Part shown: positions 1 through 64,000 of the stretch, piece after piece | Position numbering within the stretch: the first letter of the stretch is position 1 | Layout of the letters: each line of letters opens with the position of its first letter | Source of the DNA: Anaerolineae bacterium | GTDB lineage: Bacteria; Chloroflexota; Anaerolineae; Promineifilales; Promineifilaceae | NCBI GenBank assembly: GCA_023382655.1 | Contig: JAHDWK010000006.1 | Coordinates: 248,001-312,000, forward strand | DNA length: 64,000 nucleotides | Direction of reading: 5' to 3' | The notes under the pieces: generated by a model | Told to the model about the DNA's origin: nothing | The model's database searches: none | Seen by the model: only the letters and a program-made list of their open reading frames with translations | Translations under genes and position numbers: made by a program

Positions 1-207
1 TTGAACCCGCCGCAGGTGGGCATCCTGGGGCTGCACCGCATTGACGAGCGCCCCGTCGCCCGCAACGGTGAAGTGGTCATCCGCTCCATGATGTACCTGG
101 CACTGAGTTATGATCATCGGTTGGTAGACGGCCGTGAAGCCGTGCAATTCCTGGCCCGCCTCAAAGACCTCATCGAAGAACCGGAAACATTGTTGCTGGA
201 AGGGTAA
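1..207 (+). CDS. sucB: 2-oxoglutarate dehydrogenase E2 (dihydrolipoamide succinyltransferase), C-terminal fragment
   Basis: This is the last 68 codons of the catalytic domain of an E2 acyltransferase; the 5' part lies outside the window, so the TTG at base 1 is not a real start. The motif [16 protein letters not shown] contains the DHRxxDG catalytic block, and the NPPQ..ILG stretch and LLLEG end match OdhB/SucB rather than the pyruvate E2. The enzyme transfers the succinyl group from lipoamide to CoA in the TCA cycle. The stop codon TAA (205-207) opens a TAATTGAG repeat. A diverged second copy of the last 22 codons lies at 770-838, after the hicBA module. A lipoate ligase that could serve such an E2 is at 17003-17989. 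Confidence 0.85.
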
Positions 208-226
208 TTGAGTAATTGAGTAACTG
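204..226. repeat. TAATTGAG octamer array
   Basis: Two full and one partial 8-bp unit (TAATTGAG, TAATTGAG, TAACTG) begin in the sucB stop codon. The same unit type recurs at 7321-7344, 23249-23305 and 26226-26286. Confidence 0.7.
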
Positions 227-230
227 ATTC

Positions 231-260
231 TTTACACACGGAGAATGCCCCGTGTACACT
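231..260 (+). promoter_or_regulatory. candidate hicBA promoter with internal operator palindrome
   Basis: TTTACA (231-236) and TACACT (255-260) are spaced by 18 bp and resemble a sigma-70 promoter. The spacer contains an inverted repeat, ACACGG (236-241) and CCGTGT (250-255), exactly where an autoregulating antitoxin would block RNA polymerase. HicB antitoxins often repress their own operon; that this palindrome is its operator is inferred. Confidence 0.45.
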
Positions 261-305
261 TGGTGAACGGCACCGTTTGATTAGTTGCCTGCTGAGGAAT
301 ATGAA

Positions 306-536
306 ATGGAAAAAATAGCCACATTACACATTGAAAAATTGCCGGAAGGGGTTTATCTGGCTACATCTGATGATATTCCTGGTCTGGTGGCACAGGGACG
401 CACCATCGCCGAAACACTGGAAATTGCCCGTGATGTCGCCAGAAAACTCATGGAAGCCCAAAATGAACGACACAATCCTATTAAACTGACGGCCGTGCGG
501 GATACTTTCGATTATCCGTTAATTGTAGGCACGTGA
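306..536 (+). CDS. hicB: HicB-like antitoxin
   Basis: A 76-residue protein of the short HicB type, whose partly degraded RNase-H-like fold binds and neutralises HicA. The sequence shows the typical order: beta strands around EGVYLATSDDIPGL, a helix with the AETLEIARDVARKLME pattern, and a short C-terminal tail. I chose ATG 306 because GAGGA (294-298) lies just upstream; an in-frame TTG at 285 is possible but has no good ribosome-binding site. The gene overlaps hicA by the last base of its stop (TGATG), so the pair is translationally coupled, with the antitoxin first, the reverse of the classic hicAB order. The antitoxin frame is intact although its toxin is interrupted. Confidence 0.75.
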   Translation: MEKIATLHIEKLPEGVYLATSDDIPGLVAQGRTIAETLEIARDVARKLMEAQNERHNPIKLTAVRDTFDYPLIVGT

Positions 537-760
537 TGGGCAGACTGGCTGGCTTCAAGTACCGAGACATTATCAAACGCCTTAAACGATTGGGGTTTGA
601 ATTTGACCGGCAAGCAGCCGGCAGCCACGAAATCTGATACAACCCACACACGGATCGCTATACGACGATACCGAACCATACAGGTGATATGCCGGCGGGC
701 ACATTGCGGGCCATTCTCAAACAAGCCGATGTAACGCCTGAGGAATTCCTCAACACCTGA
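536..760 (+). pseudogene. hicA: HicA-like mRNA interferase toxin, interrupted by TGA
   Basis: Read through, this frame gives 74 residues with all HicA landmarks: an N-terminal helix (residues 9-20), the GSHEI strand with the catalytic His at about residue 31, the TIPNH turn, and the C-terminal PAGTLRAILKQADVTPEEF helix. Codon 34 is TGA (635-637), where HicA proteins of this type have Trp (GSHEIW), so one TGG-to-TGA change explains the break. The rest of the frame shows no further damage, so the inactivation is recent or is a sequencing error. HicA cleaves mRNA; the 33-residue product made here would lack most of the fold. TGA is used as a normal stop throughout the window, so recoding is unlikely. 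Confidence 0.8.
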
Positions 761-769
761 CCAAATAAA

Positions 770-838
770 GCCGTGCAATTCCTGGCCCGCCTCAAAGAAC
801 TGATCGGGGAGCCGGAAACACTGTTGCTGGAGGGATAA
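770..838 (+). pseudogene. Duplicated 3' end of the E2 gene
   Basis: Bases 770-840 match 139-209 (the end of sucB) at about 63 of 71 positions, with the first 29 identical. The reading frame encodes [22 protein letters not shown] and ends in TAA. Most differences are synonymous, so this copy diverged while still coding, probably in a related E2 gene, before being placed here. Its GGAGGG end (829-834) now sits six bases before the ATG at 841 and likely acts as ribosome-binding site for that gene. Confidence 0.8.
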
Positions 839-840
839 TT

Positions 841-1989
841 ATGGATTCCAAGGAATCAGGCCCCTTTGTATATGAAAACTGGAAACTCTTCCTCTCTGGA
901 AAACCATTGCAGGCTGTGTGGGAGTACCCTTTATTCACTGATGCTCATATTATCGGCGAGATTCGTAACAAGTATGGACCCTATCAACTACTAAATACAG
1001 TTCCCAACCCACCAGATTCGGGAAACTTGGCTCCAAGTATCATTTTAAGAACTCAAATGTACACTGATTCGGCTGACCGTATGAGCATGGAAAACACGAA
1101 CACAGAACGCTTCCATGGCGGTTTGTTGAGTGATGAGATAGCCGCGCTTGTAGCATTGTGCATGGGAATAAGAACACAGGCAGGAGGAGCGACAAGATAT
1201 TTTACGCCCGAAAATGATCCCCAGGGACAACCAATAAACTGGTTCTCAGATCAAAATCCGACACTTGTTAAAAGAATGACTCGGGGAGCTATTTTGCCAC
1301 GAGCGCTCCATACCCACAATCTCGAACAGACACATTTGCTTGGGCGTTTAACTGAGCTTTCCGCATCTGAGGCAATTGCACTTGTCCGCGCAGCCAGACT
1401 TTATCAGGATGCGGTTTGGATCATAGAATCTGAACCAGAATTGGCTTGGCTCTTTTTTGTATCTGCTATCGAAATCGCTGCAAATCATTGGTTTCAGGCG
1501 GAATCCGACGCAATGGTCACACTTGAAGAGGCCAAACCTGACCTGGTTACGTTTCTTGACAAAGCCGCAGGGCAAGCCGTAGCTCAGGAAATTGCTCGTG
1601 AATTTGCACCATATCTGCGCAGTTCAAAAAAGTTCAGAGACTTTGCTATTAACTTCCTACCTGATCCGCTTCAAGAACGTCCTGAAGAGTTATTTCAAGT
1701 TTCATGGAATACCAAGAACATGAAAAAGGCATTGGTACAGATTTATGATTATCGCTCTCGTGCTCTTCATGGCGGTATCCCATTTCCATTACCAATGTGT
1801 ATTCCTGCAAGTGCAATGAAGGAAGAAAAACCGCTTGGGTTAGCAACGAGTGCTTATGGTAGCGTGTGGCTCGCTAAAGACACCCCAATGCTGCTTCATG
1901 TATTTGAACATATCGTTCGACATGCCTTACTTAATTGGTGGGAGTCAATGCTTTCTGATGAAAATGACAAAAAAGCTGCTCATTATTGA
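841..1989 (+). CDS. ApeA-HEPN-like protein of unknown function
   Basis: A 382-residue soluble protein with no recognised catalytic domain in its N-terminal two thirds. Near residue 300 the sequence YDYRSRALHGG has the R-x4-H arrangement and flanking YxxRS..HG seen in ApeA-type HEPN domains, and the earlier helix LFFVSAIEIAANHWF fits the first HEPN helix. HEPN proteins are often RNases in defence or stress modules, but that role is not shown here. The gene is visibly more AT-rich than its neighbours and contains no ACGGCCGT octamer, which suggests recent acquisition. It follows the interrupted hicBA module and borrows its Shine-Dalgarno from the duplicated E2 end. Confidence 0.5.
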   Translation: MDSKESGPFVYENWKLFLSGKPLQAVWEYPLFTDAHIIGEIRNKYGPYQLLNTVPNPPDSGNLAPSIILRTQMYTDSADRMSMENTNTERFHGGLLSDEIAALVALCMGIRTQAGGATRYFTPENDPQGQPINWFSDQNPTLVKRMTRGAILPRALHTHNLEQTHLLGRLTELSASEAIALVRAARLYQDAVWIIESEPELAWLFFVSAIEIAANHWFQAESDAMVTLEEAKPDLVTFLDKAAGQAVAQEIAREFAPYLRSSKKFRDFAINFLPDPLQERPEELFQVSWNTKNMKKALVQIYDYRSRALHGGIPFPLPMCIPASAMKEEKPLGLATSAYGSVWLAKDTPMLLHVFEHIVRHALLNWWESMLSDENDKKAAHY

Positions 1990-2033
1990 CTGAGTAAAAC
2001 ATGAAATTGCAATATCTTACGGAGCAGCTTTTT
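1970..2033. repeat. 12-bp inverted repeat across the HEPN-like gene stop
   Basis: AAAAAGCTGCTC (1970-1981) and GAGCAGCTTTTT (2022-2033) are perfectly complementary, with a 40-base loop containing the stop codon. It could act as a weak terminator or mark a rearrangement edge. Confidence 0.45.
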
Positions 2034-2109
2034 CCACGAAAGATAGTGCGCCGGTGAAGCGGACGCGGTCGCTGCGGTACAGTTCTTTGGTGTGGTGCAG
2101 GCCACGGCC
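2017..2109 (-). pseudogene. possible remnant of an unknown minus-strand gene
   Basis: The minus strand reads YGRGLHHTKELYRSD followed by RVRFTGALSFVEKAAP and a stop at 2017-2019. It has protein-like composition and carries an ACGGCCGT site, but it joins low-complexity sequence upstream and no family was recognised. The rest of 1990-2276 holds no gene that I can support. Confidence 0.25.
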
Positions 2110-2217
2110 GTACCCCCTGCCTCCTCCCCATAATTTTTCATCCTGCAAACTACTTGCCCCCCACCCCATTGTGGCAGAAAATAGGTGCACAACAGACAAC
2201 ACCCACAAAGGATGCCC

Positions 2218-2266
2218 TTCATCCTTCATAATTCCTAATTCATAATTCCTAATTCCCAATTCCCCA
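2218..2266. repeat. TTCCTAA heptamer array before acyl-CoA synthetase
   Basis: Seven contiguous 7-bp units (TTCATCC, TTCATAA, TTCCTAA, TTCATAA, TTCCTAA, TTCCCAA, TTCCCCA) run directly into the AGGAGG ribosome-binding site of the next gene. Confidence 0.8.
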
Positions 2267-2276
2267 GGAGGCCCGC

Positions 2277-3857
2277 ATGATTTTCAAGAGTCCTTATCCC
2301 GATGTGCAAATCCCCGATATGCCGCTGACCCCCTATTTGCTGGAGCGGATCAAACCGTTTGGCGACAAAGCGGCACTGATTGATGGCCCCAGCGGCCGTA
2401 CCCTGACCTTTACGCAGTTGGCCGGGGCCATTCGCCTGGTGGCGTCCAGCCTCAGCCAGCGCGGTTTTGGCAAGGGGGATGTGTTTGCCATTTACAGCCC
2501 CAATCTGCCCGAATACGCCATCGCCTTCCACGCCGTCTCCCTCATCGGCGGCACCGTCACCACCGTCAACCCGCTATACACGGCCGACGAACTGGCGCAC
2601 CAGCTACAAGATTCCAATGCCAAATATCTGCTGACCATCTCCCTCTTTTTACCCAACGCCAAAGCCGCCGCCGCCAATTCCAACGTCGAGGAGATTTTCA
2701 CCTTTGACCCGGTGGAGGGGGCCACGCCGTTTGGGACCTTGTTGCAGAGCGACGGCCGTGTCCCCGACATCACCATCAACCCCGCCGAAGACGTGGTCGT
2801 CATGCCCTATTCCAGCGGCACCACCGGCTATCCCAAAGGGGTCATGCTCACCCACCGCAACATCGTGGCCAACATGGTTCAATGTGAAGGCATTCCCAAC
2901 TTCAAAATGGTCTCCCCGGCCGACACCATCATGGGCATCCTGCCCTTCTACCACATCTACGGCATGGTGGTCATTATGAACATGAGCCTGATGATGGGCG
3001 CGACCATCGTCACCATGCCCCGTTTTGACCTGCCCCAATTCCTGGAACTGATTCAGAAACACAAAGTCACCCGCACCAACGTCGTGCCGCCCATCCTGCT
3101 GGCCTTAGCCAAACATCCGCTCATTGACCAGTATGATCTCTCTTCTCTAGAGGAATTGACCTCCGGCGCGGCCCCCTTGAGCGAAGAGTTGGCCGAAGCG
3201 GTGGTGCAGCGGATTGGCTGCAATGTGATTCAGGGGTATGGCATGACGGAAACCAGCCCGGTGACCCACGTCTGCCCCAACTTCCCCGGCATGATCAAAC
3301 GCGCTTCCATTGGCCCCGCTGTGGCCAATACCGAGACGATGATTGTGTCCGTGGAAACGGGCGAGCCGGTGGGTCACAATCAGAATGGCGAACTGTGGCT
3401 GCGCGGACCACAGGTGATGAAAGGGTACCTGAACAACCCGGACGCCACCGCCGCCACCATTGACGAAAACGGCTGGCTGCACACCGGCGACATTGGTTAT
3501 GCGGATGATGACGGCTACTTCTATATTGTGGATCGCTTGAAGGAGTTGATTAAGTACAAAGGGTTCCAGGTGGCCCCGGCAGAACTGGAAGGGCTGCTGC
3601 TGACGCACCCGGCGATTGCCGACGCGGCCGTCATCCCCAGCCCGGACGAGGAAGCGGGTGAAGTGCCCAAAGCGTTTGTGGTGCTCAAACCGGGGCAAGA
3701 AGTCAGCGCGGAGGCAATTATGGCCTGGGTGGCCGAGCGGGTCTCGCCACAAAAGAAAATCCGCCGCCTGCAATTTACCGACCAGGTGCCCAAATCCCTC
3801 TCCGGCAAAATCCTGCGCCGCGTCCTGGTAGATCAGGAACGGGCGGCGCAAATTTAG
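2277..3857 (+). CDS. acyl-CoA synthetase (AMP-forming; 4-coumarate/long-chain fatty acid CoA ligase type)
   Basis: This 526-residue ANL-superfamily enzyme activates a carboxylic acid to its acyl-adenylate and then to the CoA thioester. Visible motifs are the phosphate loop YSSGTTGYPKGV (about 178-189), GYGMTETSP (about 320), the hinge TGDIGYADDDGYF followed by DRLKELIKYKGFQVAP, and the catalytic-lysine region KSLSGKILRR near the C-terminus. Length and motif spelling are closest to plant-like 4CL and short 'long-chain' ligases; the substrate cannot be told. ATG 2277 has a perfect AGGAGG (2266-2271) five bases upstream. It may supply acyl-CoA to the acyl-CoA dehydrogenase at 10051-11292. Confidence 0.88.
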   Translation: MIFKSPYPDVQIPDMPLTPYLLERIKPFGDKAALIDGPSGRTLTFTQLAGAIRLVASSLSQRGFGKGDVFAIYSPNLPEYAIAFHAVSLIGGTVTTVNPLYTADELAHQLQDSNAKYLLTISLFLPNAKAAAANSNVEEIFTFDPVEGATPFGTLLQSDGRVPDITINPAEDVVVMPYSSGTTGYPKGVMLTHRNIVANMVQCEGIPNFKMVSPADTIMGILPFYHIYGMVVIMNMSLMMGATIVTMPRFDLPQFLELIQKHKVTRTNVVPPILLALAKHPLIDQYDLSSLEELTSGAAPLSEELAEAVVQRIGCNVIQGYGMTETSPVTHVCPNFPGMIKRASIGPAVANTETMIVSVETGEPVGHNQNGELWLRGPQVMKGYLNNPDATAATIDENGWLHTGDIGYADDDGYFYIVDRLKELIKYKGFQVAPAELEGLLLTHPAIADAAVIPSPDEEAGEVPKAFVVLKPGQEVSAEAIMAWVAERVSPQKKIRRLQFTDQVPKSLSGKILRRVLVDQERAAQI

Positions 3858-3860
3858 TTT

Positions 3861-3910
3861 GTAGTAGGCGATTTATCGCCATAGCAATAAGGCGATAAAT
3901 CGCCTACTAC
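3861..3910. repeat. 20-bp perfect hairpin (GTAGTAGGCGATTTATCGCC family)
   Basis: Arms 3861-3880 and 3891-3910 are perfect reverse complements around a 10-base loop. It fills the gap between acyl-CoA synthetase and GH31 and could serve as a terminator, though it lacks a clear T-run. A shorter similar hairpin is at 23150-23167. Confidence 0.85.
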
Positions 3911-3929
3911 GAACACAAACCACATATCT

Positions 3930-6551
3930 ATGACCTCCATCCCTCCCCACTTCCAACTCCCTTTCCGGCCAATGGCTGATCCCCAGGCAATGGTTATTTC
4001 CGGTAATGCCCGGTTTACGGTGCTGGCGTCGCGGTTGATCCGATTGGAGTATGCGGCGAACGGCCGTTTCCAAGACGCCCCCTCCCAACTTGTCTGGTTC
4101 CGCCAACAGCCGGTACCGGAATTCAGCGTGGAGGAACGGGACGGCCGTGTCCACATTCACACGTCCCATCTGCACCTCAGCTACCAGAGCGGACGGCCGT
4201 TTACGGCCGAATCCTTGAGCATTACACTGCTGGACGGCGGCGTCACCTGGCACGCCGGGGAGGTGGATACCGGAAATTTGCGCGGCACGTACCGCACGCT
4301 GGACGCCATCAGCGGCAGCACACCGCTGGAGCCGGGGTTACTTTCCCGCCAGGGCTGGGCCGTGGTGGATGATTCACACACGCTGCTCTTCCGGGGAGAT
4401 GGCTGGCTGGAACCGCGTTCAGATGGGGGCATAGATTGGTACTTTTTGGGCTACGGCCGTGACTACACTGCCTGCCTGCAAGAGTACGCCCGCCTCACCG
4501 GAGCCGCGCCGCTGCTGCCCCGCTGGGCGCTAGGTAACTGGTGGAGCCGCTATTGGGCCTACAGCCAGCACGAACTGACCCGCCTGATGGAAGAGTTCCG
4601 CCGCGCCCACATTCCCCTGTCCGTGTGCATTGTGGACATGGATTGGCACCTGACGGACGTGGGCGAGTATAACGGCTGGACGGGGTACACCTGGAACCGT
4701 GACCTCTTCCCGGAACCGGACGCCTTCATCGGCTGGCTGCATGAATTGGGGTTGAAAACGGCACTCAACCTGCACCCGGCGTTGGGCATACGGCCGTATG
4801 AAGAACAATACCCCGCCCTGGCCGAACGGCTGGGCATCCCCCCCGGCGAAACCATCGCCTTCAACATCGCCGACCCCGCTTTTGCCAATGCCTATTTTGA
4901 GCTGCTGCATCACCCCTATGAAAAGTTGGGCGTAGATTTCTGGTGGATGGATTGGCAGCAGGGTACACTCAGCGACCTGCCCGGTTTAGACCCGCTCTGG
5001 TGGCTGAACCATTTGCATTTTTATGATTTGGGGCGGGATGGCAAACGGCCGTTCATCTTCTCGCGCTGGGGTGGGTTGGGCAATCACCGCTACCCCATCG
5101 GCTTCTCCGGCGACACCTGGGTCACGTGGGAATCGCTGGCCTTCCAGCCCTACTTCACCGCCACCGCCGCCAACGTCGGCTACGGCTGGTGGAGCCACGA
5201 CATTGGCGGCCATATGTTTGGTGTGGAAGACAGCGAATTGTATGCTCGGTGGGTGCAGTTTGGCCTGTTTAGCCCCATCCTGCGGCTGCACAGCACCAAA
5301 AACCCGTTCCACGAACGCCGCCCCCACGCCTACGACGCCGAAACGTACCGCGTCACCAAAGAAGCGATGCAGTTGCGCCACGCCTTCATCCCCTATCTGT
5401 ACACCCAATCCTGGCGCAACCACACGGAACATATCTCACCCATTCGCCCCCTTTACCACAACTACCCGGACGCTGAGGCCGCCTACCACTGCCCGCAGCA
5501 GTACACCTTTGGCAGCGAACTCCTCGTCGCGCCCTATGTGGAACCGGCCGACCCGGACACGCGCCTCAGCCGCCAGGTGGTCTGGCTGCCACCGGGCGGC
5601 TGGTATCACTTTTTCACGGGTGAATTTCTGCCCGGTGACGGGTGGGTTGCGCAATATGGCCGTCTGGAAGACATCCCCGTGTTTGCCAGAGCGGGGGCGA
5701 TTGTGCCGTTGGGACCACAGGTGGGTTGGGGCAATGTGGGCATTCCGGGGGAATTGGACGTACACGTTTTTGCGGGGGCGGACGGCCGTTTCACGCTCTA
5801 TGAAGATGACGGCGAAACCACTGCTTACCAGTCTGGTGACTACAGTTTGCTGGAATTCCAACAAACGTGGCGGGAGCGGGAACTGGAACTGCGTCTGGCC
5901 CCTGTAGCCGGACACACCAATCATCATCCGGCCCTGCGTACCATCCGCCTGCATGTGCATGGCGTCCGGTATCCGCTCTATGTGGCCGTGATGCTGGCCG
6001 AGGCGCCGTTATCGTGCCATTTGCGCTACGACGGCCGTACCGAAACCATCCATCTCAGCGGTGTCAACCTGCCTAAAGAAGCCTCCCTCACCGTCACCAT
6101 TGGCACGGACGAAGAAAGCCTGCTCGCCCACCGCGACCGCACGCCGGAAAAAGTAAACGCCATGCTGCACACCTTCCGGCTGGAAAGCCAGGTCAAAATG
6201 GGCATCTCACAACAACTCGAAACGCTGCTGGCCGACCCCACCATCTTGAAACGATTTGCGCCCTTGCTCAAACCATCCCAGGCGCGGGCGCTGTTGGAGG
6301 TGACGCAGCAGGCGGGGGTGCATCATGTGCGGAACACGGCCGTGCCCGACCTGCTGCTCCTCTGGAATAACCACCAAAACGAATCATTTCAGTACCAGTT
6401 GAATGAATACGACAACCACCGTTTTGAGATTGAAAAACGGTTTGGCACGCAATCTGGTGTTGTACCTCTTTTTCAGCCGCTCGTGCCTGAGCACTCGTGG
6501 CAGTTGACGGTAGATTATGGGGGGGTGACGGCCGTGACGCTAAGACCCTAA
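3930..6551 (+). CDS. glycoside hydrolase family 31 (alpha-glucosidase/alpha-xylosidase type)
   Basis: This 873-residue protein has the GH31 order: an N-terminal beta-sandwich, a TIM barrel and C-terminal beta domains with the YEDDGET motif. The nucleophile is likely Asp341 in FWWMDWQQG and the acid/base Asp395 in GFSGDTWVTW; the SRWGGLGNHRYP and GGHMFG stretches are typical barrel elements. GH31 enzymes release alpha-linked glucose or xylose with retention; which sugar cannot be said. No signal peptide is seen, so it is probably cytoplasmic. About 150 residues after the usual end form an extra C-terminal region I do not recognise. The last codons (LRP, then TAA at 6549-6551) lie inside a palindromic repeat shared with the convergent GNAT gene. 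Confidence 0.88.
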   Translation: MTSIPPHFQLPFRPMADPQAMVISGNARFTVLASRLIRLEYAANGRFQDAPSQLVWFRQQPVPEFSVEERDGRVHIHTSHLHLSYQSGRPFTAESLSITLLDGGVTWHAGEVDTGNLRGTYRTLDAISGSTPLEPGLLSRQGWAVVDDSHTLLFRGDGWLEPRSDGGIDWYFLGYGRDYTACLQEYARLTGAAPLLPRWALGNWWSRYWAYSQHELTRLMEEFRRAHIPLSVCIVDMDWHLTDVGEYNGWTGYTWNRDLFPEPDAFIGWLHELGLKTALNLHPALGIRPYEEQYPALAERLGIPPGETIAFNIADPAFANAYFELLHHPYEKLGVDFWWMDWQQGTLSDLPGLDPLWWLNHLHFYDLGRDGKRPFIFSRWGGLGNHRYPIGFSGDTWVTWESLAFQPYFTATAANVGYGWWSHDIGGHMFGVEDSELYARWVQFGLFSPILRLHSTKNPFHERRPHAYDAETYRVTKEAMQLRHAFIPYLYTQSWRNHTEHISPIRPLYHNYPDAEAAYHCPQQYTFGSELLVAPYVEPADPDTRLSRQVVWLPPGGWYHFFTGEFLPGDGWVAQYGRLEDIPVFARAGAIVPLGPQVGWGNVGIPGELDVHVFAGADGRFTLYEDDGETTAYQSGDYSLLEFQQTWRERELELRLAPVAGHTNHHPALRTIRLHVHGVRYPLYVAVMLAEAPLSCHLRYDGRTETIHLSGVNLPKEASLTVTIGTDEESLLAHRDRTPEKVNAMLHTFRLESQVKMGISQQLETLLADPTILKRFAPLLKPSQARALLEVTQQAGVHHVRNTAVPDLLLLWNNHQNESFQYQLNEYDNHRFEIEKRFGTQSGVVPLFQPLVPEHSWQLTVDYGGVTAVTLRP

Positions 6552-6575
6552 GGGTTTTGAAAACCCTTAGGGTCT
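6543..6575. repeat. AGACCCTAAGGG palindrome holding two stop codons
   Basis: A perfect inverted repeat, 16-bp arms 6543-6558 and 6560-6575 around one base. It contains TAA of the plus-strand GH31 gene (6549-6551) and TAG of the minus-strand GNAT gene (6548-6550). A near-identical element ends the ECF sigma gene at 56051-56083. It probably works as a bidirectional terminator. Confidence 0.9.
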
Positions 6576-7291
6576 GCACCGGAACGCCGCGCTGCCAGGG
6601 GATGGCGCTGTTGCCCTTGCGCGTCAAAATTGGTGGAGTCAAGCCATGTTTCAAATGCTCGTTTGATAGCCGGCCATTCAGTATCAATAATAGAAAACCA
6701 GGTTGTATCCCGATTGCGCCCCTTATAAATGAGTGCCTGGCGGAAGATGCCTTCAAACGTAAAACCCAGGCGTAAAGCGGCGCGGCGGGAAGCATCATTC
6801 AGCGCGTCACATTTCCACTCATAACGGCGGTAGCCCAGTTCGTCAAAGGTGCGGCGCATCATCAGGTACATCGCTTCGGTGGCGACAACGGTTTTCTGCA
6901 AACAGGGCGCATAATTGATATGCCCCACCTCCATCACACCGTGCGCGGGTGTGATGCGCAGGTAGCTGGCAACACCTTCCGCTCGTCCTGTTGCCTGGTT
7001 GATAATGGCATAAAACAGGGGGTCATCACCCCGGCTGCTGGCTTCGATATGGCTATAAAATTCGGCAAAAGTGGCAAAAGGGCCATACGAGAGATACGTC
7101 CAGAGACGGCCGTCCGCATCTTCGCTGTAAGCCTGAAACAACTCGTCGGCGTGGCGTTCCGGGTCGAGTGATTCCAGGTGGCAGGTACGGCCGTGCATCG
7201 TCGTTCGTGGCGGCCACGGCCGTGGCTGCCAATCAGCCACCGGAAAGCCAACTGGTTGTTCTAAATGATTGTGTGTGTTGTGTGGCGTCAT
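6548..7291 (-). CDS. GNAT N-acetyltransferase, RimJ/RimL type
   Basis: A 247-residue acetyltransferase resembling RimJ/RimL-like GNAT proteins. Features include the N-terminal RTCHLESLDPERHADEL pattern, the beta4-beta5 region EVGHINYAPCLQKTVVATEA, which provides the acetyl-CoA site, and the late motif YRRYEWKCDALNDASRRAALRLGF followed by GIFRQ, characteristic of the family. The acceptor is unknown. The final residues DPKGFQNP and the stop are encoded by the AGACCCTAAGGG palindrome. The ATG lies directly behind three copies of a 7-bp repeat that on this strand reads ACAAAGG, so the repeat supplies the AAAGGA ribosome-binding site. Confidence 0.8.
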   Translation of the reverse strand: MTPHNTHNHLEQPVGFPVADWQPRPWPPRTTMHGRTCHLESLDPERHADELFQAYSEDADGRLWTYLSYGPFATFAEFYSHIEASSRGDDPLFYAIINQATGRAEGVASYLRITPAHGVMEVGHINYAPCLQKTVVATEAMYLMMRRTFDELGYRRYEWKCDALNDASRRAALRLGFTFEGIFRQALIYKGRNRDTTWFSIIDTEWPAIKRAFETWLDSTNFDAQGQQRHPLAARRSGADPKGFQNP

Positions 7292-7293
7292 TC

Positions 7294-7386
7294 GTCCTTT
7301 GTCCTTTGTCCTTTGTTATTGGGTAATTGGGTAACTGGGTAATTGCTCACCTTGTCACCCTGTCACCCTGTCACCTTGTCACCCTG
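7294..7386. repeat. compound array: GTCCTTT, GGGTAATT and TCACCCTG units
   Basis: Three unrelated short-unit arrays stand side by side: three 7-bp GTCCTTT (7294-7314), three 8-bp GGGTAATT/GGGTAACT (7321-7344) and five 8-bp TCACCTTG/TCACCCTG (7347-7386). Each unit type recurs elsewhere in the window. Confidence 0.85.
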
Positions 7387-7417
7387 TCCCCCCTCGCCTG
7401 CTCAAGTATACCCATTT

Positions 7418-7445
7418 TTGGCATCTCCCAATCAGTTGGTATAAT
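7418..7445 (+). promoter_or_regulatory. promoter of tRNA-Leu
   Basis: TTGGCA (7418-7423) and TATAAT (7440-7445) are separated by 16 bp and end 12 bases before the mature tRNA, a good sigma-70 match. Confidence 0.7.
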
Positions 7446-7457
7446 TGCCCCTTTACT

Positions 7458-7539
7458 GGGGATGTGGCGGAACTGGCAGACGCGCATGACTTAGAATCAT
7501 GTGCCGCAAGGCGTGTGGGTTCAAGTCCCTCCATCCCCA
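7458..7539 (+). tRNA. tRNA-Leu (anticodon UAG)
   Basis: The acceptor stem pairs GGGGATG (7458-7464) with CATCCCC (7532-7538), followed by discriminator A. The anticodon stem CATGA/TCATG encloses the loop CTTAGAA, giving anticodon TAG, which reads CUA/CUN leucine codons. A long variable arm (around TGCCGCAAGGCG) confirms the class II leucine type, and GGTTCAAGTCC is the T-arm. The 3' CCA is not encoded. Confidence 0.93.
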
Positions 7540-7556
7540 CTGACGTTTAAGAAAGC

Positions 7557-7584
7557 AAAAGCGTTGCCAGAGCAACGCTTTTTT
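7557..7584 (+). terminator. rho-independent terminator after tRNA-Leu
   Basis: AAAAGCGTTGC (7557-7567) pairs with GCAACGCTTTT (7572-7582) around CAGA, followed by more T residues. It separates the tRNA from tig. Confidence 0.85.
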
Positions 7585-7615
7585 GCTGCAATACCACAAC
7601 CAGCGAGGTAAACCT

Positions 7616-9226
7616 GTGACTCTAACAATTCGTACGGAACAAGATGATCGCCGTCAGCTACAAATGACGATTGAAGTGCCCGAAGAGCGGATAGAAAAGC
7701 AAATGCGAGACACCGCGCGCAAACTGGCAAAGGATATTAACCTGCCCGGATTTCGCCGGGGCAAAGCGCCCTATTCGGTGGTAGTGAACCGCGTCGGCCG
7801 TGACGCCCTGCGTGCCGAAGCGGTGGAGGATATGCTCCAGTCCATTTTTGAGGAAGCCCTGGACGAAGTGAAGCCAGATATGTATGCCCAGGCTCAATTT
7901 GACGATATGGAAATGGAACCGCTCGTCTTGAAATTTACCATTCCGCTAACGCCGGAAGTGACGCTGGGTGATTACCGCAGCCTGCGCAAAGAGATTGACC
8001 CGGTCAGCATCACGGACGAAGCCGTCGAGCAGGCGCTCAAACGAATTCGCACCCGTTATCAGGAGTTGGAGGAAGTAGACAGACCAACGGCCGAAGGGGA
8101 TATGATTGTCATTAGTGGGCGCGGCGAACTCATCGTGGAAGTGGATGAGGATGAGGGCGAGGAAGAAGAGGGCATGGAGACAGGGGAGACGGACACGGCC
8201 GTGCCCCAGCCCCCCACCGACGCCACCGAAACAGATAACGAAGAGGACGAAGATTTTGAGGATGATGAAGACGACGATGATGACATCCTCTTCGACTCTA
8301 CACGTCTGGAAATTCCTCTGGACAATACCGAAATTTTCCCCGGCACGCCCTTTGTGGAAAACCTGGTGGGTCTGAGCGTGGGTGAGAGCAAAGATTTCAC
8401 CTTTGTCTTCCCGGAAGATTACGAACAGGAAGAGATGGCCGGGAAAGAAGCGATGTTCAGCGTGGAAGTGCTGGAAGTGAAAAGCCGCCATCTACCGGAA
8501 CTGGATGATGAACTGGCGCAGAAAGAAGGGCATGAAACGCTGGCCGAACTGGAAGAAGCGACGCGCGAACGCCTGCACGAAATGGCCGAATCTCAAGCGA
8601 ACAATGAACTGGTAGACAACATGGTGCATGAAATGCTGGACATGTCTACCCTGGTTTATCCGCCGGCGGCCGTGGAGATGGAGATTGACGGCCGTCTCTC
8701 TTCCTTCAAGAGTCAGGTGACGCGCTCCGGCTGGCAGTGGGAAGATTATTTGAAAATGAACGCCACTTCCGAGCAAACAATCCGGGAAGATTTCCGCGAA
8801 GCGGCCGAAGAAGGGGTGCGCCATCAACTGGTTTTGCGCCAGTTTGTGCTGAATGAGAAGCTCAAAATTAAGGATGAAGATATTGAAGCCAAAGTAGAAG
8901 AACGCATTTCCGCTTTTAATGATAACGAAACGCTGGCCAGCAGTATGCGCGACTATTACAAAAAAGGCGCCGGCCTCGACATGATCAGCGGTGAGATTCT
9001 CATGGACAAAGTAACGAAACGAATGGTGTCCATTTACAGCGGTTCTGCTCCCTCTTTAGAAGATCTGGAAGCAGAGGAAACGGCCGTGATCGAAACAGAA
9101 TCGCCTACTGATGAACCAATAGAAGCCACAGACATGGCCGCGACAGATAGTGCAGCCATAGAAGAAGCCACTGCTTCTGTAAACGCTGAAGCCGAGCCGG
9201 AAACGGCCGTGACCGACCCGGAATAA
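7616..9226 (+). CDS. tig: trigger factor, ribosome-associated chaperone and prolyl isomerase
   Basis: A 536-residue protein. The N-terminal ribosome-binding domain carries the signature LPGFRRGKAPYSVV; an FKBP-type domain (about 150-300) and the helical chaperone domain follow. I start it at GTG 7616, with GAGGT (7605-7609) upstream, rather than TTG 7583 inside the tRNA terminator. The FKBP domain has an unusual insertion at about residues 170-225, very rich in Asp and Glu with a short Thr/Pro stretch; the C-terminal tail (about 480-536) is acidic and Thr/Ala-rich. Ordinary trigger factors are about 430-450 residues. Several TAV tripeptides in these low-complexity parts come from ACGGCCGT octamers. 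It precedes clpP, a common arrangement. Confidence 0.9.
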   Translation: MTLTIRTEQDDRRQLQMTIEVPEERIEKQMRDTARKLAKDINLPGFRRGKAPYSVVVNRVGRDALRAEAVEDMLQSIFEEALDEVKPDMYAQAQFDDMEMEPLVLKFTIPLTPEVTLGDYRSLRKEIDPVSITDEAVEQALKRIRTRYQELEEVDRPTAEGDMIVISGRGELIVEVDEDEGEEEEGMETGETDTAVPQPPTDATETDNEEDEDFEDDEDDDDDILFDSTRLEIPLDNTEIFPGTPFVENLVGLSVGESKDFTFVFPEDYEQEEMAGKEAMFSVEVLEVKSRHLPELDDELAQKEGHETLAELEEATRERLHEMAESQANNELVDNMVHEMLDMSTLVYPPAAVEMEIDGRLSSFKSQVTRSGWQWEDYLKMNATSEQTIREDFREAAEEGVRHQLVLRQFVLNEKLKIKDEDIEAKVEERISAFNDNETLASSMRDYYKKGAGLDMISGEILMDKVTKRMVSIYSGSAPSLEDLEAEETAVIETESPTDEPIEATDMAATDSAAIEEATASVNAEAEPETAVTDPE

Positions 9227-9325
9227 CACAAATCTAACACGGCACGGCTACACTCCCACGACATTATTCAACCCAGTTGGGCAGCAGCCTTTCAAAGCTG
9301 CCGCTCACCGTCAGGAGAACCTTCC

Positions 9326-9925
9326 ATGATGAACCTTCCAACATCTCTGGTCCCCATGGTTATTGAAACCACCGGCCGTGGGGAACGCGCTTTCGACATT
9401 TTTTCGCTGCTGCTGCGCGAACGTATTATCATTCTGGGCACCCCCATCAACGACCAGATCGCCAATCTGACAGTGGCCCAAATCCTATTTCTGGCCCGTG
9501 AAGACAATACCAAACCGATTCGCATGTACATCAACAGCCCTGGCGGGCACGTATACGCCGGCATGGCCATTTATGACACCATGCGCCAGGTGGAATGCCC
9601 GGTTTCCACCGTAGCCGTGGGTTTTACGGCCAGCTTTGGCACGGTGCTGCTCGCTGCCGGTACCAAAGGGATGCGTTACGCCCTGCCCCATGCCACCATC
9701 CATATGCACCAACCTTTGGGCGGCGCACAAGGGCAGGCTACCGATATTGAGATTCAGGCCAATGAAATTCTGCGCCTGCGCACCAGCATTAATGACATTC
9801 TGGCGCACCACACCGGGCAGCCCTCTAGCCAAATTGCCGATGATTTTGACCGTGACCGCTATATGACGGCACAAGAAGCGATGCAGTATGGTCTGGTGGA
9901 TGAGGTTTTGGCGCATCCAGAATAA
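9326..9925 (+). CDS. clpP: ATP-dependent Clp protease proteolytic subunit
   Basis: This 199-residue serine protease forms the barrel chamber that degrades proteins fed by ClpX or ClpA/C. The catalytic triad is visible: Ser103 in [14 protein letters not shown], His128 in IHMHQPLGG, and Asp177 in [11 protein letters not shown]. The active-site Ser context (TASFG rather than the usual AASMG) and GGHVYAG in place of GGSVYAG are mild departures but keep all triad residues. AGGAG lies just upstream of ATG 9326. No clpX follows; the gene ends in a palindromic repeat and a terminator. Confidence 0.93.
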
Positions 9926-9943
9926 GCTCTATCTCAACGGTTC

Positions 9944-9977
9944 AGACCTGACAGGTTTTTTGAAACCTGTCAGGTCT
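9944..9977. repeat. AGACCTGACAGG palindrome
   Basis: Arms 9944-9958 and 9963-9977 are perfect complements (AGACCTGACAGGTTT). Members of the same family are at 11295-11327, 49510-49542 and 55398-55442. Confidence 0.85.
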
Positions 9978-9982
9978 TTAAA

Positions 9983-10013
9983 GGCGTTCTGTTATCCACA
10001 GAACGTCTTTTTT
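9983..10013 (+). terminator. rho-independent terminator after clpP
   Basis: GGCGTTCTGT (9983-9992) pairs with ACAGAACGTC (9998-10007), one G-T wobble, followed by six T residues. Bases 9992-10000 across the loop read TTATCCACA, a perfect DnaA-box consensus. Confidence 0.8.
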
Positions 10014-10050
10014 GTTTGACGGACAGGGCAACCCCAGAGAAAATGTCACC

Positions 10051-11292
10051 ATGATCAACTTTGAAATTCCCCGCGACCTCCTGATCGGGCTAGAGCCATA
10101 TGCGCACATTGCCCGCGCCATCATGCGACCCCAGGCACACGATTACGATGAACAGGAACACGAACGGCCGTACCCCTTCATCCACGCCATCTGGCCCCTG
10201 GAACGGGCGCGCCACCAACACCTGCAAACCGCTGCTGCCCAAGAAACGACCACTGAGGAACCCGACCTGGATGTGCTGTTTTCTATCTTGCTGGCCGAAC
10301 TACTGAGTTGGGGTGATGCCGGGCAGTTTTTGGCGCGACCAGGTGGACGTTTGGGCGGCACGGCCGTGGCCGCCGCCGGTACCCCCACCCAAAAAGCCAC
10401 CTTTCTGGAACGTTTCGCCGACAGTGAGGCGCCCGTCTGGGGGGCCATGGCCATCACTGAACCGGACGCCGGCTCAGACAACAGTGCCATGCGTACCACG
10501 GCCGTACTTGATCCCCAAACGAACGAATGGATACTCAACGGCCAGAAAATCTTTATCACCAGCGGCGCGTTGTCGCTGGTGGAATCAGACGGCATCTGTA
10601 TTGTGTGGGCCACGGTTGACCCACAGGCCGGTCGCCAGGGGATCAAGTCGTTTGTCGTGGCCGCGCATACGCCCGGCGTGTCGGTCTCGCCAGGCATGAA
10701 TAAGTTGGGCATCCGCGCCAGCGACACGGTTATCATCAACTTTGACAATGCCCGCGTTCCCTATGACCACCTGTTAGGCGACCTGGAAGTGCAAACGGAG
10801 AACACAACGAAAGGTTTTGCGGGGGCAATGAAGACGTTTGACGCCAGCCGTCCGGCGGTAGCTGCCAGCGCCGTAGGCATTGCCCGCGCCGCGTTGGAAA
10901 TCACCAGGGAAACGCTGGCCGAAGCGGGGGTAGAACTGGACTATAACAAACCGCGCCATTTGTTGACGGCCGTCGAACGCGACCTGCTGGAAATGGAAGC
11001 GCAATACAAAGCGGCCTGGCTGTTGACGTTAAAAGCGACGGCAGCGATCATGCACGGCCATAGTAACCGGTTAGATGCCAGTATGTGTAAGGTGAAAGCG
11101 GGCACGGCCGTTGTTTTCATCACTCAAAAAGCGGTTGAGCTGCTTGGTCCGTTTGGTTACACCCGCGCTGCCCTGGTGGAAAAATTGATGCGCGACGCCA
11201 AAATAAACGACCTGTATGAGGGCACGCGCCAGATTAACCTGCTCATTGTGGCGCGGGCACTGTTGGGGTACTCCCGGCGGGAATTAAAATAA
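10051..11292 (+). CDS. acyl-CoA dehydrogenase
   Basis: A 413-residue FAD flavoenzyme that introduces the alpha-beta double bond in acyl-CoA and passes electrons to ETF. Evidence: the FAD/substrate signature WGAMAITEPDAGSDNSAM, the ITSGA..VE segment, the KLGIRASDT strand, and the C-terminal LYEGTRQIN with Glu390, the position of the catalytic base in many family members. ATG 10051 is preferred; an in-frame TTG at 10012 lies inside the terminator of clpP. No ETF genes are near. The gene is convergent with dnaA and separated from it by two palindromes. Confidence 0.88.
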   Translation: MINFEIPRDLLIGLEPYAHIARAIMRPQAHDYDEQEHERPYPFIHAIWPLERARHQHLQTAAAQETTTEEPDLDVLFSILLAELLSWGDAGQFLARPGGRLGGTAVAAAGTPTQKATFLERFADSEAPVWGAMAITEPDAGSDNSAMRTTAVLDPQTNEWILNGQKIFITSGALSLVESDGICIVWATVDPQAGRQGIKSFVVAAHTPGVSVSPGMNKLGIRASDTVIINFDNARVPYDHLLGDLEVQTENTTKGFAGAMKTFDASRPAVAASAVGIARAALEITRETLAEAGVELDYNKPRHLLTAVERDLLEMEAQYKAAWLLTLKATAAIMHGHSNRLDASMCKVKAGTAVVFITQKAVELLGPFGYTRAALVEKLMRDAKINDLYEGTRQINLLIVARALLGYSRRELK

Positions 11293-11294
11293 TA

Positions 11295-11327
11295 AGACCT
11301 GACAGTTCTCAGAGAACTGTCAGGTCT
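11295..11327. repeat. AGACCTGACAGTTCTC palindrome
   Basis: Perfect 16-bp arms (11295-11310 and 11312-11327) around one base, directly after the acyl-CoA dehydrogenase stop. Probable terminator and a variant of the AGACCTGACAGG family. Confidence 0.85.
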
Positions 11328-11344
11328 GCTGATAATAAAGAAAC

Positions 11345-11401
11345 GAGGATTGAGAGATTGTTACTACCCAACATTCCTCTTCCCGGAATCTCTCAATCCT
11401 C
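11345..11401. repeat. GAGGATTGAGAGATT inverted repeat
   Basis: 15-bp arms (11345-11359 and 11387-11401) enclose 27 bases. The arms are related to the GAGATTG heptamer family. It lies between the acyl-CoA dehydrogenase and the dnaA 3' end. Confidence 0.75.
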
Positions 11402-11464
11402 GCTGCCGAGGGGATGCAAGTTGGAATGCTGACAGTGGCGTGAACACCACCACTACCAGCTACG

Positions 11465-12841
11465 CTACATACGCACCGGTGTGGCCTCATACATGGCCGC
11501 CCTGATATCCATACAATCACGGCGCACGGTAGGGTCTACCTCAATCATGGCCGCGATTTTTTCATAGCCATACAAAATCGTGGTGTGATCCCGATTACCC
11601 AACTTATCGCCAATGATAGGCAAGGAGGCGTCCGTTTCCGTACGCGCCAGATACATAGCCATCTGGCGCGGGTAGGCGACGGTGCGCTTGCGGCTGGCGC
11701 CGACCATTTCGTCGGTCGTTACCCCAAAATAACGACACACAGCGGCCACTACCAGATCAAGCGTCAATTTATCAGGTCGGCGGATCAGGTCGGCCATGGC
11801 CATATTGACCAGTTCCATATCTACCGCGCTGCCAGAAAGCTGGGCGTAGGCCATTACTTTGTTAAACGCGCCTTCCAATTCCCGAATGTTGTTGCGCACA
11901 TGTTGGGCAATGAAATCCATGACCGCGTCGGGCACAAAGACGCCACACTCTTCGGCTTTGGTCTGCAAAATGGCTTTGCGCATTTCCACATCGGGCATTT
12001 GAATGTCGGCCATCAGCCCCCACTCAAAACGGGATTGCAGCCGTTCTTCCAGGGTCATCATGGCCTTGGGTGGGCGGTCGCTGGAAATAACCACCTGTTT
12101 GCCCTGGCTGTGCAGTTCGTTGAAGGTGTGGAAAAGTTCTTCCTGGGTGCTTTCTTTACCGGCGATAAACTGGATGTCATCAATCATCAAGACATCAGGG
12201 GTGCGATAGCGTTCGCGGAATTCAGCCATTTTTTTGTTGCGGATGGATTGCACCAGGTCGTTGGTGAAGGTTTCAGAGGGGATGTAACAAACGGTGTAGC
12301 CATCCAGCATACATTTGTGGCCGATGGCGTGCAGCAAATGGGTTTTGCCCAGACCAACGCCGCCATAGATGAAAAGAGGGTTGTAGGTTTCGCCGGGATT
12401 CTCGGCGACGGACAGGGCGGCGGCGTGGGCCAGCCGGTTACTGGGGCCAACGACGAAGGTGGAAAAGGTAAAACGGCCGTTCAAATTAGCCACTGTGGTC
12501 GCCGTTGTTTTACCGTTCAAGCGCGTCGTCTTCGGCGCTGTTCCATTGGAGCCGTTAGTGGCTAATGATTGTGGGTGCTTGATCAAATCATCCGCCCAGA
12601 CGACGAACCGTATATCAACTGTATGACCAACTATGGTGGACAGTGTGCGCAAAATGGTGTCCCGCAGGCGGTTCTCCAGCCAATCTTTGGCATAATCGTT
12701 ACGCACGCCAATGACAAAAACATCGTCATCACACGTCAACAAACAGGCATCCTTCAACCAGGTGTTGAAGGTGGCTTTGGTCATCTGTAATTCCAGTTCT
12801 CCCAGGGTAGCTTTCCAGGCGGTTTCAGGTGTCATCGTCAT
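11465..12841 (-). CDS. dnaA: chromosomal replication initiator protein DnaA
   Basis: A 458-residue initiator. Domain I includes ELELQMTKATFNTWL; a short Thr/Asn-rich linker follows (about 90-120); the AAA+ domain has Walker A GGVGLGKT (160-167) and Walker B LMIDD (218-222); and the C-terminal DNA-binding domain ends with the signature RDHTTILYGYEKI. The ATG at 12841 (MTMTPETAW) gives a normal domain I; an upstream in-frame ATG at 12904 would add 21 atypical residues. Neither dnaN nor rpmH is adjacent, so the classic dnaA-dnaN order is absent. The 630-bp upstream gap (to folA) is a candidate regulatory or origin region, but no DnaA-box cluster was seen there. Confidence 0.93.
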   Translation of the reverse strand: MTMTPETAWKATLGELELQMTKATFNTWLKDACLLTCDDDVFVIGVRNDYAKDWLENRLRDTILRTLSTIVGHTVDIRFVVWADDLIKHPQSLATNGSNGTAPKTTRLNGKTTATTVANLNGRFTFSTFVVGPSNRLAHAAALSVAENPGETYNPLFIYGGVGLGKTHLLHAIGHKCMLDGYTVCYIPSETFTNDLVQSIRNKKMAEFRERYRTPDVLMIDDIQFIAGKESTQEELFHTFNELHSQGKQVVISSDRPPKAMMTLEERLQSRFEWGLMADIQMPDVEMRKAILQTKAEECGVFVPDAVMDFIAQHVRNNIRELEGAFNKVMAYAQLSGSAVDMELVNMAMADLIRRPDKLTLDLVVAAVCRYFGVTTDEMVGASRKRTVAYPRQMAMYLARTETDASLPIIGDKLGNRDHTTILYGYEKIAAMIEVDPTVRRDCMDIRAAMYEATPVRM

Positions 12842-13472
12842 TGATCCAGTACGGGCTGCTGGTTGTCTGACAGACAACAAATGACAACAAGCAGGCAGCA
12901 ACAAATGGCCTCAGGCAACAAAGCAAATATAAAGTTGGTATAAGTTTTATACGGCCGTTGCTCACAAAATTTGAAGAATTAAACGGGGATACTTCTCAAC
13001 CCGACAGCGCTTCCTCTTCACCGATTCTGTGGCTCCACCGCTAAGTCACCAATGCCACGTAGCGACCACTAACATTGGATATGGATCGGCTTAATGTGGT
13101 ATGCAGATATGTTTACAACGGCATCCTCATTCTAGCAAAAGGGGGCAAAGGACGCAATGAAAAAGAGGCCATTTTGCCTTAAAAGCTGGAACATTTTTAG
13201 AAAGCGGGAATCTTAAAAATTTCCAACTTTTAAGACAGGTAACTTGACAATACGCTGTACCACCCACATGTAGGGCATGGTTGGCTGCCATTTCCTGCAT
13301 TTGCGGTATATCTGGGGGCGGCAACGGCCGTGTTCACCCGGCGTGTTTCCTCATCTTTGCAGCATTGGCTGATATTTTTTGGCCGCCAACGTGCGCTGTT
13401 GTGCATTAGGGGCGAAAAGCGGCGACGGCGGCGAACGGACACGCGATGCTTATGTGAAAAAGTGGGTTTTAC
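12842..13472. other. 630-bp gene-free gap between dnaA and folA
   Basis: No convincing coding sequence lies here. It contains repeated AACAAATG words near 12880-12905, the small palindrome GTATAA-gtt-TTATAC (12938-12952), and an imperfect palindrome at 13178-13234. On the minus strand, TTCAAA (12970-12975) and TATAAA (12946-12951) with an 18-bp spacer could be a dnaA promoter. I found no cluster of TTATCCACA-like sites. Confidence 0.5.
13178..13234. repeat. imperfect AT-rich palindrome upstream of dnaA
   Basis: CTTAAAAGCTGGAACATTTT (from 13178) is nearly complementary to the stretch ending TTTCCAACTTTTAAG (to 13234), with a few mismatches and one bulge. Confidence 0.6.
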
Positions 13473-13967
13473 TTACGGCCGTGCCCAGATCAACCACGTG
13501 AAACGATGCCCATGGCGGGCGTCTGGTTCGTGTTCCTGGCGAAAGGTTTCGCGCCATTCCGCAGGGTCGAGAGGGGGGAAATAGGCGTCACCCGTGAATT
13601 CGCCGTCTATCAATGTCAGATACAGACGGTGGGCCAGGGGCAGAGCTTTGGCATAGATTTGGGCGCCACCGCCGATGATCACTTCGGGCACATCCCCGGC
13701 GGCCGCTAATGCTGCCGCGAGAGAGTGGACAACGGTACAGCCCACTGCCTCATAGTCAGGGTTGCGGGTGATGATGATGTTGTGACGGCCGTGCAGCGGC
13801 CGAAATTTCGCCGGAATGGAATTATAGGTCTTGCGCCCCATGATGACCGGTTTGCCCATTGTTCGCTCCACAAACCAGCGCATGTCGTCAGGCAACCGCC
13901 AGGGCAGGCCATTATTTGCCCCGATAAGGCGGTTGTAATCCATAGCCACGATGAGGGAAATAATCAT
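13473..13967 (-). CDS. folA: dihydrofolate reductase
   Basis: A 164-residue NADPH-dependent enzyme that regenerates tetrahydrofolate. The N-terminus ISLIVAMDYNRLIGANNGLPW has the Met20-loop pattern, LPDDMRWFVERTMGKPVIMGRKTY covers the folate and NADPH sites, and VIIGGGAQIY is the cofactor loop. The in-frame ATG at 13997 lies inside the GAGATTA repeat and would add ten atypical residues, so I start at 13967 (MIISLIVAM). It is downstream of thyA on the same strand, separated only by a heptamer array; thymidylate synthase produces the dihydrofolate that this enzyme reduces. Confidence 0.92.
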   Translation of the reverse strand: MIISLIVAMDYNRLIGANNGLPWRLPDDMRWFVERTMGKPVIMGRKTYNSIPAKFRPLHGRHNIIITRNPDYEAVGCTVVHSLAAALAAAGDVPEVIIGGGAQIYAKALPLAHRLYLTLIDGEFTGDAYFPPLDPAEWRETFRQEHEPDARHGHRFTWLIWARP

Positions 13968-13971
13968 GGGA

Positions 13972-14013
13972 GAGATTAGAAATTGGAGATCAGACAATCT
14001 CTAATCTCCAATC
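13972..14013. repeat. GAGATTA heptamer array between thyA and folA
   Basis: Six 7-bp units (GAGATTA, GAAATTG, GAGATCA, then GACAATC, TCTAATC, TCCAATC) form three forward and three reverse-complement copies. The array fills the gap and can fold as a hairpin. Confidence 0.8.
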
Positions 14014-14017
14014 TCAT

Positions 14018-14812
14018 CTATACAGCTATCGGCGCTTTAATTGCCGGGTGACATTGGTAATTGATCAGTTCAAAATCCTCGTAGCGGAAATCGAAAAGGT
14101 CTTTAACATTCGGATTCAAGCGCATTTGCGGCAGCGGGTATGGCTGGCGAGAGAGTTGCAGTCGGGCCTGTTCCAGATGGTTCAAATAGAGGTGAGCATC
14201 GCCAAAGGTATGCACAAAATCGCCAGGCTCATAGCCCGTCACCTGGGCCACCATCAGCGTCAGCAGAGCATAGGAGGCAATGTTGAAGGGCACCCCCAGG
14301 AAAATGTCGGCGCTGCGCTGGTAAAGCTGGCAGGAGAGTTTGCCATCGGCCACAAAGAATTGAAACAGACAGTGGCAGGGTGGCAGCGCCATCTCGTCCA
14401 CATCAGCCACATTCCAGGCAGAGACGATGTGGCGGCGGGAATGGGGATTGTGCCGGAGTCCATGCAAAAGTTGGGTGATCTGGTCAATGGCCCGGCCGTC
14501 GCGCCCCGGCCATGACCGCCACTGATAGCCATACACCGGCCCCAGGTCACCATTGTCATCCGCCCACTCATCCCAAATGGTCACGCCGTTATCGCGCAGA
14601 TAGCGGATATTGGTGTCACCCTGCAAAAACCAGAGCAGTTCATGGATGATGGAGCGGAAATGGAGCTTTTTTGTCGTCACCGCCGGGAAACCATCGGCCA
14701 GATTAAAGCGCATCTGGTAGCCAAACACGCCAATGGTGCCCACCCCCGTGCGGTCACTCCGTTCGATGCCGTTATCCAGTACATGCTGCATTAAATCCAG
14801 GTATTGTTTCAT
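14018..14812 (-). CDS. thyA: thymidylate synthase
   Basis: This protein of 264 residues, the same length as E. coli ThyA, makes dTMP from dUMP with methylene-tetrahydrofolate. The catalytic Cys is Cys146 in [20 protein letters not shown], the YGYQWR stretch, the [18 protein letters not shown] block and HLYLNHLEQ are all family hallmarks. The start at 14812 ([13 protein letters not shown]) matches the family; ATGs at 14818 and 14851 are further upstream. It heads a thyA-folA operon on the minus strand. Confidence 0.95.
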
Positions 14813-14874
14813 AATCATGATCCAGTACAACGCACTTTCGCAGTGCATCATACCTGGCGGGAGTATAAGGCGGG

Positions 14875-16812
14875 TTATGGTTGGGGAAAAGGCCCCAGCC
14901 CAACTTGGGCATCCTCTGCTTGTAAGATGGTCATTTTTTGCCCCGTATGCCCATCTACCAATGAAAAACTAACCCACCAATCATCGTCGGCCTCGGCCGT
15001 GAACAGTGGAATTTCCACCTGTTGCCAGAAAGATTCTCCTGGCCGCCAGCAGGTGGTTGGATATTGCAAATCAAACGGCTGCAACAAGGTGGCCTGCAAT
15101 GCGGCCTGGCTGCCATTCACCGGAATGAAGGATAACCAATATGGTTGATCAACCTGTCCGGTTGAATGCCAATATAGCCATAATTTCAAGAGACCACCTT
15201 CGGCTGTGGGTAGCACCTGCCCGGCAAATGCCTGTAATTGCAGGGCGTCACCCAGGAAAACGGCCGTAGGCACAATCGGTTCTGGCGGTTGTTGTGGCAG
15301 CGGCGGAGCGGCTGCCGGTGGCCGAACATTAAAATCAGAGCCACCAACACGCAAAAACGCCACCATCACCAACAACAAAACTACCTGCGTCAGCGTGAGC
15401 AAACGGCCGTCCTGCACGGCCGTTTCTTCTCGATATCGCACCAGTCCATGCGCGGCAATCAACAGCAAAAAAGGTGTATAGTAGAGCAGAATACGCCCTG
15501 TCTCGCCACGCAACGTCCCAGAAAGAATAAGCAGTGTAAATGATAAAAATACCGCCAGAATAAATAACTCGCCGACCGTTAAGGTCTGCGCATCTCGCCA
15601 ACGCTGCCAGATCATCCAAACACCCCAGCCAGCCAGCAATACCAGCGGCCAGCCCGTAAAAATAAAATAGTCGTAACTGTGCAAGAATAGCCACGGTAGA
15701 TACGGCCGTTCGAGTTCAAAATGGGTTAACGTAGCTGACTGGAAAATCTGGACAAAAGTAACTTCATACAACAGATAATACACCACCCAGACCAACAGAA
15801 GCCCTAAACCAAACCACATACCCATCACCACCGGCCAATGCCAGCGTATCGCTATCAGCGTAGGTGCATCGGTCAGGCGGTGGCGGCCTAAATAAAACCC
15901 CAACGCCAAAACGCCTGCCAGCAACCCCAAAGGCAAGAAAGCCATCGTCATAAAAGTCAACAACGACAAGAGTGTACCGGCGGCCAACACCCACACCGGC
16001 CGATTGTGCCATAAACCCCATACTAACAAGGCAACAACGGCCGTCGCCCAAAATGGAAACACCGTATTAGGGGAAGGCGAAAACATCAACACCGCCGGAA
16101 CCAACGGCCACCAAAAAACAGCCCACAACGCCGTCGGGCGACCAAACATCGCCTTGCCTAACGCATAAAGAGGCCAGCACGTCAGGCTGCTCCACAACGG
16201 CATCAAAATGCCCAACCATGAACTGGCAAACTGCGCGTTACTGTAATCATTGATGCGGTAATTGTGGCATTGTGCTGCCCGCAATATAGGCGCTAACTGG
16301 TCACTGACGGCCGTCCACTGCGCCAACACCTCATTCACCCCATAATAAACCAACACCATCCCCGGTGGTGAAATGCTCATATGGCTAGAAAACCATTCCG
16401 AATCGCGCATAAACTGCGGCCAATTACGCAAGGTTGCCCCCATATCGTCAATGCGGGCAGCAGCATAATGCCATCCCCCTGTTTCACCACTCACCACCAC
16501 CGTATATAGTTCAAAAAATGGATCATTGGTTACAAATAAGGCCGCTAACGTCAGGCCAATGGTACCCATCATGGCCCACGCTAACAGCCAGCCCACCCGT
16601 TCCCGACGCCGCAGCCAATCCGCCACCACCAGGTAGATGATGACTCCTACCAGCAACGGCAGCAAGCGACGCAGGTCAGCCAGGATCGCATACGGCCAGC
16701 GCCAACCATAACCCCCACGCAGCCCTGGCAGCCAATCCACCGCCAGCAAAAACGCCCAGAACAAACTCAACACGATGATCAACAGCAACGGCCGTGACCG
16801 CAAATTTCTCAC
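14875..16812 (-). CDS. polytopic membrane protein, glycosyltransferase-C-like
   Basis: A 645-residue protein with many hydrophobic segments from the N-terminus to about residue 500, followed by a Pro-rich hinge and an about 130-residue non-membrane C-terminal domain rich in Trp and beta-type sequence. An extracytoplasmic loop after the early helices (around [17 protein letters not shown]) and the general topology recall GT-C transferases or O-mannosyltransferase-like proteins, but no certain catalytic motif was found. GTG 16812 is chosen because GAGGAG sits six bases upstream; an ATG at 16836 has none. Function unknown; possibly transfers lipid-linked sugars at the cell surface. Confidence 0.6.
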
Positions 16813-17002
16813 GCTTTTCTCCTCACGATGGCACAATCAATAGTCTGCTCATTCATCCGCAGGGAAGTATAGTGGGAAGTGGATGGGTGGCAAATTTGAT
16901 TACGGCCGTTACCCAACAAACAATTGCCGTCTTAAACAGCTTTGATTTTGCCGATCAATATACCGGCTGGTTTCTCAAAAGAGGGCAGGGGTACCAATAA
17001 AA

Positions 17003-17989
17003 TCAATACAGCAGCCGCAACAGAGCCACCTTTCCCAAACTGCCAAAGTAGCCGGAAATGTCTACCGGCTCTAGCATTTCCGCCAACGCATCGGGGTCAT
17101 AGCGCACCCCCAGCAGCCGTTGCTCCAATTCCGCCACCGGCTGCAAACCAGCAAAATCGCCATAAATGGTGATCTGCTCAATCAACCCCTTGTTCACCTC
17201 AATGCGCATATCAATTTTGCCCACACCCTCAAACCGATCCTGCTTACGCACATTGAATCGCGGTGAACGGCCGACATTCCATTCCCATGTCTGGTAGCGG
17301 CTGGCCGAAAGCTCGTTAATCTTTTCCCAGTCGGCAGGCGTTAGTTCGTAGGTGGATACACCTATGTTGCCAAAAATCTCCTGCAACAACGCCTCTTTCA
17401 ACTGGTGAATGTCCATATCCACCGGCAAGAGTTCACGGATATTGACCACAAAAGCGCGAATAGATTGCACCGCGTTGGAGGTAATCTCCAACTGCCGGGG
17501 ATTGAGCGCCTTGAGCAGCGTCTCCAGGTGGCTGTCAAACAACAGCGTGCCATGACTGAACATACGCTGCGACGTGGCATATTGGGCATTGCCGGAAATC
17601 TTCTTCCCGGCGGCGTAAATGTCGCTTTTGCCGCGCAGTTCGGCATCCACGCCCAATGTGCGCAGCGCCCTGGCCACAGGTTCGGTAAAGCGGGCAAAGT
17701 TATGGAGATGGTCACGGCCGTTGGTCATAAAACTAAAATTCAAATTGCCCAAATCATGGTACACTGCCCCACCCCCTGACAGCCGCCGCACCACATGAAT
17801 GTTGTGAGCGCGGATGAAGTCGGTATCAATCTCCTCAATCGTATTTTGGTTACGGCCGATAATGACCGACGGCTCATTGATGTAAAAGAGCAAAATCGGC
17901 TCCTCCGTCGCCACATGCCGCAGCACAAATTCCTCAATCGCCAGATTCACACGCGGGTCGGTAATGTTTTGGTTGTCTACGAATAACAT
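17003..17989 (-). CDS. lplA: lipoate-protein ligase A
   Basis: A 328-residue ligase that activates lipoate with ATP and attaches it to lipoyl domains of E2 and GcvH proteins. Evidence: PSVIIGRNQN, the RRLSGGGAVYHDLGNLNFSF signature, and GKSDIYAAGKKISGNAQY; the C-terminal accessory domain (about 245-328) is present, so it is the full-length LplA form. The ATG (17989) directly follows a heptamer array whose minus-strand copy AAAGGACAACC gives the ribosome-binding site. A plausible client is the E2 enzyme at the window start. Confidence 0.9.
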   Translation of the reverse strand: MLFVDNQNITDPRVNLAIEEFVLRHVATEEPILLFYINEPSVIIGRNQNTIEEIDTDFIRAHNIHVVRRLSGGGAVYHDLGNLNFSFMTNGRDHLHNFARFTEPVARALRTLGVDAELRGKSDIYAAGKKISGNAQYATSQRMFSHGTLLFDSHLETLLKALNPRQLEITSNAVQSIRAFVVNIRELLPVDMDIHQLKEALLQEIFGNIGVSTYELTPADWEKINELSASRYQTWEWNVGRSPRFNVRKQDRFEGVGKIDMRIEVNKGLIEQITIYGDFAGLQPVAELEQRLLGVRYDPDALAEMLEPVDISGYFGSLGKVALLRLLY

Positions 17990-17990
17990 G

Positions 17991-18053
17991 GTTGTCCTTT
18001 GTCATTGGTCATTAGTCCTTTGCCAGTGACCAATGACGAACGACCAATGACCT
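17991..18053. repeat. TTGGTCA heptamer array upstream of lplA
   Basis: Nine contiguous 7-bp units, from GTTGTCC through TTTGTCA, TTGGTCA, TTAGTCC and TTTGCCA to reverse-complement units GTGACCA, ATGACGA, ACGACCA, ATGACCT. The two halves can pair. Confidence 0.85.
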
Positions 18054-18066
18054 CTCCCCGGCGATT

Positions 18067-19548
18067 TTAACCAACCAACGGAAACAGAGCCAGCAGAAGC
18101 CAGGCAAAGAAGAGGGCATTCCCCAGGCCATACGCCCAGGGGTCATCCACCGCCCCACCCACCAGCGCCATGATGCCCAACACAATGGGCAGCACGGGCA
18201 GCACCAGCACCAGGAAAAAGAGGGAAGGGACAAGGAGCACGGCCGTGCCCAACCCCACCATCAGCACCATACTCTGCCCCGCCCACCAGCCAATCCGCTT
18301 ACCCATAGACGCACCCTGCTGCGCCCACCCCGCCGCCAACAGCCAGGGCAAAAAGGCCAGCGCCAGCACCGGCCAACGCAGCAACCGCGCCGGAATGAGA
18401 AACCAGGGCAGCCATACCACCTGCGCCATCAGCCCAAACACCAGCCACAAAAAGGCAAAAATTGCCAATCCCCACCATAAACCTGGGCGTGTGGGCCGCA
18501 ACGGCCGTATCCCCACTCCCAGCCAAACCAGTCCTAACACCAAAAACCACAGCCCTTGTGCTCCGGCAATAAGCACGCCGCCCACCTCGCCAATGGACAC
18601 AAATCGATTTGCCAGCCATAACACGGCCGTGGCCGCCAGCGGTGCAACGAACAACCCCACCATGTGCCAGGGTGGGCGGCGAAAATTGGTGGTAATGCGT
18701 GGCTGGCGAATGATCGGCGTAATCGCCACCACCAGCACCAGCCACGCCGCCAACTGCACCAGATACCAGACCATACGCATATCCGTGTAAGCCACCGTTG
18801 TCGGCAGCCCAAAGGTCTGGCCCAACCAGCCGACGGCCGTCTGGTGCGCCGTCGGGCTAAAGAGGATGGTGATATGCTCTACGCCGGGAATCAGTTGAAA
18901 GGAACGGGCACGGCCGTCCGCAAAATCCGTATTCGCTCCACCCGCCCGCGCCAGTAAATCTTCGGCATTGGCCGCAAACTGTGGCTCCAACTGCCCCGCT
19001 TGCAGCAGCAAATTACGCGGTTCTGTTTCTGTCACCGCCGCATCTGTGGGCGACACGGCAACCGTCGCCAAATACCGATCCGGGTTGGCAATACCAGCCG
19101 TCATCGCCGCCCCACTGCCCATCGAATGGCCTAATAACGCAACACGACGGCCGTCCACCTCCGGTTGGGCGATCAGGGCCGCATACGCCGCATCCATGTT
19201 GGCTTGCAGCGCCGCTGCGCCGCGCGTCATCTCACCGCCCAACGGGGCCGGATTGGCCGCGTGGCCGTCAAAATCCAGCAGCAGCGTGGCATACCCGGCG
19301 CGCGCCAATGTGTAGGCAAAGCCCAACATGAGCTGCTGCGAGCCGCTAAATCCATGGGCGATAATCACGCCAGGCGCGGGTAGTGCGTCCGCCGGGGCAA
19401 TTAGCCGCATGGGGACGCCATTCTGGGTCAACGGCCGTGTCACCAAGCCATCCCCCGCCCGCCACACCATCAGCCACGCCAGCCCAATCACCAACAGACA
19501 ACCCACCACCACAATCCAGCGCCCGCGACTCAACTGTTTTCTTCTCAT
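18067..19548 (-). CDS. membrane-anchored alpha/beta hydrolase
   Basis: A 493-residue protein. After a single N-terminal membrane helix, residues about 45-280 form an alpha/beta-hydrolase domain with oxyanion segment IIAHGFSGS, nucleophile elbow GHSMGSG (Ser), and GVEHITIL, which probably carries the catalytic His. The C-terminal half is a bundle of hydrophobic helices. The substrate is unknown. ATG 19548 has GGAGG eight bases upstream; the in-frame ATG at 19599 begins in a repeat. The gene overlaps nothing and is co-directional with lplA and the M23 gene. Confidence 0.75.
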   Translation of the reverse strand: MRRKQLSRGRWIVVVGCLLVIGLAWLMVWRAGDGLVTRPLTQNGVPMRLIAPADALPAPGVIIAHGFSGSQQLMLGFAYTLARAGYATLLLDFDGHAANPAPLGGEMTRGAAALQANMDAAYAALIAQPEVDGRRVALLGHSMGSGAAMTAGIANPDRYLATVAVSPTDAAVTETEPRNLLLQAGQLEPQFAANAEDLLARAGGANTDFADGRARSFQLIPGVEHITILFSPTAHQTAVGWLGQTFGLPTTVAYTDMRMVWYLVQLAAWLVLVVAITPIIRQPRITTNFRRPPWHMVGLFVAPLAATAVLWLANRFVSIGEVGGVLIAGAQGLWFLVLGLVWLGVGIRPLRPTRPGLWWGLAIFAFLWLVFGLMAQVVWLPWFLIPARLLRWPVLALAFLPWLLAAGWAQQGASMGKRIGWWAGQSMVLMVGLGTAVLLVPSLFFLVLVLPVLPIVLGIMALVGGAVDDPWAYGLGNALFFAWLLLALFPLVG

Positions 19549-19565
19549 TCTTTCCTCCAAAAATC

Positions 19566-19614
19566 CGTGATGTGTGATGCGTGAGAGCTTTCTGGTCACG
19601 CATCACGCATCATG
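19566..19614. repeat. CGTGATG heptamer array (hairpin)
   Basis: Seven 7-bp units (CGTGATG, TGTGATG, CGTGAGA, GCTTTCT, GGTCACG, CATCACG, CATCATG): three forward, a spacer unit, three reverse-complement. Same family as 45688-45736. Confidence 0.85.
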
Positions 19615-20806
19615 GCAAGTCGGACACGATTTCCACGGCCGTCACTTCCCCGCCATTCACCACCACCGGCTGCCGGTATTCCTGCCCACCCACCGACACA
19701 AACAGTGTGTAATTACCGGGCGGCAAGTCGGCAAAGAGGAAGTTCTCCGCCAGCGCCGCATCTGAGTGAATGAGGTGCTGCGGATCATCCAGGTAAGTAA
19801 AAGTGTAACGGTAGAGCGGGTCATCGTCGGTGGATTCAATTAAGGTGATACGAACGCCCTGCCACGGCCGTCCCCCTTCATCCACCAATCGCCCCGCTAA
19901 CACGCCCGTTTCCGGCAATGGTTCCAACCACAACATTGGGTTCTGTGTGGTGGCAAAGTTATTACTACCTATGCGAATTTCCATATGCAGATGGGGCACG
20001 GCCGATACTCCCTCCACGCCAACCTCGGCTATCGGCTCACCCTGCACCACCCGCTGCCCCGCCTCTACCTGAATAAGCTGTACATGACCGTATAACACAT
20101 ACACCGGCTGCCCCTGCCACTGTTCATCCAATTCTAGCACTACCAACTGCCCATACCAGTCACAGCGCCAACCGTACAACTCGTCAGCATCGGACTGCGC
20201 CACGACAACTGTGCCATCAGCTACGGCCGTGACCATTGTCCCCTGCACCGCCGGCATATCCGCGCCATTGTGCAGCAAAAAACGGCCATCCCCATCCCAA
20301 CCATACGGATAATACCCATTTTCCAATGGTTTGCGCCCCCCTGACACCGGGTCTATCAACCAAAAGTGAGTTTGGGGCATGGCCGTGTCCGGCGTCGACC
20401 AGGGCTGTGCGCCCAAAACATTGCGCTCATAATCTGGTTTAGCGGGTGGCGGTTCCGGGCACGCACGCACTGGTGTTGGTGCGGCGGGTGGCGGTGAGGG
20501 GGCGACGGTGGGCACGCCTGCACTGAGCGCAGTCGAAGGGGCCGTTGGTGAGGGTGGTGGTGTGGGGGTGGGCGATGGGGACATCGCTAGGTGAACAGGT
20601 GTGGGGGTGAAGGTAGGCACGCCTGCACTGAGCGCAGTCGAAGGGGCCGTTTGGGAAGGAGTATGTGAGGGTAAACCTACACTGAGCGCAGTTGAAGTGA
20701 CCGTTGCGTCGGGAACGGCCGTTACCGGCAACTCCATGGGTGATTGACAGGCAGCCAACAACCACACCAACAAACAACCCAGGAGCCAACATCGGGTACG
20801 GATCAT
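19610..20806 (-). CDS. M23 (LytM-type) metallopeptidase lipoprotein
   Basis: A 398-residue lipoprotein. The signal peptide ends in lipobox LLAAC (Cys at about 19 from ATG 20806), followed by a Thr/Pro/Ser linker of about 90 residues, an M23 endopeptidase domain and a C-terminal carboxypeptidase-regulatory-like beta domain. Zinc ligands fit LLHNGADMP (H...D) and HLHMEI (HxH). M23 enzymes cut peptidoglycan cross-bridges, although Chloroflexota walls vary, so the substrate is uncertain. The linker contains three copies of STALS-type sequence encoded by an ACTGAGCGCAGTCGAAGG repeat. ATG 20893 upstream would bury the signal peptide, so it is rejected. Confidence 0.82.
   Translation of the reverse strand: MIRTRCWLLGCLLVWLLAACQSPMELPVTAVPDATVTSTALSVGLPSHTPSQTAPSTALSAGVPTFTPTPVHLAMSPSPTPTPPPSPTAPSTALSAGVPTVAPSPPPAAPTPVRACPEPPPAKPDYERNVLGAQPWSTPDTAMPQTHFWLIDPVSGGRKPLENGYYPYGWDGDGRFLLHNGADMPAVQGTMVTAVADGTVVVAQSDADELYGWRCDWYGQLVVLELDEQWQGQPVYVLYGHVQLIQVEAGQRVVQGEPIAEVGVEGVSAVPHLHMEIRIGSNNFATTQNPMLWLEPLPETGVLAGRLVDEGGRPWQGVRITLIESTDDDPLYRYTFTYLDDPQHLIHSDAALAENFLFADLPPGNYTLFVSVGGQEYRQPVVVNGGEVTAVEIVSDLP
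20511..20703. repeat. three ACTGAGCGCAGTCGAAGG elements inside a coding linker
   Basis: Copies start at 20511, 20616 and 20674; the first two are identical over 36 bases and the third is diverged. Each encodes a STALS-type peptide in the M23 lipoprotein linker on the minus strand. The core ACTGAGCGCAGT is itself nearly palindromic. Confidence 0.8.
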
Positions 20807-20853
20807 GCCTGTAATTGTCTTAAGGGTATGTACGGCCGTCAAACTTATATGTC

Positions 20854-20895
20854 GCAAGTGGCAAGTAGCAGGTTGCAGGTGATCACTTGCCACTT
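20854..20895. repeat. GCAAGTG heptamer array
   Basis: Units GCAAGTG, GCAAGTA, GCAGGTT, GCAGGTG, then ATCACTT and GCCACTT in reverse orientation. It lies between the divergent M23 gene and aceK. Confidence 0.75.
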
Positions 20896-20928
20896 GCTAC
20901 CGTTCTATCTCTCGTAAGCCAACCGCGC

Positions 20929-20934
20929 TATACT
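20929..20934 (+). promoter_or_regulatory. -10 element immediately before aceK (possible leaderless start)
   Basis: TATACT ends six bases before ATG 20941, so transcription would begin at or near the start codon. No clear -35 or Shine-Dalgarno is seen. The P-loop kinase at 35745 has the same spacing. Confidence 0.35.
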
Positions 20935-20940
20935 TCCGTC

Positions 20941-22680
20941 ATGCAGCTAGACCTTAATCGCCTGTCGGACAGCCGGTTAGCCAATATGGGGGCAGCGGCC
21001 ATCTACCAGGCATTCAAGAGTTATTGCGCCCACTTCCAGGCCATCACGGATCGCGCTCCACAGCGTTTTGAGCAGCAAGACTGGCACGGCCGTCGCGCCG
21101 ACGCCGAAGAACGCCTGGAACTGTACAAAACCATCATTGACCAGGTCGTAGGCGAGATTCATTGCCTGTTGGCCGAACGCCTGCATGACAAACTGGTCTG
21201 GGTCAGCATGAAAGCCGTTTACTCCGGCCACATCTTCCCTCGTGACGATTGGGAACTGGCCGAAACCTTTTTCAACTCCGTCACCCGTCGCATCTTCACC
21301 ACCGTCGGCGTAGACCCGCAAATCGAATTTGTCACCACCGATTACCAATCACCGCCCACCCCCTCTCGCCATAAAGTGTATCGCAGCTACAAAGTACCCC
21401 ATCCAAAAGCAGACCTGTTCTACGAAATCATTAGCGGCTATCACCCCGCCGCCCGCTTTGCCCACCTGGAACAGGACTGCCAGTTGATTGCCGCCCGCAT
21501 CCAGGCGCACCTGGCGGCACAGGGCTTGACGATGCAGCGTCTCGATATGGTCAAAAGTGGATTTTACCGCAGCCACGGAGCTTATCTGGTGGGGCGCATC
21601 CAGGCCGGCAGCCAGACCATACCCTGCATCTTTTGTTTGCTGCACAGTAAAGACGGCCTGTATGTGGACAGCGTGCTGCTGGATGCCACCAGCGTCAGCA
21701 TTTTGTTTGGCTTCACCCGCTCCTACTTCCACGTCAAAATTGACCGTCCCTATGACCTGGTGGCCTTCATTCAAACGCTCATCCCCCAAAAACGGATTGC
21801 CGAAATTTACATCTCGCTGGGCTACAACAAACATGGCAAGACGGAGCTATACCGCGACATTTTGCGTCATCTGACCCAATCCGACACGCAATTTCAAACC
21901 GCGCCAGGGCAGAAAGGCATGGTCATGGCCGTGTTTAGCCTGCCCGATTATGACCTGGTGTTTAAGCTGATTAAAGACCATTTTGCCGACCCCAAAAAGG
22001 TGACGCGCCAGAACGTCATGGCCCAGTATGATTTGGTGTTTCGCCACGACCGCGCCGGACGTCTGGTGGATGCGCAGTCGTTTGAATTTTTGGAATTTGA
22101 CCAGGCACGGTTTGACCCGGCGCTGCTGGCCGAATTATTAGCGGTGGCCGGACGCGCCGTGCAGGTGAAGGAAGACGCAGTTGTCATCGCCCATGCGTAT
22201 GTGCAGCGGCGGGTGACGCCGTTGGACATCTACATTCGCCAGGTAGATGAAGTCGAAGCGCGGGCAGCCATCCGGGACTACGGCCGTGCCATCAAAGACA
22301 TGGCCGCCACCAACATCTTCCCCGGTGATATGCTGCTGAAAAACTTTGGCGTGACGCGGCACGGCCGTGTTGTCTTTTATGACTATGACGAGCTACGGCC
22401 GCTCACCGACTGCCACTTTCGCCGCTTCCCCCCCGCCGCCACCTACGAAGACGAGCTATCGAGCGAACCCTGGTTCCACATCGCCGAAGGCGACATTTTC
22501 CCCCAGGAATTCCTGCACTTCATGGGGCTGCCCGCCCCCCTGCAACAGGAATTTTTAGCCCACCACCCAGACCTGCTCGATACCCCCTACTGGCACACCA
22601 CCCAAACCCGCCTACAAAACGGCGAATACATCCACATCCTCCCCTACAGCCAACGCCAACGCCTTTACCCCACCCCATAA
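20941..22680 (+). CDS. aceK: isocitrate dehydrogenase kinase/phosphatase
   Basis: A 579-residue protein, almost the same length as E. coli AceK (578). It phosphorylates and dephosphorylates isocitrate dehydrogenase, controlling the branch between the TCA cycle and glyoxylate bypass. Diagnostic stretches are the ATP-binding PGQKGMVMAVFSLP, the FEFLEFDQARF block with HDRAGRLVDAQ, IRDYGRAIKDMAATNIFPGD, and KNFGVTRHGRVVFYDYDE with the metal-binding residues. The start at ATG 20941 gives the right N-terminus. AceK is best known from Proteobacteria, so its presence here is notable; aceA, aceB and icd are not in this window. Confidence 0.92.
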   Translation: MQLDLNRLSDSRLANMGAAAIYQAFKSYCAHFQAITDRAPQRFEQQDWHGRRADAEERLELYKTIIDQVVGEIHCLLAERLHDKLVWVSMKAVYSGHIFPRDDWELAETFFNSVTRRIFTTVGVDPQIEFVTTDYQSPPTPSRHKVYRSYKVPHPKADLFYEIISGYHPAARFAHLEQDCQLIAARIQAHLAAQGLTMQRLDMVKSGFYRSHGAYLVGRIQAGSQTIPCIFCLLHSKDGLYVDSVLLDATSVSILFGFTRSYFHVKIDRPYDLVAFIQTLIPQKRIAEIYISLGYNKHGKTELYRDILRHLTQSDTQFQTAPGQKGMVMAVFSLPDYDLVFKLIKDHFADPKKVTRQNVMAQYDLVFRHDRAGRLVDAQSFEFLEFDQARFDPALLAELLAVAGRAVQVKEDAVVIAHAYVQRRVTPLDIYIRQVDEVEARAAIRDYGRAIKDMAATNIFPGDMLLKNFGVTRHGRVVFYDYDELRPLTDCHFRRFPPAATYEDELSSEPWFHIAEGDIFPQEFLHFMGLPAPLQQEFLAHHPDLLDTPYWHTTQTRLQNGEYIHILPYSQRQRLYPTP

Positions 22681-22682
22681 GC

Positions 22683-22817
22683 CGCCGGATGCAATCCGGC
22701 GTCTGAGATAAAAAACGCACTGAAAGTGCGTTGTCAAACCGCTTGTTTGGCTGCGGCACATTTTCTTCAGTGCGCTTTAGCGTACTTCTTGTAACAGCCT
22801 GGGAATTCCGTTCCCAG
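22683..22817. repeat. cluster of hairpins after aceK
   Basis: CGCCGGAT-gca-ATCCGGCG (22683-22701), AACGCACT-gaa-AGTGCGTT (22714-22732), an imperfect AGTGCGCT-tt-AGCGTACT near 22769, and CTGGGAA-ttccg-TTCCCAG (22799-22817). The first probably terminates aceK; the rest resemble dispersed palindromic repeats. Confidence 0.7.
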
Positions 22818-22833
22818 TAACCTTGTTAAAAGG

Positions 22834-22863
22834 TTGCCAAAGGCTTTTCATTCTGGTTATAAT
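22834..22863 (+). promoter_or_regulatory. promoter of the valS T-box leader
   Basis: TTGCCA (22834-22839) and TATAAT (22858-22863) with an 18-bp spacer; transcription would start near 22870, at the beginning of the T-box leader. Confidence 0.65.
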
Positions 22864-23003
22864 GCCACCACAATTCCATACCCATGAACTCCGGGAGGAG
22901 TACGCTGGCAAGAACCTGACAGGAAAGACAGAGCCAGGACTGAAAGCTCTCACAGGCATCACCAACGGAAAGTCGCCCGGAATGAGTACCGCAGAAACAA
23001 CTT

Positions 23004-23167
23004 GTAAACCATGACCCGTAAATCGTAAACCGATTACGGCCTTCGGATAACGGGTTACGGATAACGAGAAGGAGTAGACCGGTACGGGAGCGCCCGTTAC
23101 AGCGTTGACCCGATGATGGTCGGGAAAAGTGCGGCCAACAGGTTTGTAGTGGCGGTTTCAACCGCCA
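23004..23167. repeat. repeats inside the T-box leader linker
   Basis: A CGTAAAC/GGATAAC heptamer-type array (23004-23065) and a perfect hairpin TGGCGGTT-tc-AACCGCCA (23150-23167) lie between Stem I and the antiterminator. Confidence 0.7.
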
Positions 23168-23202
23168 AACCAATGGCCGAATTGAGGTGGTACCACGGAG
23201 TC

Positions 23203-23240
23203 GAGCCTGCTTCGTCCTCAGGGATGAGCAGGCTCGTTTT
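23203..23240 (+). terminator. T-box-controlled terminator
   Basis: 9-bp arms GAGCCTGCT and AGCAGGCTC with a TTTT run at 23237-23240. It competes with the T-box antiterminator. Confidence 0.8.
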
Positions 23241-23248
23241 AGTTATGA

Positions 23249-23305
23249 GGTAATTGAGTAACTGGATAATTGCGCAATTTCTCAGTTACTCAATTACCCG
23301 GTTAC
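23249..23305. repeat. GGTAATTG octamer array before valS
   Basis: Forward 8-bp units (GGTAATTG, AGTAACTG, GATAATTG) are followed by reverse-type units (CTCAGTTA, CTCAATTA, CCCGGTTA). The array ends next to the AGAGG ribosome-binding site of valS. Confidence 0.75.
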
Positions 23306-23315
23306 AGAGGTTCAC

Positions 23316-25781
23316 ATGTCTCTACCCAAACGGTACCACCCGCAAACGGCCGAACCCGGCCAACAGGCGGGCTGGCAAGAACAGGGCGTCTACTATTATG
23401 ATCCGGCAGCAGACGCACCGCGTTTCACCATTGACACCCCCCCACCCACCGTGTCCGGGCAGCTGCATCTGGGGCACGTTTACTCCTACAGCCAGACCGA
23501 TTTCATCGCTCGTTTTTGGCGCATGAACGGCCGTAACGTCTATTACCCCATGGGCTATGACGACAACGGTCTACCCACCGAGCGGCTGGTGGAAAAACGG
23601 CACGGCATACGCGCCGCCGATGGTGATCGGGCCACCTTTATCACCCACTGCCTGGCTGCCAGCGAAGAAGCAGAGCATGATTACCGCCAATTGTGGCAGC
23701 GGTTAGGGTTGTCCGTAGATTGGCGCTATAGCTACCGCACCATAGATGAGCATTCCCGCCGCCTGGCGCAGTGGTCGTTTATTGACCTGCACCGCCAGGG
23801 GCTGGCCTACCGGCAGCAGTCACCCACCATCTGGTGCCCGGAATGCCAGACGGCCATCGCCCAGGCAGACGTAGACGACCTGGAACGAGAAACAACCTTT
23901 TACACGCTGGCTTTTCGCCTGCCGGATGGGGCCACCTTACCCATTGCCACCACCCGCCCGGAACTGCTGCCCGCCTGTGTGGCGGCGTTTGTGCATCCAG
24001 GCGACGGCCGTTACCAATCCCTCATCGGCCAACCGGGCAACCCGGCCATAACCACCCCGCTGGGGCAAACCGTCCCCCTGCTGGCCGACCCCGCCGCCGA
24101 CCCACACAAGGGCACCGGCGCAGTGATGTGCTGCACCTTCGGTGACACAACCGATGTGGCCTGGCAAAAGACACACCAACTACCCATCATTGAAGCGATT
24201 GGGCGAGACGGCCGTCTCACCGCTGCCGCCCACCCCTATACCGGCCTGACGGTGACAGAAGCACGCCAGGCCATCATGGAGACGTTGCGGGAGCAGGGGG
24301 CGGTATTGACCGCCCAACCCATCCCGCAAACGGTGCGGGTGCATGAACGGTGTGATACGCCGGTGGAATATGTGGTCACGCCGCAATGGTTTATTCGTGT
24401 GTTGGATTACAAGGCAGATATGCTGGCAGCCGGGGAACAAATCACCTGGCAGCCACCACACATGCACAACCGTTACCGCCAGTGGGTGGAAAATCTCAGT
24501 TGGGACTGGTGCATCAGCCGCCAGCGCTTTTTTGGCGTGCCCTTCCCGCTGTGGTACTGCGCCGCCTGTGGCGCGGCCATCCTGGCCGATGAAGACGAGT
24601 TGCCGGTAGACCCGATGGTAGCACGGCCGTCTCACCCCTGCCCCCACTGCCACAGCACTGAATTCATACCGGAAACGGACGTGTTCGATACCTGGTTCAC
24701 CTCCTCCCTCTCGCCGCAAATTGCCGGGCAATGGCAGCACGATGACCCGTTATACAACCAGGTGTACCCCTTCACATTGCGACCACAAGGCCACGAAATC
24801 ATCCGCACCTGGGCCTTTTACACCATCGTCAAATCGCACCACCACTTTGGCACGGTACCGTTTGCCCAGGTAGCCATTTCCGGCTGGGGATTGGCGGCCG
24901 AAGGCATGGGCAAAATCAGCAAAAGTCGCGGCGGCGGGCCGATGTCGCCCTTAGCCATGATCGAGCAGTATTCGGCCGACGCTGTACGCTATTGGGCCGC
25001 CAGCACCGCCTTGGGCAAAGACGCCATCATCAGCGAAGAAAAAATCCAGGCCGGCGCCAAACTGGTCAACAAACTCTACAACGTCGCCAAATTCAGCGAA
25101 AGGTTCCTGTGCCCATCACCGATCACCGATTACCGACCACCGATTACCGACTTCACCCCCGCCGACCGCTGGCTGCTGGCGCACACCACCCGCCTGATCC
25201 AGCGCAGCACTTTTCTGTGGCAGCAGTATGATTACGCCACGGCCCGCAGTGAAACGGAAGCGTTCTTCTGGCGGGTGCTGGCGGACAATTACCTGGAGAT
25301 GGCCAAGATGCGGCTGTATGCCCAGGATGACGCGGCGCGGGGCGCGGTTTATGCCCTGCATCACGCCTTGCTGACGGCGTTGAAGCTGTTTGCGCCCATC
25401 CTGCCGCATATCACCGAAGAGATTTACCAGAGTTTGTTTGCCACGGCCGACGGTGCGCCTTCGATTCATCGGGCGCAATGGCCGGTGGCCGATCCCACCT
25501 GGCTGGATGACGGCGCATTGGCGGCGGGAGAGTTGTTGGTGGAGGTGGCTACGGCCGTGCGACGCCACAAAAGCGAACACAACCTGTCACCAGGGGCCGA
25601 ATTGGCCGCCCTCTACTTGAACACAGACGACGACCAGACCGCCCGCTGGCTGCCGCAAAGCCGCGCCGACCTGATGAGCATTACACGGGCACAAGAGGTA
25701 GTGGTGAACGGCCGTCTGCCGGAGAACGCGGTGATCATTAGCCATGAGCCAGTTCAGGTGGCGGTGGTTCGTAATCCGTAA
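23316..25781 (+). CDS. valS: valyl-tRNA synthetase
   Basis: An 821-residue class Ia synthetase. The first active-site motif is HLGH (51-54) in PPPTVSGQLHLGH and the second is KISKS (533-537); the CP1 editing domain (about 170-330) has the expected TTRPELLPACVA pattern. A pair of CxxC motifs (WCPEC near 170, YCAAC..CPHCHS near 410-445) suggests bound zinc. It is on the short side for ValS and seems to lack the long C-terminal coiled coil. Bases 25115-25149, five 7-bp ATCACCG-type units, are translated as SPITDYRPPITD between catalytic and anticodon domains. The end VVRNP and the TAA come from a CGTAATC array. Expression is predicted to be T-box controlled. Confidence 0.93.
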   Translation: MSLPKRYHPQTAEPGQQAGWQEQGVYYYDPAADAPRFTIDTPPPTVSGQLHLGHVYSYSQTDFIARFWRMNGRNVYYPMGYDDNGLPTERLVEKRHGIRAADGDRATFITHCLAASEEAEHDYRQLWQRLGLSVDWRYSYRTIDEHSRRLAQWSFIDLHRQGLAYRQQSPTIWCPECQTAIAQADVDDLERETTFYTLAFRLPDGATLPIATTRPELLPACVAAFVHPGDGRYQSLIGQPGNPAITTPLGQTVPLLADPAADPHKGTGAVMCCTFGDTTDVAWQKTHQLPIIEAIGRDGRLTAAAHPYTGLTVTEARQAIMETLREQGAVLTAQPIPQTVRVHERCDTPVEYVVTPQWFIRVLDYKADMLAAGEQITWQPPHMHNRYRQWVENLSWDWCISRQRFFGVPFPLWYCAACGAAILADEDELPVDPMVARPSHPCPHCHSTEFIPETDVFDTWFTSSLSPQIAGQWQHDDPLYNQVYPFTLRPQGHEIIRTWAFYTIVKSHHHFGTVPFAQVAISGWGLAAEGMGKISKSRGGGPMSPLAMIEQYSADAVRYWAASTALGKDAIISEEKIQAGAKLVNKLYNVAKFSERFLCPSPITDYRPPITDFTPADRWLLAHTTRLIQRSTFLWQQYDYATARSETEAFFWRVLADNYLEMAKMRLYAQDDAARGAVYALHHALLTALKLFAPILPHITEEIYQSLFATADGAPSIHRAQWPVADPTWLDDGALAAGELLVEVATAVRRHKSEHNLSPGAELAALYLNTDDDQTARWLPQSRADLMSITRAQEVVVNGRLPENAVIISHEPVQVAVVRNP

Positions 25782-25827
25782 TCCGTGAACCGTAATCCGT
25801 AATCGGTTCACGGATTACGGTTCACGG
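25770..25827. repeat. CGTAATC heptamer array providing the valS stop
   Basis: CGTAATC, CGTAATC, CGTGAAC, CGTAATC, CGTAATC, then GGTTCACGGATTACGG in reverse orientation. The valS TAA (25779-25781) lies in the second unit. Confidence 0.85.
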
Positions 25828-25932
25828 CTTTATCGCGTAGGGAAGGCATTGCGAAAATGACGCTTTGGCGACGGGCAACGGCCGTCAGCAGCGGGCATAC
25901 TGTGGGCTATCTCAACATGATGATGGAGGCGC

Positions 25933-26229
25933 ATGATGATTACCCCGGTAGATGGTTATTCCCAAACGATGGACGAGACAGAAAGCGGCAGAGGGCGATG
26001 GTTCACGGCCGTCTTCATTACTGTCATCCTCACCCTGCTGGCTTCTTTGTGGTGGTCAGGGTTAGCCCTCGTCGGGGTCTCCTTGCTGGCGCTGGCTGCC
26101 GTTTGTATCATCATGGCGCTCATCATCAACCGCACGTCAGAACAACCCGCCTGGGCCCTGGCCCTGGCCGGGCAGGCCGCCGGGGTGTTGGGCACGGCCG
26201 TGCTGTTTTGGGCGGCGATAGCTTTGTAA
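25933..26229 (+). CDS. small membrane protein of unknown function
   Basis: A 98-residue protein with a polar N-terminus of about 22 residues and three hydrophobic stretches (about 24-42, 44-64 and 76-97), so a two- or three-pass membrane protein. GGAGG precedes ATG 25933 by three bases and the next ATG (25936) by six, so either may be used. No family was recognised. Its stop TAA (26227-26229) is the start of a TAATTG repeat. The alternative frame at 25857-26237 is Arg/Gly-rich and lacks a good start, so I prefer this one. Confidence 0.6.
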   Translation: MMITPVDGYSQTMDETESGRGRWFTAVFITVILTLLASLWWSGLALVGVSLLALAAVCIIMALIINRTSEQPAWALALAGQAAGVLGTAVLFWAAIAL

Positions 26230-26286
26230 TTGTGTAATTGAGTAATTGGGTAATTGGGTAATTGGAGGGTCAATTACCCAATTACC
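26226..26286. repeat. TAATTGGG octamer array and hairpin
   Basis: Five 8-bp units (TAATTGTG, TAATTGAG, TAATTGGG, TAATTGGG, TAATTGGA) followed by the reverse complement. Arms 26249-26264 and 26271-26286 are perfect over 16 bp. Confidence 0.85.
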
Positions 26287-26294
26287 TTCTTCCC

Positions 26295-26990
26295 ATGCTC
26301 TCTCTAGAAAACATCCACACCTACTACGGCCGTAGCCACATCTTACAAGGCATCTCCCTGCACATCCAGCCGGGGGAAACCGTCGCTTTGCTGGGGCGCA
26401 ATGGTGCGGGCAAAAGCACCACCATTAACAGCATCATGGGGTTCACGCCGCCGCGTCACGGCCGTATTCACCTGCACCAACAAGAGATTACCCACCAGCC
26501 ACCCCATCGTATCGCCCGCCTGGGCGTGGGGCTGGTGCCCCAAGGACGTGACATCTTCCCCCTGCTCACCGTCCACGAAAACCTGACCCTGGCCGCCCGC
26601 CACAGCCACAAACACGGCTGGACGATAGACCGAGTTTTGGCCCTCTTCCCCGCTCTGGCGCAGCGTCAATACGCCAGAGGCAGCCAACTCAGCGGCGGCG
26701 AACAGCAAATGCTGGCCCTCGGCCGGGCGCTGCTCACCAACCCCGATCTGCTGCTGCTAGATGAACCCTCGGAAGGGCTGGCCCCACTCATCGTCACCGA
26801 AATCAGCCACATCCTGCGCCAGCTACGTCAGGAAGGACTCTCCATCCTCCTCGTGGAGCAAAATCTATCGCTGGCTTTGGACCTCGCTGACCGTATGTAT
26901 GTGCTAAACAAAGGCCAGATCGCCTTCACCGGCACCCCAGCCGACCTGCACTACCAGCCGGAGATCAGACACCGGTATCTAGGCGTCTAG
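26295..26990 (+). CDS. ABC transporter ATPase, LivF type
   Basis: A 231-residue ATP-binding subunit resembling LivF of branched-chain amino acid importers. Walker A is GRNGAGKS (34-41), the signature is LSGGEQQML, Walker B LLLLDEPSEGLAP, and the H-loop sits near ILLVEQNLSLAL, all in the LivF spelling. ATG 26295 (MLSLENIHTYYG) gives the standard start; the in-frame ATG at 26262 lies inside a repeat. No LivG, permease or binding protein is adjacent, so it is an orphan subunit that must work with components encoded elsewhere. Confidence 0.85.
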   Translation: MLSLENIHTYYGRSHILQGISLHIQPGETVALLGRNGAGKSTTINSIMGFTPPRHGRIHLHQQEITHQPPHRIARLGVGLVPQGRDIFPLLTVHENLTLAARHSHKHGWTIDRVLALFPALAQRQYARGSQLSGGEQQMLALGRALLTNPDLLLLDEPSEGLAPLIVTEISHILRQLRQEGLSILLVEQNLSLALDLADRMYVLNKGQIAFTGTPADLHYQPEIRHRYLGV

Positions 26991-27002
26991 GGTCGGTAAC
27001 CC

Positions 27003-27099
27003 CTAATCCGTAATCGGTGATCGCTCATTGGTCATTTGGAGATTGGGAGCTCACCTTGTCACCCCTTCACCTTGTCACCCCTTCACCTCATTACCCCCC
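27003..27099. repeat. mixed heptamer and CACCTTGT octamer arrays
   Basis: TAATCCG-type units near 27003-27022 and six 8-bp units (CACCTTGT, CACCCCTT, CACCTTGT, CACCCCTT, CACCTCAT, TACCCCCC) at 27052-27099. Confidence 0.8.
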
Positions 27100-27144
27100 A
27101 CCAAACGTCACGGCTTCTTCACACAGTTAAACAACCACTTTTTC

Positions 27145-27150
27145 TATAAT
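27145..27150 (+). promoter_or_regulatory. -10 element upstream of the Ser/Thr kinase
   Basis: A perfect TATAAT about 115 bases before the kinase start; no convincing -35 was found at standard spacing. Confidence 0.3.
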
Positions 27151-27180
27151 CCAGCCTGGAAGGGGTAAGTTTTTATGAAA

Positions 27181-27237
27181 CGTGATGCGTAATCCGTTAT
27201 CCGATATCGGTTTACGGTTCATGGATTACGGATTACC
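27181..27237. repeat. CGTAATC heptamer array before the kinase
   Basis: CGTGATG, CGTAATC, CGTTATC, CGATATC, then TTTACGG, TTCATGG, ATTACGG, ATTACC in reverse orientation. Confidence 0.8.
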
Positions 27238-27267
27238 ACTCAATTCCCTTTCCCCAGGCAAGGGGTG

Positions 27268-28725
27268 ATGAATGAGTTAGCGTCAAACGTATACGCCTAC
27301 CATACCGGCCGTACCATTGGCCGGTATAAACTGCTGGAGCTGGTGGGCAGCGGCGGTACGGCCGAAGTATACCGCTCGGTACATCCTGACCTGGAGCGCG
27401 AAGTTGCCATCAAAATCCTGTACCCCACCTACACCAATGACCCTGGTTTTGTGAAACGCTTCCGCCAGGAAGCCCAGACAGTCGCGGCTTTGATGCATCC
27501 TCACATCGTACAGGTCTACGATTTTGCCATGACAGAAGATGGCCTGTATTACATTGTGATGCAATACATAGATGGGATTTCACTGGATCGTTTTCTGGGG
27601 GACCGGGAGACGCCGCTACCGCTAGACAGGGCGTATGCGATCTTTTGCCAGATTGCCGTGGCACTGCAATTTGCCCATGACTGCGGCGCCATTCACCGCG
27701 ATTTGAAACCGGCTAACATTTTGCTGGACGGCCGTGACCATGTTTACCTGACCGACTTTGGTTTTGCCAAACTGGTGGGCGTAGACCTGCAAACGCGCAG
27801 CAGCCTGACGTTAGGCACGCCGGTGTTTATGGCTCCAGAACAGATCGAAAATAGTACCGTGACGGCCGTAACCGACGTGTATGCGCTGGGCGCCATTCTG
27901 TACCAGATGCTTACCAGCCGCCTGCCCTATGAAGACAGCAACGTCCTATCGCTCATTTTGCGCAAAATTGAAGAGCCGCCGCCATCACCCCAACTGTATA
28001 ACCCGGCCATTCCTGATGCCCTGGCCCGCCTCATTCTCAAGGCCATGGCCATTGAGCCACGGGCGCGGTTTGCCAGTGCCGCCGCCATGCAAACAGCCTT
28101 TGCCCAGATCATGAAAGGAGATATGGTGAAAGATGGGCTGACGGCCGTACCCGCTCCACTGCCGACGTCCCCCCCAACCCGGCGCAGATGGCTGGCGCTG
28201 CTGCCATTGCTTCTGCTGCTGGCCTGTGCCCTGGCGCTTTTTATCAGAATTCAATCCCCCCTGGCAGTTAACGGCCTTTCCGAACAGCCACCAACAACCG
28301 GCATTTTAGCCACAACCAACACCCCCACACCGACCATCACGCCATCCCTGACCCTTTCACCCACGCATACCGTGACAGCCACACCCACTACACCGCCAAC
28401 CCACACCGCCAGCGCCACGCCCACCGCCTCAGTCACCACGACGCCCATCCGCACCCCAAGACCCACGCAAACAGCGACCACCACTTCTACCGCTACTACA
28501 ACAACTACCCCTACCCCACGACCAACACAAACATTAACTCCCACCGCCACTACCACGATGATACCAACGGACACGGCGGTACCGCCTACGGCCGTACCCT
28601 CCACCAATCCCCCACCGCCCAACCCACCAACAGAACCACCGCCCCCTGCTACCGAGCCGCCACCAGAGGAGCCTACGCGCACCCCCCCACCGCCGCCCAC
28701 ACGTACCCCACCGCCTCAACCGTGA
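27268..28725 (+). CDS. membrane Ser/Thr protein kinase (PknB-like)
   Basis: A 485-residue Hanks-type kinase. Glycine loop GSGGTAEV (27-34), catalytic Lys49 in VAIKI, HRDLKPANI catalytic loop, DFG in LTDFGFAK, and MAPEQ at the end of the activation segment are all intact, so it should be active. A single membrane helix (LALLPLLLLLACALALFI) near residue 310 separates the cytoplasmic kinase from an extracytoplasmic tail of about 160 residues made almost only of Thr, Pro and Ala, with no PASTA repeats. The tail may span the envelope or be a glycosylation target. AAGGGG overlaps a GTG at 27265; the ATG at 27268 is the alternative start I give. The stop lies in a CGTGAGG repeat. Confidence 0.87.
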   Translation: MNELASNVYAYHTGRTIGRYKLLELVGSGGTAEVYRSVHPDLEREVAIKILYPTYTNDPGFVKRFRQEAQTVAALMHPHIVQVYDFAMTEDGLYYIVMQYIDGISLDRFLGDRETPLPLDRAYAIFCQIAVALQFAHDCGAIHRDLKPANILLDGRDHVYLTDFGFAKLVGVDLQTRSSLTLGTPVFMAPEQIENSTVTAVTDVYALGAILYQMLTSRLPYEDSNVLSLILRKIEEPPPSPQLYNPAIPDALARLILKAMAIEPRARFASAAAMQTAFAQIMKGDMVKDGLTAVPAPLPTSPPTRRRWLALLPLLLLLACALALFIRIQSPLAVNGLSEQPPTTGILATTNTPTPTITPSLTLSPTHTVTATPTTPPTHTASATPTASVTTTPIRTPRPTQTATTTSTATTTTTPTPRPTQTLTPTATTTMIPTDTAVPPTAVPSTNPPPPNPPTEPPPPATEPPPEEPTRTPPPPPTRTPPPQP

Positions 28726-28778
28726 GGCGTAAAGCGTAATGCGTGAACCGTAAACCGTTTAGGGACTACGGTTTACGG
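28721..28778. repeat. CGTAAAC heptamer array with hairpin
   Basis: CGTGAGG, CGTAAAG, CGTAATG, CGTGAAC, CGTAAAC, then reverse sequence. Arms 28748-28758 and 28768-28778 are perfect. It holds the kinase stop (28723-28725) and ends in the 3' end of the convergent lamin-tail gene. Confidence 0.85.
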
Positions 28779-30104
28779 AAATTGCACGCGCAGCGTATAT
28801 TCATCCTGGTCATTTGGAGGGGCATCGCTGATGATCCAGATGTAATAACGGCCCGGTGGTTGTGCATCAGCAACAAGGGTCCGGTTCACGGCCGTTTCCC
28901 CATTATTGGCCACAAACTCCAGTTTCTCACAATCTCCCCGGTAAAGGAGCATCTGCCCTGCCTGGGCCACAAAATTTTGCCAGTGAATGCGCACCGTCCC
29001 CTGTTGTGGCCAATCAAACCGGTACCAATCGTGGGCATCTTCCGCCAGAAAAGCAAGCGTCTGGTTTAAGGGGATGGCAAACGCTTCGGTGCAGGTGTTA
29101 TTGGGTTCGCCATAGGGCCGAGGGTGCAACAGTACCGGCAGATACAGTTCCCAACTGAGGCGTCTGGTCACGCTAATGGTCGTCTGCCCGGTATCAGTGG
29201 CACTGTTGCTGAAAAAATCTACGGCCGTAGCCGTCACTGCTCGCATGACTAAATCCCCTTCCACTCCAGCAATCGCCGTCTCATACTGGCAGGTGTAGTT
29301 GCCGCCGGTCACAATCTCTTGCGATGTCTGGCAGCTTCCCTGACCGTTCAAATTTTGGGCGCTGTTGTCCGTCAATGTTTCCAGCGTCACGGGCAGTGGC
29401 CCATTATTGTCTATGCGAATGGTTAAGGTGACCGTGCCGCCTGGCTCCGGTAGGCTGCCGGGTAAGGCCGTCAGCATCACCGCAATCTCCGGGGCAAATA
29501 GCGAAGCACAGTCACTACTCTGCTCAACATTGGGCAAACCAGGGGTGGCACAACGCGGGCTAAAATCTATGTTGTTTTGATTGGTATCCGGTTGGTCCCC
29601 CCAGCGAGCAATGCCTTGCATCACGGCCGTGCCATCATCCTCCAGCCCCACGCCAGAACCTTCGGTATAGGGTGCAGTCGTGTCCCCTTCATAACTCACT
29701 GTATCCACCAAAACGGCGCCACCAAACAACAATGCCACCGCATCTGGCGCGCCATTTTGAATAGGCCCGGTGAACACCTGGTTGCAATTCGGCACCACCA
29801 ATGGATCGCGGCACAAAACATAATACCCATTTGGAGGCAAAGAAACGGCATTCAGAGGAATGCTTGCATAGACTATACCGGTGTCACCGTCAACTAGCCC
29901 AATCTGATAATTCACCAGATCAACCGTCGGCTCACCTATGTTCGTGATCTCAATAAACTCCTCAGCATCCTGCAAGCCCGGCTGGTCATAATCCACTTCG
30001 TTGATGATAAGCTGCTCGACCCCAAGTGCCGGCGAACGGTAGGCAAACACGGCCGTGCCCACCCCCATCAACCACAACAATAAAAACAGTGCTCGCCACT
30101 TCAT
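28773..30104 (-). CDS. secreted lamin-tail-domain protein
   Basis: A 443-residue exported protein: signal peptide (MKWRALFLLLWLMGVGTAVFA), a lamin-tail domain (about 30-175) recognisable from LIINEVDYDQPG..DAEEFIEI, LPPNGYYVLCRDP and DTVSYEGDT, a DUF11-like beta domain with paired Cys (about 205-315), and a C-terminal pre-peptidase-like beta domain starting at GEPNNTCTEAFAI. Such modules are usual in extracellular adhesive or nuclease-linked proteins; no nuclease domain is present. ATG 30104 is preferred because GGGAGG lies eight bases upstream; ATG 30110 is too close to it. Confidence 0.75.
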   Translation of the reverse strand: MKWRALFLLLWLMGVGTAVFAYRSPALGVEQLIINEVDYDQPGLQDAEEFIEITNIGEPTVDLVNYQIGLVDGDTGIVYASIPLNAVSLPPNGYYVLCRDPLVVPNCNQVFTGPIQNGAPDAVALLFGGAVLVDTVSYEGDTTAPYTEGSGVGLEDDGTAVMQGIARWGDQPDTNQNNIDFSPRCATPGLPNVEQSSDCASLFAPEIAVMLTALPGSLPEPGGTVTLTIRIDNNGPLPVTLETLTDNSAQNLNGQGSCQTSQEIVTGGNYTCQYETAIAGVEGDLVMRAVTATAVDFFSNSATDTGQTTISVTRRLSWELYLPVLLHPRPYGEPNNTCTEAFAIPLNQTLAFLAEDAHDWYRFDWPQQGTVRIHWQNFVAQAGQMLLYRGDCEKLEFVANNGETAVNRTLVADAQPPGRYYIWIISDAPPNDQDEYTLRVQFP

Positions 30105-30174
30105 AATCATTGCCTCCCACCGCCAATAGTATCACAGGCTGCCCTCTCGCTGCACCTGCGGATTTGCCCTTTCT

Positions 30175-30993
30175 ATGTTAGCATTGCTGTTTATGGTCAC
30201 ATCTGCAAACTGGCGCGGCGTGGTGGAAATGGTACGGCGCACCATGACGGCCGTTGGCCGTCGCCAGACCGGCCTCTACCCCATCGAAGGCATTCGCCTG
30301 CACGAACGCGCCCTACACGCCGGTCTCACCTTTGAATTAACCATCCTGGCTGAAAGCCTCGTTCGAGAAAATTCGCCACGCCTGCACGAACTCTTGACCC
30401 ACCTGCCACCGACCACCCGCCACTTGCAACCGATCCCCGACACCGTAATGGTTGAATTGCTCAACGGCCGTGACCTGGGCCACCTCATCAGCCTGATAAA
30501 AATACCGCCAGACGTACAACTGGCCGATGTTGTCAAAACTGGACCTCACCCCCTCCTCCTGGTTGCCCATGAAGTGGTAGACCCCGGCAATGTGGGGGCG
30601 ATGGTACGCACCGGCCACGCCAGCGGCATTACCGCCTTCGTCGCCGTCGGCGTCAGCGACCCGCACCATCCCAAAGCAGTGCGCACCAGCATGGGCAGCC
30701 TGTTCAAAACGGCCGTTTGCCACTACCCGGACACAACCAGGCTGTTATCTGATCTCGGCCAACTGGGAATTGAAACGGTGGGCGCGACGGCCACCACCGG
30801 CGTCCTGCTGTCCCAGGCGCAGTTTAGCCCCAGGGGTACGGCCGTTTTCATGGGCAACGAATATCACGGCCTGCCCGATGACCTGCTGCGCCAGCTTGAC
30901 CAGCACGTCACCATCCCCATGACCAGCGGGGTAGACTCTCTGTCCGTCAACGCGGCTACGGCCGTCATCCTTTATGAGATCAGACGCAGGTAA
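30175..30993 (+). CDS. SpoU/TrmH-family RNA 2'-O-methyltransferase
   Basis: A 272-residue SPOUT methyltransferase. The three motifs are clear: motif 1 with DPGNVGAMVRTGHASG, motif 2 FMGNEYHGLP, and motif 3 IPMTSGVDSLSVNAATAVILYE, which form the trefoil knot that binds S-adenosylmethionine. An N-terminal substrate-binding domain (about 25-100) makes it resemble RlmB-like 23S rRNA methyltransferases more than TrmL. The exact nucleotide target cannot be told. The start is uncertain: ATG 30175 is given; ATG 30193 (MVTSANWRG) is as plausible. Confidence 0.85.
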   Translation: MLALLFMVTSANWRGVVEMVRRTMTAVGRRQTGLYPIEGIRLHERALHAGLTFELTILAESLVRENSPRLHELLTHLPPTTRHLQPIPDTVMVELLNGRDLGHLISLIKIPPDVQLADVVKTGPHPLLLVAHEVVDPGNVGAMVRTGHASGITAFVAVGVSDPHHPKAVRTSMGSLFKTAVCHYPDTTRLLSDLGQLGIETVGATATTGVLLSQAQFSPRGTAVFMGNEYHGLPDDLLRQLDQHVTIPMTSGVDSLSVNAATAVILYEIRRR

Positions 30994-31066
30994 TGCCGCC
31001 GTAAGGGCCAGGTAGTTGGGAGATAAATAGTCTTGCAAGATGAGGTTTCCGCCAACTGCCTCGCCC

Positions 31067-32566
31067 CTACAATACCGCCGCCAACCGCCTGACTCCCTCC
31101 GCAATTTCCTCTTCCGTCAGACCACTGAAGCCGAGCAAGATAGAGGGGGGTGCGGGCGTATGCAGATGGTAAGGCGCGCCGGGGTAAACGCCCACACCGG
31201 CAGCAGCGGCTTGGGCCACAACGGCTGTTTCCACCACGGCCGTCTTGGCCGCCCCCTCCGGCAGGTACAACATCACGTGCAGCCCGGCGGGTGTGTGCGA
31301 AAAACGCACCTTATCTCCCAAATGTGCATCCAGCCCTTCCACCAATACCTGCCGCCGCTGCCCATAGGCCTGCCGCAAATGGCGTAAATGACGCTCAAAA
31401 TGCCCCTCGGTAATAAAGTCAGCCACCGCCGCCTGCGTCAGCGTGGGCGCGCCCCGGTCAACCACCCCTTTGGCCTGCACAAAAGGCGTTACCATATCCG
31501 GCGGCAGCACCACATACGAGAGGCGCAATGCCGGGAATAACACTTTGGAAAACGTGCCCAGGTAAACCACACGGCCGTCGTCGTCCAACCCTTGCAGCGC
31601 GGTGAACGGCCGTCCTTCATACCGTAGCTCCCCATCATAATCATCCTCCACAATAAACGCGCCGTGTGTCTGCGCCCAGGCCAGCAGCGCCAGACGGCGT
31701 GGCAATGACAGCGCCCCACCCCGCGGAAACTGGTTGGAGGGTGTGACAAACACCAGCCGCGCCCGGCTGCCGGCCGGGATCAACTCCACCGGAAAGCCGT
31801 GATCATCCACCGGCAGGGGCCGCAGTGCTGCCCCAAACAGCCGAAACACGGCAAAAGCCTGTGCATAACCGGGCGACTCCACCAGCACCTCATCACCCGG
31901 TGACAGGTACAGGCGGGTCAAAATATCCAATGCTTGCTGTGCCCCATTGACAATGACCACCTGTTCGGCCGTGCAGCGCACTCCCCGCCACTGCCCCAAA
32001 TAATCGGCCAACGCCTGCCGCAGCGGGAAAAACCCGGCCACCGAACCATAACGGGAGAGCATCACATCATCGGTGCTAAGGTAGCGATCCAACAACCGCC
32101 GCCAGATGTCATAGGGGAAAATGTGGGGAAAGGAACGGCCAAAGCCAAAATCAATATCGGGGCGCGTGGGCGGCAGGTTGGCTGACGGCCGTAACCCCAT
32201 TACGCGTTCCCCCCAGGCAGACAAAGTAAGAGGGGGAGCGCCGGCGCGGACTGTAGATGAAGCGGCCGTTTCTTCTCCCGCCAAAGTCAAGCCCACCGCC
32301 ACAAACGTACCTGCTCCCCGGCGGGACGTGACAAAACCTTCCGCTTCTAATTGGGCATACGCTTCCGTCACCGTCACCCGCGCCACGCCAAGCGCCTGGG
32401 CCAGTTGGCGCGTGGGCGGCAGCCCGCTTCCCGGCGGCAAATCACCCCCCAAAATGCGCTCGCGTATTTCAAAATAGAGCTGCTGATACAGCGGCACGCG
32501 CTCCTGCCGGTTCAGGTTAATGGTCGCCGCTAACGTCTCTGATTTAATCACTACAGGCGGCATCAT
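31067..32566 (-). CDS. MocR-type PLP-dependent transcription regulator (GntR family)
   Basis: A 499-residue regulator. The N-terminal GntR winged helix (about 20-85) shows PLYQQLYFEIRERILGG and LPPTRQLAQALGVARVTVTEAY; a linker leads to an aminotransferase-fold domain with the PLP Lys in YLGTFSKVLFPALRLSY and the NQFPRG and EDDYDGELRY motifs. MocR proteins sense PLP or amino-acid adducts and often regulate vitamin B6 or amino-acid genes; no such genes are adjacent, so the target is unknown. I start at ATG 32566 (MMPPVVIKSE); the longer frame to 32644 begins in a hairpin repeat. Confidence 0.83.
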   Translation of the reverse strand: MMPPVVIKSETLAATINLNRQERVPLYQQLYFEIRERILGGDLPPGSGLPPTRQLAQALGVARVTVTEAYAQLEAEGFVTSRRGAGTFVAVGLTLAGEETAASSTVRAGAPPLTLSAWGERVMGLRPSANLPPTRPDIDFGFGRSFPHIFPYDIWRRLLDRYLSTDDVMLSRYGSVAGFFPLRQALADYLGQWRGVRCTAEQVVIVNGAQQALDILTRLYLSPGDEVLVESPGYAQAFAVFRLFGAALRPLPVDDHGFPVELIPAGSRARLVFVTPSNQFPRGGALSLPRRLALLAWAQTHGAFIVEDDYDGELRYEGRPFTALQGLDDDGRVVYLGTFSKVLFPALRLSYVVLPPDMVTPFVQAKGVVDRGAPTLTQAAVADFITEGHFERHLRHLRQAYGQRRQVLVEGLDAHLGDKVRFSHTPAGLHVMLYLPEGAAKTAVVETAVVAQAAAAGVGVYPGAPYHLHTPAPPSILLGFSGLTEEEIAEGVRRLAAVL

Positions 32567-32607
32567 AACAGGGGCTTTGGAATTTTGTGAGGTTATGGTT
32601 GTATGAT

Positions 32608-32646
32608 GTATGGCGTATTGGCCTCTGGTCAGGCAATACGCCATAC
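32608..32646. repeat. GTATGGCGTATTG hairpin
   Basis: 13-bp perfect arms (32608-32620 and 32634-32646) between the MocR gene and the dodecin gene. Confidence 0.75.
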
Positions 32647-32672
32647 ACTATATCTATCGGCAAGAGGCAGGC

Positions 32673-32885
32673 TCAGGCGTCTTCGTACTTAAACGAAACT
32701 TTAACCTTGGCCCGGTAGGTGACGACCTTCCCCTCTTCCAGATGCATGTCCAGGGTCACAACCTCGGCAATGCGCAAATCACGTAACGATTGGGCTGCCC
32801 GTTCAACGGCCGTAGCCGCCGCCCTTTCCCACGATTCGGAACTGGTTCCCACTAACTCGATCACTTTGTAAACACTCTCAGACAT
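32673..32885 (-). CDS. dodecin family flavin-binding protein
   Basis: A 70-residue protein with the dodecin pattern: VYKVIELVGTSSESWE at the start (the Trp stacks on flavin in this family), a single helix, and two strands VVTYRAKVKVSFKYED. Dodecins assemble into dodecamers that store or buffer riboflavin and FMN. ATG 32885 has GAGGAG seven bases upstream. It is divergent from the TetR gene across a 340-bp gap. Confidence 0.88.
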   Translation of the reverse strand: MSESVYKVIELVGTSSESWERAAATAVERAAQSLRDLRIAEVVTLDMHLEEGKVVTYRAKVKVSFKYEDA

Positions 32886-32911
32886 GGCTAAACTCCTCTT
32901 TTGATGCAAAG

Positions 32912-32946
32912 GCCACAAATTCATGTTGATTCGTCAGATTTGTGGC
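32912..32946. repeat. GCCACAAAT inverted repeat between dodecin and tetR
   Basis: GCCACAAAT (32912-32920) and ATTTGTGGC (32938-32946) are perfect complements around 17 bases, in a divergent intergenic region; a repressor site or a dispersed hairpin. The rest of 32886-33225 holds only a weak -10-like TATGAT (33046-33051). Confidence 0.4.
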
Positions 32947-33225
32947 TAAATTTCAATCCCATCCTTCTATCCGTAAGGCCATTTTCAACGGCGTTGCTGG
33001 GGTGGAGTTGGGAAGGCAGCAAGGCTTACTACCACTGATTACAAGTATGATAGATGGAGAATTGAGCGTCAAGGACAGGTGAGTGGCGAAAATAGGAATA
33101 AGCGATTACCCTTGTCCATTGACCCCTATTCAAAGGTAAAGTATCCTCTGATAGATGTGCCGACGGCATGGTCAGAAACCGGCACAACGAACATAAACGG
33201 TGGGATGGGGATTTCTGGAAGAGAG

Positions 33226-33846
33226 ATGACCGATTACAGCGCAGCAGAAAGAACCCGGCAGAAAAAAGACGCCAAACGCACGGCGATGATGAATGCGGCG
33301 GTGCGTGTTTTTGCTGAAAAAGGGTACCATGCGGCCACTGTGCGTGACATTGTGCGCGATGCGGAAGTGGCGATTGGCACGTTTTATTTCTACTTCCCAG
33401 ACAAAGAAACATTATTTGTCCACTTATATGAAGAGACGGCCGATTTTTTACTGCAAGCGATGGAGCAGGCCATCAACAGCCGCGCCGACCTGCCTCACCA
33501 ACTACTCAAAGGGATTCAGGCGTATGTGAACATCGCCCTGTATGAACCGGCGGTGATTCAAATGCTGCTGGTGGGTGGTGTGGGCGCGGTGCCCTCGCTG
33601 GCAGAGCGGCGGCTGGAATTCCGGGAACGGTTGGTGGCGATGTGGCAACGGCCGTTAACCACCGCCCTCTCTCAGGGAACCATTCCGCCACAAAACATTC
33701 GCCGCGTGGCGGAAGCCTACGCCGGCGCTTTTGATGAAATGGTGTTGAACCTATTGGCGTATCCAGAACCTGAACGCGAGGCCGAAACGGCCGTGCAAGA
33801 AATGGCACTATTTGCCTTACGCGCCGTGGCCTACACGGGAAGCTGA
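33226..33846 (+). CDS. TetR/AcrR-family transcription regulator
   Basis: A 206-residue repressor-type protein. The N-terminal HTH (about 15-60) reads MMNAAVRVFAEKGYHAATVRDI and AIGTFYFYFPDKETLF, with the C-terminal helical ligand-binding domain following. The ligand and targets are unknown. ATG 33226 sits after GGAAGAGAG and gives the usual TetR length; a GTG at 33079 would add 49 unlikely residues. It is followed within 26 bases by a sensor kinase gene and may be co-transcribed with it. Confidence 0.85.
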   Translation: MTDYSAAERTRQKKDAKRTAMMNAAVRVFAEKGYHAATVRDIVRDAEVAIGTFYFYFPDKETLFVHLYEETADFLLQAMEQAINSRADLPHQLLKGIQAYVNIALYEPAVIQMLLVGGVGAVPSLAERRLEFRERLVAMWQRPLTTALSQGTIPPQNIRRVAEAYAGAFDEMVLNLLAYPEPEREAETAVQEMALFALRAVAYTGS

Positions 33847-33871
33847 TACGTAGCCTCAGAGGGTTCCTGTT

Positions 33872-35698
33872 ATGAGCCAGCTTGAACAGACGTTTGTCAC
33901 GCGACACGCATCGCCAGCCGGGTCTCGTTCCCCTGCGGCCGACAAAAAAGAGGACGCACCTGCTTCCCCCACTCTCCGGGATCAGCAGCAAGCCATTCTG
34001 ATGCAAACGGCCAAGTTGCTCCTGGCAGCTACCACACCGGAAGATTTGTGGACGGCCGTCCTCACCGCCATTAACCGTTCTCTGGCCGCCGAACGCGCCG
34101 CCATCTTTTTGTATGATGAAGACCGTACCACCTGCCCCGCCGCCGAAGGACTATCACCTGACTACATCACCGCCCTATGTACACATGCCGAACTTGCCCC
34201 CAGCTACGAGTTATGGCAGAACCCCGAACCTATCGTCATCAATGACATCCACACCGACGGCCGTACCGCCAGCCTGCGCGCGGAAATGGCCGCCGAAGGC
34301 TTTCACGCCTTCATCATCTTTCCCCTCTTAACCGCCGAAGCCACGTTGATGGGCGCGCTCATTACCTATCGTGACCAGCCCATCCCCTTTACGGCCGATG
34401 ATGTGGCCGCCGGCCAAACCCTGGCCCACATGACAGCCCTGGCGCTGCACAACATTCAACTACTCACCGAAACCCGTCTGAACCTGATCCGTGAACAGCA
34501 GTTGAATGAAATCACCCGCACCCTGGCCAGTACCATGGATCTGCCCACCATCCTCGGCCACGTCTTGCGCATGACGGCCGACCTGACCGGGGCTGACGCC
34601 GGTTTGTTGGGATTGGTTATTGACCACCAAATGATGACCTTTTACCCACACAACATCCCGGAGAGCATTGTGTTACGGCCGGCATTGCGCGGCCGGGGTA
34701 TCGCCTGGGAGGTGGTGCAAAATGGGGAGACGCTGCGCCTGGAACATTATCCTTCATACTATCTGGCACAACCACGCTGGGTAAAGGAGGGGGTGAATGC
34801 GTTAACGGCCGTGCCCCTCACCGCTGCCGACACCTGCCTGGGGGCGCTCATCCTCTTTAACCTGGGCCAAAACCGCCGCCAATTCACCGACCGCCAGGTC
34901 GCCCTGGCCGAAGCCATTGGCCGCCAGGCCGCCATCGCCATCCAGCACGCCCGCATGTACGCCGAAGCCCACCAGCGCACCACTGCCTTGCGCAATGCCC
35001 TGGCTCGCCAGGCCGAATTGGACGACCTGAAAAACAAATTCATCCAGACCGTTTCCCACGAACTGCGTACCCCCCTGGGCATCATTCACGGCCACGCCGA
35101 ACTGATGGGCATGGGGGCAATGGGTGAATTATCATCACGCCTGAAAGAGTCGGTAGACATCATTTCGCGGCGGGTACACATGTTAATTGACCTGATGGAC
35201 GACCTGACAGCCATGCTCGCGGCCGAAACCCAGGAGCTACGCCGCGAAGCAGTGCAGCTTGACCGCCTGCTTTATGATATGCTGGCTGAATATCGCCTGC
35301 AAGCAAACAAAACAAACATCACGCTCAAAACTGAGATCGCCCAGGCCATTCCCGCCATCATGGGCGATATAAACCATCTGCGGCGGGTGGTAGACAATTT
35401 GGTCTCCAACGCCTTTAAGTTTACTCCCCCGGAAGGTACAGTAACGCTGCGCCTCTGGCCGGAAGAAAACCAGGTAGTTCTGGAAGTGTCCGACACGGGC
35501 ATGGGCATTCCTGAAGAGCAGTTGGGGCGGATATTTGAGCGTTTTTATCAGGTAAACAACCACAGCAAACGGCAGCACGGGGGTACCGGCCTGGGGTTAG
35601 CCCTGGTTAAAGAAATCGCACAATCCCATCGCGGCGATGTATCCGTCACCAGCGAAGTCGGCGTCGGCACCACCTTCCGCATTGTGTTACCTGCTTGA
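33872..35698 (+). CDS. GAF-domain sensor histidine kinase
   Basis: A 608-residue soluble kinase with two GAF-like sensor domains (about 45-195 and 215-365), a HisKA domain with His396 in VSHELRTPLG, and a HATPase domain with N box NLVSNAFKFTP, G1 DTGMGIP and G2 GTGLGLALV. No membrane helix is evident, so it probably senses a cytoplasmic small molecule or redox signal. No response regulator is encoded nearby, so it is an orphan. GAGGG lies upstream of ATG 33872. Confidence 0.88.
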   Translation: MSQLEQTFVTRHASPAGSRSPAADKKEDAPASPTLRDQQQAILMQTAKLLLAATTPEDLWTAVLTAINRSLAAERAAIFLYDEDRTTCPAAEGLSPDYITALCTHAELAPSYELWQNPEPIVINDIHTDGRTASLRAEMAAEGFHAFIIFPLLTAEATLMGALITYRDQPIPFTADDVAAGQTLAHMTALALHNIQLLTETRLNLIREQQLNEITRTLASTMDLPTILGHVLRMTADLTGADAGLLGLVIDHQMMTFYPHNIPESIVLRPALRGRGIAWEVVQNGETLRLEHYPSYYLAQPRWVKEGVNALTAVPLTAADTCLGALILFNLGQNRRQFTDRQVALAEAIGRQAAIAIQHARMYAEAHQRTTALRNALARQAELDDLKNKFIQTVSHELRTPLGIIHGHAELMGMGAMGELSSRLKESVDIISRRVHMLIDLMDDLTAMLAAETQELRREAVQLDRLLYDMLAEYRLQANKTNITLKTEIAQAIPAIMGDINHLRRVVDNLVSNAFKFTPPEGTVTLRLWPEENQVVLEVSDTGMGIPEEQLGRIFERFYQVNNHSKRQHGGTGLGLALVKEIAQSHRGDVSVTSEVGVGTTFRIVLPA

Positions 35699-35700
35699 GG

Positions 35701-35727
35701 TTGGTTCAATCTTTGAGATTGAACCAA
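35701..35727. repeat. TTGGTTCAATCT hairpin
   Basis: 12-bp perfect arms (35701-35712 and 35716-35727) with a three-base loop right after the kinase stop. Possible terminator without a T-run. Confidence 0.75.
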
Positions 35728-35732
35728 TCTGA

Positions 35733-35738
35733 TATACT
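35733..35738 (+). promoter_or_regulatory. extended -10 element before the P-loop kinase (possible leaderless start)
   Basis: TGA-TATACT (TG at 35730-35731) ends six bases before ATG 35745. The spacing matches that before aceK, so the mRNA may begin at the start codon. Confidence 0.35.
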
Positions 35739-35744
35739 TCCCTT

Positions 35745-36317
35745 ATGATGTTCATGCCAACAAACATACCATGCCCAAACATCATTCTTATCACCGGCAA
35801 CATGGCTTCGGGAAAATCAAGTGTGGCTCAAGCCCTGGCAGAACGACTGCCCAAGAGTGTTCACCTGCGTGGTGATTTGTTTCGCCGCATGATCATAAAC
35901 GGCCGTACCGAAATGACATTCAATTTGTCTGCCGAAGCCCACCAACAACTTCTGCTGCGCTATGACCTGGCAGTTACCACCGCCAAACGTTACGTTCAAG
36001 CCGGATTTACCGTGATCTATCAAGATGTTATTATTGGCGTTGCGCTGCGCGATGTATTGGCTTCATTTTACCCCTATCAGCCCGGTGTTGTGGTATTATG
36101 CCCGCGCCCGGATGTGGTGGAAATGCGTGATCAAGCTCGTCAAAAAACCGGTTACCCTGACCGGGCATCTGTAGAGACTTTTGATCACATTCTGCGTTCT
36201 GAAACGCCCCACATTGGTTACTGGCTCGACAATTCTGATCTGTCCGTAATCAAAACGGTTGAGGCTATCTTGCACCATTTTGCCGAAGCAGCCATTTCAC
36301 AATCCTATGCCAAATGA
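35745..36317 (+). CDS. P-loop nucleotide kinase, zeta-toxin/phosphotransferase-like
   Basis: A 190-residue AAA-type P-loop protein with Walker A GNMASGKSS (about 18-26) and a following HLRGDLFRR strand-loop, as in chloramphenicol-phosphotransferase-like and zeta-type kinases; a second strand TVIYQDVIIG and the Arg-rich EMRDQARQK lid fit a small-molecule kinase. The substrate is unknown. The last 11 bases overlap selA, which suggests translational coupling, but a link to selenium is only contextual. ATGs at 35745, 35748 and 35754 are all possible starts. Confidence 0.6.
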   Translation: MMFMPTNIPCPNIILITGNMASGKSSVAQALAERLPKSVHLRGDLFRRMIINGRTEMTFNLSAEAHQQLLLRYDLAVTTAKRYVQAGFTVIYQDVIIGVALRDVLASFYPYQPGVVVLCPRPDVVEMRDQARQKTGYPDRASVETFDHILRSETPHIGYWLDNSDLSVIKTVEAILHHFAEAAISQSYAK

Positions 36318-37707
36318 TTCTTCACAAATAAAACTGCGCGAACTACCAGGGGTAGATCGGCTGCTACAAATGCCGGACACGGCCGTCCTCCTCTCCCTCT
36401 ACGGCCGTACCCTCACCCTTGAAGCCCTGCGCCACACGCTGGAGAGTGTGCGGTCGGGCCTATTGCAGGGTCGGGTCACGGCCGTGCCCCCGGCGCCGCT
36501 CCTCATCCAATCGGCCACCGACTGGCTGGAAAATCTGCTCACCCCCAGCCTGCGCCCTGTCATCAACGCCACCGGCGTCATCGTGCATACCAATCTGGGG
36601 CGCGCCCCACTCAGCCAGGCGGCCCGCCAGGCCATAGACGCCGCCGCTCGCAGCTACAGCAATCTGGAATATGACCTGGTCGCCGGGGAGCGCGGCTCGC
36701 GCCATGCCCACGCCACCCAACTGCTGCCCCACCTCACCGGGGCCGACAGTTCAATGGTGGTCAATAACAATGCCGCCGCCGTTTTACTCATGCTCACCGC
36801 GTTGTGTCACGGCCGTCAGGTCATCATCAGCCGGGGCCAATTGGTGGAAATCGGCGGGGGTTTTCGCATCCCGGACGTGATGGCCCAATCCGGGGCCACC
36901 CTGGTAGAAGTGGGCACGACCAACCGCACCCACCTGCGCGACTATAGCCGCGCCATCAACGAGCAAACCGCCGCCATCCTGGTGGCGCACCATTCCAATT
37001 ACAAGATCGTCGGTTTCACCAGCGAGCCATCATTAGCAGAACTGGCGGAACTGGCGCACACTCACCATTTGCCGCTGCTGTTTGACCAGGGCAGCGGCGC
37101 GCTGCTAGACACATCCCCCTTCGGTTTAGACCCGGAACCAACCGTGCCGGACGGCATTCAGGCCGGTTGTGATCTGGTCGCCTTCAGCGGCGACAAACTG
37201 TTGGGTGGGCCGCAGGCGGGCATCCTGGTGGGGCGGGCTGACCTGATCGCCCGCTGCCAGCAGCACCCCCTGGCGCGGGCGGTACGCGCCGACAAATTGT
37301 GCCTGGCCGGATTGGCCGCCACACTGACCCATTATGCCCGCGATGAGGCGCTCACGGCCGTACCCGTCTGGCAGATGATAGCGATGTCGTTGGCAGAGAT
37401 AACGGCCGTCGCCGAGAATTGGCTTACCCACTTACAGGCAAACGGCATAACCGCCGAGTTGATAAATGGGGAGTCCACCGTCGGCGGCGGCAGCCTGCCC
37501 GGAACCAGCCTGCCCACCTGCCTCATAGCTTTATCGCCCACCAATCCCGACGCCCTGGCTGCCCGGCTGCGGGCCGAAGCCATACCGGTGATTGGGCGCA
37601 TTCAAGACGGCCGTTACCTGCTAGACCCACGCACCGTTTTGCCCGAACAGGTTGATAATTTGCGGCAATCGCTGGTAAACTGTGCAAAAGAGGAGATTGG
37701 CGATTAG
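36307..37707 (+). CDS. selA: L-seryl-tRNA(Sec) selenium transferase
   Basis: A 466-residue PLP enzyme that converts seryl-tRNA(Sec) to selenocysteinyl-tRNA(Sec). Landmarks: INATGVIVHTNLGRAPLS, the SNLEYDLVAGERGSRH stretch, VVNNNAAAVLL, and the PLP Lys297 in FSGDKLLGGPQAG. ATG 36307 (MPNDSSQIKLREL) gives the family N-terminus and overlaps the upstream kinase gene. selB, selD and a tRNA-Sec gene were not found in the window. The C-terminus IGD and the TAG are encoded by a GAGATTG heptamer array. Confidence 0.92.
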   Translation: MPNDSSQIKLRELPGVDRLLQMPDTAVLLSLYGRTLTLEALRHTLESVRSGLLQGRVTAVPPAPLLIQSATDWLENLLTPSLRPVINATGVIVHTNLGRAPLSQAARQAIDAAARSYSNLEYDLVAGERGSRHAHATQLLPHLTGADSSMVVNNNAAAVLLMLTALCHGRQVIISRGQLVEIGGGFRIPDVMAQSGATLVEVGTTNRTHLRDYSRAINEQTAAILVAHHSNYKIVGFTSEPSLAELAELAHTHHLPLLFDQGSGALLDTSPFGLDPEPTVPDGIQAGCDLVAFSGDKLLGGPQAGILVGRADLIARCQQHPLARAVRADKLCLAGLAATLTHYARDEALTAVPVWQMIAMSLAEITAVAENWLTHLQANGITAELINGESTVGGGSLPGTSLPTCLIALSPTNPDALAARLRAEAIPVIGRIQDGRYLLDPRTVLPEQVDNLRQSLVNCAKEEIGD

Positions 37708-37734
37708 AGATTGACAATCTCCAATCTCTAGTCT
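37693..37734. repeat. GAGATTG heptamer array ending selA
   Basis: GAGATTG, GCGATTA, GAGATTG, then ACAATCT, CCAATCT, CTAGTCT in reverse orientation; the selA stop TAG is at 37705-37707. Confidence 0.85.
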
Positions 37735-37743
37735 CTCAATAAC

Positions 37744-38748
37744 ATGACCACATTAACCAGAATTCTAGCCATCGAAACCTCCTGTGATGAAACGGCCGCC
37801 GCTGTGGTGGAAAACGGCCGTACCATTCTCAGCAACATCATCGCCAGCCAGGTTGATTTACACGCGCAGTATGGTGGCGTCTTCCCGGAGGTGGCCTCAC
37901 GCCGCCACATTGAGGTCATTTACACTGTGGTCAACCAGGCGTTGGAAACGGCTCATCTGGGACTGGACGATGTGGATTGTGTCGCTGTCACGCAGGGGCC
38001 AGGATTGGTAGGCTCACTCCTGGTGGGGGTGAACATGGCCAAAGGATTGGCCCTGGCCCGTAATAAACCGCTGCTAGGCATTAACCATATTGAGGGACAC
38101 ATTTACTCCTTGTGGCTGACCGAAGAAGCCGAGAATTTCACCTTTCCCATTTTGAATCTGGTGGTCAGCGGTGGGCACACGGAGCTGTATCTGATGGTGG
38201 AACACGGCCGTTACCAACACCTGGGTGGCACGCTGGATGACGCCGCCGGTGAAGCGTTTGATAAAGTGGGGCGGCTGTTGGGGCTGCCCTTCCCTGGCGG
38301 CCCGGCCATTGACCGCGCCGCCCGCAGTGGCAATCCCCAGGCATACAAATTTCCGCGTGGAGTGATGGATGATGGTTTTAACTTCAGCTTCAGTGGCTTG
38401 AAGACGGCCGTGCTGCGCCAGGTTCAACCCACCCCGGCCAACCGGCGGCCCATTCCCGACCTGGCTGCCAGCTTTCAAGCCGCCGTCGTAGACGCCCTGG
38501 TGACAAAAACGGAACGGGCGGCCCAGGCATATGGGGTCACGGCCGTGCATCTGACCGGTGGCGTCTCCGCCAACAGCGCCCTGCGGCAGACCATGAAAGA
38601 ACGCCTGGCCGTACCCGTTCGCTTCCCACCGCCCATCCTCTGCACCGATAATGCGGCCATGATTGCTGCTGCCGCTCATTGGCATTTTCTTACAGGGCAC
38701 CAACATTCGCTCGATCTGGATGTCATTCCCAGCCTGCAATTGGTATAA
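37744..38748 (+). CDS. tsaD: tRNA N6-adenosine threonylcarbamoyltransferase TsaD
   Basis: A 334-residue ASKHA-fold enzyme that, with TsaB and TsaE, puts the t6A modification on tRNAs reading ANN codons. Features: AIETSCDETAAAVV at the N-terminus, metal ligands His115 and His119 in NHIEGH, VVSGGHTELYLM, the GEAFDKVGRLLGLPFPGGP block, and LTGGVSANSALR. The start at ATG 37744 follows the repeat array after selA. TsaB and TsaE are not in the window. Confidence 0.94.
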   Translation: MTTLTRILAIETSCDETAAAVVENGRTILSNIIASQVDLHAQYGGVFPEVASRRHIEVIYTVVNQALETAHLGLDDVDCVAVTQGPGLVGSLLVGVNMAKGLALARNKPLLGINHIEGHIYSLWLTEEAENFTFPILNLVVSGGHTELYLMVEHGRYQHLGGTLDDAAGEAFDKVGRLLGLPFPGGPAIDRAARSGNPQAYKFPRGVMDDGFNFSFSGLKTAVLRQVQPTPANRRPIPDLAASFQAAVVDALVTKTERAAQAYGVTAVHLTGGVSANSALRQTMKERLAVPVRFPPPILCTDNAAMIAAAAHWHFLTGHQHSLDLDVIPSLQLV

Positions 38749-38749
38749 T
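38744..38749 (+). promoter_or_regulatory. -10 element for the downstream histidine kinase
   Basis: TATAAT overlaps the tsaD stop, 65 bases before the next start. No good -35 is visible. Confidence 0.3.
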
Positions 38750-38762
38750 AGCCGCGCACGGT

Positions 38763-38797
38763 AGCGATCACCGATTGCCAATTACCGATCACGAGGC
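38763..38797. repeat. ACCGATT heptamer array
   Basis: AGCGATC, ACCGATT, GCCAATT, ACCGATC, ACGAGGC between tsaD and the sensor kinase. Confidence 0.7.
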
Positions 38798-38813
38798 GAA
38801 GTAGTGCACTCAT

Positions 38814-40952
38814 ATGATTCATTCACCCGAAATGCCCGACCTCTCAGGAATTGAAGCCGAAAACGGTAACACCTTTTCCTTAACACAAACCATTGCTGAC
38901 GTATTGCGCCACATTGAGAAAGACGGCCTGGATATTGACCGGGTGATGGACGCTGTGGTGGAAACGGCCGTGCGCCACTTCAACGCCTTCGATGGCAGCC
39001 TGATCGTCGTCAACCAGGCCCAACAGATCGAACACACCTGCTACTACCAGGACGAACCACACCGCCGTGAGCCAGATGTCTTCTTACAAGATGTCATCCG
39101 GGAAGGCGTCGCCGGTTGGGTCATTCGCAAACGGCGGCCCTACCTGGCAACCGACATTTTCCAGGACAAACAATGGCTCAAGCGACCAGGCTTGCCCCCA
39201 AACACGTCGTCCCAATCAGCCATCTGTGTACCGCTGCTCATCCGGGGCCGGGTGGTTGGCGTGTTGACCCTACACCGCCAAAATATGTCTCACTTCACCG
39301 AGCAAGATGTCGAATTATTGGCAGATTTTTCTGCCGAAGCCGCCAGTCATGTGGAAAACGCACGTTTATTTGCCGCTTCCCAAAGACAGTTGCAAATAGC
39401 CGCCCTGCTCAATGAAGCCAGCCGCGCCATCAATTCCTCCTTAGATCTCACCGAGATTATGCAATCGCTGCTGCTGCAAATGAATGAATTTCTCAATGCC
39501 GAAGCCGTCTCCATTGCCCTGGTAGATGAACAGACGAATGAGTTGGTTTACCAGATTGCCGCCGGCGTGGGGGAAAATGAAATTCGCGGCCTGCGCATAC
39601 CGTCAAACCAGGGTGTTTCGGGTTGGGTGATGGAACACTGCCAGCCCGTGCTGATTTCCGATACCAGCCGTGACCCCCGCTTCCAACCCGGCCTGGGCGA
39701 CAAACGCACCGGCTACCCCACCCGCGCCATGATTTGTGCGCCGATCCAATATAAAGGCGATGTCTTGGGCACCATCCAGGCGATCAACCCTTCTGAAGGA
39801 TCGTTTATGGAACAAGACCTGGATTTGCTGATGAACCTGGCTAATATCGCCAGCACCGCCATTGCCAATGCCAAACAGTTTGCCCGCACCCAGGCCGCCG
39901 AAGCCCAATACGCCAGCCTGTTTCAAGATACCATTGACCCCATCATCCTTACGGACCTGGAAGGATATATTACCCAGGTGAATCGCCGCGCCATCCAGCT
40001 ATTACGTTTTGGGCGTGCGGAATTGCTGGGTAAACATATCAGCCATCTGCACGAACCGGGCACAGAACTGCTGAAGGCCAGCGCCATACAAAGTGATACG
40101 GTCAGAGTTTTCACCAGCAGAATTGTGACGCAAGATGGGCAGGCGCTTTCGGTGGAGGTGTATGCCCGGCGTACCCTTTTTGAGCAGAGTGAGATATTGC
40201 AGTGGATTTTCCATGACATCTCCAAACATGTGGAACTGGAAGAGATGCGCCGCGATTTAACGGCGATGTTGTTCCATGATTTGCAAAGCCCTCTGGGAAA
40301 TGTGATTTCCAGCCTGGAATTGCTTTCTTATGAAATACCGCCGATGGATCCCGGTTCGCCGCTGCTATATATGCTGGATATTGCCAAGCGCAGTAGCGAG
40401 CGGCTGCAAACGCTGGTGCGGTCGCTGCTGGATATTAACCGGCTGGAAGCGGGCAATCCCATCATTGAACGGACGCTGGTGGATATTTATGACCTGGTGG
40501 ATGAGGTGCGGGAGATTGAACGGCCGAACTTTGAACAGCGCCGGGTATTGTTTGTAGAGGCGCTGTCACCGGCGTTACCGGATATTTATGTGGAAGAGGA
40601 TATGATTCGCCGGGTGCTGATCAACCTGGTGGGTAATGCCCTGAAGTACAGCATGGAAGGGCAGCAAATCACAGTGGCGGCGGAGTTGACTGAGGATCAG
40701 GGCGGTGTGCTTTTTTCGGTCAGTGACCAGGGCATGGGCATTCCTTTGGAGTTTCGGCAGTCTATTTTTGAGAAGTTTGAGCGTATTAAACAGGGGGGCG
40801 GTGATTCTAAGGGATTGGGCCTGGGATTGGCGTTTTGCCGCCTGGCGGTAGAAGCGCACAACGGCCGTATCTGGGTGGATGATGCGCCCGGTGGTGGGGC
40901 CTGTTTCCATTTTATTATCCCTTTTCGTGTGCCTGATGATTTTCGTAAGTGA
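38814..40952 (+). CDS. GAF-GAF-PAS sensor histidine kinase
   Basis: A 712-residue soluble kinase: two GAF domains (about 40-185 and 205-350, each with the CVPL/CAPI-type core strand), a PAS domain (about 365-475), a HisKA-like domain with His488 in FHDLQSPLG, and a HATPase domain with NLVGNALKYS, DQGMGIP and GLGLGLAFCRL. The phosphoacceptor box is FHDLQSPL rather than SHELRTPL, a known variant. No response regulator is adjacent. It is in a stretch of nearly 1.9 kb without an ACGGCCGT octamer, the longest gap I noticed. Confidence 0.88.
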   Translation: MIHSPEMPDLSGIEAENGNTFSLTQTIADVLRHIEKDGLDIDRVMDAVVETAVRHFNAFDGSLIVVNQAQQIEHTCYYQDEPHRREPDVFLQDVIREGVAGWVIRKRRPYLATDIFQDKQWLKRPGLPPNTSSQSAICVPLLIRGRVVGVLTLHRQNMSHFTEQDVELLADFSAEAASHVENARLFAASQRQLQIAALLNEASRAINSSLDLTEIMQSLLLQMNEFLNAEAVSIALVDEQTNELVYQIAAGVGENEIRGLRIPSNQGVSGWVMEHCQPVLISDTSRDPRFQPGLGDKRTGYPTRAMICAPIQYKGDVLGTIQAINPSEGSFMEQDLDLLMNLANIASTAIANAKQFARTQAAEAQYASLFQDTIDPIILTDLEGYITQVNRRAIQLLRFGRAELLGKHISHLHEPGTELLKASAIQSDTVRVFTSRIVTQDGQALSVEVYARRTLFEQSEILQWIFHDISKHVELEEMRRDLTAMLFHDLQSPLGNVISSLELLSYEIPPMDPGSPLLYMLDIAKRSSERLQTLVRSLLDINRLEAGNPIIERTLVDIYDLVDEVREIERPNFEQRRVLFVEALSPALPDIYVEEDMIRRVLINLVGNALKYSMEGQQITVAAELTEDQGGVLFSVSDQGMGIPLEFRQSIFEKFERIKQGGGDSKGLGLGLAFCRLAVEAHNGRIWVDDAPGGGACFHFIIPFRVPDDFRK

Positions 40953-40963
40953 TTTTCCATTTT

Positions 40964-41027
40964 GAGATCAGGAGATTAGGAGATTGAGAGATTGGCCCAA
41001 ATCTCCCCATCTCTTAATCACTTAATC
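40964..41027. repeat. GAGATTGG octamer array
   Basis: Eight contiguous 8-bp units: GAGATCAG, GAGATTAG, GAGATTGA, GAGATTGG, then CCCAAATC, TCCCCATC, TCTTAATC, ACTTAATC in reverse orientation. Confidence 0.85.
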
Positions 41028-41041
41028 TCTGATATGTGCCT

Positions 41042-42265
41042 ATGACCACCAAACGATTGTATTATGAAGATGCGTATACCACCCGCTTTAAGGCGCGGAT
41101 ATTGGAACGGGTGCGCCTGGAAAAGGGTACGGCCGTTGTCCTGGACAAAAGTTACTTTTACCCCACTTCCGGCGGGCAGCCTTTTGACAAAGGGTTTATC
41201 AACGATGTGCCCGTCTTAGATGTAACCGTTCGGGAAATAGATGGGGCGATATTGCATTGGATCAGCAAAGGGGACATCTGGTCAGAAGATATTGTGGCGG
41301 ATATTGATTGGGCGCGCCGCTTTGACCACATGCAGCAGCACACAGGTCAACACATTTTGTCCCAGGCGTTTATCCGGGTGGCTAACGCCGAGACGTTAAG
41401 TTTTCACTTGAGTGAGGAGACGGTGACGATTGACCTGGAAGCCACGGCCGTGCAGCCCGAACACATCGAACAGGCGGAATTTCTGGCAAACCAGGTGGTC
41501 TGGCAAAACCGCCCGGTACGCATTCGCGCCGCGTCAACGGAGGAAGCCCAAGAGCTTCCCCTGCGTAAGATTCCCGCCGGGCGAGACGGCCGTCTGCGCC
41601 TGATTGAGATTGAGGGTTTTGACATTACCGCTTGCGGTGGCACACACGTCAGCGCCACCGGTGAGGTGGGATTGATTAAAGTCGTAAAGTTGGGCCGGGT
41701 GGGCGCCAATTTGCGTGTGGAATTTTGCTGTGGGCAGCGGGCGCTGGGGGACTACCGGCAAAAGAACAGTGTGGTGAATCGGTTGACGGCCGTGTTGACC
41801 ACCGGCGCTGGCGAAATCGTAGACTCTGTGACCAAATTACAGGAAGAAGTAAAAGAAGCTCGCCGCCAGATCAAACGCCAGCAAACCAGCCTTATCCAAC
41901 TGGAAGCGGACAACCTGTTGGCTCAGGGCAAGAAGAAAAACGCCACCACCATCGTCACCCGCGTCTTTACCGACACGGAAAGCGACGCCAGCCACCTGCG
42001 CACACTGGCGTCACGGTTAACCAAAGAAGGTGATGTGGTCGCCTTATTAGGATTGGCCGGTGAAAAATGTATGCTCATTTTCACCCGTTCGGCCGCCGCC
42101 CCCGGTGACATGAACCAACTGATCAAACCGGCTCTGCAAACGTTAGGGTCAGCCTCCGGTGGTGGTACGGTGGAAATGGCCCAGGGGGGCGGCCCGGCGG
42201 CCGATGCGGAGCGCGTGGAGCAGGCCGTCGCGCGGGCAGAAAGGCTGCTGTTGGGGCAGTTGTGA
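41042..42265 (+). CDS. alanyl-tRNA editing protein, AlaX-L type with DHHA1 domain
   Basis: A 407-residue trans-editing enzyme that hydrolyses mischarged Ser- or Gly-tRNA(Ala). It has the AlaRS-like editing fold: FYPTSGGQPFDKG at the start, zinc ligands in HMQQHTGQH and CGGTH, then a coiled region (about 250-295) and a C-terminal DHHA1 domain with the GGGTVEMAQGGGP glycine-rich end. The full-length form corresponds to AlaRS without its catalytic domain. ATG 41042 is preferred over GTG 41036. Confidence 0.88.
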   Translation: MTTKRLYYEDAYTTRFKARILERVRLEKGTAVVLDKSYFYPTSGGQPFDKGFINDVPVLDVTVREIDGAILHWISKGDIWSEDIVADIDWARRFDHMQQHTGQHILSQAFIRVANAETLSFHLSEETVTIDLEATAVQPEHIEQAEFLANQVVWQNRPVRIRAASTEEAQELPLRKIPAGRDGRLRLIEIEGFDITACGGTHVSATGEVGLIKVVKLGRVGANLRVEFCCGQRALGDYRQKNSVVNRLTAVLTTGAGEIVDSVTKLQEEVKEARRQIKRQQTSLIQLEADNLLAQGKKKNATTIVTRVFTDTESDASHLRTLASRLTKEGDVVALLGLAGEKCMLIFTRSAAAPGDMNQLIKPALQTLGSASGGGTVEMAQGGGPAADAERVEQAVARAERLLLGQL

Positions 42266-42273
42266 TGTAATTT

Positions 42274-42292
42274 ATTGGGTAAATTACCCAAT
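42274..42292. repeat. ATTGGGTAA hairpin
   Basis: 9-bp arms (42274-42282 and 42284-42292) around one base, between alaX and the MBL-like gene; related to the TAATTGGG octamer family. Confidence 0.75.
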
Positions 42293-42303
42293 TCCCCCCT
42301 GTC

Positions 42304-43179
42304 ATGGAACAAATCGCCGAAAACGTCTATATTGAAACCACTTACGAAGGGGTGAATGTCGGCGCTGTGATCACCAGCCAGGGTATTATTGCCATAGACG
42401 CCCCCACGTATCCCCGCCAGGCGCGCGACTGGACCATGCGCTTACAAACAATATCCCCGCGACCCGTTATTTTTACTATCCTCACCGATTATCATAGTGA
42501 TCGTGTCTTAAACGCCCGTTGGCTGAATGCGCCTATCATCGCCCACCAGGTTACGGCCGAGAAACTGGCTGGCTACGACAAACGATACCCAAGCAATTTG
42601 CTGGAAAACATGGCCGCCCGCAACCCTTACCGCAGCCGCGAATTAAGCGGCGGCGCGGTAGAAAAAGCCGCCATTAACTTCACCCATTCGTTCCATTTAT
42701 ACAAAGGCGGGGTACATCTCCTGTTATTGGCCGCGCCGGGGCCTACGTCGGGCAATTTGTGGGTGTATTTGCCGGCAAAAGGCATTTTATTTGCCGGTGA
42801 TACACTTACCATGGGACAACACCCTTTGCTGCTGGAGCCAATCAGCTATCAATGGTTGAATACATTACAGCGGTTGGACAGTTGGCCGGATGCACTGCAC
42901 ACGATTGTGCCTGGCCGTGGGGCCGTTCAGATGGACACGGGCGGCGCGCCCATCCGCGATTATTTGCTGCGGATGCAGGAACGGGTGAGGACTCAGGTCA
43001 CAGAAGGTAAAACGCGGGAGGAAACGGCCGTATACATCCCTGAATTCCTGGAACTGTTTCCTGTGGGCAATCTTCCCCGTGACTGGCTGCGGCAGCAAAT
43101 CAAGTGTAGTTTGGATCATATCTATGATGAGATACAATTAGCGGGAAAAATCATAACTACGGATGGTTTTAGAAGTTAG
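42304..43179 (+). CDS. metallo-beta-lactamase-fold protein with altered metal motif
   Basis: A 291-residue protein with the MBL-fold order: an N-terminal strand NVYIETTYEGVNVGAVI, an IIAIDAP strand, then TDYHSDRVLNA where active enzymes have THxHxDH, GPTSGNLWVYLP where GHTPG is usual, and FAGDTL for the DxL strand. Several zinc-ligand His positions are therefore replaced (first His by Asp, last by Arg, the GHT His by Pro or Thr), so a normal binuclear site is unlikely. The C-terminal part (about 210-291) is helical. It may bind a ligand without hydrolysis or use another metal arrangement. It precedes a Crp/Fnr regulator gene by nine bases. Confidence 0.65.
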   Translation: MEQIAENVYIETTYEGVNVGAVITSQGIIAIDAPTYPRQARDWTMRLQTISPRPVIFTILTDYHSDRVLNARWLNAPIIAHQVTAEKLAGYDKRYPSNLLENMAARNPYRSRELSGGAVEKAAINFTHSFHLYKGGVHLLLLAAPGPTSGNLWVYLPAKGILFAGDTLTMGQHPLLLEPISYQWLNTLQRLDSWPDALHTIVPGRGAVQMDTGGAPIRDYLLRMQERVRTQVTEGKTREETAVYIPEFLELFPVGNLPRDWLRQQIKCSLDHIYDEIQLAGKIITTDGFRS

Positions 43180-43188
43180 AGGAAGAAG

Positions 43189-43899
43189 GTGAGGAGAATG
43201 CAGGCAGGTACCCATGCCTTACAGGTAGTCCCGTTTTTTGCAAATCTGACCCCCGAAGAAGTTGATAATCTTTCCCGGCTACTGGTGGTGCGCCGGTTTA
43301 GCGCCGGGCAGATTGTGTTTCATCACGGTGATCCCGGCGGATTGCTTTATATTGTGAGCAAGGGCCGGGTTAAAATTACGCACTCGACGCCAGATGGGCA
43401 GGAAGCGATGTTGGCGATTGTGGGGGTCGGCGACTTTTTTGGTGAACTGGCGCTGCTGGATGATTCGCCCCGGTCGGCTACGGCCGAAGCGTTGGAATCC
43501 ACCGAGACGTTGACGCTGCACCGCGAGGATTTTATGCGCTTCATTCAGGCCAACCCGGATTTTGCCCTGCACGTGCTGCAAACAATGGCCCGCCGTATTC
43601 GCCGTCTGAATAACCAGGTGAGCGATATTTTCTTCCTGGATTTACCGGCGCGGTTGGCGCGGCAGTTATTAGAGTTGGCGGATGAACACGGCCGTACCAC
43701 CCCCGAAGGCATCACCATCCAGATTGCCCTCACCCAAACCGACCTGGCGGAAATGACCGGCGCCACCCGCGTCAGCATCAACAAAGCATTGGGGCGTTTT
43801 CGGCGGGCGGGCTGGGTGAAGGTGAACGGCCGTAAATTCACCATCGTCAAACGCCAGGAACTCGTCAACCTCATTCAACTCTCCGGCGGCACCATTTGA
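43189..43899 (+). CDS. Crp/Fnr-family transcription regulator
   Basis: A 236-residue regulator: cyclic-nucleotide-binding-like beta barrel (about 10-125) with GDPGGLLYIVSKGRVKI and GDFFGELALLDDSPRSATA, a dimer helix, and a Crp-type HTH (about 150-225) with LTQTDLAEMTGATRVSINKALGRFRRAGWV. The FGELALLDDSPRSA phosphate-binding cassette is well preserved, so cAMP or a similar nucleotide could bind. No N-terminal Cys cluster is present, so it is not an oxygen-sensing Fnr. GTG 43189 (after GAGGAAG) and ATG 43198 (after GGTGA) are both good starts. Confidence 0.88.
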   Translation: MRRMQAGTHALQVVPFFANLTPEEVDNLSRLLVVRRFSAGQIVFHHGDPGGLLYIVSKGRVKITHSTPDGQEAMLAIVGVGDFFGELALLDDSPRSATAEALESTETLTLHREDFMRFIQANPDFALHVLQTMARRIRRLNNQVSDIFFLDLPARLARQLLELADEHGRTTPEGITIQIALTQTDLAEMTGATRVSINKALGRFRRAGWVKVNGRKFTIVKRQELVNLIQLSGGTI

Positions 43900-44465
43900 A
43901 CGAACTACAACTTGAAAGCCGCGCCGAATGGCGGGCATGGCTGGCCCAAAACCACGCCCAATCCGACGGCGTGTGGCTCATTACCTTCAAAAAGCACACC
44001 GGCAGCAAACACCTCCCCTACGATGATATGGTCGAAGAAGCGTTGTGTTTTGGCTGGATTGACGCCACCGCCCGCAAAGTGGATGAAGACCGCTCAATGC
44101 GTTGGGTGACACCTCGCAAGCCAGGGAGCGGCTGGTCTAAACTGAACAAAGAACGGATAGAAAATCTGATAGCTGCCGGATTGATGACTTCTGCGGGGCT
44201 GGGAAAAATAGAAGCCGCTAAACAAGACGGCTCCTGGTATGCGCTAGACGCTGTTGAGCAGTTGGAAATCTCCCCTGACCTGGAAACGGCATTGGCCGCT
44301 TATGAGGTTGCGCGCCAGCACTTTGATGCTTTTCCCCGCTCGGTTAAGCGGGCCATTTTGGAATGGATTGCCAGCGCCAAAAAGCCCGAAACACGCGCCC
44401 AACGTATTGCCGAAACAGCCCGGCTGGCGCAGGACAATATCCGCGCCAACCAGTGGCAACCGTAG
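43896..44465 (+). CDS. YdeI/OmpD-associated family protein
   Basis: A 189-residue protein of the YdeI (bacteriocin-protection, OmdA) family: VWLITFKKHTGSKHLPYDDMVEEALCFGWIDA, then RWVTPRKPGSGWSKLNKERIENL and a C-terminal YdeI-type helix pair with PETRAQRIAETARLAQ. The family's biochemical role is poorly defined. The proposed start TTG 43896 overlaps the TGA of the regulator gene by four bases, so the two are probably coupled. Confidence 0.78.
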   Translation: MNELQLESRAEWRAWLAQNHAQSDGVWLITFKKHTGSKHLPYDDMVEEALCFGWIDATARKVDEDRSMRWVTPRKPGSGWSKLNKERIENLIAAGLMTSAGLGKIEAAKQDGSWYALDAVEQLEISPDLETALAAYEVARQHFDAFPRSVKRAILEWIASAKKPETRAQRIAETARLAQDNIRANQWQP

Positions 44466-44472
44466 TTGTAAC

Positions 44473-45549
44473 ATGACCCTTACCACCCTTGTTCAGCAGC
44501 GACTAAGTAATCAACGCATTTCCGCCACCCCCTTCACCCAACCCGTGGAGGTAGTACACTGGTTGGGCGCTGTGCAAGCGCAAGATTACGCCGGGGCCAA
44601 ATGGGCGCTGGGGCTGCGGCTGCAAAACGCCACCGATCATCTGGTTGAACAAGCCTTTAACAGCGGCGACATTTTGCGCACGCATCTGCTGCGCCCCACC
44701 TGGCACTTTGTCACCCCCACCGACATCCGCTGGCTGCTGGCGCTTACGGCCCCCCGCGTTCACGCCGTCAACGGCACCATGTACCGCCAGCTCAAATTAG
44801 ATAACCCCACCTTAAAGCAGAGCAATGATGTACTGGCGCGCGTGTTACAAAACGGCCGTTACCTCACCCGTGATGAACTCCGCCCCATCCTGCAAAACGT
44901 CGGCATCGCCACAGATAACAACCTGCGCATGACCTACATCATGATGAACGCCGAACTAGATGGGGTTGTGTGCAGCGGCCCCCGGCGCGGCAAACAGTTC
45001 ACCTACGCTTTGTTGGACGAGCGCGCGCCACAGGCCAAAATCCTGGCCCGCGAGGAAGCATTGGCCGAACTGACCCGGCGTTACTTTGCCAGCCGCGGGC
45101 CAGCCACCATACATGACTTTGCTAAATGGTCTGGCCTGACCCTGGCCGACGCCCGGCGTGGCCTGGAAGCCGTCAAAAACGAATGGGAACAGGCCACCGT
45201 GAACGGGCAAACTTACTGGTTTCCGCCGGCCGTACCGTTCTCCGTCTCCACTTCCCTCCACGCCCATCTGCTGTCCATCTACGACGAGTATATTTCTGGT
45301 TACAAAGACCGGAGTGCAATGGTCACGGCCGTTGTCGGCGACCAGCTAATTGCTCTGGGCAATGCGCTTTACTACATTATGGTTATAGATGGTCAGGTTA
45401 TCGGCAGTTGGAAACGCACCCTGCACAAAGAGAAAGTCGTCATTGAGACTAACCCTTTTAGCCCATTAACCAATGCTCAGGAACAGGCAATTGTGACGGC
45501 CGTACAGCAATATGGCGCATTTCTCGGACTCACTGCGGAACTGGCCTGA
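44473..45549 (+). CDS. AlkZ-like winged-helix DNA glycosylase family protein
   Basis: A 358-residue protein of the HTH_42 (AlkZ/YcaQ) family with tandem winged helices. AVQAQDYAGAKWAL carries the QxQ motif (Gln35, Gln37) associated with catalysis in AlkZ-type glycosylases that remove alkylated or cross-linked bases; LLRPTWHFVTPTDIRWLL and FASRGPATIHDFAKWSGL are further family marks. Whether this member is an active glycosylase is not proven. ATG 44473 gives the normal N-terminus; the longer frame from 44254 runs inside the upstream gene and is rejected. Confidence 0.78.
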   Translation: MTLTTLVQQRLSNQRISATPFTQPVEVVHWLGAVQAQDYAGAKWALGLRLQNATDHLVEQAFNSGDILRTHLLRPTWHFVTPTDIRWLLALTAPRVHAVNGTMYRQLKLDNPTLKQSNDVLARVLQNGRYLTRDELRPILQNVGIATDNNLRMTYIMMNAELDGVVCSGPRRGKQFTYALLDERAPQAKILAREEALAELTRRYFASRGPATIHDFAKWSGLTLADARRGLEAVKNEWEQATVNGQTYWFPPAVPFSVSTSLHAHLLSIYDEYISGYKDRSAMVTAVVGDQLIALGNALYYIMVIDGQVIGSWKRTLHKEKVVIETNPFSPLTNAQEQAIVTAVQQYGAFLGLTAELA

Positions 45550-45572
45550 AGATATAACATGCCATGAGCCGT

Positions 45573-45601
45573 TTGGAATTCCCCTCCCCTTTCGCTACAA
45601 T
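45573..45601 (+). promoter_or_regulatory. promoter of the surface-glycosylation cluster
   Basis: TTGGAA (45573-45578) and TACAAT (45596-45601) with a 17-bp spacer. The leader to ATG 45760 would contain a strong hairpin array. Confidence 0.5.
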
Positions 45602-45687
45602 CCTCCCTGTTTGCGCCTTATGTGAAGCGCGTTACACAAATTTTACCTTTTACTAAGGCAGCCATTAACCAGGCTGTGTATAAAAAC

Positions 45688-45736
45688 CGTGATGCGTGAT
45701 GCGTGACCCGTGAATCGTCACGCATCACGCATCACG
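45688..45736. repeat. CGTGATG heptamer array, 20-bp hairpin
   Basis: Seven 7-bp units (CGTGATG, CGTGATG, CGTGACC, CGTGAAT, CGTCACG, CATCACG, CATCACG). Arms 45688-45707 and 45717-45736 are perfect over 20 bp. Confidence 0.88.
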
Positions 45737-45759
45737 ATTTACGGAACACGGTTCACGCT

Positions 45760-48700
45760 ATGACAACGGACGCCGAGAGCATGACGGAAGAGCAAGAAGC
45801 AGGGGAGGACACGGCCGTACCCACTCCACCGCCGCCTCCCGAAAACAACATATTCCCCACCGAACCTGCGCCGCGCTCATTCAGCCTGGAAAACATCGCT
45901 TTCCTGTTTGTGCTGCTCGTCTTATTGGTGGGCGCATACTTCCGTTTCACCGGCCTCAATTGGGATGGCAGCTATCATTTGCATCCCGACGAACGTTTCC
46001 TGACCACCGTTGCCAACCAATTGCAGCCCGTCTCTTCCCTCACCGGCTACCTGCGCACCTCCGAATCCACCCTCAACCCATACAACAAAGGGTTTGGGTT
46101 TTACGTGTACGGCAACTTCCCCATGACCCTCACCCGTTATGCCGCCGAGCTGCTCACCCGCGCCTGCACCACCCTGGCCCAAAACAACCCAGACCAACCG
46201 CCCCCCTGTCCCTACGTCTTCACGGCGTATGATGGCGTGCATCTGTTCGGCCGTTTCCTGTCTGGGTTAGTAGATTTAATCTCCGTCCTCTTTACCTTCC
46301 TCATGGGGCGGCGGCTGTATGGCTGGAAGGCGGGCATATTAGCGGCGCTGCTGCTGGCATTGGCCGTCATGCCCATCCAGCAGTCCCACTTCTTCACCAT
46401 GGACAATTGGGCCGCCGCCCTGACAACGATCACGCTGTACACGGCCGTGCGCGCTGCCAGTCTTGGTGACCAAAAAGCCACCCCGCGCCTGCATTGGTAC
46501 GCCCTCTTTGGTCTCTTCTTCGGATTGGCCGCCGCTTCCCGCATCAATATCGCCCCCTTAGCCCTCATCGTCAACGTCGCCGCCGTCATCTGGCTGCTAC
46601 AGCGCGGTCACAGTTGGGACAGCCTGCTCAAAACTGCGCCGGGCCACGCCGACATCCAGCGCGTCATCCTGGGCGTCTTGCTCGCAGCCGTCATTTCCAT
46701 CATCACCTTCCGCCTGGCCATGCCCTACGCCTTCGCCGACGCCACCATCATCCGCGAGCAAACCCTGGCCGAAACCGGGCAGGAGCCAGACGCATTGCGG
46801 GCGACTTTAGGCGCGGTCTTTGGTTTCAACCCCACATGGCGCAGCAACATGTCCGAAATTCAACGGCTGCAAGAGCCAGACGCCTCTTTCCCCCCTGCCC
46901 TGCAATGGACCAACCGCACCCCCATCCTCTTCCCGCTGACCAACATGGTGCTGTATGGCATGGGCCTCACCGCCGCCATTGCCAGTTGGTTTGGCTTCTT
47001 TTGGGCCTTGTGGCGCATTTTGCGGGGACGGCCCGAGTGGGTAGCCCACGCCATTCCGGTGGTGTGGACGGGCATGTATTTCCTCTTTATGGGTACCCGT
47101 TGGGTCAAATCCATCCGCTACTTCCTGCCCATCTACCCCGCCCTCTTCCTGCTCGGTGCATGGGCGCTGCTCACCATCTGGCAACTGGCCGCCCAACGCG
47201 ACCACGACCGGGGCCAATTCTTCCGGCGCACTTTAGCCGCCGGGTTGATTTTGCTCACCGTCGTCCCCAGCTTCCTGTGGGCCAACGCTTTTGTGCAAAT
47301 CTACCATAACCAGTTCACCCGCGTCGCCGTTTCCCCCTGGATGTTTGAGAATATCCCCACCGGGGCCACCTTAATTTATGAAACGGCCGCAGGTGAACAA
47401 GAGCTACATTTGCCGTTGAAATGGTTTGAATTTGTGCCCGGCGGCCCCACCCTGTTCCTCGGTTTTACGCTGCCGGAAGATGGCACGGTCACGGCCGTGC
47501 GTTTCAACTATTTGCAACTGCCACCCGAATTGGGCAACGGGAGTTCACAAACCCATACCTTTGCCGCCAACCTCCCCTCAGTCGGCGGTGAAAGCATTAG
47601 CACCGACATCACCGTGACCGGCGAACGCGCCCCGGCTTTGCTTGACCTGCCAGACACACCCCTCACCGGTGGCATGGCACAGCAGTTACAGGTACAGATG
47701 CTGTCTAATGGGCGCGTTTTGGCCGATACCAGCCGCTTCCTCACCGAACATTGGGATGATTTGCTGCCGGTGGCGCTGGACGGCCGTTACCCCTTTGGCA
47801 GCTACTACACCGAAGTGCAAAACAGCCAGCGCCCCGTCACCAACCCCGACGACATGCTCAAACGGGACGAACTGGTGGCCTGGCTGGACGAAGCCGACTA
47901 CGTGGTGATGAGCAGCCAGCGCGCCGTCTGGCATCTGCCCCGCCTGCCCCTCACCTACCCGTTGATGATTCGTTATTACGAGGCGTTGTTCAACGGTGAA
48001 CTCGGTTTTGAACTGGTCAAAGAACAACATGCCGATCTGCACATTGGCCCGCTCTATATCAGCGACACCGCCGGAAAGATTAGCTGGGGCAAACCGCCCA
48101 ACGTTGGTTGGCCACCACCCGGCGACCTGGCGGCTGAAGAAGCATTCAGCGTCTACGACCATCCGCCGGTGTGGATTTTCCACAAGACGGCCGATTACGA
48201 CCGGGACAAAATGGTGCAGTTGTTGGGCGCGGTAGACCTGACACAGCAGATGTTCCAAACGCCGGGACAGGCCACGCGCACCCCCAACGCCCTCTTCCTC
48301 AGCCCGGCAGTGTTGGCCGTGCAGCGGGCCAACGGCACGTTCAGCGAGCTATTTAACCTGGACGGTGTGCTGAACCAGAACCCAACGCTGGCGGCGGTGG
48401 TCTGGTGGTTGGCGGTGGTGCTGTTGGGCTGGCTGGCGTTTCCGCTCACGGCCGTAGTCCTGCGTGGCCTGCCCTCCAAAGGCTACCTCTTTGCCCGCGT
48501 CTTGGGGATGCTGCTCGTCTCCTACTTTGGCTGGCTGCTGGCGAGTTATGATATTTTGCCCAACACTGCCGGGACGCTGTGGTTGGGTGTGCTTCTGTTG
48601 GGCATCGCCAACCTGCTGATCTTCCTGCGCCGCCGCGCCGACATCGCCGGTTGGGTGCGGCAAAATATAACCTACATTCTGACGGTCGAGGCCATTGCCC

Positions 48701-50904
48701 TGGCGCTGTTTCTGATTGCCATTTTCATCCGCCTGGGCAACCCCGACCTGTGGGACGTGATTTGGGGCGGCGAAAAACCGATGGATCTGACGTATTTCAC
48801 GGCCGTACTCAAATCCACCACCTTCCCGCCCTATGACCCCTGGTTTTCCGGGGGCTACCTCAACTACTACTACTACGGCTTCGTGTTTGTTGGCGTCTTG
48901 CCCAAACTCTTGGGCATCATGCCCACCCTGGCCTACAACCTCATCCTGCCCATGCTGTTCAGCTTCACCGGCATGGGCGCCTTTGCCCTGGCGTATGATC
49001 TGGTCTTTCACTATGACAAGGTGACAAGGTGGCCAGGTGACAAGGTGACAGAAGATCACCCCGGCGTCCCCGCCGCCGTCACCTTGTCACCCCGTCATCC
49101 CCGCCGCCGTCACCTTGTCACCCCATCACTTACCGCCGGTCTCATCGCCGCTGCCCTCGCCGTGCTGCTGGGCAACCTGGCGCAGGTGGGGGTGATTACC
49201 AATGCCTGGTACCGGGCGGGCAACCCGACGGTTGAGGAGATTGTGCCGGTGGTGGGTACGGCCGTGCGCACCCTGGAAGGTGGCATCAGCCTCATCGGCG
49301 AAAAAACCGCGCCCATTTACCCTGGCGACTGGTTCTGGACCGCCTCCCGCGCCATCAACGCCGACCCCGGCGAAGCAGGGCCAATTACCGAGTTTCCCTT
49401 TTTCACCTTCCTCTATGGCGACCTGCATGCCCATATGATCAGCCTGCCGCTGATGCTGCTGGCGCTGGCCTGGGCGGTGGGATTGGCCTTGCAGCCATCG
49501 GGCGTGACCAGACCTGACAGGTCTGGCAGACCTGTCAGGTCTTCATGGTGGGAAACGGCCGTGCAGTGGCTCAGCGGCAGTATCATCTTTGGCGTGTTTC
49601 AGGCGGTCAACAGTTGGGACTTTCCCACCTTCCTGGTGATTGGCGCGTTGGCCATCTTTTTTTACAGCTACCAGATGCATGAGAGCAAATTGAGCCTGCC
49701 CATGTTGGGCACGGCCGTGATGCAGATTTTCCTGCTCTGGACGCTGGCTTTCATTTTTTACCTGCCCTTCAGCAACAATTTTGCCGCCGGGTTCAATTCG
49801 GTGGCGTTGTGGGATGGTTCGCAGACCTATCTCAGCCGCTACCTCATCATGTGGGGTCTGTTCCTCTTTTTTATCGTCGGCTACCTGTTCATCGAGTTCC
49901 GCGATTGGGCCAAAAGCTGGACGTATGAGGGGATGCAGGCCATGGAGATAGCCAGGATACCGTTGTTGATTACGGCCGTTCTCTACGTCCTGCTCCTACT
50001 GATATTATGGCGGCTGCAATACTGGGTGGCACCGGTAGCCCTGACGCTAACACTGGCCGCCGGTCTGCTTGGTTTGCGCCGTCGGCTCTCGCCTGCCCGG
50101 CGCATCATCCTCATCCTCATCGCCTCCGCATTGGGGCTGACGCTGTTCGTGGAATTTTTTGTGGTGGAAGGCACCCTCGACCGGATGAACACGGTGTTTA
50201 AGGTGTATATGCAGGTGTGGTTGATCATGAGTGTGGTGGGCGGGGTCACGGCCGTGTGGTGCTGGCAGCGCCTCAAAAACGCCCCAACCGGCAAAATCGT
50301 CTGGGCTTCGGCGCTGGCCGTGCTGGTCGTTGCCGCCGCCCTTTACCCCATCCTGGCTACCCGCGCCAAATGGGACATCCGCATGAACAAAGACGCCCCA
50401 CACACCCTCAACGGCATGGACTTCATGCCTTACATCACCTACCAGGAAAACGGCCAGACCGTGCCGATGGTCTTTGACCACGATGCCATCTTATGGATTC
50501 AGCGCCACCTGCCCGGCTCCCCCGTTATCGCCGAAGGGTACAGCGACAACTACTACCGCTCCATCACCAATCGCGTGGCTATGTACACCGGCCTGCCCAA
50601 CATCATCGGTTGGAGCGGTCACCAGCGGCAGCAGCGGGCGGCCCTGCCCGGCACGATGATTGACATGCGCATTCAGGATGTACACCTGCTGTACACCACC
50701 ACCAGCATCCCCGAAGCGCTGAGCATCATCCAGAAATACGGCGTGGAATACATCTATGTGGGGCAATTGGAATGGGTGTTATATAACCCTGAGGGTTTGC
50801 TGAAATTTGAGCAAATGGCGGACGCCGGTTTGTTGGAAGAGGTCTACCGCAATGACGGGACAAGCATTTATCGCGTCACGGACGCTCCGGTAAATACACA
50901 ATGA
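45760..50904 (+). CDS. giant membrane glycosyltransferase: GT39/ArnT-like domain fused to a Chlor_Arch_YYY (DUF2298) domain
   Basis: A 1714-residue polytopic protein. Residues about 40-640 form a GT-C module with [13 protein letters not shown] in the first outer loop, the acidic site used by PMT/ArnT-type sugar transferases. The second half resembles Chlor_Arch_YYY proteins: a [23 protein letters not shown] lead, [15 protein letters not shown], and the [20 protein letters not shown] motif near residue 1040. It probably transfers or processes lipid-linked sugars at the outer face of the membrane. Two repeat elements are translated in frame, at 49012-49128 and 49510-49542. The gene overlaps the next by ATGA, so they are coupled. 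ATG 45760 lacks a clear Shine-Dalgarno. Confidence 0.8.
49012..49128. repeat. GGTGACAA/TTGTCACC repeats inside the YYY gene
   Basis: A coding copy of the CACCTTGT intergenic family: 14-bp inverted arms 49036-49049 and 49078-49091, with a further copy at 49109-49122, and a 31-bp tandem duplication (49067-49097, 49098-49128; one mismatch). It is translated as a charged, Pro-rich loop. Confidence 0.85.
49510..49542. repeat. AGACCTGACAGG palindrome inside the YYY gene
   Basis: 16-bp perfect arms (49510-49525, 49527-49542) identical in design to the intergenic family; encodes [13 protein letters not shown] between membrane helices. Confidence 0.9.
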
Positions 50905-53600
50905 GTATGACGCCGATTGATGAAATTTTGATGGTGCTGCGCTGGTGGCTGGCACTGGTGGTGGTGGGCACGGCCGTAACCCCCCTCACCCTCCACCTGC
51001 TGCATCGCCTGCCTGACCGGGGCTACGCCTTCGCCAAATTGTTGGGGCTGCTGCTAACCAGTTATCTTTTTTGGCTGTTGGGCAGCCTGGGTATCTTGGG
51101 CAATAACCTGGGCGGTATTCTGGTGGCGCTGCTGGCAGTGGTGGGCTTTTCCATTTGGGCCTGGCAGCAGGGGCGGGCCGAAATCATTGGCTGGCTGAGT
51201 GGTAACTGGCGCTACGTACTGCTGACAGAACTGCTGTTCCTGGTCGTTTTCCTGCTGTGGGTATGGGTGCGGGCACAAAATCCGGCCATTGTAGCTACCG
51301 AAAAGCCGATGGATTTCGCCTTTTTGAATGCCATCGGCCGCAGCCCGTCTTTCCCGCCACTGGACCCCTGGCTCTCCGGGTACGCCATTAGCTACTACTA
51401 CTTTGGTTATCTGATGCAGTCGGTGTTGGCGCGGCTCACGGCCGTGCCCGAACCGTATGCGTTCAATCTCGCCATTGCCTGGTTGGTAGCGGGTACGGCC
51501 GTGGGCGCATTTGGCCTGGTTTACAATCTGGTGGCGGCTTACGGGCCGCAGGCCAGGCGAGCCGCCATAGGTCTGGGGCTGGTGGCGGCCATGGCCATCC
51601 CCATTGCCGGCAATCTGGAAATTGTGTTGGAAGCAGCGCATGGTTACGGCTATGGTTCGCCGCAGTTTTGGGCCTGGCTGGATGTGCGCGACCTGAGCGA
51701 TGCGCCCGACCCGACCACACCACCGCGTTATGAAAATGCCTTCTGGTGGTGGTGGCGCTCCTCCCGCCCTATCAACGAATACAGTTTAAGTGGTCAGCGC
51801 ATCGAAGGGTTAGAACCGATTGTGGAGTTCCCCGCCTTCAGCTTTATCCTGGGCGACCTGCACCCGCATGTGATGGCGCTGCCGTTTGCCTTTCTCAGCC
51901 TGGGCGTGGCGCTGGCATGGTATTTGGGTTTTGACGCAAAGGCGCAAAGGGGCAAAGAGGGCAAAGAAGAAGAAGGAGAAGAAAAATCTGCGGAATCTGT
52001 GAAATCTGTGGATTCATTCTTAGCGCCGTTGACGGGATTGGTGCGGGAGGTGGGGGCGCCGTTGTGGCTGCTGACGGCCGTGATCCTCGGCGGCCTCTCT
52101 TTCCTCAACACCTGGGACGTGTTGATTCACCTCTTTGTGGTGTTGGGCGCATTTTTTCTGGCGCAGTGGCGCAGCCGGGGCTGGTCGAGCGAAATCGTGG
52201 TCAAGACATTTTATCTGGCGCTGCTGCTGGTGATCCCGGCAGTGTTGTTTTATTTGCCATTCTATTTTGGCTTTCGCTCTCAGGCAGGCGCGCCCTTCTT
52301 GCTGCCCATGCTCAACCGCCCCACGCGGATGGCGCAGTTTCTCATCGTTTTTGGTCTGCCGTTAGGCACAATTACGGTTTTGCTGATGGTGTTGGCGATC
52401 AAGCAGCGATTCCGGCAGTGGAAAGTGGGGGTGGGCACGGCCGTGTCCTTTCTCCTGATTCTTTTCCTGCTGGCGCTGCTCTTTAGCTGGGTTGTGGCCA
52501 CCTCGGCAGAAGGGGCTGGCCGGGTGATCAATCTGGCGGCGGAATTGGGCATCCCCCTAGCGACACGACCAGAAGGTTTAGCGCCAGGGTGGGCAGTTAC
52601 GGCCGTGTTTGCCATCCTACCTGCCTACCTGCAAGCCCGCCTGGCCTTCCCCGCTCTCACCTTGCTGCTGGCTACCCTCCTCGCCCTCGCCGTCATGGTC
52701 TTAATGGACACGGTGACAGGGTGGCAAGGTGAAGGCGGCGAAGACGCCGCGGTGACAGAAACGTCTCCTGTCACTCCTTCCCCCCTTCACCGTCCGATTG
52801 TGGCAATCGGCGTCACCGTGTCACCACTGCCGTTCGCCTTGCTGCTCATCATCACCGGCATTTTGCTGACGCTGGGGCCGGAATTTTTGTATTTACGGGA
52901 TAATTTTGGGGTGCGGCTGAACACCATTTTCAAGTTTTATTACCAGGCGTGGGCATTGTTTGGCGTGGCTGCTATCTTTGGGCTGTATGCGCTGTGGCAG
53001 GCCACGTCTGGCGCCACAAAGATCGTGCCAGTGTTGACGACGGCCGGCTATGGGCTGGCGCTGCTGCTGTCGCTGCTCTTTCCGTTTTACGCCGTGCAGT
53101 CCCGCGCCGTCGAGTTTCGCGGTCGGGTAGGCGCTGAATTCCGCCAGCCGCCCACGCTCAACGGGCTGGCAGCTATGCAGAACTTTAACTTTGACGAATA
53201 CGCCGCCATTTTATGGCTGCGCGAAAATGCCGAGGGGGCGCCCGTCATTTTGGAGGCGGTGGGTGGGCAGTATTCGGAGTACGGCCGTGTCTCCGCCAGC
53301 ACCGGGTTGCCCACCCTGCTTGGCTGGGCCGGGCACGAATACCAATGGCGCGGCAGTTCCACGCAAGAACCGGCCGTGCGTGACCCGGCCGTGCGCGATA
53401 TTTACACCGCTTCCACCTGGGAAAACAGTAACGCCGCCCTGCTGTTGAATGATTATGGCGTGGAACTCATCTACCTGGGCCAACTGGAACGCAACACATA
53501 TGGCCTGCTCGGCCCGGCCCTGGATAAATTCAGCGACCGATTGGAAGTGGCGTACCAAAATAACTCTGTTACGATTTATCGGTGGCTGCCAGAGGAATAA
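50901..53600 (+). CDS. Chlor_Arch_YYY (DUF2298) membrane protein
   Basis: An 899-residue polytopic protein, paralogous to the C-terminal half of the preceding gene: [40 protein letters not shown], and [20 protein letters not shown] with the YYY motif, followed by [22 protein letters not shown] 50901 overlaps the upstream TGA (ATGA). Two loops are made of repeat-derived sequence: 51937-52015 (charged [15 protein letters not shown] followed by [11 protein letters not shown]) and 52709-52790 ([18 protein letters not shown]). The C-terminal soluble part (about 780-899) includes [16 protein letters not shown]. The biochemical role of YYY proteins is not established; linkage suggests surface glycan assembly. 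Confidence 0.8.
51937..52015. repeat. repeat-like insertion coding a charged loop
   Basis: Short-unit sequence such as GGCAAAGAGGGCAAAGAAG and AATCTGTGAAATCTGTGG encodes a highly charged loop between membrane helices in the second YYY protein. I infer a dispersed repeat from its style; no second copy is seen in this window. Confidence 0.5.
52709..52790. repeat. GGTGACAG repeat sequence inside the second YYY gene
   Basis: GGTGACAGGGTGGCAAGGTG and a later GGTGACAG...CTGTCAC pair belong to the TCACCCTG intergenic family but are translated here. Confidence 0.6.
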
Positions 53601-53606
53601 GATTGG

Positions 53607-53634
53607 GAGATTAGAGATTGGAGATTGGAGATTA
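53607..53634. repeat. GAGATTG heptamer array carrying a start codon
   Basis: GAGATTA, GAGATTG, GAGATTG, GAGATTA. The only reasonable start of the following gene, TTG 53618, lies in the second unit. Confidence 0.75.
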
Positions 53635-55393
53635 TTCAAACACCCCTTTAGTTGAATCACCTGCACAAAGCTGGTGGGAACGGCTGACAATTGCTGATGG
53701 TTTGTTTGTCCTGGTCGTGATCCTGGGTAGTGTGCTGCGTTTTGTGGATTTAGGGCGCATACCCCTTTCCGCAGCCGAGGCAGAACTGGCTTTGGCCGTC
53801 TGGCGCTTCTGGCAGCCGGGTAACGCCGAGATTGCTCTGAGCAGCCCGGCCTATTTCACATTGACCAGCCTGCTGACGCAAATTTTTGGCTTTAGTGATG
53901 GCGTCATGCGGCTGGTACCGGCGCTGTTTGGACTGGCGGTGGTTTGCCTGCCCTGGCTGCTGCGGCGGCAGTTAGGGGATGCGGGCGCGCTGGTAGTTTG
54001 TGGATTTCTGGCGATTTCGCCGCTCAATGTCATCTTGTCACGGACGGTGGGGGGTGAGGCCATTGCCCTGTTTGCCGTGTTTTTGTTGGCGGTAGCAGTG
54101 ATGCGATATGCGGACACGCCGGCACTGAGCGGGGGCAAAGTGGCCGCGCCTCACTGGCTCTATCTGGCAGCGGCGGCTATGGCTTTAGGCTTTACCAGCG
54201 CCCCCCTCTTCTACAGCGGACTGGTCACACTGGTGATCGTATGGGTCGTCATCCGGCTCTTGAAACTATCACTGTTCCCCGAAAGAGAACCTCTTGACCG
54301 TCGTACCTGGCGCAATACGCTGTTGGTGGGCGGCGGTGTTTTTGTCGCTTTTAGCAGCAAACTGCTTTGGGTCACCGCCGGTTTTGGCGGTTCGGCGCAA
54401 ATTTTGGGTACGTGGGTAGCCCAAATCGGTGGTGATGACAGTGGGCGTATCCTGGCTGACCCGTTTCTGGCGTTGGCGCGATATGAACCGGCGTTGGTCA
54501 TTTTAGGTGTGGTAGCCGTTTTGTGGGCATTGTGGCGCGCCTCTGTCTCTGGACTGGCGCTGGTTTACTGGTTGCTGGCGGCGCTCATTCTCATGCTATT
54601 TCAGCCGGGCATAATGAGCAATGCAGCCCTGGTCACGCTGCCTGGCTACCTGTTGGTCGGGCTGCTGGCAGGGTTGATCTTATCCGAACGTCCTATGACC
54701 GGGCTGACCTGGATTGTGGCCGGCGGTGTCTTTTTGTTTTGCATGTTGATGCTGGTGAATCTGGGCCGTTTTGTGCGCGTGGTGATATTTGACCCCAATG
54801 AGATTCAATATCTGGCAATGATGATCATAGGTCTGGCACTGCTGGCGGTGCTGCTGTATCTGGTATTGACGTTGGATGTCACGGCCGTGACCCAGGGCCT
54901 TCTCTTGGGTCTTATTGCCTTCCTGGTGATCATTACCTGGGGCACGGGCTGGTGGCTGGGCCATCTGGCGGCCAATGATCCCCGCGAACGCTGGGTGCAA
55001 TCAGCAACGGATAGTGACATTCGCCTGTTGGTGACTACGCTGCAAAGCCTGTCGTCCCAACTGTCGGGCAGTGATACGGATTTGGATGTAGCCAGTAGTG
55101 TAGACACGACCGTGCTGCGCTGGTATTTGCGCAGTTTCCGTAATGCCCGCATCGGCCAGACGTTACCGGCCGGCGGGGCGGACGTTCTTATCACCTCGGC
55201 CCAGGCAGAACCGGCGCTGGCCAACAACTACAGCGGGGCAGATTTTGGCCTGTCGCTCTATAAAAACCCGCCGGAACAACAAGTCATCAATGTCCGCACA
55301 TTTACCGATACGTTGCGCTGGTGGTTTTTCCATGACAGCCCGGCACAACCCGCCAATGAGCGCGTGATTGTGTGGGTGAAGGCGCAGGAGTGA
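53618..55393 (+). CDS. polytopic GT-C-like membrane protein
   Basis: A 591-residue membrane protein with about a dozen hydrophobic segments and a C-terminal soluble part (about 465-591). The first loop VDLGRIPLSAAEAELALAVWRF resembles the acidic loop of ArnT-like glycosyltransferases, and the position in the YYY cluster supports a sugar-transfer or polymerisation role, but key catalytic residues are uncertain. No ATG or GTG lies near the N-terminus; TTG 53618 within a GAGATTG repeat is the probable start, giving the N-terminus MEIGDYSNTP. Confidence 0.62.
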   Translation: MEIGDYSNTPLVESPAQSWWERLTIADGLFVLVVILGSVLRFVDLGRIPLSAAEAELALAVWRFWQPGNAEIALSSPAYFTLTSLLTQIFGFSDGVMRLVPALFGLAVVCLPWLLRRQLGDAGALVVCGFLAISPLNVILSRTVGGEAIALFAVFLLAVAVMRYADTPALSGGKVAAPHWLYLAAAAMALGFTSAPLFYSGLVTLVIVWVVIRLLKLSLFPEREPLDRRTWRNTLLVGGGVFVAFSSKLLWVTAGFGGSAQILGTWVAQIGGDDSGRILADPFLALARYEPALVILGVVAVLWALWRASVSGLALVYWLLAALILMLFQPGIMSNAALVTLPGYLLVGLLAGLILSERPMTGLTWIVAGGVFLFCMLMLVNLGRFVRVVIFDPNEIQYLAMMIIGLALLAVLLYLVLTLDVTAVTQGLLLGLIAFLVIITWGTGWWLGHLAANDPRERWVQSATDSDIRLLVTTLQSLSSQLSGSDTDLDVASSVDTTVLRWYLRSFRNARIGQTLPAGGADVLITSAQAEPALANNYSGADFGLSLYKNPPEQQVINVRTFTDTLRWWFFHDSPAQPANERVIVWVKAQE

Positions 55394-55397
55394 GACG

Positions 55398-55442
55398 AGA
55401 CCTGACAGGTTGGCAACCAATGGTTGCCAACCTGTCAGGTCT
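55398..55442. repeat. 22-bp AGACCTGACAGG palindrome
   Basis: Arms 55398-55419 and 55421-55442 are perfect over 22 bp around one base, between the GT-C-like gene and the ECF sigma gene. Likely terminator or attenuator. Confidence 0.9.
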
Positions 55443-55450
55443 GTAAAAGT

Positions 55451-56059
55451 ATGATTTTAGAACAAACACTGCTACCCCGGTCTGAGGCCGCTCCGTATGC
55501 CGACGTAGAAAACGAGGCGGTGATTGCGCGCTGCCTGGTGGGTGAGGAAGCGGCGTATGTGGCGCTGTATAACCTGTATGCCGGGATGATTTACCGGCTG
55601 GTTTACAGTATGTTGCAGGATCGGGAAGATGCGGAAGAGGTGCTGCAAGATAGTTTTGAATACGCCTTCCGCAAATTAGGTGACTTTGACGCGCACAAGT
55701 CAGCGTTTAAGACGTGGCTGTATCGCATTGCCATCAGCCGCTGCCACAACAAGCGGCGGCGCAAATGGCTGCCTACCTTCTCGCTCAGCCATCAGGACGC
55801 CCGGCAAGCAGCAGATGAGGAGACGCCCACACCCGATGAAACGGTGCGCCTGACGGAAACGCAGCAGGCGGTATGGCACGCTTTACAACAGTTGACGCCC
55901 AAGCTGCGGGAAACGGCCGTCCTCCGTTATTACGAAGGGCTGTCTTACCAGGAAATCGGCGACATCCTGGGCATTCCGGCCAAGACTGCCGAATCCCGGA
56001 TGCGGTTGGCGCATCAGGCGTTGAGAGATCTGTTGCAGGAGCAGCTAGACAGACCCTAA
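55451..56059 (+). CDS. ECF-type RNA polymerase sigma factor
   Basis: A 202-residue sigma factor with region 2 (about 25-95; YNLYAGMIYRLVYSML, DAEEVLQDSFEYAFRKL and FKTWLYRIAISRCHNKRRRK) and region 4 (about 140-195; LRETAVLRYYEGLSYQEIGD, ILGIPAKTAESRMRLAHQAL). It lies inside the surface-glycosylation cluster with a membrane partner downstream, so it may control these genes in response to envelope stress (inference). ATG 55451 is just beyond the palindrome. The ending DRP plus TAA is encoded by the AGACCCTAAGGG palindrome, exactly as in the GH31 gene. Confidence 0.88.
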   Translation: MILEQTLLPRSEAAPYADVENEAVIARCLVGEEAAYVALYNLYAGMIYRLVYSMLQDREDAEEVLQDSFEYAFRKLGDFDAHKSAFKTWLYRIAISRCHNKRRRKWLPTFSLSHQDARQAADEETPTPDETVRLTETQQAVWHALQQLTPKLRETAVLRYYEGLSYQEIGDILGIPAKTAESRMRLAHQALRDLLQEQLDRP

Positions 56060-56083
56060 GGGTTTCAGAACCCCTTAGGGTCT
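56051..56083. repeat. AGACCCTAAGGG palindrome ending the sigma gene
   Basis: Arms 56051-56066 and 56068-56083 match with one mismatch; TAA of the sigma gene is at 56057-56059. Same element as 6543-6575. Confidence 0.88.
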
Positions 56084-56092
56084 TCCAGGACT

Positions 56093-56527
56093 ATGATCGA
56101 ATCACCACATTTGCACGACGAGGAACAGATGGCCCGACTGGTGCGCAGTACAGTGCAGGCGGCAGGGCAGATAGATAACGGCCGTCTGCGCCAACTGATG
56201 CCGGCTATTCCCACTCACCGCTCACGCCCGGTCTGGCAACGCCAACTAGCGACGGCCTGTGCCGCGCTGCTGGTTTGCCTGGGGCTGTTTGGGGTGTACC
56301 GGGCCGGCGAGCCAGGAGCCGGGATTGCGCCCACCTATGTCGCCATCACCGCCACCCTTCCCAGCGAAGCGACCCTCCCCAGCGAAGCGACCTTTACCAG
56401 CGAACCAACGGCCACGGAAACACAAACGGTCACGAGTACGGCCGTGGCCCAACCGCGTGTAGCTATTACCCCTGCCCCACCGACGCCGGTAGCGGCGCTA
56501 CCGTTGGCCGTAAACCGTAATCCGTGA
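56093..56527 (+). CDS. small single-pass membrane protein, putative anti-sigma partner
   Basis: A 144-residue protein with a cytoplasmic N-terminus of about 50 residues (HDEEQMARLVRSTVQAAG), one membrane helix (about 52-70, LATACAALLVCLGLFGVY) and an extracytoplasmic Thr/Pro/Ala tail with a short tandem TLPSEA repeat. Size, topology and location next to an ECF sigma gene fit an anti-sigma factor, but no zinc HxxxCxxC motif is present, so this is inferred. The C-terminus VNRNP and TGA are provided by a GTAATCC heptamer array, as in valS. Confidence 0.55.
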   Translation: MIESPHLHDEEQMARLVRSTVQAAGQIDNGRLRQLMPAIPTHRSRPVWQRQLATACAALLVCLGLFGVYRAGEPGAGIAPTYVAITATLPSEATLPSEATFTSEPTATETQTVTSTAVAQPRVAITPAPPTPVAALPLAVNRNP

Positions 56528-56579
56528 GGCGTGAGCCGTAATCCGATAACCGTCATAATTCCTAATTCCTAATTACCAT
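56510..56579. repeat. ten-unit heptamer array before the Agl23-like gene
   Basis: GTAAACC, GTAATCC, GTGAGGC, GTGAGCC, GTAATCC, GATAACC, GTCATAA, TTCCTAA, TTCCTAA, TTACCAT in unbroken 7-bp phase. It joins two unit families and contains the stop of the upstream gene (56525-56527). Confidence 0.88.
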
Positions 56580-56584
56580 TTACT

Positions 56585-59500
56585 ATGAGCGAACTGACAC
56601 CCATTCACAAAGAAACAACAACAAATGACTCATTTTTGTCACGGCCGTTAGTGGCCACCTTGAACCTGGATTGGGAAAAGGCGATCTACATCGCTTTTAT
56701 CCTCATCGCCATCATCACCCGTTTCTGGGGATTGGGCGACCGGGTAATGAGCCACGATGAGAGCCTGCACACGCAGTTTTCATACCAGTTCTACCGGGGC
56801 GATGGTTTCAGCCATACGCCGCTGATGCACGGGCCATTTCTGTTCCACATTACCGCCCTCACCTATTGGCTGCTGGGCGCCAATGATTTTGCCGCCCGTG
56901 TACCGGTGGCGCTGTTGGGCATTGTATTGATTATTTTGCCCTACTTCATGCGTCCCTGGCTGGGGCGCGTGGGGGCTATTTTTACCAGCTTCATTTTCCT
57001 CATCTCCCCCTACCTGCTTTATTATTCCCGCTACATCCGGCATGACATCTATGCCATCGTGGCGGCATTGTTGGTCATGCTGGCGCTCTGGTATTACCTG
57101 GATCACAAAGAGGAGAAGTACCTGTGGCTGTTTGCCGGGGCGCTTTCCTGGTTATTTACAACAAAGGAAGTATCGTTTATTTATGTGGCGATTTTTGGCG
57201 GTTTCCTGGTCATCCGGCTGGCGCCACAGTTGCTTACGGCTGCCTGGCTGCCCAAAGTGCGCCGTAGTTTGTTATGGCCGGCCATCGTGTTGGGCGTGGG
57301 TTTGCTCCTGGCGGGCGGCGGGTTTGTTGGCTTCCGGTTGGTGAGCGACACGGCCGTGACCACCCCCACCCCGGAAAGCACCGAACCCTTTGCCGCCGAT
57401 CCAGAGGAGGATACGGCCGTGACCCCCGCCGAACCCAGCACCGCCAACCAGACTGTTTTCCGGTGGCTGGGGCTGGCCGGCGTTCTCACCACCGCTGTCG
57501 CTCTCCTCTGGGGTGTCAGCGCCCTACGCCCCTTCCTGGACAACTATCCCGAATTTGACCTGATCATGCTCTTTTCCACGCTGCTGCTGCCGCTCATCAC
57601 GCCGCTGGCTATGGTCATTATCGGCTGGAACCCTACCGATTACACCCTGGCTACCTGCTTCCTAGACGGGCAGGAGGCAATGTCGCCGCTGCAACTGGCG
57701 CTCACCCGTCTCATCTCGCCCAGTTGGTGGTCATGCTCCATCTCATCCGGGCTGATGCGCATCATATTCCTCATCATTCTCAGCCTGATTGCCTCGATCC
57801 TGGTGGGCATCTGGTGGAACCGGCGGCGCTGGCTCATTGCCGCTGCCATCTTCTACACCATCTTCCTGGTGTTATACACCTCCGTCTTTACCAATCCTAA
57901 CGGCCTGGTTACGGGTACCGTAGGGTCACTTGGTTACTGGCTGGAGCAGCAAGAAGTACAACGCGGCAGCCAACCCTGGTTTTACTACATCTTTGTCACG
58001 CCTTTTTACGAATTCCTGCCGTTTCTCTTCTCCTTGCTGGCAATTCGGCTGTGGTTGATGGGTGAGCGACTATATAAAATTGTGGGCTACTGGCTGCTGG
58101 TCGTTTTGTTGTCCTGGTTTAGTTACAGCCTGATCAACTGGTGGTACAACACCCAGGCTTTAGCCATGGGGCAGGCCATTTCCCGCGTTCCTGGCAGTCT
58201 GGCGGCCGGTCTCATCTTGATTGGCGGGGCGTTGCTCTGGTACTTTGTGCGCGTCCCCCAAATCAAGGATGGATATGGCCTGGCGAATGGATCATTGTTC
58301 GACCTGTTCCGCTGGCAAATTGTGTGTGACTTTATGCCCTTTTTGGTCTGGTGGCTGCTGCTCACCTGGGGCGCTTACAGTTATGCCGGGGAGAAAATGC
58401 CCTGGCTGAGTACCCATTTTGTCATTCCTATGGGGCTGCTTTCTGGCTGGTATTTCAATGAAAAGCTGCAAGGGTTTGACCCACGCCGCCTGTTTAGCAA
58501 AGAGGCGCTGTGGTTCTGGCTGGTTTCGGTCACGGCCGTTGTCGCCTTCTTCCTGGCATTTGGTCCTCTCATCCTGGGAATTGTACCCCTGGGTGACCAA
58601 CAGTTGACCACGTTAAAGAATGTGGGGCGCGTGTTGGGTGGGCTGGTCACTTTCGGTATTGTTGTCTGGTTATGGATCAAAACACGGCAGAAAATTGATG
58701 ATGCCCGTTTGCGCAGCGCCATCTGGTCGCTCAGCATTTTTGCCATCCTGGCCTTCCTCACCATCCGTTTTGCCTACATGGCCACCTTCCCCAACGCCGA
58801 CTACGTCCGTGAATATATGGTTTATGCCCACGGTGCCCCGGCCGCGAAAAGCATTGTCCTGGAACAAATCGGCGAACTGTCACAGCGGTTGTACGGCGAC
58901 AACAGCATCAAAGTCGCCTACGGCGGCAGCGGCGTCCCCTGGCCTTTCACCTGGTACATGCGCCAATACCCCAACTCCATTTACTTTGGCGAAAACCCGT
59001 CCGCCAGCCTGCAAGATTCGCCGGCAGTCATCGTCGGCCGCAGCAGTTGGGACACGGCGGATAATGTGTTGGGGCGGGATTACAGTTACAAAACCTACAC
59101 TTACCTCTGGTGGCCGATGGAAGATTACCGGCAAATTAACTGGAACGCTATTTTGGGCGACCCCAATTTGCCGGAGGGGTCGGTGAAGCGTGGTCTAGGC
59201 AACGCCGACGTGCGCCACGCCATCTGGGACATCTGGTTCTACCGCAATTATGAGAAGTATGACCAGACCTTCGGCCGTACCCACACCGACAGCCAATGGC
59301 CACTGCGGGATGAACTGCGCCTGTACATTCGGAACGACGTGATGGCGCAGTTGTGGGATCATGGCATTTCGCCGGTGAGCGTGGAGCCGGTGGTTGAGCC
59401 GTTCAGCGAAGGTGAACTGCCGGTATCACCGGCGTTGGCGCTGCACGAAGCAGGCTTCCCCGGCGCTGGCCCTGGAGAACTGCTGGCCCCCCGTGACATG

Positions 59501-60553
59501 ACCGCCGCCCCCGACGGCACGATTTTTGTGCTGGACTCCGGCAACCAACGGGTGCAGGCATTTGCGCCGGACGGTGCGTTGCTGCACGAATTTGGTGGGC
59601 CGGGCGCCGGCCCCGGCCAATTCAGCGCCGAGGGACAAGGCCCCTGGGGTATTGCCGCCGACGAGGAATTTGTGTATGTGGCCGACACCTGGAACCATCG
59701 CATCCAAAAGTTCACGCATGATGGCGATTTTGTGATGAGTTTTGGGCAGGCCGGGGACATCAGCCAGGCAGCCGACCAGGGGTTGGGGCTGTTTTTTGGG
59801 CCGCGCGATATTGCGTTATTAGAAGACGGCCGTATGCTTGTCACCGATACCGGTAATCACCGCGTCCAGATTATGGATCGTAACGGTAGTTTCCTGGGGC
59901 AGATTGGCGGGCAGAATGGCATGTCTGGCGGCAGCCTGGGCTTTTTCTATGAGCCGGTGGGTGTGGCCGTAGACCCCAATGGTTTTGTGTATGTGACGGA
60001 TACGTGGAACGGCCGTGTGCAGCAGTTCACCCCCGAATTTTTCCCCGTCAGCGAATGGCCGGTGGAAAGCTGGGCCGGCAACTTCTCCATCAACAACAAA
60101 CCGTATGTCGCCAGTGACAGCGCCGGGCGCATTTACGTCACCGACCCGGAAAACTTCCGCATTCTCATCTTCGGACCCACCGGCAGCTATCTGGGCAAAT
60201 TCGGCCAGTTCGGTACGGACATCAACAGTCTGGCGCTGCCCACCGGCATTTTCATTGATGAACAGGACAATATCTACGTCGCCGACGCGGGCAATAACCG
60301 CGTCCTCAAATACCCACCCATCTTCGCCCCGGCTATCCAGCCGGTAGAGGAAGTCCCCGCTGAGGAAATCCCGGTGGAAGAAGAACCGGCGGAAGAGCTT
60401 CCAGCGGAGGAAATACCGACGGAAGAGAGCGATGTGACGGGAGAAGAAACGCCCACTGAAGAACCAACCGCCACGGAGGAAGAGAGTGAGGCAACGGAAA
60501 CGGCCGTGCCTTCCCCAACACCCCGTCCGGCTACACCGACGCCGACCGGGTAG
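56585..60553 (+). CDS. Agl23-like membrane protein fused to an NHL beta-propeller
   Basis: A 1322-residue protein. Residues about 25-800 are polytopic and match the flippase-activity-associated Agl23 family: VMSHDESLHTQFSYQFYRG and HTPLMHGPFLFHITALTYWLLGA, then YYSRYIRHDIY, and KMPWLSTHFVIPMGLL. An insertion around residues 260-290 is Thr/Pro/acidic and contains TAV tripeptides from ACGGCCGT sites. Residues about 955-1250 hold five or six NHL repeats (VLDSGNQRVQAF, VADTWNHRIQKF, VTDTGNHRVQIM and similar), which form a beta-propeller, most likely extracytoplasmic. A Glu/Pro/Thr-rich tail ends the protein. It probably acts in surface-glycan synthesis with the YYY proteins; the propeller may bind a substrate or partner. 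Confidence 0.8.
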   Translation: MSELTPIHKETTTNDSFLSRPLVATLNLDWEKAIYIAFILIAIITRFWGLGDRVMSHDESLHTQFSYQFYRGDGFSHTPLMHGPFLFHITALTYWLLGANDFAARVPVALLGIVLIILPYFMRPWLGRVGAIFTSFIFLISPYLLYYSRYIRHDIYAIVAALLVMLALWYYLDHKEEKYLWLFAGALSWLFTTKEVSFIYVAIFGGFLVIRLAPQLLTAAWLPKVRRSLLWPAIVLGVGLLLAGGGFVGFRLVSDTAVTTPTPESTEPFAADPEEDTAVTPAEPSTANQTVFRWLGLAGVLTTAVALLWGVSALRPFLDNYPEFDLIMLFSTLLLPLITPLAMVIIGWNPTDYTLATCFLDGQEAMSPLQLALTRLISPSWWSCSISSGLMRIIFLIILSLIASILVGIWWNRRRWLIAAAIFYTIFLVLYTSVFTNPNGLVTGTVGSLGYWLEQQEVQRGSQPWFYYIFVTPFYEFLPFLFSLLAIRLWLMGERLYKIVGYWLLVVLLSWFSYSLINWWYNTQALAMGQAISRVPGSLAAGLILIGGALLWYFVRVPQIKDGYGLANGSLFDLFRWQIVCDFMPFLVWWLLLTWGAYSYAGEKMPWLSTHFVIPMGLLSGWYFNEKLQGFDPRRLFSKEALWFWLVSVTAVVAFFLAFGPLILGIVPLGDQQLTTLKNVGRVLGGLVTFGIVVWLWIKTRQKIDDARLRSAIWSLSIFAILAFLTIRFAYMATFPNADYVREYMVYAHGAPAAKSIVLEQIGELSQRLYGDNSIKVAYGGSGVPWPFTWYMRQYPNSIYFGENPSASLQDSPAVIVGRSSWDTADNVLGRDYSYKTYTYLWWPMEDYRQINWNAILGDPNLPEGSVKRGLGNADVRHAIWDIWFYRNYEKYDQTFGRTHTDSQWPLRDELRLYIRNDVMAQLWDHGISPVSVEPVVEPFSEGELPVSPALALHEAGFPGAGPGELLAPRDMTAAPDGTIFVLDSGNQRVQAFAPDGALLHEFGGPGAGPGQFSAEGQGPWGIAADEEFVYVADTWNHRIQKFTHDGDFVMSFGQAGDISQAADQGLGLFFGPRDIALLEDGRMLVTDTGNHRVQIMDRNGSFLGQIGGQNGMSGGSLGFFYEPVGVAVDPNGFVYVTDTWNGRVQQFTPEFFPVSEWPVESWAGNFSINNKPYVASDSAGRIYVTDPENFRILIFGPTGSYLGKFGQFGTDINSLALPTGIFIDEQDNIYVADAGNNRVLKYPPIFAPAIQPVEEVPAEEIPVEEEPAEELPAEEIPTEESDVTGEETPTEEPTATEEESEATETAVPSPTPRPATPTPTG

Positions 60554-60567
60554 CAGGAATTTAGATA

Positions 60568-60825
60568 ATGCCTACGATTCTTTACACACATGGTTGGCGG
60601 CTTTTTTTCTACGCAAATGAGCGCAATGAGCCGCCGCATATCCATGCGCGGAAGGGCGATATGGAGTGTAAATATTGGCTCCTCGTTGACGAATTTGACA
60701 TTGAACCGGCCTATGAATATGGCCTGAATTCATCCGCTCGCCGTGAAATTCGGCAGATTATCTTTGCCGATTTTGATCATCTTGTGGCAGAATACCAACG
60801 CATTCATGGAGGCGAAAATGAGTGA
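60568..60825 (+). CDS. DUF4160 protein
   Basis: An 85-residue protein with the DUF4160 layout: GWRLFFYANERNEPPHIHARKGD, a CKYWL strand, then RREIRQIIFADFDHLVAEYQRIHG. DUF4160 genes are commonly paired with DUF2442 genes and have been suggested to form toxin-antitoxin-like pairs; the activity is unproven. It overlaps the next gene by eight bases. Neither gene of the pair carries an ACGGCCGT octamer. Confidence 0.8.
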   Translation: MPTILYTHGWRLFFYANERNEPPHIHARKGDMECKYWLLVDEFDIEPAYEYGLNSSARREIRQIIFADFDHLVAEYQRIHGGENE

Positions 60826-61072
60826 AAAAATTCATGAAGTAGAAATTGTAGAAATTGAAAAGAGGTTCCTGCACCTTCTTGTAGATGGACAACGGTATCG
60901 CCTTCAATGGGTGGATTGCTCCGCCAAATTAGCACAAGCTACTGACCAGGAACGCCATTACATCGCAATTTCCCCCTCTGGTTACGGCCTGCATTGGCCG
61001 TTACTTGATGAAGACTTAGCCATTACCCCACTTCTACAACAGGCCGAGAAGATTGAGCCAGAAGCTGTCTAG
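60818..61072 (+). CDS. DUF2442 protein
   Basis: An 84-residue protein with the DUF2442 pattern: a [22 protein letters not shown] strand set, [19 protein letters not shown], and [15 protein letters not shown], which ends in the family's W-P-x-xDEDL motif. ATG 60818 follows GGAGG (60810-60814), and lies inside the end of the DUF4160 gene. A longer frame from 60743 is rejected. Confidence 0.8.
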
Positions 61073-62111
61073 GCTACACCCCGTCACTAAAACGTTGGCT
61101 TCATCTATCGAACAGTTTCTCGAACCCCTCCTGGCGTTACATTCTAGTATCCGCGAGGCGGTGGTGGCTGCCTGTGAAACGACCAGTCTGGAGCAACTGG
61201 CGGGCATTGCCCAAGAGGAAGCGGGCGATACGATCTACGCCATTGACCGGGTGAGCGAGGAACTGCTGGTTGACTTTTTCCGTCATGAGGTTGCCCGCCA
61301 CACGCCCATTGTGCTGATTGCCGAAGGGTTGCCGGGTGGCAAGCTGGTATTGCCAGAAGGGACACCAGAGGAAACGGCCGTCTGGCGCATCATCGTAGAC
61401 CCCATTGACGGCACACGCGGGCTGATGTACCAGAAACGGAGCGGCTGGATTTTGACCGGCGTCGCGCCAAACAAAGGGGCACAGACTAACCTGCAAGATA
61501 TTGAACTGGCGATCCAGACGGAGATTCCGCTGGTGAAACAGCACCTTTCAGACATGGTGTGGGCGATTCGCGGGGAAGGGGTCACGGCCGTGCGCCACAA
61601 TCGCCTCACCCATGAAACCACCCCTCTCCTTCTCCACCCCTCCCGCGCCACGACCATTGCACATGGCTTTGCCGCCATTTCCCGCTTTTTCCCTGGGGCG
61701 CGGGAGGTCTTGGCGGCGATTGATGAGGAAATTGTGCTGGCGGCATTGGGGCCGGTGCAGCCGGGCAAGGCACACTGTTTTGAAGACCAGTACATTTGCA
61801 GTGGTGGGCAGTTGTATGAGTTGATGAGTGGGCATGACCGGTTTTGTGCCGATTTGCGGCCGTTGCTCGAACCCCTCCTGGCCCAAAAAGGACAGGCGCT
61901 GGGCATCTGCTGCCACCCGTATGATCTCTGCACAGAACTGATTGCACGGGAAATGGGGGTGATGGTGACAAATGAAGGGGGACGGCCGTTGACCGCCCCG
62001 CTTGATGTGGCAAGTGATGTCGCCTGGGTGGGCTACGCCAACCCCACCATCCGCGCCCAAATCGAACCCCATTTACAAACTGCCCTGATCCGGCGTGGGC
62101 TGGTACAATAG
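61053..62111 (+). CDS. inositol monophosphatase-family protein
   Basis: A protein of up to 352 residues with the FIG superfamily core: [17 protein letters not shown] supplies the metal-binding Asp pair, IAEG upstream supplies the metal-binding Glu, and the C-terminal part reads [17 protein letters not shown], where the family has WDxAAG-like sequence. It is longer than typical IMPase and the late motif is altered, so the substrate is uncertain. The start is unclear: TTG 61053 overlaps the DUF2442 gene by 20 bases and TTG 61095 is an alternative; no ATG is available before conserved sequence. Confidence 0.7.
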
Positions 62112-62162
62112 GTAGATACACAGATTTAACGGATAAGATGGATTTTCACGGATTTCGACAAG

Positions 62163-63491
62163 ATGATGAAAGAACCACAACCACCGCAGACCAAAACAAT
62201 ATATTTTTTTAAACCCCAGTGGGAGCGCTCCCAATCTCGATCCGTGAAGGACACAAAGAGCGCGAAGACCTTTTCTCCTCACCACCGATCACCGATTACG
62301 GATTACCGATTACGGATAACACTTGTCACCTTCCTCCTCCTGCTCATGTTAACCGGCTGTGCCGCCCCCAGCCGTGATCGCCGCGACGCGGCCAGCAGCG
62401 CCGAACCGACGCCGATTCCCACGGCCGTCGTCCCCAACAAACCCACCTACACCGTCGAACGGGGCGATGTGGTCTATGCCGCCAGTTATAGCGGCCGTAT
62501 CAGCCCTGCCAGCGAGACCAGTCTGGCCTTCCCTATGAGCGGGCAGGTGGCCGAGGTGTTTGCGGAACGAGGCGAGACGGTGCTGGCAGGGGTGCAGATT
62601 GCCCGGTTGGACACCACCGAACTGGAACGAGAACTGGCATTGGCCCAGGCGGCCTTAGAGGTAGCCCAGGCGCAGTTAACGGCCGTGGAAACTACCAATG
62701 CTACCCAACGCCACCATGCTGAACTCAATCTGGCGCTGGCGCAGCTTGATCTCGATTTTGCCACCCAACAGTCCGGGGAAAACCCCACGCCGGAACAGGC
62801 TTATCAGATTGGCCGGCTGACCATTTTGCGTGATCTGGCGCAGTTGGCGGTGGATGAATTGGTCACGGCCGTAGATCCCCAACTCAACGCCAATGTACAA
62901 CAGGCCGAACTCCGCATATCCGAACTGCAAGCAGCCATTGCTAACGCTGTGCTGATTGCGCCTACAGATGGCGTATTGGTGTCGCTCAATTTAACACCGG
63001 GTCGTTCCGTAACGGCTCAGGAGCCGGTAGGTACGCTGGCCGATCTGGAAGAACTGGAAGTCAGCGCCGAATTGCAGGACAATCAGATGGCTGAACTGGC
63101 CGAAGGCATGGCCGTTACCATCTCACCGCCCAACCGCCCCGGCGAAACATTCACCGGCACCGTGCGGCAGATGCCCTATCCCTATGGCACACGCGGCAGC
63201 GCCGATGTGCCCCCCACCGATGAGACAACCCGGTTTGTTTTTGACAATCCTGATGACGCGCGGCAATTCCAGCCGGGCGATCGGGTGCGGGTGGCGGCGG
63301 TGATTGAAGAGCGCCCCGGTGTTCTCTGGCTGCCGCCAGCGGCCGTGCGGGATTTTAACGGCCGCCACTTTGTGGTCATTCAGGACGAACAAGGCCAGAG
63401 CCGCGTTGACGTGACGTTGGGCATTGAGGGGGACGGCCGTGTGGAAATTCTAGAAGGGCTGTCGGAAGGGCAAACTATCGTAGGACAGTAA
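62163..63491 (+). CDS. efflux adaptor lipoprotein (HlyD/MacA-like membrane fusion protein)
   Basis: Up to 442 residues. Lipobox LTGC (Cys near 66 from ATG 62163) follows a hydrophobic TLVTFLLLLM stretch; then come a barrel-sandwich hybrid half, a coiled-coil hairpin (about 135-240, rich in Ala, Leu, Gln), and beta-barrel domains with GRSVTAQEPVGTLADLEELEV. The N-terminal region before the signal core is atypically long and partly made of a heptamer array (62284-62318, SPITDYRLRIT), so GTG 62244 is an alternative start. It ends in TAA within another heptamer array whose last base begins the ATG of the permease gene, so the pair likely forms a MacAB-like exporter. Confidence 0.8.
   Translation: MMKEPQPPQTKTIYFFKPQWERSQSRSVKDTKSAKTFSPHHRSPITDYRLRITLVTFLLLLMLTGCAAPSRDRRDAASSAEPTPIPTAVVPNKPTYTVERGDVVYAASYSGRISPASETSLAFPMSGQVAEVFAERGETVLAGVQIARLDTTELERELALAQAALEVAQAQLTAVETTNATQRHHAELNLALAQLDLDFATQQSGENPTPEQAYQIGRLTILRDLAQLAVDELVTAVDPQLNANVQQAELRISELQAAIANAVLIAPTDGVLVSLNLTPGRSVTAQEPVGTLADLEELEVSAELQDNQMAELAEGMAVTISPPNRPGETFTGTVRQMPYPYGTRGSADVPPTDETTRFVFDNPDDARQFQPGDRVRVAAVIEERPGVLWLPPAAVRDFNGRHFVVIQDEQGQSRVDVTLGIEGDGRVEILEGLSEGQTIVGQ
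62284..62318. repeat. ACCGATT heptamer array inside the adaptor N-terminus
   Basis: ACCGATC, ACCGATT, ACGGATT, ACCGATT, ACGGATA, five 7-bp units translated just before the signal-peptide core. Confidence 0.8.
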
Positions 63492-63550
63492 ACGGTAATC
63501 GGTAATCGGTCATCAGTAACCGATTACCGATAACCGATAACCGATTACCA
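63488..63550. repeat. nine-unit heptamer array joining adaptor and permease genes
   Basis: GTAAACG, GTAATCG, GTAATCG, GTCATCA, GTAACCG, ATTACCG, ATAACCG, ATAACCG, ATTACCA. The upstream TAA (63489-63491) is in the first unit and the downstream ATG uses the final A. Confidence 0.88.
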
Positions 63551-64000
63551 TGTCATTTCTCTACCGCATACGCGCTATTTTCACCATCACCTTCAAACGG
63601 CTGTGGGCGCAACGGGGGTTGACGGCCGTGACCCTGATCGGGTTGATCATCGCCGTCGCCCTCATTACGACTGTACCGCTGTATGCGGATGCGGTGAACT
63701 TCCGCATGTTACAGGAGCGGTTGAGTACCCAGTCAGAACGGCGCGGCCGTCCCCCGTTTGCCTATCTCTACAACTACATCGGCGCCTGGTATGGCGCGGT
63801 GCAGTGGGAAGATATTCAGCCCCTTGACGAATACATGCAAAATAGAGCGGCTGGCGCTTTAGGTCTGGCGGAAGAACTGGTCATCCGCCATGTAGAGACC
63901 GACCGTTATCGCCTGTACCCGGCCGGCAGCGAAACCTACGCCGATGAAAACCGCGCTCTGGGTATTTTTCATCTGGCGGCGACTCAGGGGATAGAAGAAG
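63550..64000 (+). CDS. ABC transporter permease, MacB/FtsX-like, N-terminal part
   Basis: The first 150 codons; the gene runs past the window end. A short cytoplasmic segment (MSFLYRIRAIFTITFKRLWAQ) precedes one membrane helix (about 24-46, LTAVTLIGLIIAVALITTVPL), and the rest is an extracytoplasmic domain, as in MacB/FtsX permeases with a large periplasmic domain. Position directly after the adaptor gene supports an export function. ATG 63550 is formed at the edge of the heptamer array and has no Shine-Dalgarno of its own, so it may depend on coupling or on the array. Confidence 0.6.
   Translation, partial: MSFLYRIRAIFTITFKRLWAQRGLTAVTLIGLIIAVALITTVPLYADAVNFRMLQERLSTQSERRGRPPFAYLYNYIGAWYGAVQWEDIQPLDEYMQNRAAGALGLAEELVIRHVETDRYRLYPAGSETYADENRALGIFHLAATQGIEE

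Follow-up and report, generated by a model that had tools for sequence, protein, structure and literature searches.

Introduction

Direct repeats of the heptamer TAACTGA have been described from marine Beggiatoaceae and some cyanobacteria (MacGregor 2015, PMC4679880). They are mostly intergenic, and many cover the stop codon with which the gene upstream ends; read one way they give stops in all frames, read the other way they are translated as LSVISYQ, and one set is found in a variable region of an RNA polymerase beta' homologue, which in the E. coli structure forms a surface loop (PMC4679880). The STRR heptamers of heterocystous cyanobacteria occur in RNase P RNA (Vioque 1997) and in P6b of the Nostoc tRNA-Leu intron, where the repeats pair into a hairpin (PMC3488679). 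Borg elements carry tandem repeats that evolve fast, some of them intergenic and others within ORFs; the latter form flexible protein segments and are described as perfect tandem repeats of amino acids, frequently in proteins that are extracellular or membrane-bound (PMC9879509). Rickettsia palindromic elements (RPEs) are palindromic elements of about 150 bp with a conserved peptide (PMC10969869). For the Chloroflexi, a full-text search of the literature gave no account of heptamer arrays beyond a general satellite survey (PMC6749651), in which abundant short satellites are recorded for Chloroflexus aurantiacus.

Here we describe a heptamer array translated inside an archaeal-type valyl-tRNA synthetase (ValRS) gene of an Anaerolineae genome of 7.7 Mb, located in a 64,000-nucleotide stretch of DNA (the window). 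Its resemblance to RPEs is one of analogy only. In our view the array is likely to be a coding copy of a proliferating ATTACCG/ATCACCG repeat family, neutrally domesticated in a permissive loop of the enzyme.

An in-frame heptamer array in an archaeal-type ValRS gene

The host gene (23316-25781, forward strand) encodes an 821-AA product that scored 991.8 bits in a profile search against PRK13208 of NCBIfam; this exceeds the curated cut-off of 738 and assigns it to the archaeal-type ValRS. The AlphaFold model has a mean pLDDT of 91.2 and superimposes on the Thermus ValRS 1gax_A with Z 41.4 and an rmsd of 2.6 over 774 aligned residues. Pfam places the catalytic domain at residues 19-570 and Anticodon_1 at 617-764, and the KISKS motif lies at about 533-537. 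A canonical bacterial ValRS is also present on another contig (G000:C7:229083-231401; PRK05729, 1079 bits). Most related genomes with an orthologue of the archaeal-type gene likewise hold a second match of about 30% identity and nearly full length, as expected of the canonical ValRS. The first-pass annotation had spoken of an essential enzyme; as the genome has a second, canonical ValRS, the archaeal-type gene cannot be called essential on present evidence. Its distribution within the family is patchy. Directly upstream (20887-22680) lies a gene for AceK, the isocitrate dehydrogenase kinase/phosphatase (PRK02946, 690 bits), which was possibly acquired.

The array occupies positions 25115-25150 (forward strand) and reads, in order, ATCACCG, ATCACCG, ATTACCG, ACCACCG and ATTACCG, followed by a single A. 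TRF reports it with a period of 7, 5.1 copies and 82% matches. It is translated as PSPITDYRPPITD, at about residues 600-612, ahead of the anticodon-binding domain. Both TRF and the ORF translation thus confirm the five in-frame ATCACCG-type units of the first-pass annotation, and its placement of the array between KISKS and the anticodon-binding domain is correct given the positions of the motif and of the start of Anticodon_1. The period-7 score was reached by 1 of 2000 synonymous shuffles and by 0 of 2000 codon-order shuffles of the CDS. The array is 36 bases long and one-armed, with no inverted partner arm, and RNA folding revealed no hairpin in it; the fold was worse than that of most shuffles (z +1.6).

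The array lies in a variable linker under relaxed selection

In the AlphaFold model the array forms a coil (599-609) between helices 574-598 and 615-636, and residues 601-610 make up the block of lowest mean pLDDT (66). In an alignment of 44 homologues from Chloroflexota, Archaea, Clostridia and others, the stretch between F593 and D617 ranged in length from 19 to 36 residues, and its array part contained not one conserved column. Conservation of the segment in distant ValRS proteins, which had been named as the observation that would speak against an inserted repeat, was thus not found. The coil, the low model confidence and the length variation together point to a surface loop, and the array is best placed, on the model, in a length-variable linker leading from the catalytic to the anticodon-binding domain.

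Between congeners, omega outside the loop was 0.09-0.14 (about 0.11), and in the 13 loop codons it was mostly 0.4-1.0 among array-bearing pairs, these values being noisy (0.4-1.8, some undefined). The gene is under purifying selection and the loop is relaxed, the loop value coming from 13 codons with a wide error. Such a pattern would be expected of a gene that is functional and tolerates its linker. Between two congeners, G002 and G004, the 39 bases of the loop show 2 differences, neither of them synonymous, compared with a dS of 0.57 for the rest of the gene. This similarity fits homogenisation, but constraint on the loop DNA could produce it too.

Related arrays in the window and in the genome

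The same gene carries a second array at its 3' end (25764-25830, forward strand), in which CGTAATC units supply the stop codon and, together with inverted CGGTTCA/CGGATTA units, fold as RNA into a strong hairpin (-34.6 kcal/mol, z -7.0). One ValRS gene therefore holds the repeats in two forms, structured at the 3' end and unstructured inside. In G002 nearly all of the 3' array is missing, with about one unit left. An octamer inverted pair, GTAATTGG / CAATTACC, lies over the 3' end of the gene after ValRS (26225-26286, forward strand); its arm length differs between sister species and the inverted pair is retained.

The first-pass annotation had also reported an intergenic copy of the ValRS unit at 38763-38797. 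A copy is present there, GATCACCGATTGCCAATTACCGATCACG, read directly from the forward strand in the gap between an ORF that ends at 38748 and one that starts at 38814, but it is degenerate, spans about four units at roughly 38766-38793 and does not appear in the TRF list. Better matches to the family are an ATTACCG/ATTACGG array at 62283-62317 (forward strand; TRF, period-7 score), intergenic by the gene calls used, and two arrays of the ATTACCG family that form an inverted pair over the 3' end of a gene at 63488-63549 (forward strand), with a predicted hairpin of -30.1 kcal/mol (z -7.7).

Octamer arrays occur in frame inside two adjacent genes for DUF2298 membrane proteins, as TGACAAGG at 49014-49050 and as the short array GCAAAGGG at 51935-51957 (both forward strand); in the region 45760-53600 each of the two neighbours has its array inside the DUF2298 domain. 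In the intergenic stretch 7286-7392 three arrays stand back to back (GTCCTTT x3, ATTGGGTA x3.5 and TCACCCTG x5.8), and the sister genome G001 has other units at the equivalent place. At the intergenic positions 17990-18066 the window genome (G000) has a heptamer inverted pair, G001 an unrelated perfect hairpin, and G002 and G004 nothing.

Over the whole genome we counted 427 three-unit matches to ATTACCG (at most 2 mismatches), compared with 0 in a reversed control; ATTACCG, ATCACCG and ATTACGG are variants of the unit. A census of arrays was made on a 464-kb sample, consisting of a 400-kb stretch of contig C1 and the window. It contained 82 period-7 and 38 period-8 arrays, with 0 in a Markov control, and few arrays of other periods except 14, which are period-7 tracts re-read at double length. 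After merging, 118 arrays remained. By gene calls from a simple script, which make the edge and inside counts approximate, 62 of these were intergenic, 35 ran across a gene end and 21 were inside genes, in a sample of which 82% of the bases are coding. Arrays are depleted from genes (binomial p ~1e-52) and not excluded from them, which supports the earlier description of a mostly intergenic repeat that is translated within a conserved enzyme. At gene ends, 33 arrays were at 3' ends vs. 5 at 5' ends. A reverse-complement partner within 80 bp was found for 46 of 97 non-coding arrays and 5 of 21 in-gene arrays, compared with about 0.5-1% of control places. Outside genes the arrays thus often form hairpins where a gene ends; these may provide its stop codon and could possibly have a role in mRNA 3' ends or termination.

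Distribution of the ValRS array among relatives

The array is present in G000 and in four congeners, G001-G004 (87-94% identity), with identical length in all five, and is absent from a fifth congener, G005 (74% identity), and from other genera that have the gene. The expectation that close relatives would lack the segment therefore holds for G005 and the other genera, but not for four of the five congeners. In G029, from another genus of the same family, an AGATTGG/CCAATCT hairpin with both arms is translated in frame in the equivalent ValRS loop. The type of array in the loop tracks the genome, since the repeat counts match the carriers: the five genomes that carry the ValRS array have 235-587 three-unit ATTACCG matches and G005 has 11, and G029 has 391 CCAATCT matches. 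Beyond the family, few class-level genomes have ATTACCG or CCAATCT repeats. The genomes were assembled from metagenomes, their contamination is estimated at 2-9%, and repeats are open to mis-assembly; the copies of the ValRS array are concordant across five separate assemblies.

We found no clean empty site for the array among the relatives, whose loops are too divergent in sequence and length. The array-bearing loop has 25 residues and the array-less loop of G005 has 27. As the former is no longer than the latter, replacement is indicated more than simple addition.

In-gene arrays and exchange of repeat families at fixed loops

In the 464-kb sample, in-frame arrays were present in 14 of 352 called genes (about 4%). 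Their hosts include GMP synthase, hydantoinase A (three arrays), a MacB-type ABC exporter, a RarA-type AAA+ protein, an amidohydrolase and the two DUF2298 proteins. Many of the arrays occupy loops or linkers of variable length, and many lie between Pfam domains; several fall within the envelope of a Pfam domain, and for these a position in a loop is presumptive. All in-gene ATTACCG- and ATCACGC-type arrays are in the open orientation. Read forward, ATTACCG gives ITDYRLP, and in reverse it meets TAA within each 21 bases; because reverse tracts of sufficient length carry stops, the open orientation must be imposed by selection.

We compared nine loops in five proteins, picked because the window genome had arrays there, and at least five of the nine carry different repeat families in different species. 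Loop 1 of the amidohydrolase has ATTACCG in G000, ACCGCTC in G001-G003 and ATCACGC in G004, and in its loop 2 four species carry ATCACGC and G002 carries an AATCTCC hairpin. Loop 3 of hydantoinase has ATCACGC in G000 vs. ATTACCG in G001-G004, and loop 2 of RarA has ATTACGG, GGAGATT or CAATTACC. The differences in loop length are always multiples of three despite units of 7 or 8 bases. GMP synthase (GuaA) gave one match per genome (in G027, two contig fragments) and carries an array; being single in each genome, it is a better example than ValRS of a core enzyme tolerating a repeat. In its gene at L156:17389-18972 a two-armed GAGATTGG/CAATCTCC hairpin is translated in the glutamine amidotransferase domain, with fast turnover of the array between species.

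The comparison shows fixed loops with changing repeat content in GuaA, hydantoinase, the amidohydrolase and the RarA-type ATPase, enzymes whose function is apparently kept. It provides a natural series in which non-coding repeat DNA turns into protein sequence with the frame preserved. A tentative reading, which we regard as possible but doubtful, is that such loops are fixed landing sites overwritten repeatedly by whichever heptamer family is expanding, through repeat-to-repeat conversion between dispersed arrays. If this were true, unrelated housekeeping enzymes of one species would share loop peptides. Short peptides shared by unrelated proteins, such as ITDYRLPIT, can reflect DNA repeats and not homology or a functional motif, and should be read with caution. 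The system enables gene-by-gene study of repeat spread in bacteria with no obvious transposase, and it opens the question of what share of protein loop variation derives from repeat DNA.

Origin of the ValRS array

A T-D-Y-R-P-rich linker that happens to use similar codons would need no repeat at all, and the imperfection of the array (82% matches) could be taken in its favour; the two kinds of shuffle and the 427 genome-wide matches refute this, and we give chance or codon bias practically no weight. Alternatively, an ITDYRLPIT-type loop might be kept for a role in the protein, as a flexible spacer or in a contact with tRNA or a partner, the DNA repeat being secondary. The retained ITDxRxPIT core, the equal array length in the five carriers and the neighbourhood of the anticodon-binding domain agree with a selected peptide. 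Constant length is expected anyway, because a slip of 7 bases shifts the frame. Against such selection, it is in the loop that constraint on the gene is relaxed, other species have unrelated sequences of other lengths at this position, and hydantoinase and the amidohydrolase carry an equal peptide that is replaced there by other repeats, all of which makes this explanation quite improbable.

The inverted partners of nearly half of the non-coding arrays (46 of 97), and the presence of both arms in the G029 ValRS and G000 GuaA loops, would suit a mobile palindrome of the RPE or REP kind that was moved by a transposase, inserted whole and then degraded to one arm in ValRS. Yet the arrays have neither a set length nor a unique core; at one site, sister species differ in the length of the arms, the unit family and the spacer, and the ValRS copy has neither a second arm nor a fold, so that we regard a mobile element as unlikely. 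In the comparison with REP/RAYT systems, Y1_Tnp (RAYT-type) genes were found, but their counts do not follow those of the arrays (G027 gave no Y1 hit and has 575 CCAATCT matches), and these counts lend no support to a RAYT/Y1 transposase as the spreading agent. A purely local origin, in which each array arose by slippage of a chance short duplication with no exchange between places, would explain several length changes at single sites that resemble slippage, and the survey cited above attributes many bacterial satellites with short units to errors of local replication (PMC6749651). We think it very unlikely, since slippage alone would give site-specific units and what is found is a few unit families that recur at many unrelated sites of a genome and differ between genomes.

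The reading that we favour, a coding copy of the proliferating family domesticated in a permissive loop, could operate as follows. Slippage, template switching or ectopic conversion between the hundreds of dispersed arrays would create tracts at many places or copy them there. Selection would purge nearly all coding copies, and those that are in frame, free of stops and located in permissive loops would survive as a neutral linker. The ValRS array would in this way have replaced an earlier linker loop, and it probably does nothing specific.

Comparison with known repeats

The likeness to RPEs drawn in the first-pass annotation stands in one respect: as with RPEs, a genome-wide repeat is tolerated in frame in unrelated protein genes (here 14 of 352 called genes). 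It fails in others, as the ValRS array has 36 bases, no inverted arm and no fold, and the repeats here are tandem heptamers of 20-70 bases whose lengths and units vary between sites and which have no conserved core, unlike a conserved palindromic element of about 150 bp. As in Borgs, the tandem repeats occur both between genes and in ORFs, but units of 7 or 8 bases give no simple short peptide repeat here, and soluble housekeeping enzymes are among the hosts.

The TAACTGA repeats of Beggiatoaceae are the nearest precedent and, with the cyanobacterial STRRs, the closest kinds; the kind of repeat is therefore already known. Common to the TAACTGA repeats and those described here are heptamer units, a mainly intergenic placement with many units at gene stops, an orientation that is translated where the other carries stops, and a case of translation in a variable loop. 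The arrays share with STRRs the 7-base units with degenerate positions (82 period-7 arrays vs. 0 in the control), a dispersed and mostly non-coding distribution (62 intergenic, 35 edge, 21 in genes), a place in the variable helices or loops of conserved genes and a copy number that varies between relatives. The in-gene STRR cases are in RNAs, whereas those described here are translated, and the likeness is drawn on the form and placement of the repeats, the unit searches having covered relatives within the class. In the TAACTGA system there is one dominant unit, different from those here and mostly in direct repeats, with few in-gene cases in named proteins; here there are several families, inverted pairs are frequent, about 4% of the sampled genes have an array inside, and families are exchanged at fixed loops between species. 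Translated copies at this frequency, together with family swapping at fixed loops, are not described in the limited open-access literature searched, and it is the swapping that is new in our findings.

Follow-up and report, generated by a model that had tools for sequence, protein, structure and literature searches.

Three-component transmembrane glycosylation in Gram-positive bacteria combines a GT2 enzyme, a flippase, and a YfhO-type GT-C glycosyltransferase, the last of which uses a polyprenyl-phosphate sugar outside the cell. The mycobacterial arabinosyltransferases AftA and Emb are also GT-C enzymes and take decaprenyl-phosphate-arabinose as donor. In GT-CA enzymes, juxtamembrane helix 1 has an essential Asp at its tip (PMC12041299). 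One Agl23 (TIGR03663) has been studied, in the archaeon Haloarcula hispanica, where it is a putative Glc/Gal-P-Dol flippase that provides donors for extracellular N- and O-glycans; it is a suppressor of yeast rft1-delta and, once purified, supports the translocation of lipid-linked M5GN2 in liposomes (PMC11182771). No paper on the function of the Chlor_Arch_YYY family (DUF2298, hereafter YYY) was found in the open literature searched. Chloroflexota envelopes are poorly understood. In a recent structure, the archaellum filaments of one member of the phylum, Litorilinea aerophila, carry probable O-glycans, and no machinery was named for them (PMC12488501).

Layout of the locus

The window (the whole 64,000-nucleotide stretch of Anaerolineae DNA that was analysed) contains a tightly packed, operon-like run of six open reading frames at 45703-60553, all on the + strand. 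The genes and their main domains are:

45703-50904, + strand: fusion protein P0001, GT-C domain plus YYY (DUF2298) domain, 1733 aa as called (TIGR03662, PF10060, predicted fold)
45838-48342, + strand: N-terminal GT-C domain of the fusion as modelled, 835 aa (AlphaFold2 and Foldseek)
48370-50901, + strand: YYY domain of the fusion (TIGR03662, PF10060; aligned with Bacillota and archaeal YYY)
50901-53600, + strand: stand-alone YYY (DUF2298) protein P0002, 899 aa (TIGR03662; predicted AftA-like GT-C fold)
53618-55393, + strand: Agl23 paralogue P0003 (working name AglX), below the TIGR03663 cut-off and profile-related to Agl23
55424-56059, + strand: ECF sigma factor P0004 (Sigma70_r2, Sigma70_r4_2, TIGR02937)
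56093-56527, + strand: small protein with one predicted TM segment and a Pro/Thr-rich tail, anti-sigma-like, no family match
56585-60553, + strand: Agl23 with a C-terminal NHL beta-propeller, P0006, 1322 aa (TIGR03663, PF01436)

The open reading frames and family matches confirm the original prediction of a one-strand cluster with an ECF sigma factor between its members. To that description can be added a small membrane protein, encoded at 56093-56527, and the NHL propeller that the Agl23 protein carries. The genes for the fusion and the stand-alone YYY protein overlap by 4 bp. Because the called GTG start at 45703 lies within a dispersed 7-bp repeat, the ATG at 45760, from which the first gene had originally been read, is the likelier start of the fusion. 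Promoter and terminator scans of the operon performed no better than on shuffled sequence. The operon contains no polyprenyl-phosphate-sugar synthase and no candidate acceptor gene. It encodes five related membrane modules that most likely add sugars to something outside the cell.

Folds and conserved residues of the membrane modules

Both YYY proteins exceed the curated TIGR03662 cut-off of 300.25 bits, with 475.6 bits over residues 896-1726 of P0001 and 513.8 bits over residues 9-894 of P0002; PF10060 also matches P0001 at residues 938-1508. No Pfam or NCBIfam family matches the first ~850 residues of P0001, which show weak profile matches to STT3/PMT2/ALG9/ArnT and profile similarity to Agl23. 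The AlphaFold2 model of this domain (835 aa; pLDDT 79.9, pTM 0.82) returned 30 Foldseek matches in the PDB at E <= 1e-3. Among the matches listed, all are GT-C enzymes, including STT3/AglB/PglB, ArnT, Pmt4, and ALG9/ALG12 (E 7e-9 to 1e-5, probability 1.00), with STT3/AglB the best. An HPDE motif occupies model residues 49-52, and its D51 and E52 are invariant (26/26). Helix 50-61 follows TM 15-37 in the model, so that the first juxtamembrane helix of a transmembrane fold bears the motif, and with it the Asp typical of GT-C enzymes, at its tip. Fold comparison, the weak profile matches, and the similarity to the Agl23 profile together assign a GT-C fold to the fusion N-terminus. The GT-C fold and the acid motif are common to this domain, STT3/AglB/PglB, ArnT, and PMT. 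Unlike STT3, PMT, and ArnT, it matches none of the Pfam families STT3, PMT, and PMT_2 and is fused in tandem to a second predicted GT-C module. The fusion of a GT-C enzyme with YYY, proposed originally for the first gene, is thus real (TIGR03662 and PF10060 at the C-terminus, the GT-C fold at the N-terminus), and the absence of a predicted catalytic site that was to count against the glycosylation reading is not what the model shows, as a predicted active-site position is present.

The stand-alone YYY protein was also modelled with AlphaFold2 (pLDDT 84.4, pTM 0.89). Its best Foldseek match is AftA (E 9.7e-5, TM 0.55 by target), which is the single match below 1e-3 and has a high rmsd; PglB follows at E 0.02-0.04 (probability 0.96). 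When the YYY profile was run against the PDB by sequence alone, only chance matches to triosephosphate isomerase came up. Comparison of the YYY and Agl23 profiles revealed no similarity, and comparison with the fusion N-terminus gave a weak C-terminal match only. Since the profile comparisons yielded nothing or a weak match, it is by fold that the YYY domain looks like a GT-C module, an assignment of moderate strength. AftA is the closest solved fold, and the AftA/Emb enzymes, several of which work one after another on a single extracytoplasmic glycan, parallel the series of GT-C modules proposed here. However, no sequence similarity between YYY and AftA/Emb was found, YYY has three additional N-terminal TM helices, and it carries Glu rather than Asp at the helix tip. 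This residue, E134 (32 of 33 sequences), immediately precedes the matching helix 135-147 and stands where GT-C enzymes carry Asp. Position 138 is Asp in 24 sequences and Glu in 9, while D155, H321, E661, D667, R672, N674, and T675 are invariant (33/33). In an alignment with Bacillota and haloarchaeal YYY, the latter a partial, plasmid-borne sequence, H321, H323, E661, R672, N674, and T675 are kept; no Agl23 gene is annotated near the haloarchaeal copy. The fold assignment and these named residues open a family of unknown function to point mutation and gene removal.

P0006 matches TIGR03663 with 208.5 bits (cut-off 126.25) and NHL PF01436 in five stretches. Its HDES motif, at the GT-C catalytic position, is invariant in relatives (21/21). 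Agl23 matches PMT_2 weakly and has a profile match with the GT-C domain of the fusion. P0006 resembles H. hispanica Agl23 in exceeding the family cut-off and keeping the DE and HGP residues; it differs in bearing an NHL propeller, in having an operon-mate paralogue that lacks the Asp, and in belonging to a genome without AglB. That paralogue, P0003, reaches 82.7 bits with TIGR03663, below the cut-off, and aligns with the Agl23 profile over its full length (hhalign, E 6e-61). On this evidence, P0003 is a divergent Agl23 paralogue and not a TIGR03663 member. E54 of the paralogue is present in 21 of 21 aligned sequences and the preceding Asp in 4 (residues of alignment A3 are counted out of 21, one empty row being excluded); this Asp, at the catalytic position, is usually lost.

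Distribution and gene order

The operon is conserved across most of Chloroflexota, and the cultured species Ornatilinea apprima is among the members that carry the cluster. Among 301 genomes of the phylum, 190 have both YYY and Agl23, one family occurs alone in 8 and 2, and 101 have neither (raw counts, kinship ignored), so the co-occurrence on which the original prediction had staked itself holds. An Agl23-type gene lies within about 1.5 kb after YYY in 53 of 66 testable loci, a fraction taken from 80 loci chosen by YYY alone and leaning towards Anaerolineae; another 40 loci, picked partly for adjacency of YYY and Agl23, were left out of the gene-order fractions. The GT-C domain and YYY are fused in most Chloroflexota lineages having them and are adjacent separate genes in others. 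Genes for GT4, epimerase, methyltransferase, PMT_2, FAD oxidoreductase, and UDP-glucose dehydrogenase proteins neighbour the cluster in relatives, as does LPG_synthase_TM in many of them. A YYY gene on a Bacillota plasmid lies in an exopolysaccharide-type locus, alongside an O-antigen ligase, GT2s, and an aminotransferase.

Proposed role and alternative readings

The operon probably encodes a set of GT-C glycosyltransferases at the outer face of the cytoplasmic membrane that transfer polyprenyl-phosphate sugars to an extracytoplasmic acceptor, and assembly of a surface glycan without STT3 is its most likely role. Enzymes encoded outside the operon would make the sugar donors on polyprenyl-phosphate carriers in the cytoplasm; the donors would then be flipped, and each enzyme of the operon would add one or more sugars to the acceptor. 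The probable catalysts are the fusion N-terminus, the YYY domains, and Agl23, with the Agl23 paralogue as a probable non-catalytic partner and the NHL propeller possibly binding the acceptor or glycan outside. The acceptor may be a lipid-linked surface polysaccharide or a surface protein, which would then bear an O-linked glycan. Archaellin was looked for in this genome and is absent, so archaella are excluded as acceptor here. The logic would be that of the Gram-positive three-component system, but the operon has no GT2 or flippase gene and contains several GT-C modules rather than one. The GT-C folds, the predicted active-site position, and the co-occurrence of YYY and Agl23 all support a glycosylation cluster, as originally proposed.

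The further proposal of an archaeal-type route for a surface glycan or S-layer glycosylation fared differently: read as N-glycosylation of S-layer protein that came with an AglB/STT3 oligosaccharyltransferase, it is highly improbable. Among the 14 control genomes, YYY and Agl23 exceed their cut-offs in Haloferax volcanii and Methanosarcina acetivorans but not in the remaining 12, and the fold of the fusion N-terminus is closest to STT3/AglB. However, that domain has no match to the Pfam STT3 family, and a PF02516 search found no STT3/AglB in this genome, the best match (32 bits, E 1.4e-7) being a generic GT-C one. True STT3 (defined as E < 1e-15) occurs in 7 of the 301 Chloroflexota genomes, one with YYY and six without, and is thus absent from nearly all YYY/Agl23 genomes. 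Among the controls, Methanocaldococcus jannaschii and Sulfolobus acidocaldarius have STT3 and neither YYY nor an Agl23 above cut-off. The exopolysaccharide-type setting of the Bacillota YYY also counts against this route. The operon is independent of the archaeal N-glycosylation enzyme, although some of its gene families also occur in archaea.

The flippase activity assigned to H. hispanica Agl23 counts against a set made up of transferases. Agl23, its paralogue, and perhaps YYY could instead flip polyprenyl-phosphate sugars, with the fusion N-terminus as sole transferase. The rft1-delta and liposome results and the proposed Glc/Gal-P-Dol activity (PMC11182771), the NCBIfam name of TIGR03663 ('flippase activity-associated'), and the LPG_synthase_TM genes adjoining the cluster in many relatives fit such a translocation unit. 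It is nonetheless rather unlikely, since Agl23 keeps HDES unchanged at the position of catalysis in GT-C enzymes, which is not expected of a pure flippase, Agl23 matches the GT-C fusion domain by profile and, weakly, PMT_2, and in many relatives a dedicated flippase candidate already adjoins it. It is very unlikely that each module is a housekeeping GT-C enzyme serving an envelope glycan unrelated to the others, the modules being grouped by common regulation or chance. GT-C-like proteins are indeed numerous in this genome (TIGR03663 has 16 matches), extra genes break the run in some lineages, and Agl23 lies outside the cluster in many Anaerolineales; against this stand the gene fusion, the 4-bp overlap, the phylum-wide order, and the tight co-occurrence.

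A more specific form of the GT-C transferase reading is distinctly unlikely as a whole. The proteins would form one membrane-embedded multi-enzyme complex, with YYY as a distinct GT-C catalytic family using a Glu/Asp pair and the degenerate Agl23 paralogue as its scaffold, and would need no oligosaccharyltransferase to assemble the O-linked glycans on the surface proteins and filaments of Chloroflexota. The 'new pathway' announced originally was an overstatement: NCBIfam already has models of the families, and the Agl23 of H. hispanica has been the subject of a study (PMC11182771). The families are not new; the useful results are the fold assignment, the tandem fusion, the degenerate paralogue, and the uncoupling from AglB. 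For a phylum whose envelopes are so little understood, phylum-wide, STT3-independent GT-C modules that also occur in archaea are concrete candidate machinery.

P0004 has sigma regions 2 and 4, and an ECF gene occupies the same position in six close relatives and a different place within the cluster in a further three. The small protein that follows it here matches no Pfam or NCBIfam family. In three other loci (L116, L125, and L190), the gene that follows the ECF gene carries an H-x3-C-x2-C motif of the zinc-anti-sigma type, which is absent from this copy. The putative ECF sigma/anti-sigma pair, confined to a subset, may tune expression to the state of the envelope.

Operon layout and distribution

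The source genome of the window is a Chloroflexota genome of 7.7 Mb. At 45703-60553, six genes follow one another on the + strand, separated by gaps of -4, 17, 30, 33, and 57 bases, and 153 and 189 bases separate the run from what lies on either side. The original prediction gave the gene content of this cluster accurately, omitting the small one-TM protein and the NHL propeller.

Genes of the run at 45703-60553 (basis of assignment in brackets)
Gene 1, +: fusion of a GT-C domain and a YYY domain (family profiles, fold)
Gene 2, +: YYY protein (family profiles)
Gene 3, +: Agl23-like protein, under the family cut-off (family profiles)
Gene 4, +: ECF sigma factor (family profiles)
Gene 5, +: small protein with one TM
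Gene 6, +: Agl23 with an NHL propeller at its C-terminus (family profiles)

The NCBI/TIGRFAM entry for Agl23 (TIGR03663) presumably already mentions its occurrence together with YYY (TIGR03662). In one shared set of 301 Chloroflexota genomes, with presence set at E < 1e-40 for YYY and E < 1e-25 for Agl23, 190 contain both families, 8 YYY only, 2 Agl23 only, and 101 neither (phi about 0.93, a hand count uncorrected for relatedness). Fragmented assemblies account for several of these eight YYY-only genomes. In the 14 control genomes, YYY and Agl23 exceed the cut-off in one and the same pair: Haloferax volcanii and Methanosarcina acetivorans.

Gene order was sampled in 80 loci fetched on YYY alone. 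Of the 66 loci that could be tested, 53 have an Agl23-type gene downstream of YYY, in the same orientation and at most about 1.5 kb away. At least two YYY frames occur in 61 of the 80 loci and the fusion in 56. That the tandem GT-C fusion is spread across the phylum is one of the additions made here. The ECF sigma factor lies near YYY in 9 of 80 loci, 3 of which encode an anti-sigma zinc motif in the gene downstream of it; it is a subset trait outside the core of the cluster.

Predicted GT-C fold of the fusion and YYY domains

The predicted GT-C-YYY fusion is real, as seen from the GT-C fold of its modelled N-terminus and from long frames in most genomes. No family model matched the N-terminal ~850 residues in the family profile search. 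Their AlphaFold2 model, from a 26-sequence alignment, is good (pLDDT 79.9, pTM 0.82), and its PDB neighbours at E <= 1e-3 are all GT-C enzymes: oligosaccharyltransferases, ArnT, Pmt proteins, ALG9/ALG12, AftA, Emb, and DPY19. The domain's profile aligns with that of Agl23 (hhalign 97%, E 3e-11) and weakly matches STT3, PMT2, ALG9, and ArnT among PDB sequences. W42, D43, and H49-P50-D51-E52-R53 are invariant across the 26 sequences. In most genomes of the phylum, the domain lies within reading frames of about 1280-2870 aa, with two YYY domains per protein in some lineages (about 2500-2870 aa); in a minority lineage, it is a ~620-aa stand-alone gene adjoining YYY.

DUF2298 (YYY) may already belong to the Pfam GT-C clan; what is added here is a predicted AftA-like fold with candidate residues. 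The model of the stand-alone YYY protein is good (pLDDT 84.4, pTM 0.89). AftA is its sole PDB match below 1e-3, PglB is next, and nearly all remaining matches are noise. Its modelled helix order (103-126, a short loop with E134, 135-147, 168-180, 184-212) fits TM1, JM1, JM2, and TM2 of the GT-CA module, and the YYY motif proper (165-167) sits where the second juxtamembrane helix starts. GT-CA enzymes carry an essential Asp at the JM1 tip (PMC12041299). At this position, 32 of 33 YYY sequences have Glu, and residue 138 after it is D or E. GDLHxH, E661, R672-x-N674-T675, and HExxxR are largely retained in one Bacillota and one haloarchaeal YYY. The conserved residues form an enzyme-like pattern, from which we infer catalysis.

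The Bacillota homologue is a full-length YYY (432 bits; L195 8938-11193) on plasmid pNP95 of Pseudobutyrivibrio xylanivorans. The haloarchaeal gene, on Halarchaeum sp. plasmid pCBA1220-01 (L193 21100-22939), spans the record start and is missing from the plasmid gene table; no Agl23 is annotated in its vicinity.

Agl23 and the proposed pathway

An alignment to the Agl23 profile spans the whole gene 3 product (E 6e-61), yet its score is under the family cut-off. In 21 such operon-mates, the DE motif always keeps its Glu, and 4 of them have the Asp; further Agl23 signatures, HGP and GEKxPW among them, do not show in their consensus. HDES is kept in 21/21 Agl23 sequences. The simplest reading of this protein is a non-catalytic partner. 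In Haloarcula hispanica, Agl23 has been proposed to flip Glc/Gal-phosphodolichol, the donors used for N- and O-glycans outside the cell; once purified, it supported the translocation of lipid-linked oligosaccharides (PMC11182771).

An archaeal N-glycosylation route is unlikely: true STT3 occurs in 7 of 301 genomes, six of these seven lack YYY, and the best match in this genome is generic. The degenerate Agl23-like operon-mate and the uncoupling of the cluster from STT3 are further additions. The genomes with true STT3 oligosaccharyltransferase (G162, G256, G242, G170, G178, G082, and G298) measure 1.1-2.2 Mb and mostly lack YYY and Agl23.

Surface glycan assembly fits the genes around the cluster in relatives (GT4, epimerase, methyltransferase, PMT_2, LPG_synthase_TM, FAD oxidoreductase, and UDP-glucose dehydrogenase) and the surroundings of the pNP95 YYY, a plasmid locus of exopolysaccharide type where genes for O-antigen ligase, GT2, and aminotransferase also occur. 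In the chloroflexote Litorilinea aerophila, densities on archaella were read as O-glycans, and repurposed bacterial machinery was suggested (PMC12488501). A search of the present genome found no archaellin, and the acceptor here must therefore be something other than archaella.

Other features of the window and genome

A 7-bp unit (GTGATGC) forms a short iterated repeat, often in inverted pairs, at 45689-45742, at 19567-19613, and throughout the genome. With at most one mismatch, GTGATGCGTGATGCGTGA has 339 matches in this genome and the reversed control 0. One repeat copy extends over the GTG start codon of the fusion gene. Another, at 389730, lies inside a second homologue of the fusion's N-terminal domain, outside the window (G000:C1:388381-390426, - strand; E 1.5e-137), a 693-aa frame with a reported in-frame TAA.

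AceK, the isocitrate dehydrogenase kinase/phosphatase, is encoded at 20887-22680 (+), with strong matches for both domains; it is unexpected in this genome because it is known mainly from Proteobacteria. A gene for SelA (L-seryl-tRNA selenium transferase) at 36259-37707 (+), adjoining the TsaD gene at 37744-38748, suggests selenocysteine use.

Follow-up and report, generated by a model that had tools for sequence, protein, structure and literature searches.

Short hairpin-forming repeats have proliferated mainly between genes, and their in-frame, stop-free copies probably survive at unconstrained protein sites and turn over fast; we put the probability of this reading at about 0.8. Here we describe these elements in a 64-kb window (the whole stretch of DNA that was analyzed), in the rest of the genome, which belongs to an uncultured Chloroflexota bacterium, and in related genomes. 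Most copies are intergenic and a minority lie in frame within genes. Four loops encoded by two YYY genes vary among relatives, and in congeners they often hold other repeat families. Because the repeats in these loops are often quite different in close relatives, repeat DNA seems to be rewriting these parts of the two proteins.

The two host genes pass the cut-offs for TIGR03662 Chlor_Arch_YYY (475.6 and 513.8 bits vs the curated 300.25) and for Pfam DUF2298 (356 and 388.7 bits vs 27.8). Gene 1 encodes 1733 aa when counted from the first GTG, with an uncertain start that the gene caller places at 45760. Gene 2 has no match among PDB sequences up to E 1, and its predicted structure has no Foldseek match better than E 0.27. 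All four repeat stretches are in frame in these two ORFs (45703-50904 and 50901-53600). The initial annotation described them as hydrophilic segments between membrane helices. The position between helices agrees with the predicted helices and with the gene 2 structure model, in which loops C and D lie in low-confidence stretches (residues 345-372 and 610-638, pLDDT <50) with helices on either side. Mean hydropathy is -0.93 in loop A, -1.28 in loop B and -1.05 in loop C, but +0.18 in loop D as cut here, so the term hydrophilic is valid for the core of loop D only.

Table 1. Coordinates of the host genes, the translated repeats and selected intergenic copies in the window.
Feature	Position	Strand	Description	Translation or context
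Gene 1	45703..50904	+	long membrane protein, C-terminal Chlor_Arch_YYY / DUF2298 region	
Gene 2	50901..53600	+	Chlor_Arch_YYY / DUF2298 membrane protein, 4-nt overlap with gene 1	899 aa
Loop A	49012..49128	+	TGACAAGG octads, left arm 49014-49053, facing TCACCTTG octads within 31-bp repeat 49056-49124	40 aa
TGG codon in loop A	49030..49032	+	octad unit (octad rows 49014, 49022, 49030)	otherwise TGA in frame
Loop B	49510..49542	+	33-bp perfect palindrome AGACCTGACAGGTCTGGCAGACCTGTCAGGTCT	11 aa
Loop C, part 1	51934..51966	+	CAAAG octad array, limits approximate	12 aa
Loop C, part 2	51985..52014	+	AATCTG array, limits approximate	SAESVKSVD
Loop D	52709..52826	+	worn octad hairpin, left arm 52709-52735, right arm 52813-52825	39 aa
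TGG in loop D	52722-52724		at in-frame octad unit	
Octad array	7347..7392	+	intergenic copy	
Octad array	27051..27097	+	intergenic copy	
Palindrome	9944..9977	+	intergenic copy	18 nt past predicted stop codon
Palindrome, longer centre	55398..55442	+	intergenic copy	4 nt past predicted stop codon

The repeats first noticed in the sequence of these loops proved to be real. In loop A, TRF reports a TGACAAGG array of 4.6 copies (49014-49050) and a 31-bp unit repeated 2.2 times (49056-49124); TCACCTTGTCACC has 12 matches in the window at <=1 mismatch (0.04 expected), and the RNA fold is strong (-60.4 kcal/mol, z -9.2 vs dinucleotide shuffles). The loop B palindrome has perfect 16-nt arms around a 1-nt centre (fold z -5.5), and AGACCTGACAGG is matched 10 times in the window at <=1 mismatch vs 0.08 expected. 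Loop C, originally delimited as 51937-52015, consists of a CAAAG octad array, weak when taken alone (2 matches with 3 mismatches, equalled in 9 of 100 shuffles), and an adjoining AATCTG array (1 match, 0 expected); its RNA forms no significant hairpin (z -0.31). Loop D, flagged as 52709-52790, is a worn octad hairpin (-63.3 kcal/mol, z -4.4) whose right arm lies outside that end. At least four repeat families are present, which rules out a single origin of the four stretches.

The elements are not absent from other loci, and all four patterns have further copies elsewhere. Whole-genome matches in G000, the genome containing the window, number 110 for TCACCTTGTCACC, 237 for AGACCTGACAGGT and 18 and 57 for the other two patterns; the reversed controls gave 0. 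Two kinds of short hairpin-forming families can be distinguished. Compact palindromes of ~33-65 bp comprise AGACCTGACAGG..CCTGTCAGGTCT and its cousins, whereas head-to-head arrays of 7- or 8-bp units (TGACAAGG, GATTGGA, GCGTGAT and TGAGCAGG) span about 40-120 bp. Repeat words derived from the intergenic DNA beyond the window account for 6.5% of all intergenic sequence but for 0.34% of coding sequence, a density ~19 times higher between genes. At least 24 nt of such words occur inside 32 of 894 genes (0 of 894 for reversed words), and in the ranking by exact repeat words gene 1 is 4th and gene 2 only 45th. Hosts include the soluble, conserved enzymes GMP synthase, DnaE, MurD and PFOR, and octad hairpins are also in frame in an ABC transporter, a formate dehydrogenase and a PMT-like protein. 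The phenomenon is thus not specific to membrane loops; a restriction to them is ruled out, and the idea that repeats accumulate mainly there was not borne out.

In a sense octad array TGA is expected in frame once per three units, and the in-frame unit found has TGG instead. All six in-frame units read TGG and all 19 out-of-frame units read TGA, while intergenic units include 63 with TGA and six with TGG. The lack of in-frame TGA is owed in part to how an ORF is defined.

The AGACC palindrome, 33 or about 45-65 bp long, has 237 half-sites in G000. Its clusters are intergenic in 23 of 28 cases, at gene edges in three and inside genes in two. Copies of the palindrome lie in frame in gene 1 and MurD. 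A clean insertion in MurD was considered and rejected, as this part of the PDB alignment is variable and has a gap of only 5 residues. The median distance to the nearest stop codon is 10 nt. A role as terminator was likewise rejected: none of the 22 listed copies has five consecutive T in the 12 nt downstream, and closeness to stop codons is common to the other hairpin classes. A terminator scan of 45000-56000 found 12 candidates vs 13.0 in shuffles.

The loops were then compared among draft assemblies, mostly MAGs; the named relatives are Anaerolineae MAGs, some labelled Promineifilum. The congener species are 82-94% identical in DNA over genes 1 and 2, and in the five congeners the same loop often holds a different repeat family. 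Loop DNA likeness is at the shuffled level in 27 of 40 pair-by-loop congener comparisons, with flanks 80-97% identical. Among family members the loops rank within the top 5% of windows from the same gene in 14/29 (A), 16/28 (B), 13/28 (C) and 11/29 (D), and in several members one loop or another lacks a repeat. Even in distant Anaerolineae loop D scores higher than chance (11/54), so ordinary simple sequence in a free loop accounts for part of the effect. Across relatives, the ABC linker and the PFOR loop resemble the YYY-gene loops in their behaviour. The suggestion that repeats lengthen these proteins holds in part. Median loop lengths in the family, taken over 29-30 sequences, exceed those in distant Anaerolineae, represented by 25 sequences for gene 1 and 54 for gene 2, at 87 vs 63 nt (A), 45 vs 24 (B), 69 vs 33 (C) and 93 vs 78 (D), but many changes between congeners are replacements of one repeat by another.

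On the reading we prefer, elements would arise or insert at many places, and those disrupting a reading frame or a protein fold would be lost. In-frame, stop-free copies would persist where the protein tolerates added or changed residues. These could continue to expand, shrink, change in step between arms, or be replaced, and the loop would be written by whichever repeats the lineage carries, giving a longer, mostly hydrophilic linker. Plausible spreading agents are replication slippage with hairpin-templated copying for the arrays and a single-strand transposase for the palindromes. REP elements are mobilised by RAYT (Y1_Tnp) transposases; numbers of Y1_Tnp (PF01797) matches do not track palindrome half-sites among the genomes compared (5 vs 237 in G000, 1 weak vs 488 in G019, 1 strong vs 0 in G010). 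A bolder and rather doubtful extension is that hairpin-templated conversion or single-strand transposition actively rewrites sites in place, swapping families between sister species with hairpin and frame kept and the amino acids wholly changed, and that this is a regular source of linkers throughout the bacterial family.

A purely local origin, in which slippage and template switching make 7-8-bp arrays and palindromes on the spot in unconstrained loops with no movement between loci, is the best of the rivals and somewhat unlikely. Array unit numbers are variable and units are worn. Between G003 and G001, the arms of the loop B palindromes show 8 mirrored differences, the pattern expected from template-switch repair, and a pentadeca-type repeat found in G005 alone occupies the same ABC linker. 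Inspection by eye of the loops, the ABC linker and the PFOR loop in the genomes compared revealed neither a target-site duplication nor an exact empty site, so insertion is not proven over growth on the spot. However, each genome has identical 13-18-bp words at dozens or even hundreds of sites, reversed words have no match in G000, and the listed palindromes (22 copies) have fixed ends, AGACC at the start and GGTCT at the end, in unrelated flanks. This recurrence argues against purely local slippage, which would not pick the same words.

Far less probable is selection for structure, in which mRNA hairpins in the stretches between membrane helices would slow the ribosome and aid helix insertion, so that hairpins are kept as sequence drifts. 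The strong folds of loops A, B and D, the mirrored changes in loop B, and the different hairpins found at loop A (G002, G018, G020) and loop B (G001, G004) are all compatible with it. Yet loop C has no hairpin, the loop A inverted repeat does not rise above same-gene windows in G001, G003 and G004, in many relatives neither score is raised, and the same elements occur in soluble enzymes. Accidental production by base composition and codon bias can be dismissed: short two-copy matches are plentiful in this GC-rich coding DNA, many owed to ACGGCCGT, but shuffles and reversed words yield almost none.

Several repeat families alternate at the same coding loops in closely similar species. One can therefore count, at each site, how translated repeats are born, spread and are replaced, and so put to a direct test the long-standing question of how repeat DNA contributes to protein evolution. 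In practice, linker peptides such as DKVTRWQGDKVT, SRITHHASRIT and GDWRLEIGDW call for caution: in genomes of this kind they are repeat DNA in translation rather than conserved motifs, and similarity searches could join unrelated proteins through them.

No description of such repeats in Chloroflexota genes was found in the literature searched, which lay mostly outside the subscription journals. REP elements are described as high-copy palindromes of 20-40 bp, mostly extragenic and tagged by GTAG or CGTC (PMC3733652). The AGACC palindrome is likewise short, high in copy number and mostly outside genes, but by eye the listed copies have neither a GTAG nor a CGTC end.

Heptanucleotide repeats occur in the P6b hairpin of the Nostoc tRNA-Leu intron. 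As portrayed in PMC4679880, the TAACTGA arrays of Beggiatoaceae and cyanobacteria (LSSR/STRR kind) are 7-bp direct arrays, mostly intergenic with some in ORFs; stop codons in one orientation restrict their possible locations, and they lie upstream of start codons and are mainly direct, one indirect repeat being described. Direct short-unit arrays are also well above chance here, both in the window and in genome counts vs reversed patterns. Unlike the TAACTGA arrays as portrayed there, ours are commonly head-to-head hairpins, lie nearer stop codons, use several units (7 and 8 bp) and are swapped between species at coding loops.

According to a review (PMC10969869, citing Ogata 2000, 2002), Rickettsia is the main source of known in-frame palindromic repeats. 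The Rickettsia palindromic elements (RPEs), in its account, are multicopy palindromic repeats of ~150 bp that lie in frame in unrelated genes and extend their products, nearly half of those described being in ORFs. Here too, palindromic repeats are in frame in several unrelated genes. Compared with RPEs as reviewed, the elements are shorter, falling below the RPE length as palindromes and arrays alike, and they comprise many families, tandem arrays included, with a clear intergenic excess. By analogy they work like RPEs, a likeness of behaviour that does not by itself make them RPEs.

Two genes in the window overlap, and the products of both score far over the curated cut-offs of TIGR03662 and DUF2298. 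The initial annotation had described repeats translated in hydrophilic loops of both YYY proteins, and these stretches are present in four loops (A to D), with the reading frames open through them. For loop D the repeat is real, although its end had been set too early; the hairpin extends about 35 nt further. As RNA, loops A, B and D have much stronger folds than shuffled sequence, and loop C does not. The AlphaFold model of the gene 2 product (mean pLDDT 69.3, 18 sequences) places loops C and D as low-confidence stretches between helices, a predicted position as would be expected of tolerant sites.

Repeat loops, host genes and further repeat-bearing sites (window coordinates unless a contig is named)
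Position	Feature	Content
45703-50904	gene 1 (+)	YYY/DUF2298 membrane protein
49012-49128	loop A	array of TGACAAGG octads facing TCACCTTG octads
49510-49542	loop B	perfect 33-bp palindrome
50901-53600	gene 2 (+)	YYY/DUF2298 membrane protein
51934-52014	loop C	two short repeat families, side by side
52709-52826	loop D	worn octad hairpin
53600-53633	right after gene 2 stop codon, before next gene	GATTGGA-type heptads
23316-25781	further gene	translated repeat of heptad family (PSPITDYRPPITDFTP, residues ~603-612)
G000:C2:92197-94600	formate dehydrogenase alpha gene (L113)	in-frame TGA between NNVDHCARL and HSSSVAGL; translated octad hairpin

The repeat elements are a property of the genome and not of the two YYY genes. 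The initial annotation had proposed a search for further copies; in the whole source genome (G000) it returned 110 matches to TCACCTTGTCACC, 237 to AGACCTGACAGGT, 18 to CGCAAAGGCGCAAAG and 57 to AATCTGYGNNATCTGYGG, and none to any of the four reversed patterns. Searched de novo for hairpins with perfect arms of at least 12 nt, 1.264 Mb of G000 yielded 295: 90 are singletons, others form 6 pairs, and the rest fall into 20 families with three or more members each. Across 40 genomes, G000 included, copy numbers rise and fall with lineage: the palindrome half-site has 0 to 488 matches per genome, and the GATTGGA heptad 282 in G002 versus 31 in G000. Reversed controls outside G000 are not zero in all genomes, giving isolated single matches in G023, G002 and G018 (one pattern search each) and, in two more pattern searches, in G001 and G014 and in G014, G024, G028 and G032. 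Y1_Tnp genes are present, but in the genomes compared their number does not track repeat copy number. One palindrome family, GTAGTAGGCGATTTATCGCC (10 hairpins in the 1.264 Mb), starts with GTAG like tagged REP elements and is a better candidate RAYT substrate than the AGACC palindrome.

Most clusters lie between genes as placed by our own simple codon-bias gene caller: 23 of 28 palindrome clusters are intergenic, 3 edge or mixed and 2 in genes, and the 19 octad clusters divide into 12 intergenic, 2 mixed and 5 in genes. So that families were not picked from the finding itself, 394 recurrent 12-mers were taken from intergenic DNA of contigs C1, C2 and two parts of C6 outside the window. Coverage by these words is 6.5% in intergenic and 0.34% in coding DNA (0.07% and 0.035% for reversed words). 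At least 24 nt of them occur in the interior of 32 of 894 genes longer than 300 nt, and reversed words reach this threshold in 0 of 894. Gene 1 ranks 4th by interior content (98 nt) and gene 2 45th (12 nt). Eighteen of the 32 hosts were scanned against Pfam; two had no match, and the scan identified a ketoacyl-synthase protein, hydantoinase, O-antigen ligase, glycosyltransferase, ABC/MacB protein, several PMT-like membrane proteins, a CheA-like protein, GMP synthase, DnaE, MurD and PFOR. In GMP synthase the repeat, a heptad hairpin in the DNA, codes for about 8 extra residues relative to the best PDB chain. Repeat translation is thus a property of the genome, with membrane loops as one type of tolerant site. 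Copies that are tolerated would be those that survive.

Any three consecutive TGACAAGG units carry a TGA in each frame. In sense-strand arrays within genes the in-frame unit reads TGG (6/6) and the remaining units TGA (19/19; 20/20 counted in overlapping windows); intergenic units comprise 63 TGA and 6 TGG. The absence of in-frame TGA follows from the ORF definition, which excludes stops. Only the in-frame unit is changed, and this in such dissimilar genes as gene 1, formate dehydrogenase and an ABC transporter, which suggests that elements intact in other respects were filtered. Since TGG units also occur intergenically, the change may be older than the arrival of the element in the gene. The formate dehydrogenase alpha of L113 is probably a selenoprotein, because its in-frame TGA falls at the selenocysteine position of such enzymes.

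The loops turn over between species. Both genes were taken from relatives and the loop DNA was compared by reading. In loop A the repeats are octads in some genomes, TGACAAGG in G000 and the CAAAG or CAGAG type in G001, G003 and G004. In others they are heptads: GATTGGA hairpins in G002 and G020, a GAGACTGG hairpin in G018 and TCATCCC units in G015. G022 has an unrelated palindrome, and no repeat is evident in loop A of G010, G012, G016, G017, G019 and G021. In G008 (L060) it holds an 18-base array, CAACCTGTTGCTGTAGCT, coding QPVAVA repeats, whose expansion keeps the frame because 18 is a multiple of three. In loop B the AGACCTGACAGG palindrome is common to G000, G002 and G003; G001 and G004 have different palindromes there. 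Among the five congeners (G000-G004), 27 of 40 pair-by-loop comparisons do not exceed the 95th percentile of shuffled-pair likeness (A 5/10, B 7/10, C 6/10, D 9/10); the flanks are 80-97% identical in 40/40. G001 and G003 share 94% identity across the common part of gene 1, with loop A at 97%, B at 64% and D at 41%. The loops imply groupings that conflict with one another, and replacement therefore recurred. Palindrome arms change in step: all 8 positions that differ between the loop B palindromes of G001 and G003 are mirrored.

The ABC linker and PFOR loop behave as the YYY loops do. The linker has TGACAAGG in G000 and TGAGCAGG units in G001-G004; both words are repeated in 5/5 congener genomes, so the commonest word alone does not set the content of a site. 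G005 is assigned to the same genus yet is nearly devoid of its repeat families (4, 0, 0, 0 and 0 matches in five pattern searches). No match to gene 2 was found there; the identity of its ABC and PFOR orthologs is 86-88%, and its ABC linker has its own repeat around GGGCCACACCC.

When the repeat or hairpin score of each loop was ranked against windows of the same gene, the top 5% included 14/29 (A), 16/28 (B), 13/28 (C) and 11/29 (D) loops of family members versus 4/25, 2/10, 4/51 and 11/54 of distant Anaerolineae, the last itself above chance. The clear loop B palindrome of G004 was split by the scoring alignment and entered as a miss. Family loops are longer in all four cases (medians, family/distant: A 87/63, B 45/24, C 69/33, D 93/78 nt).

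A separate palindromic octamer, ACGGCCGT, has 150 sites in the window versus 1.64 expected and 2437 in the 1.264 Mb (about 1.9 per kb). Its density is higher within genes than in intergenic DNA, and T-A-V is the reading in 1205 of 2169 coding cases. It is frequent in many family members, not all (0 in the G012, G016 and G019 loci), and 54 distant loci have almost none (7 in 758 kb). Its habit is similar to that of cyanobacterial HIP1; the available part of PMC4390886 makes no mention of the word.

Judged from the available parts of both papers, the closest to these repeats among the published systems consulted, by likeness rather than demonstrated membership, are the heptanucleotide arrays (PMC4679880), which are alike in build, and the Rickettsia palindromic elements (PMC10969869), which are alike in working.
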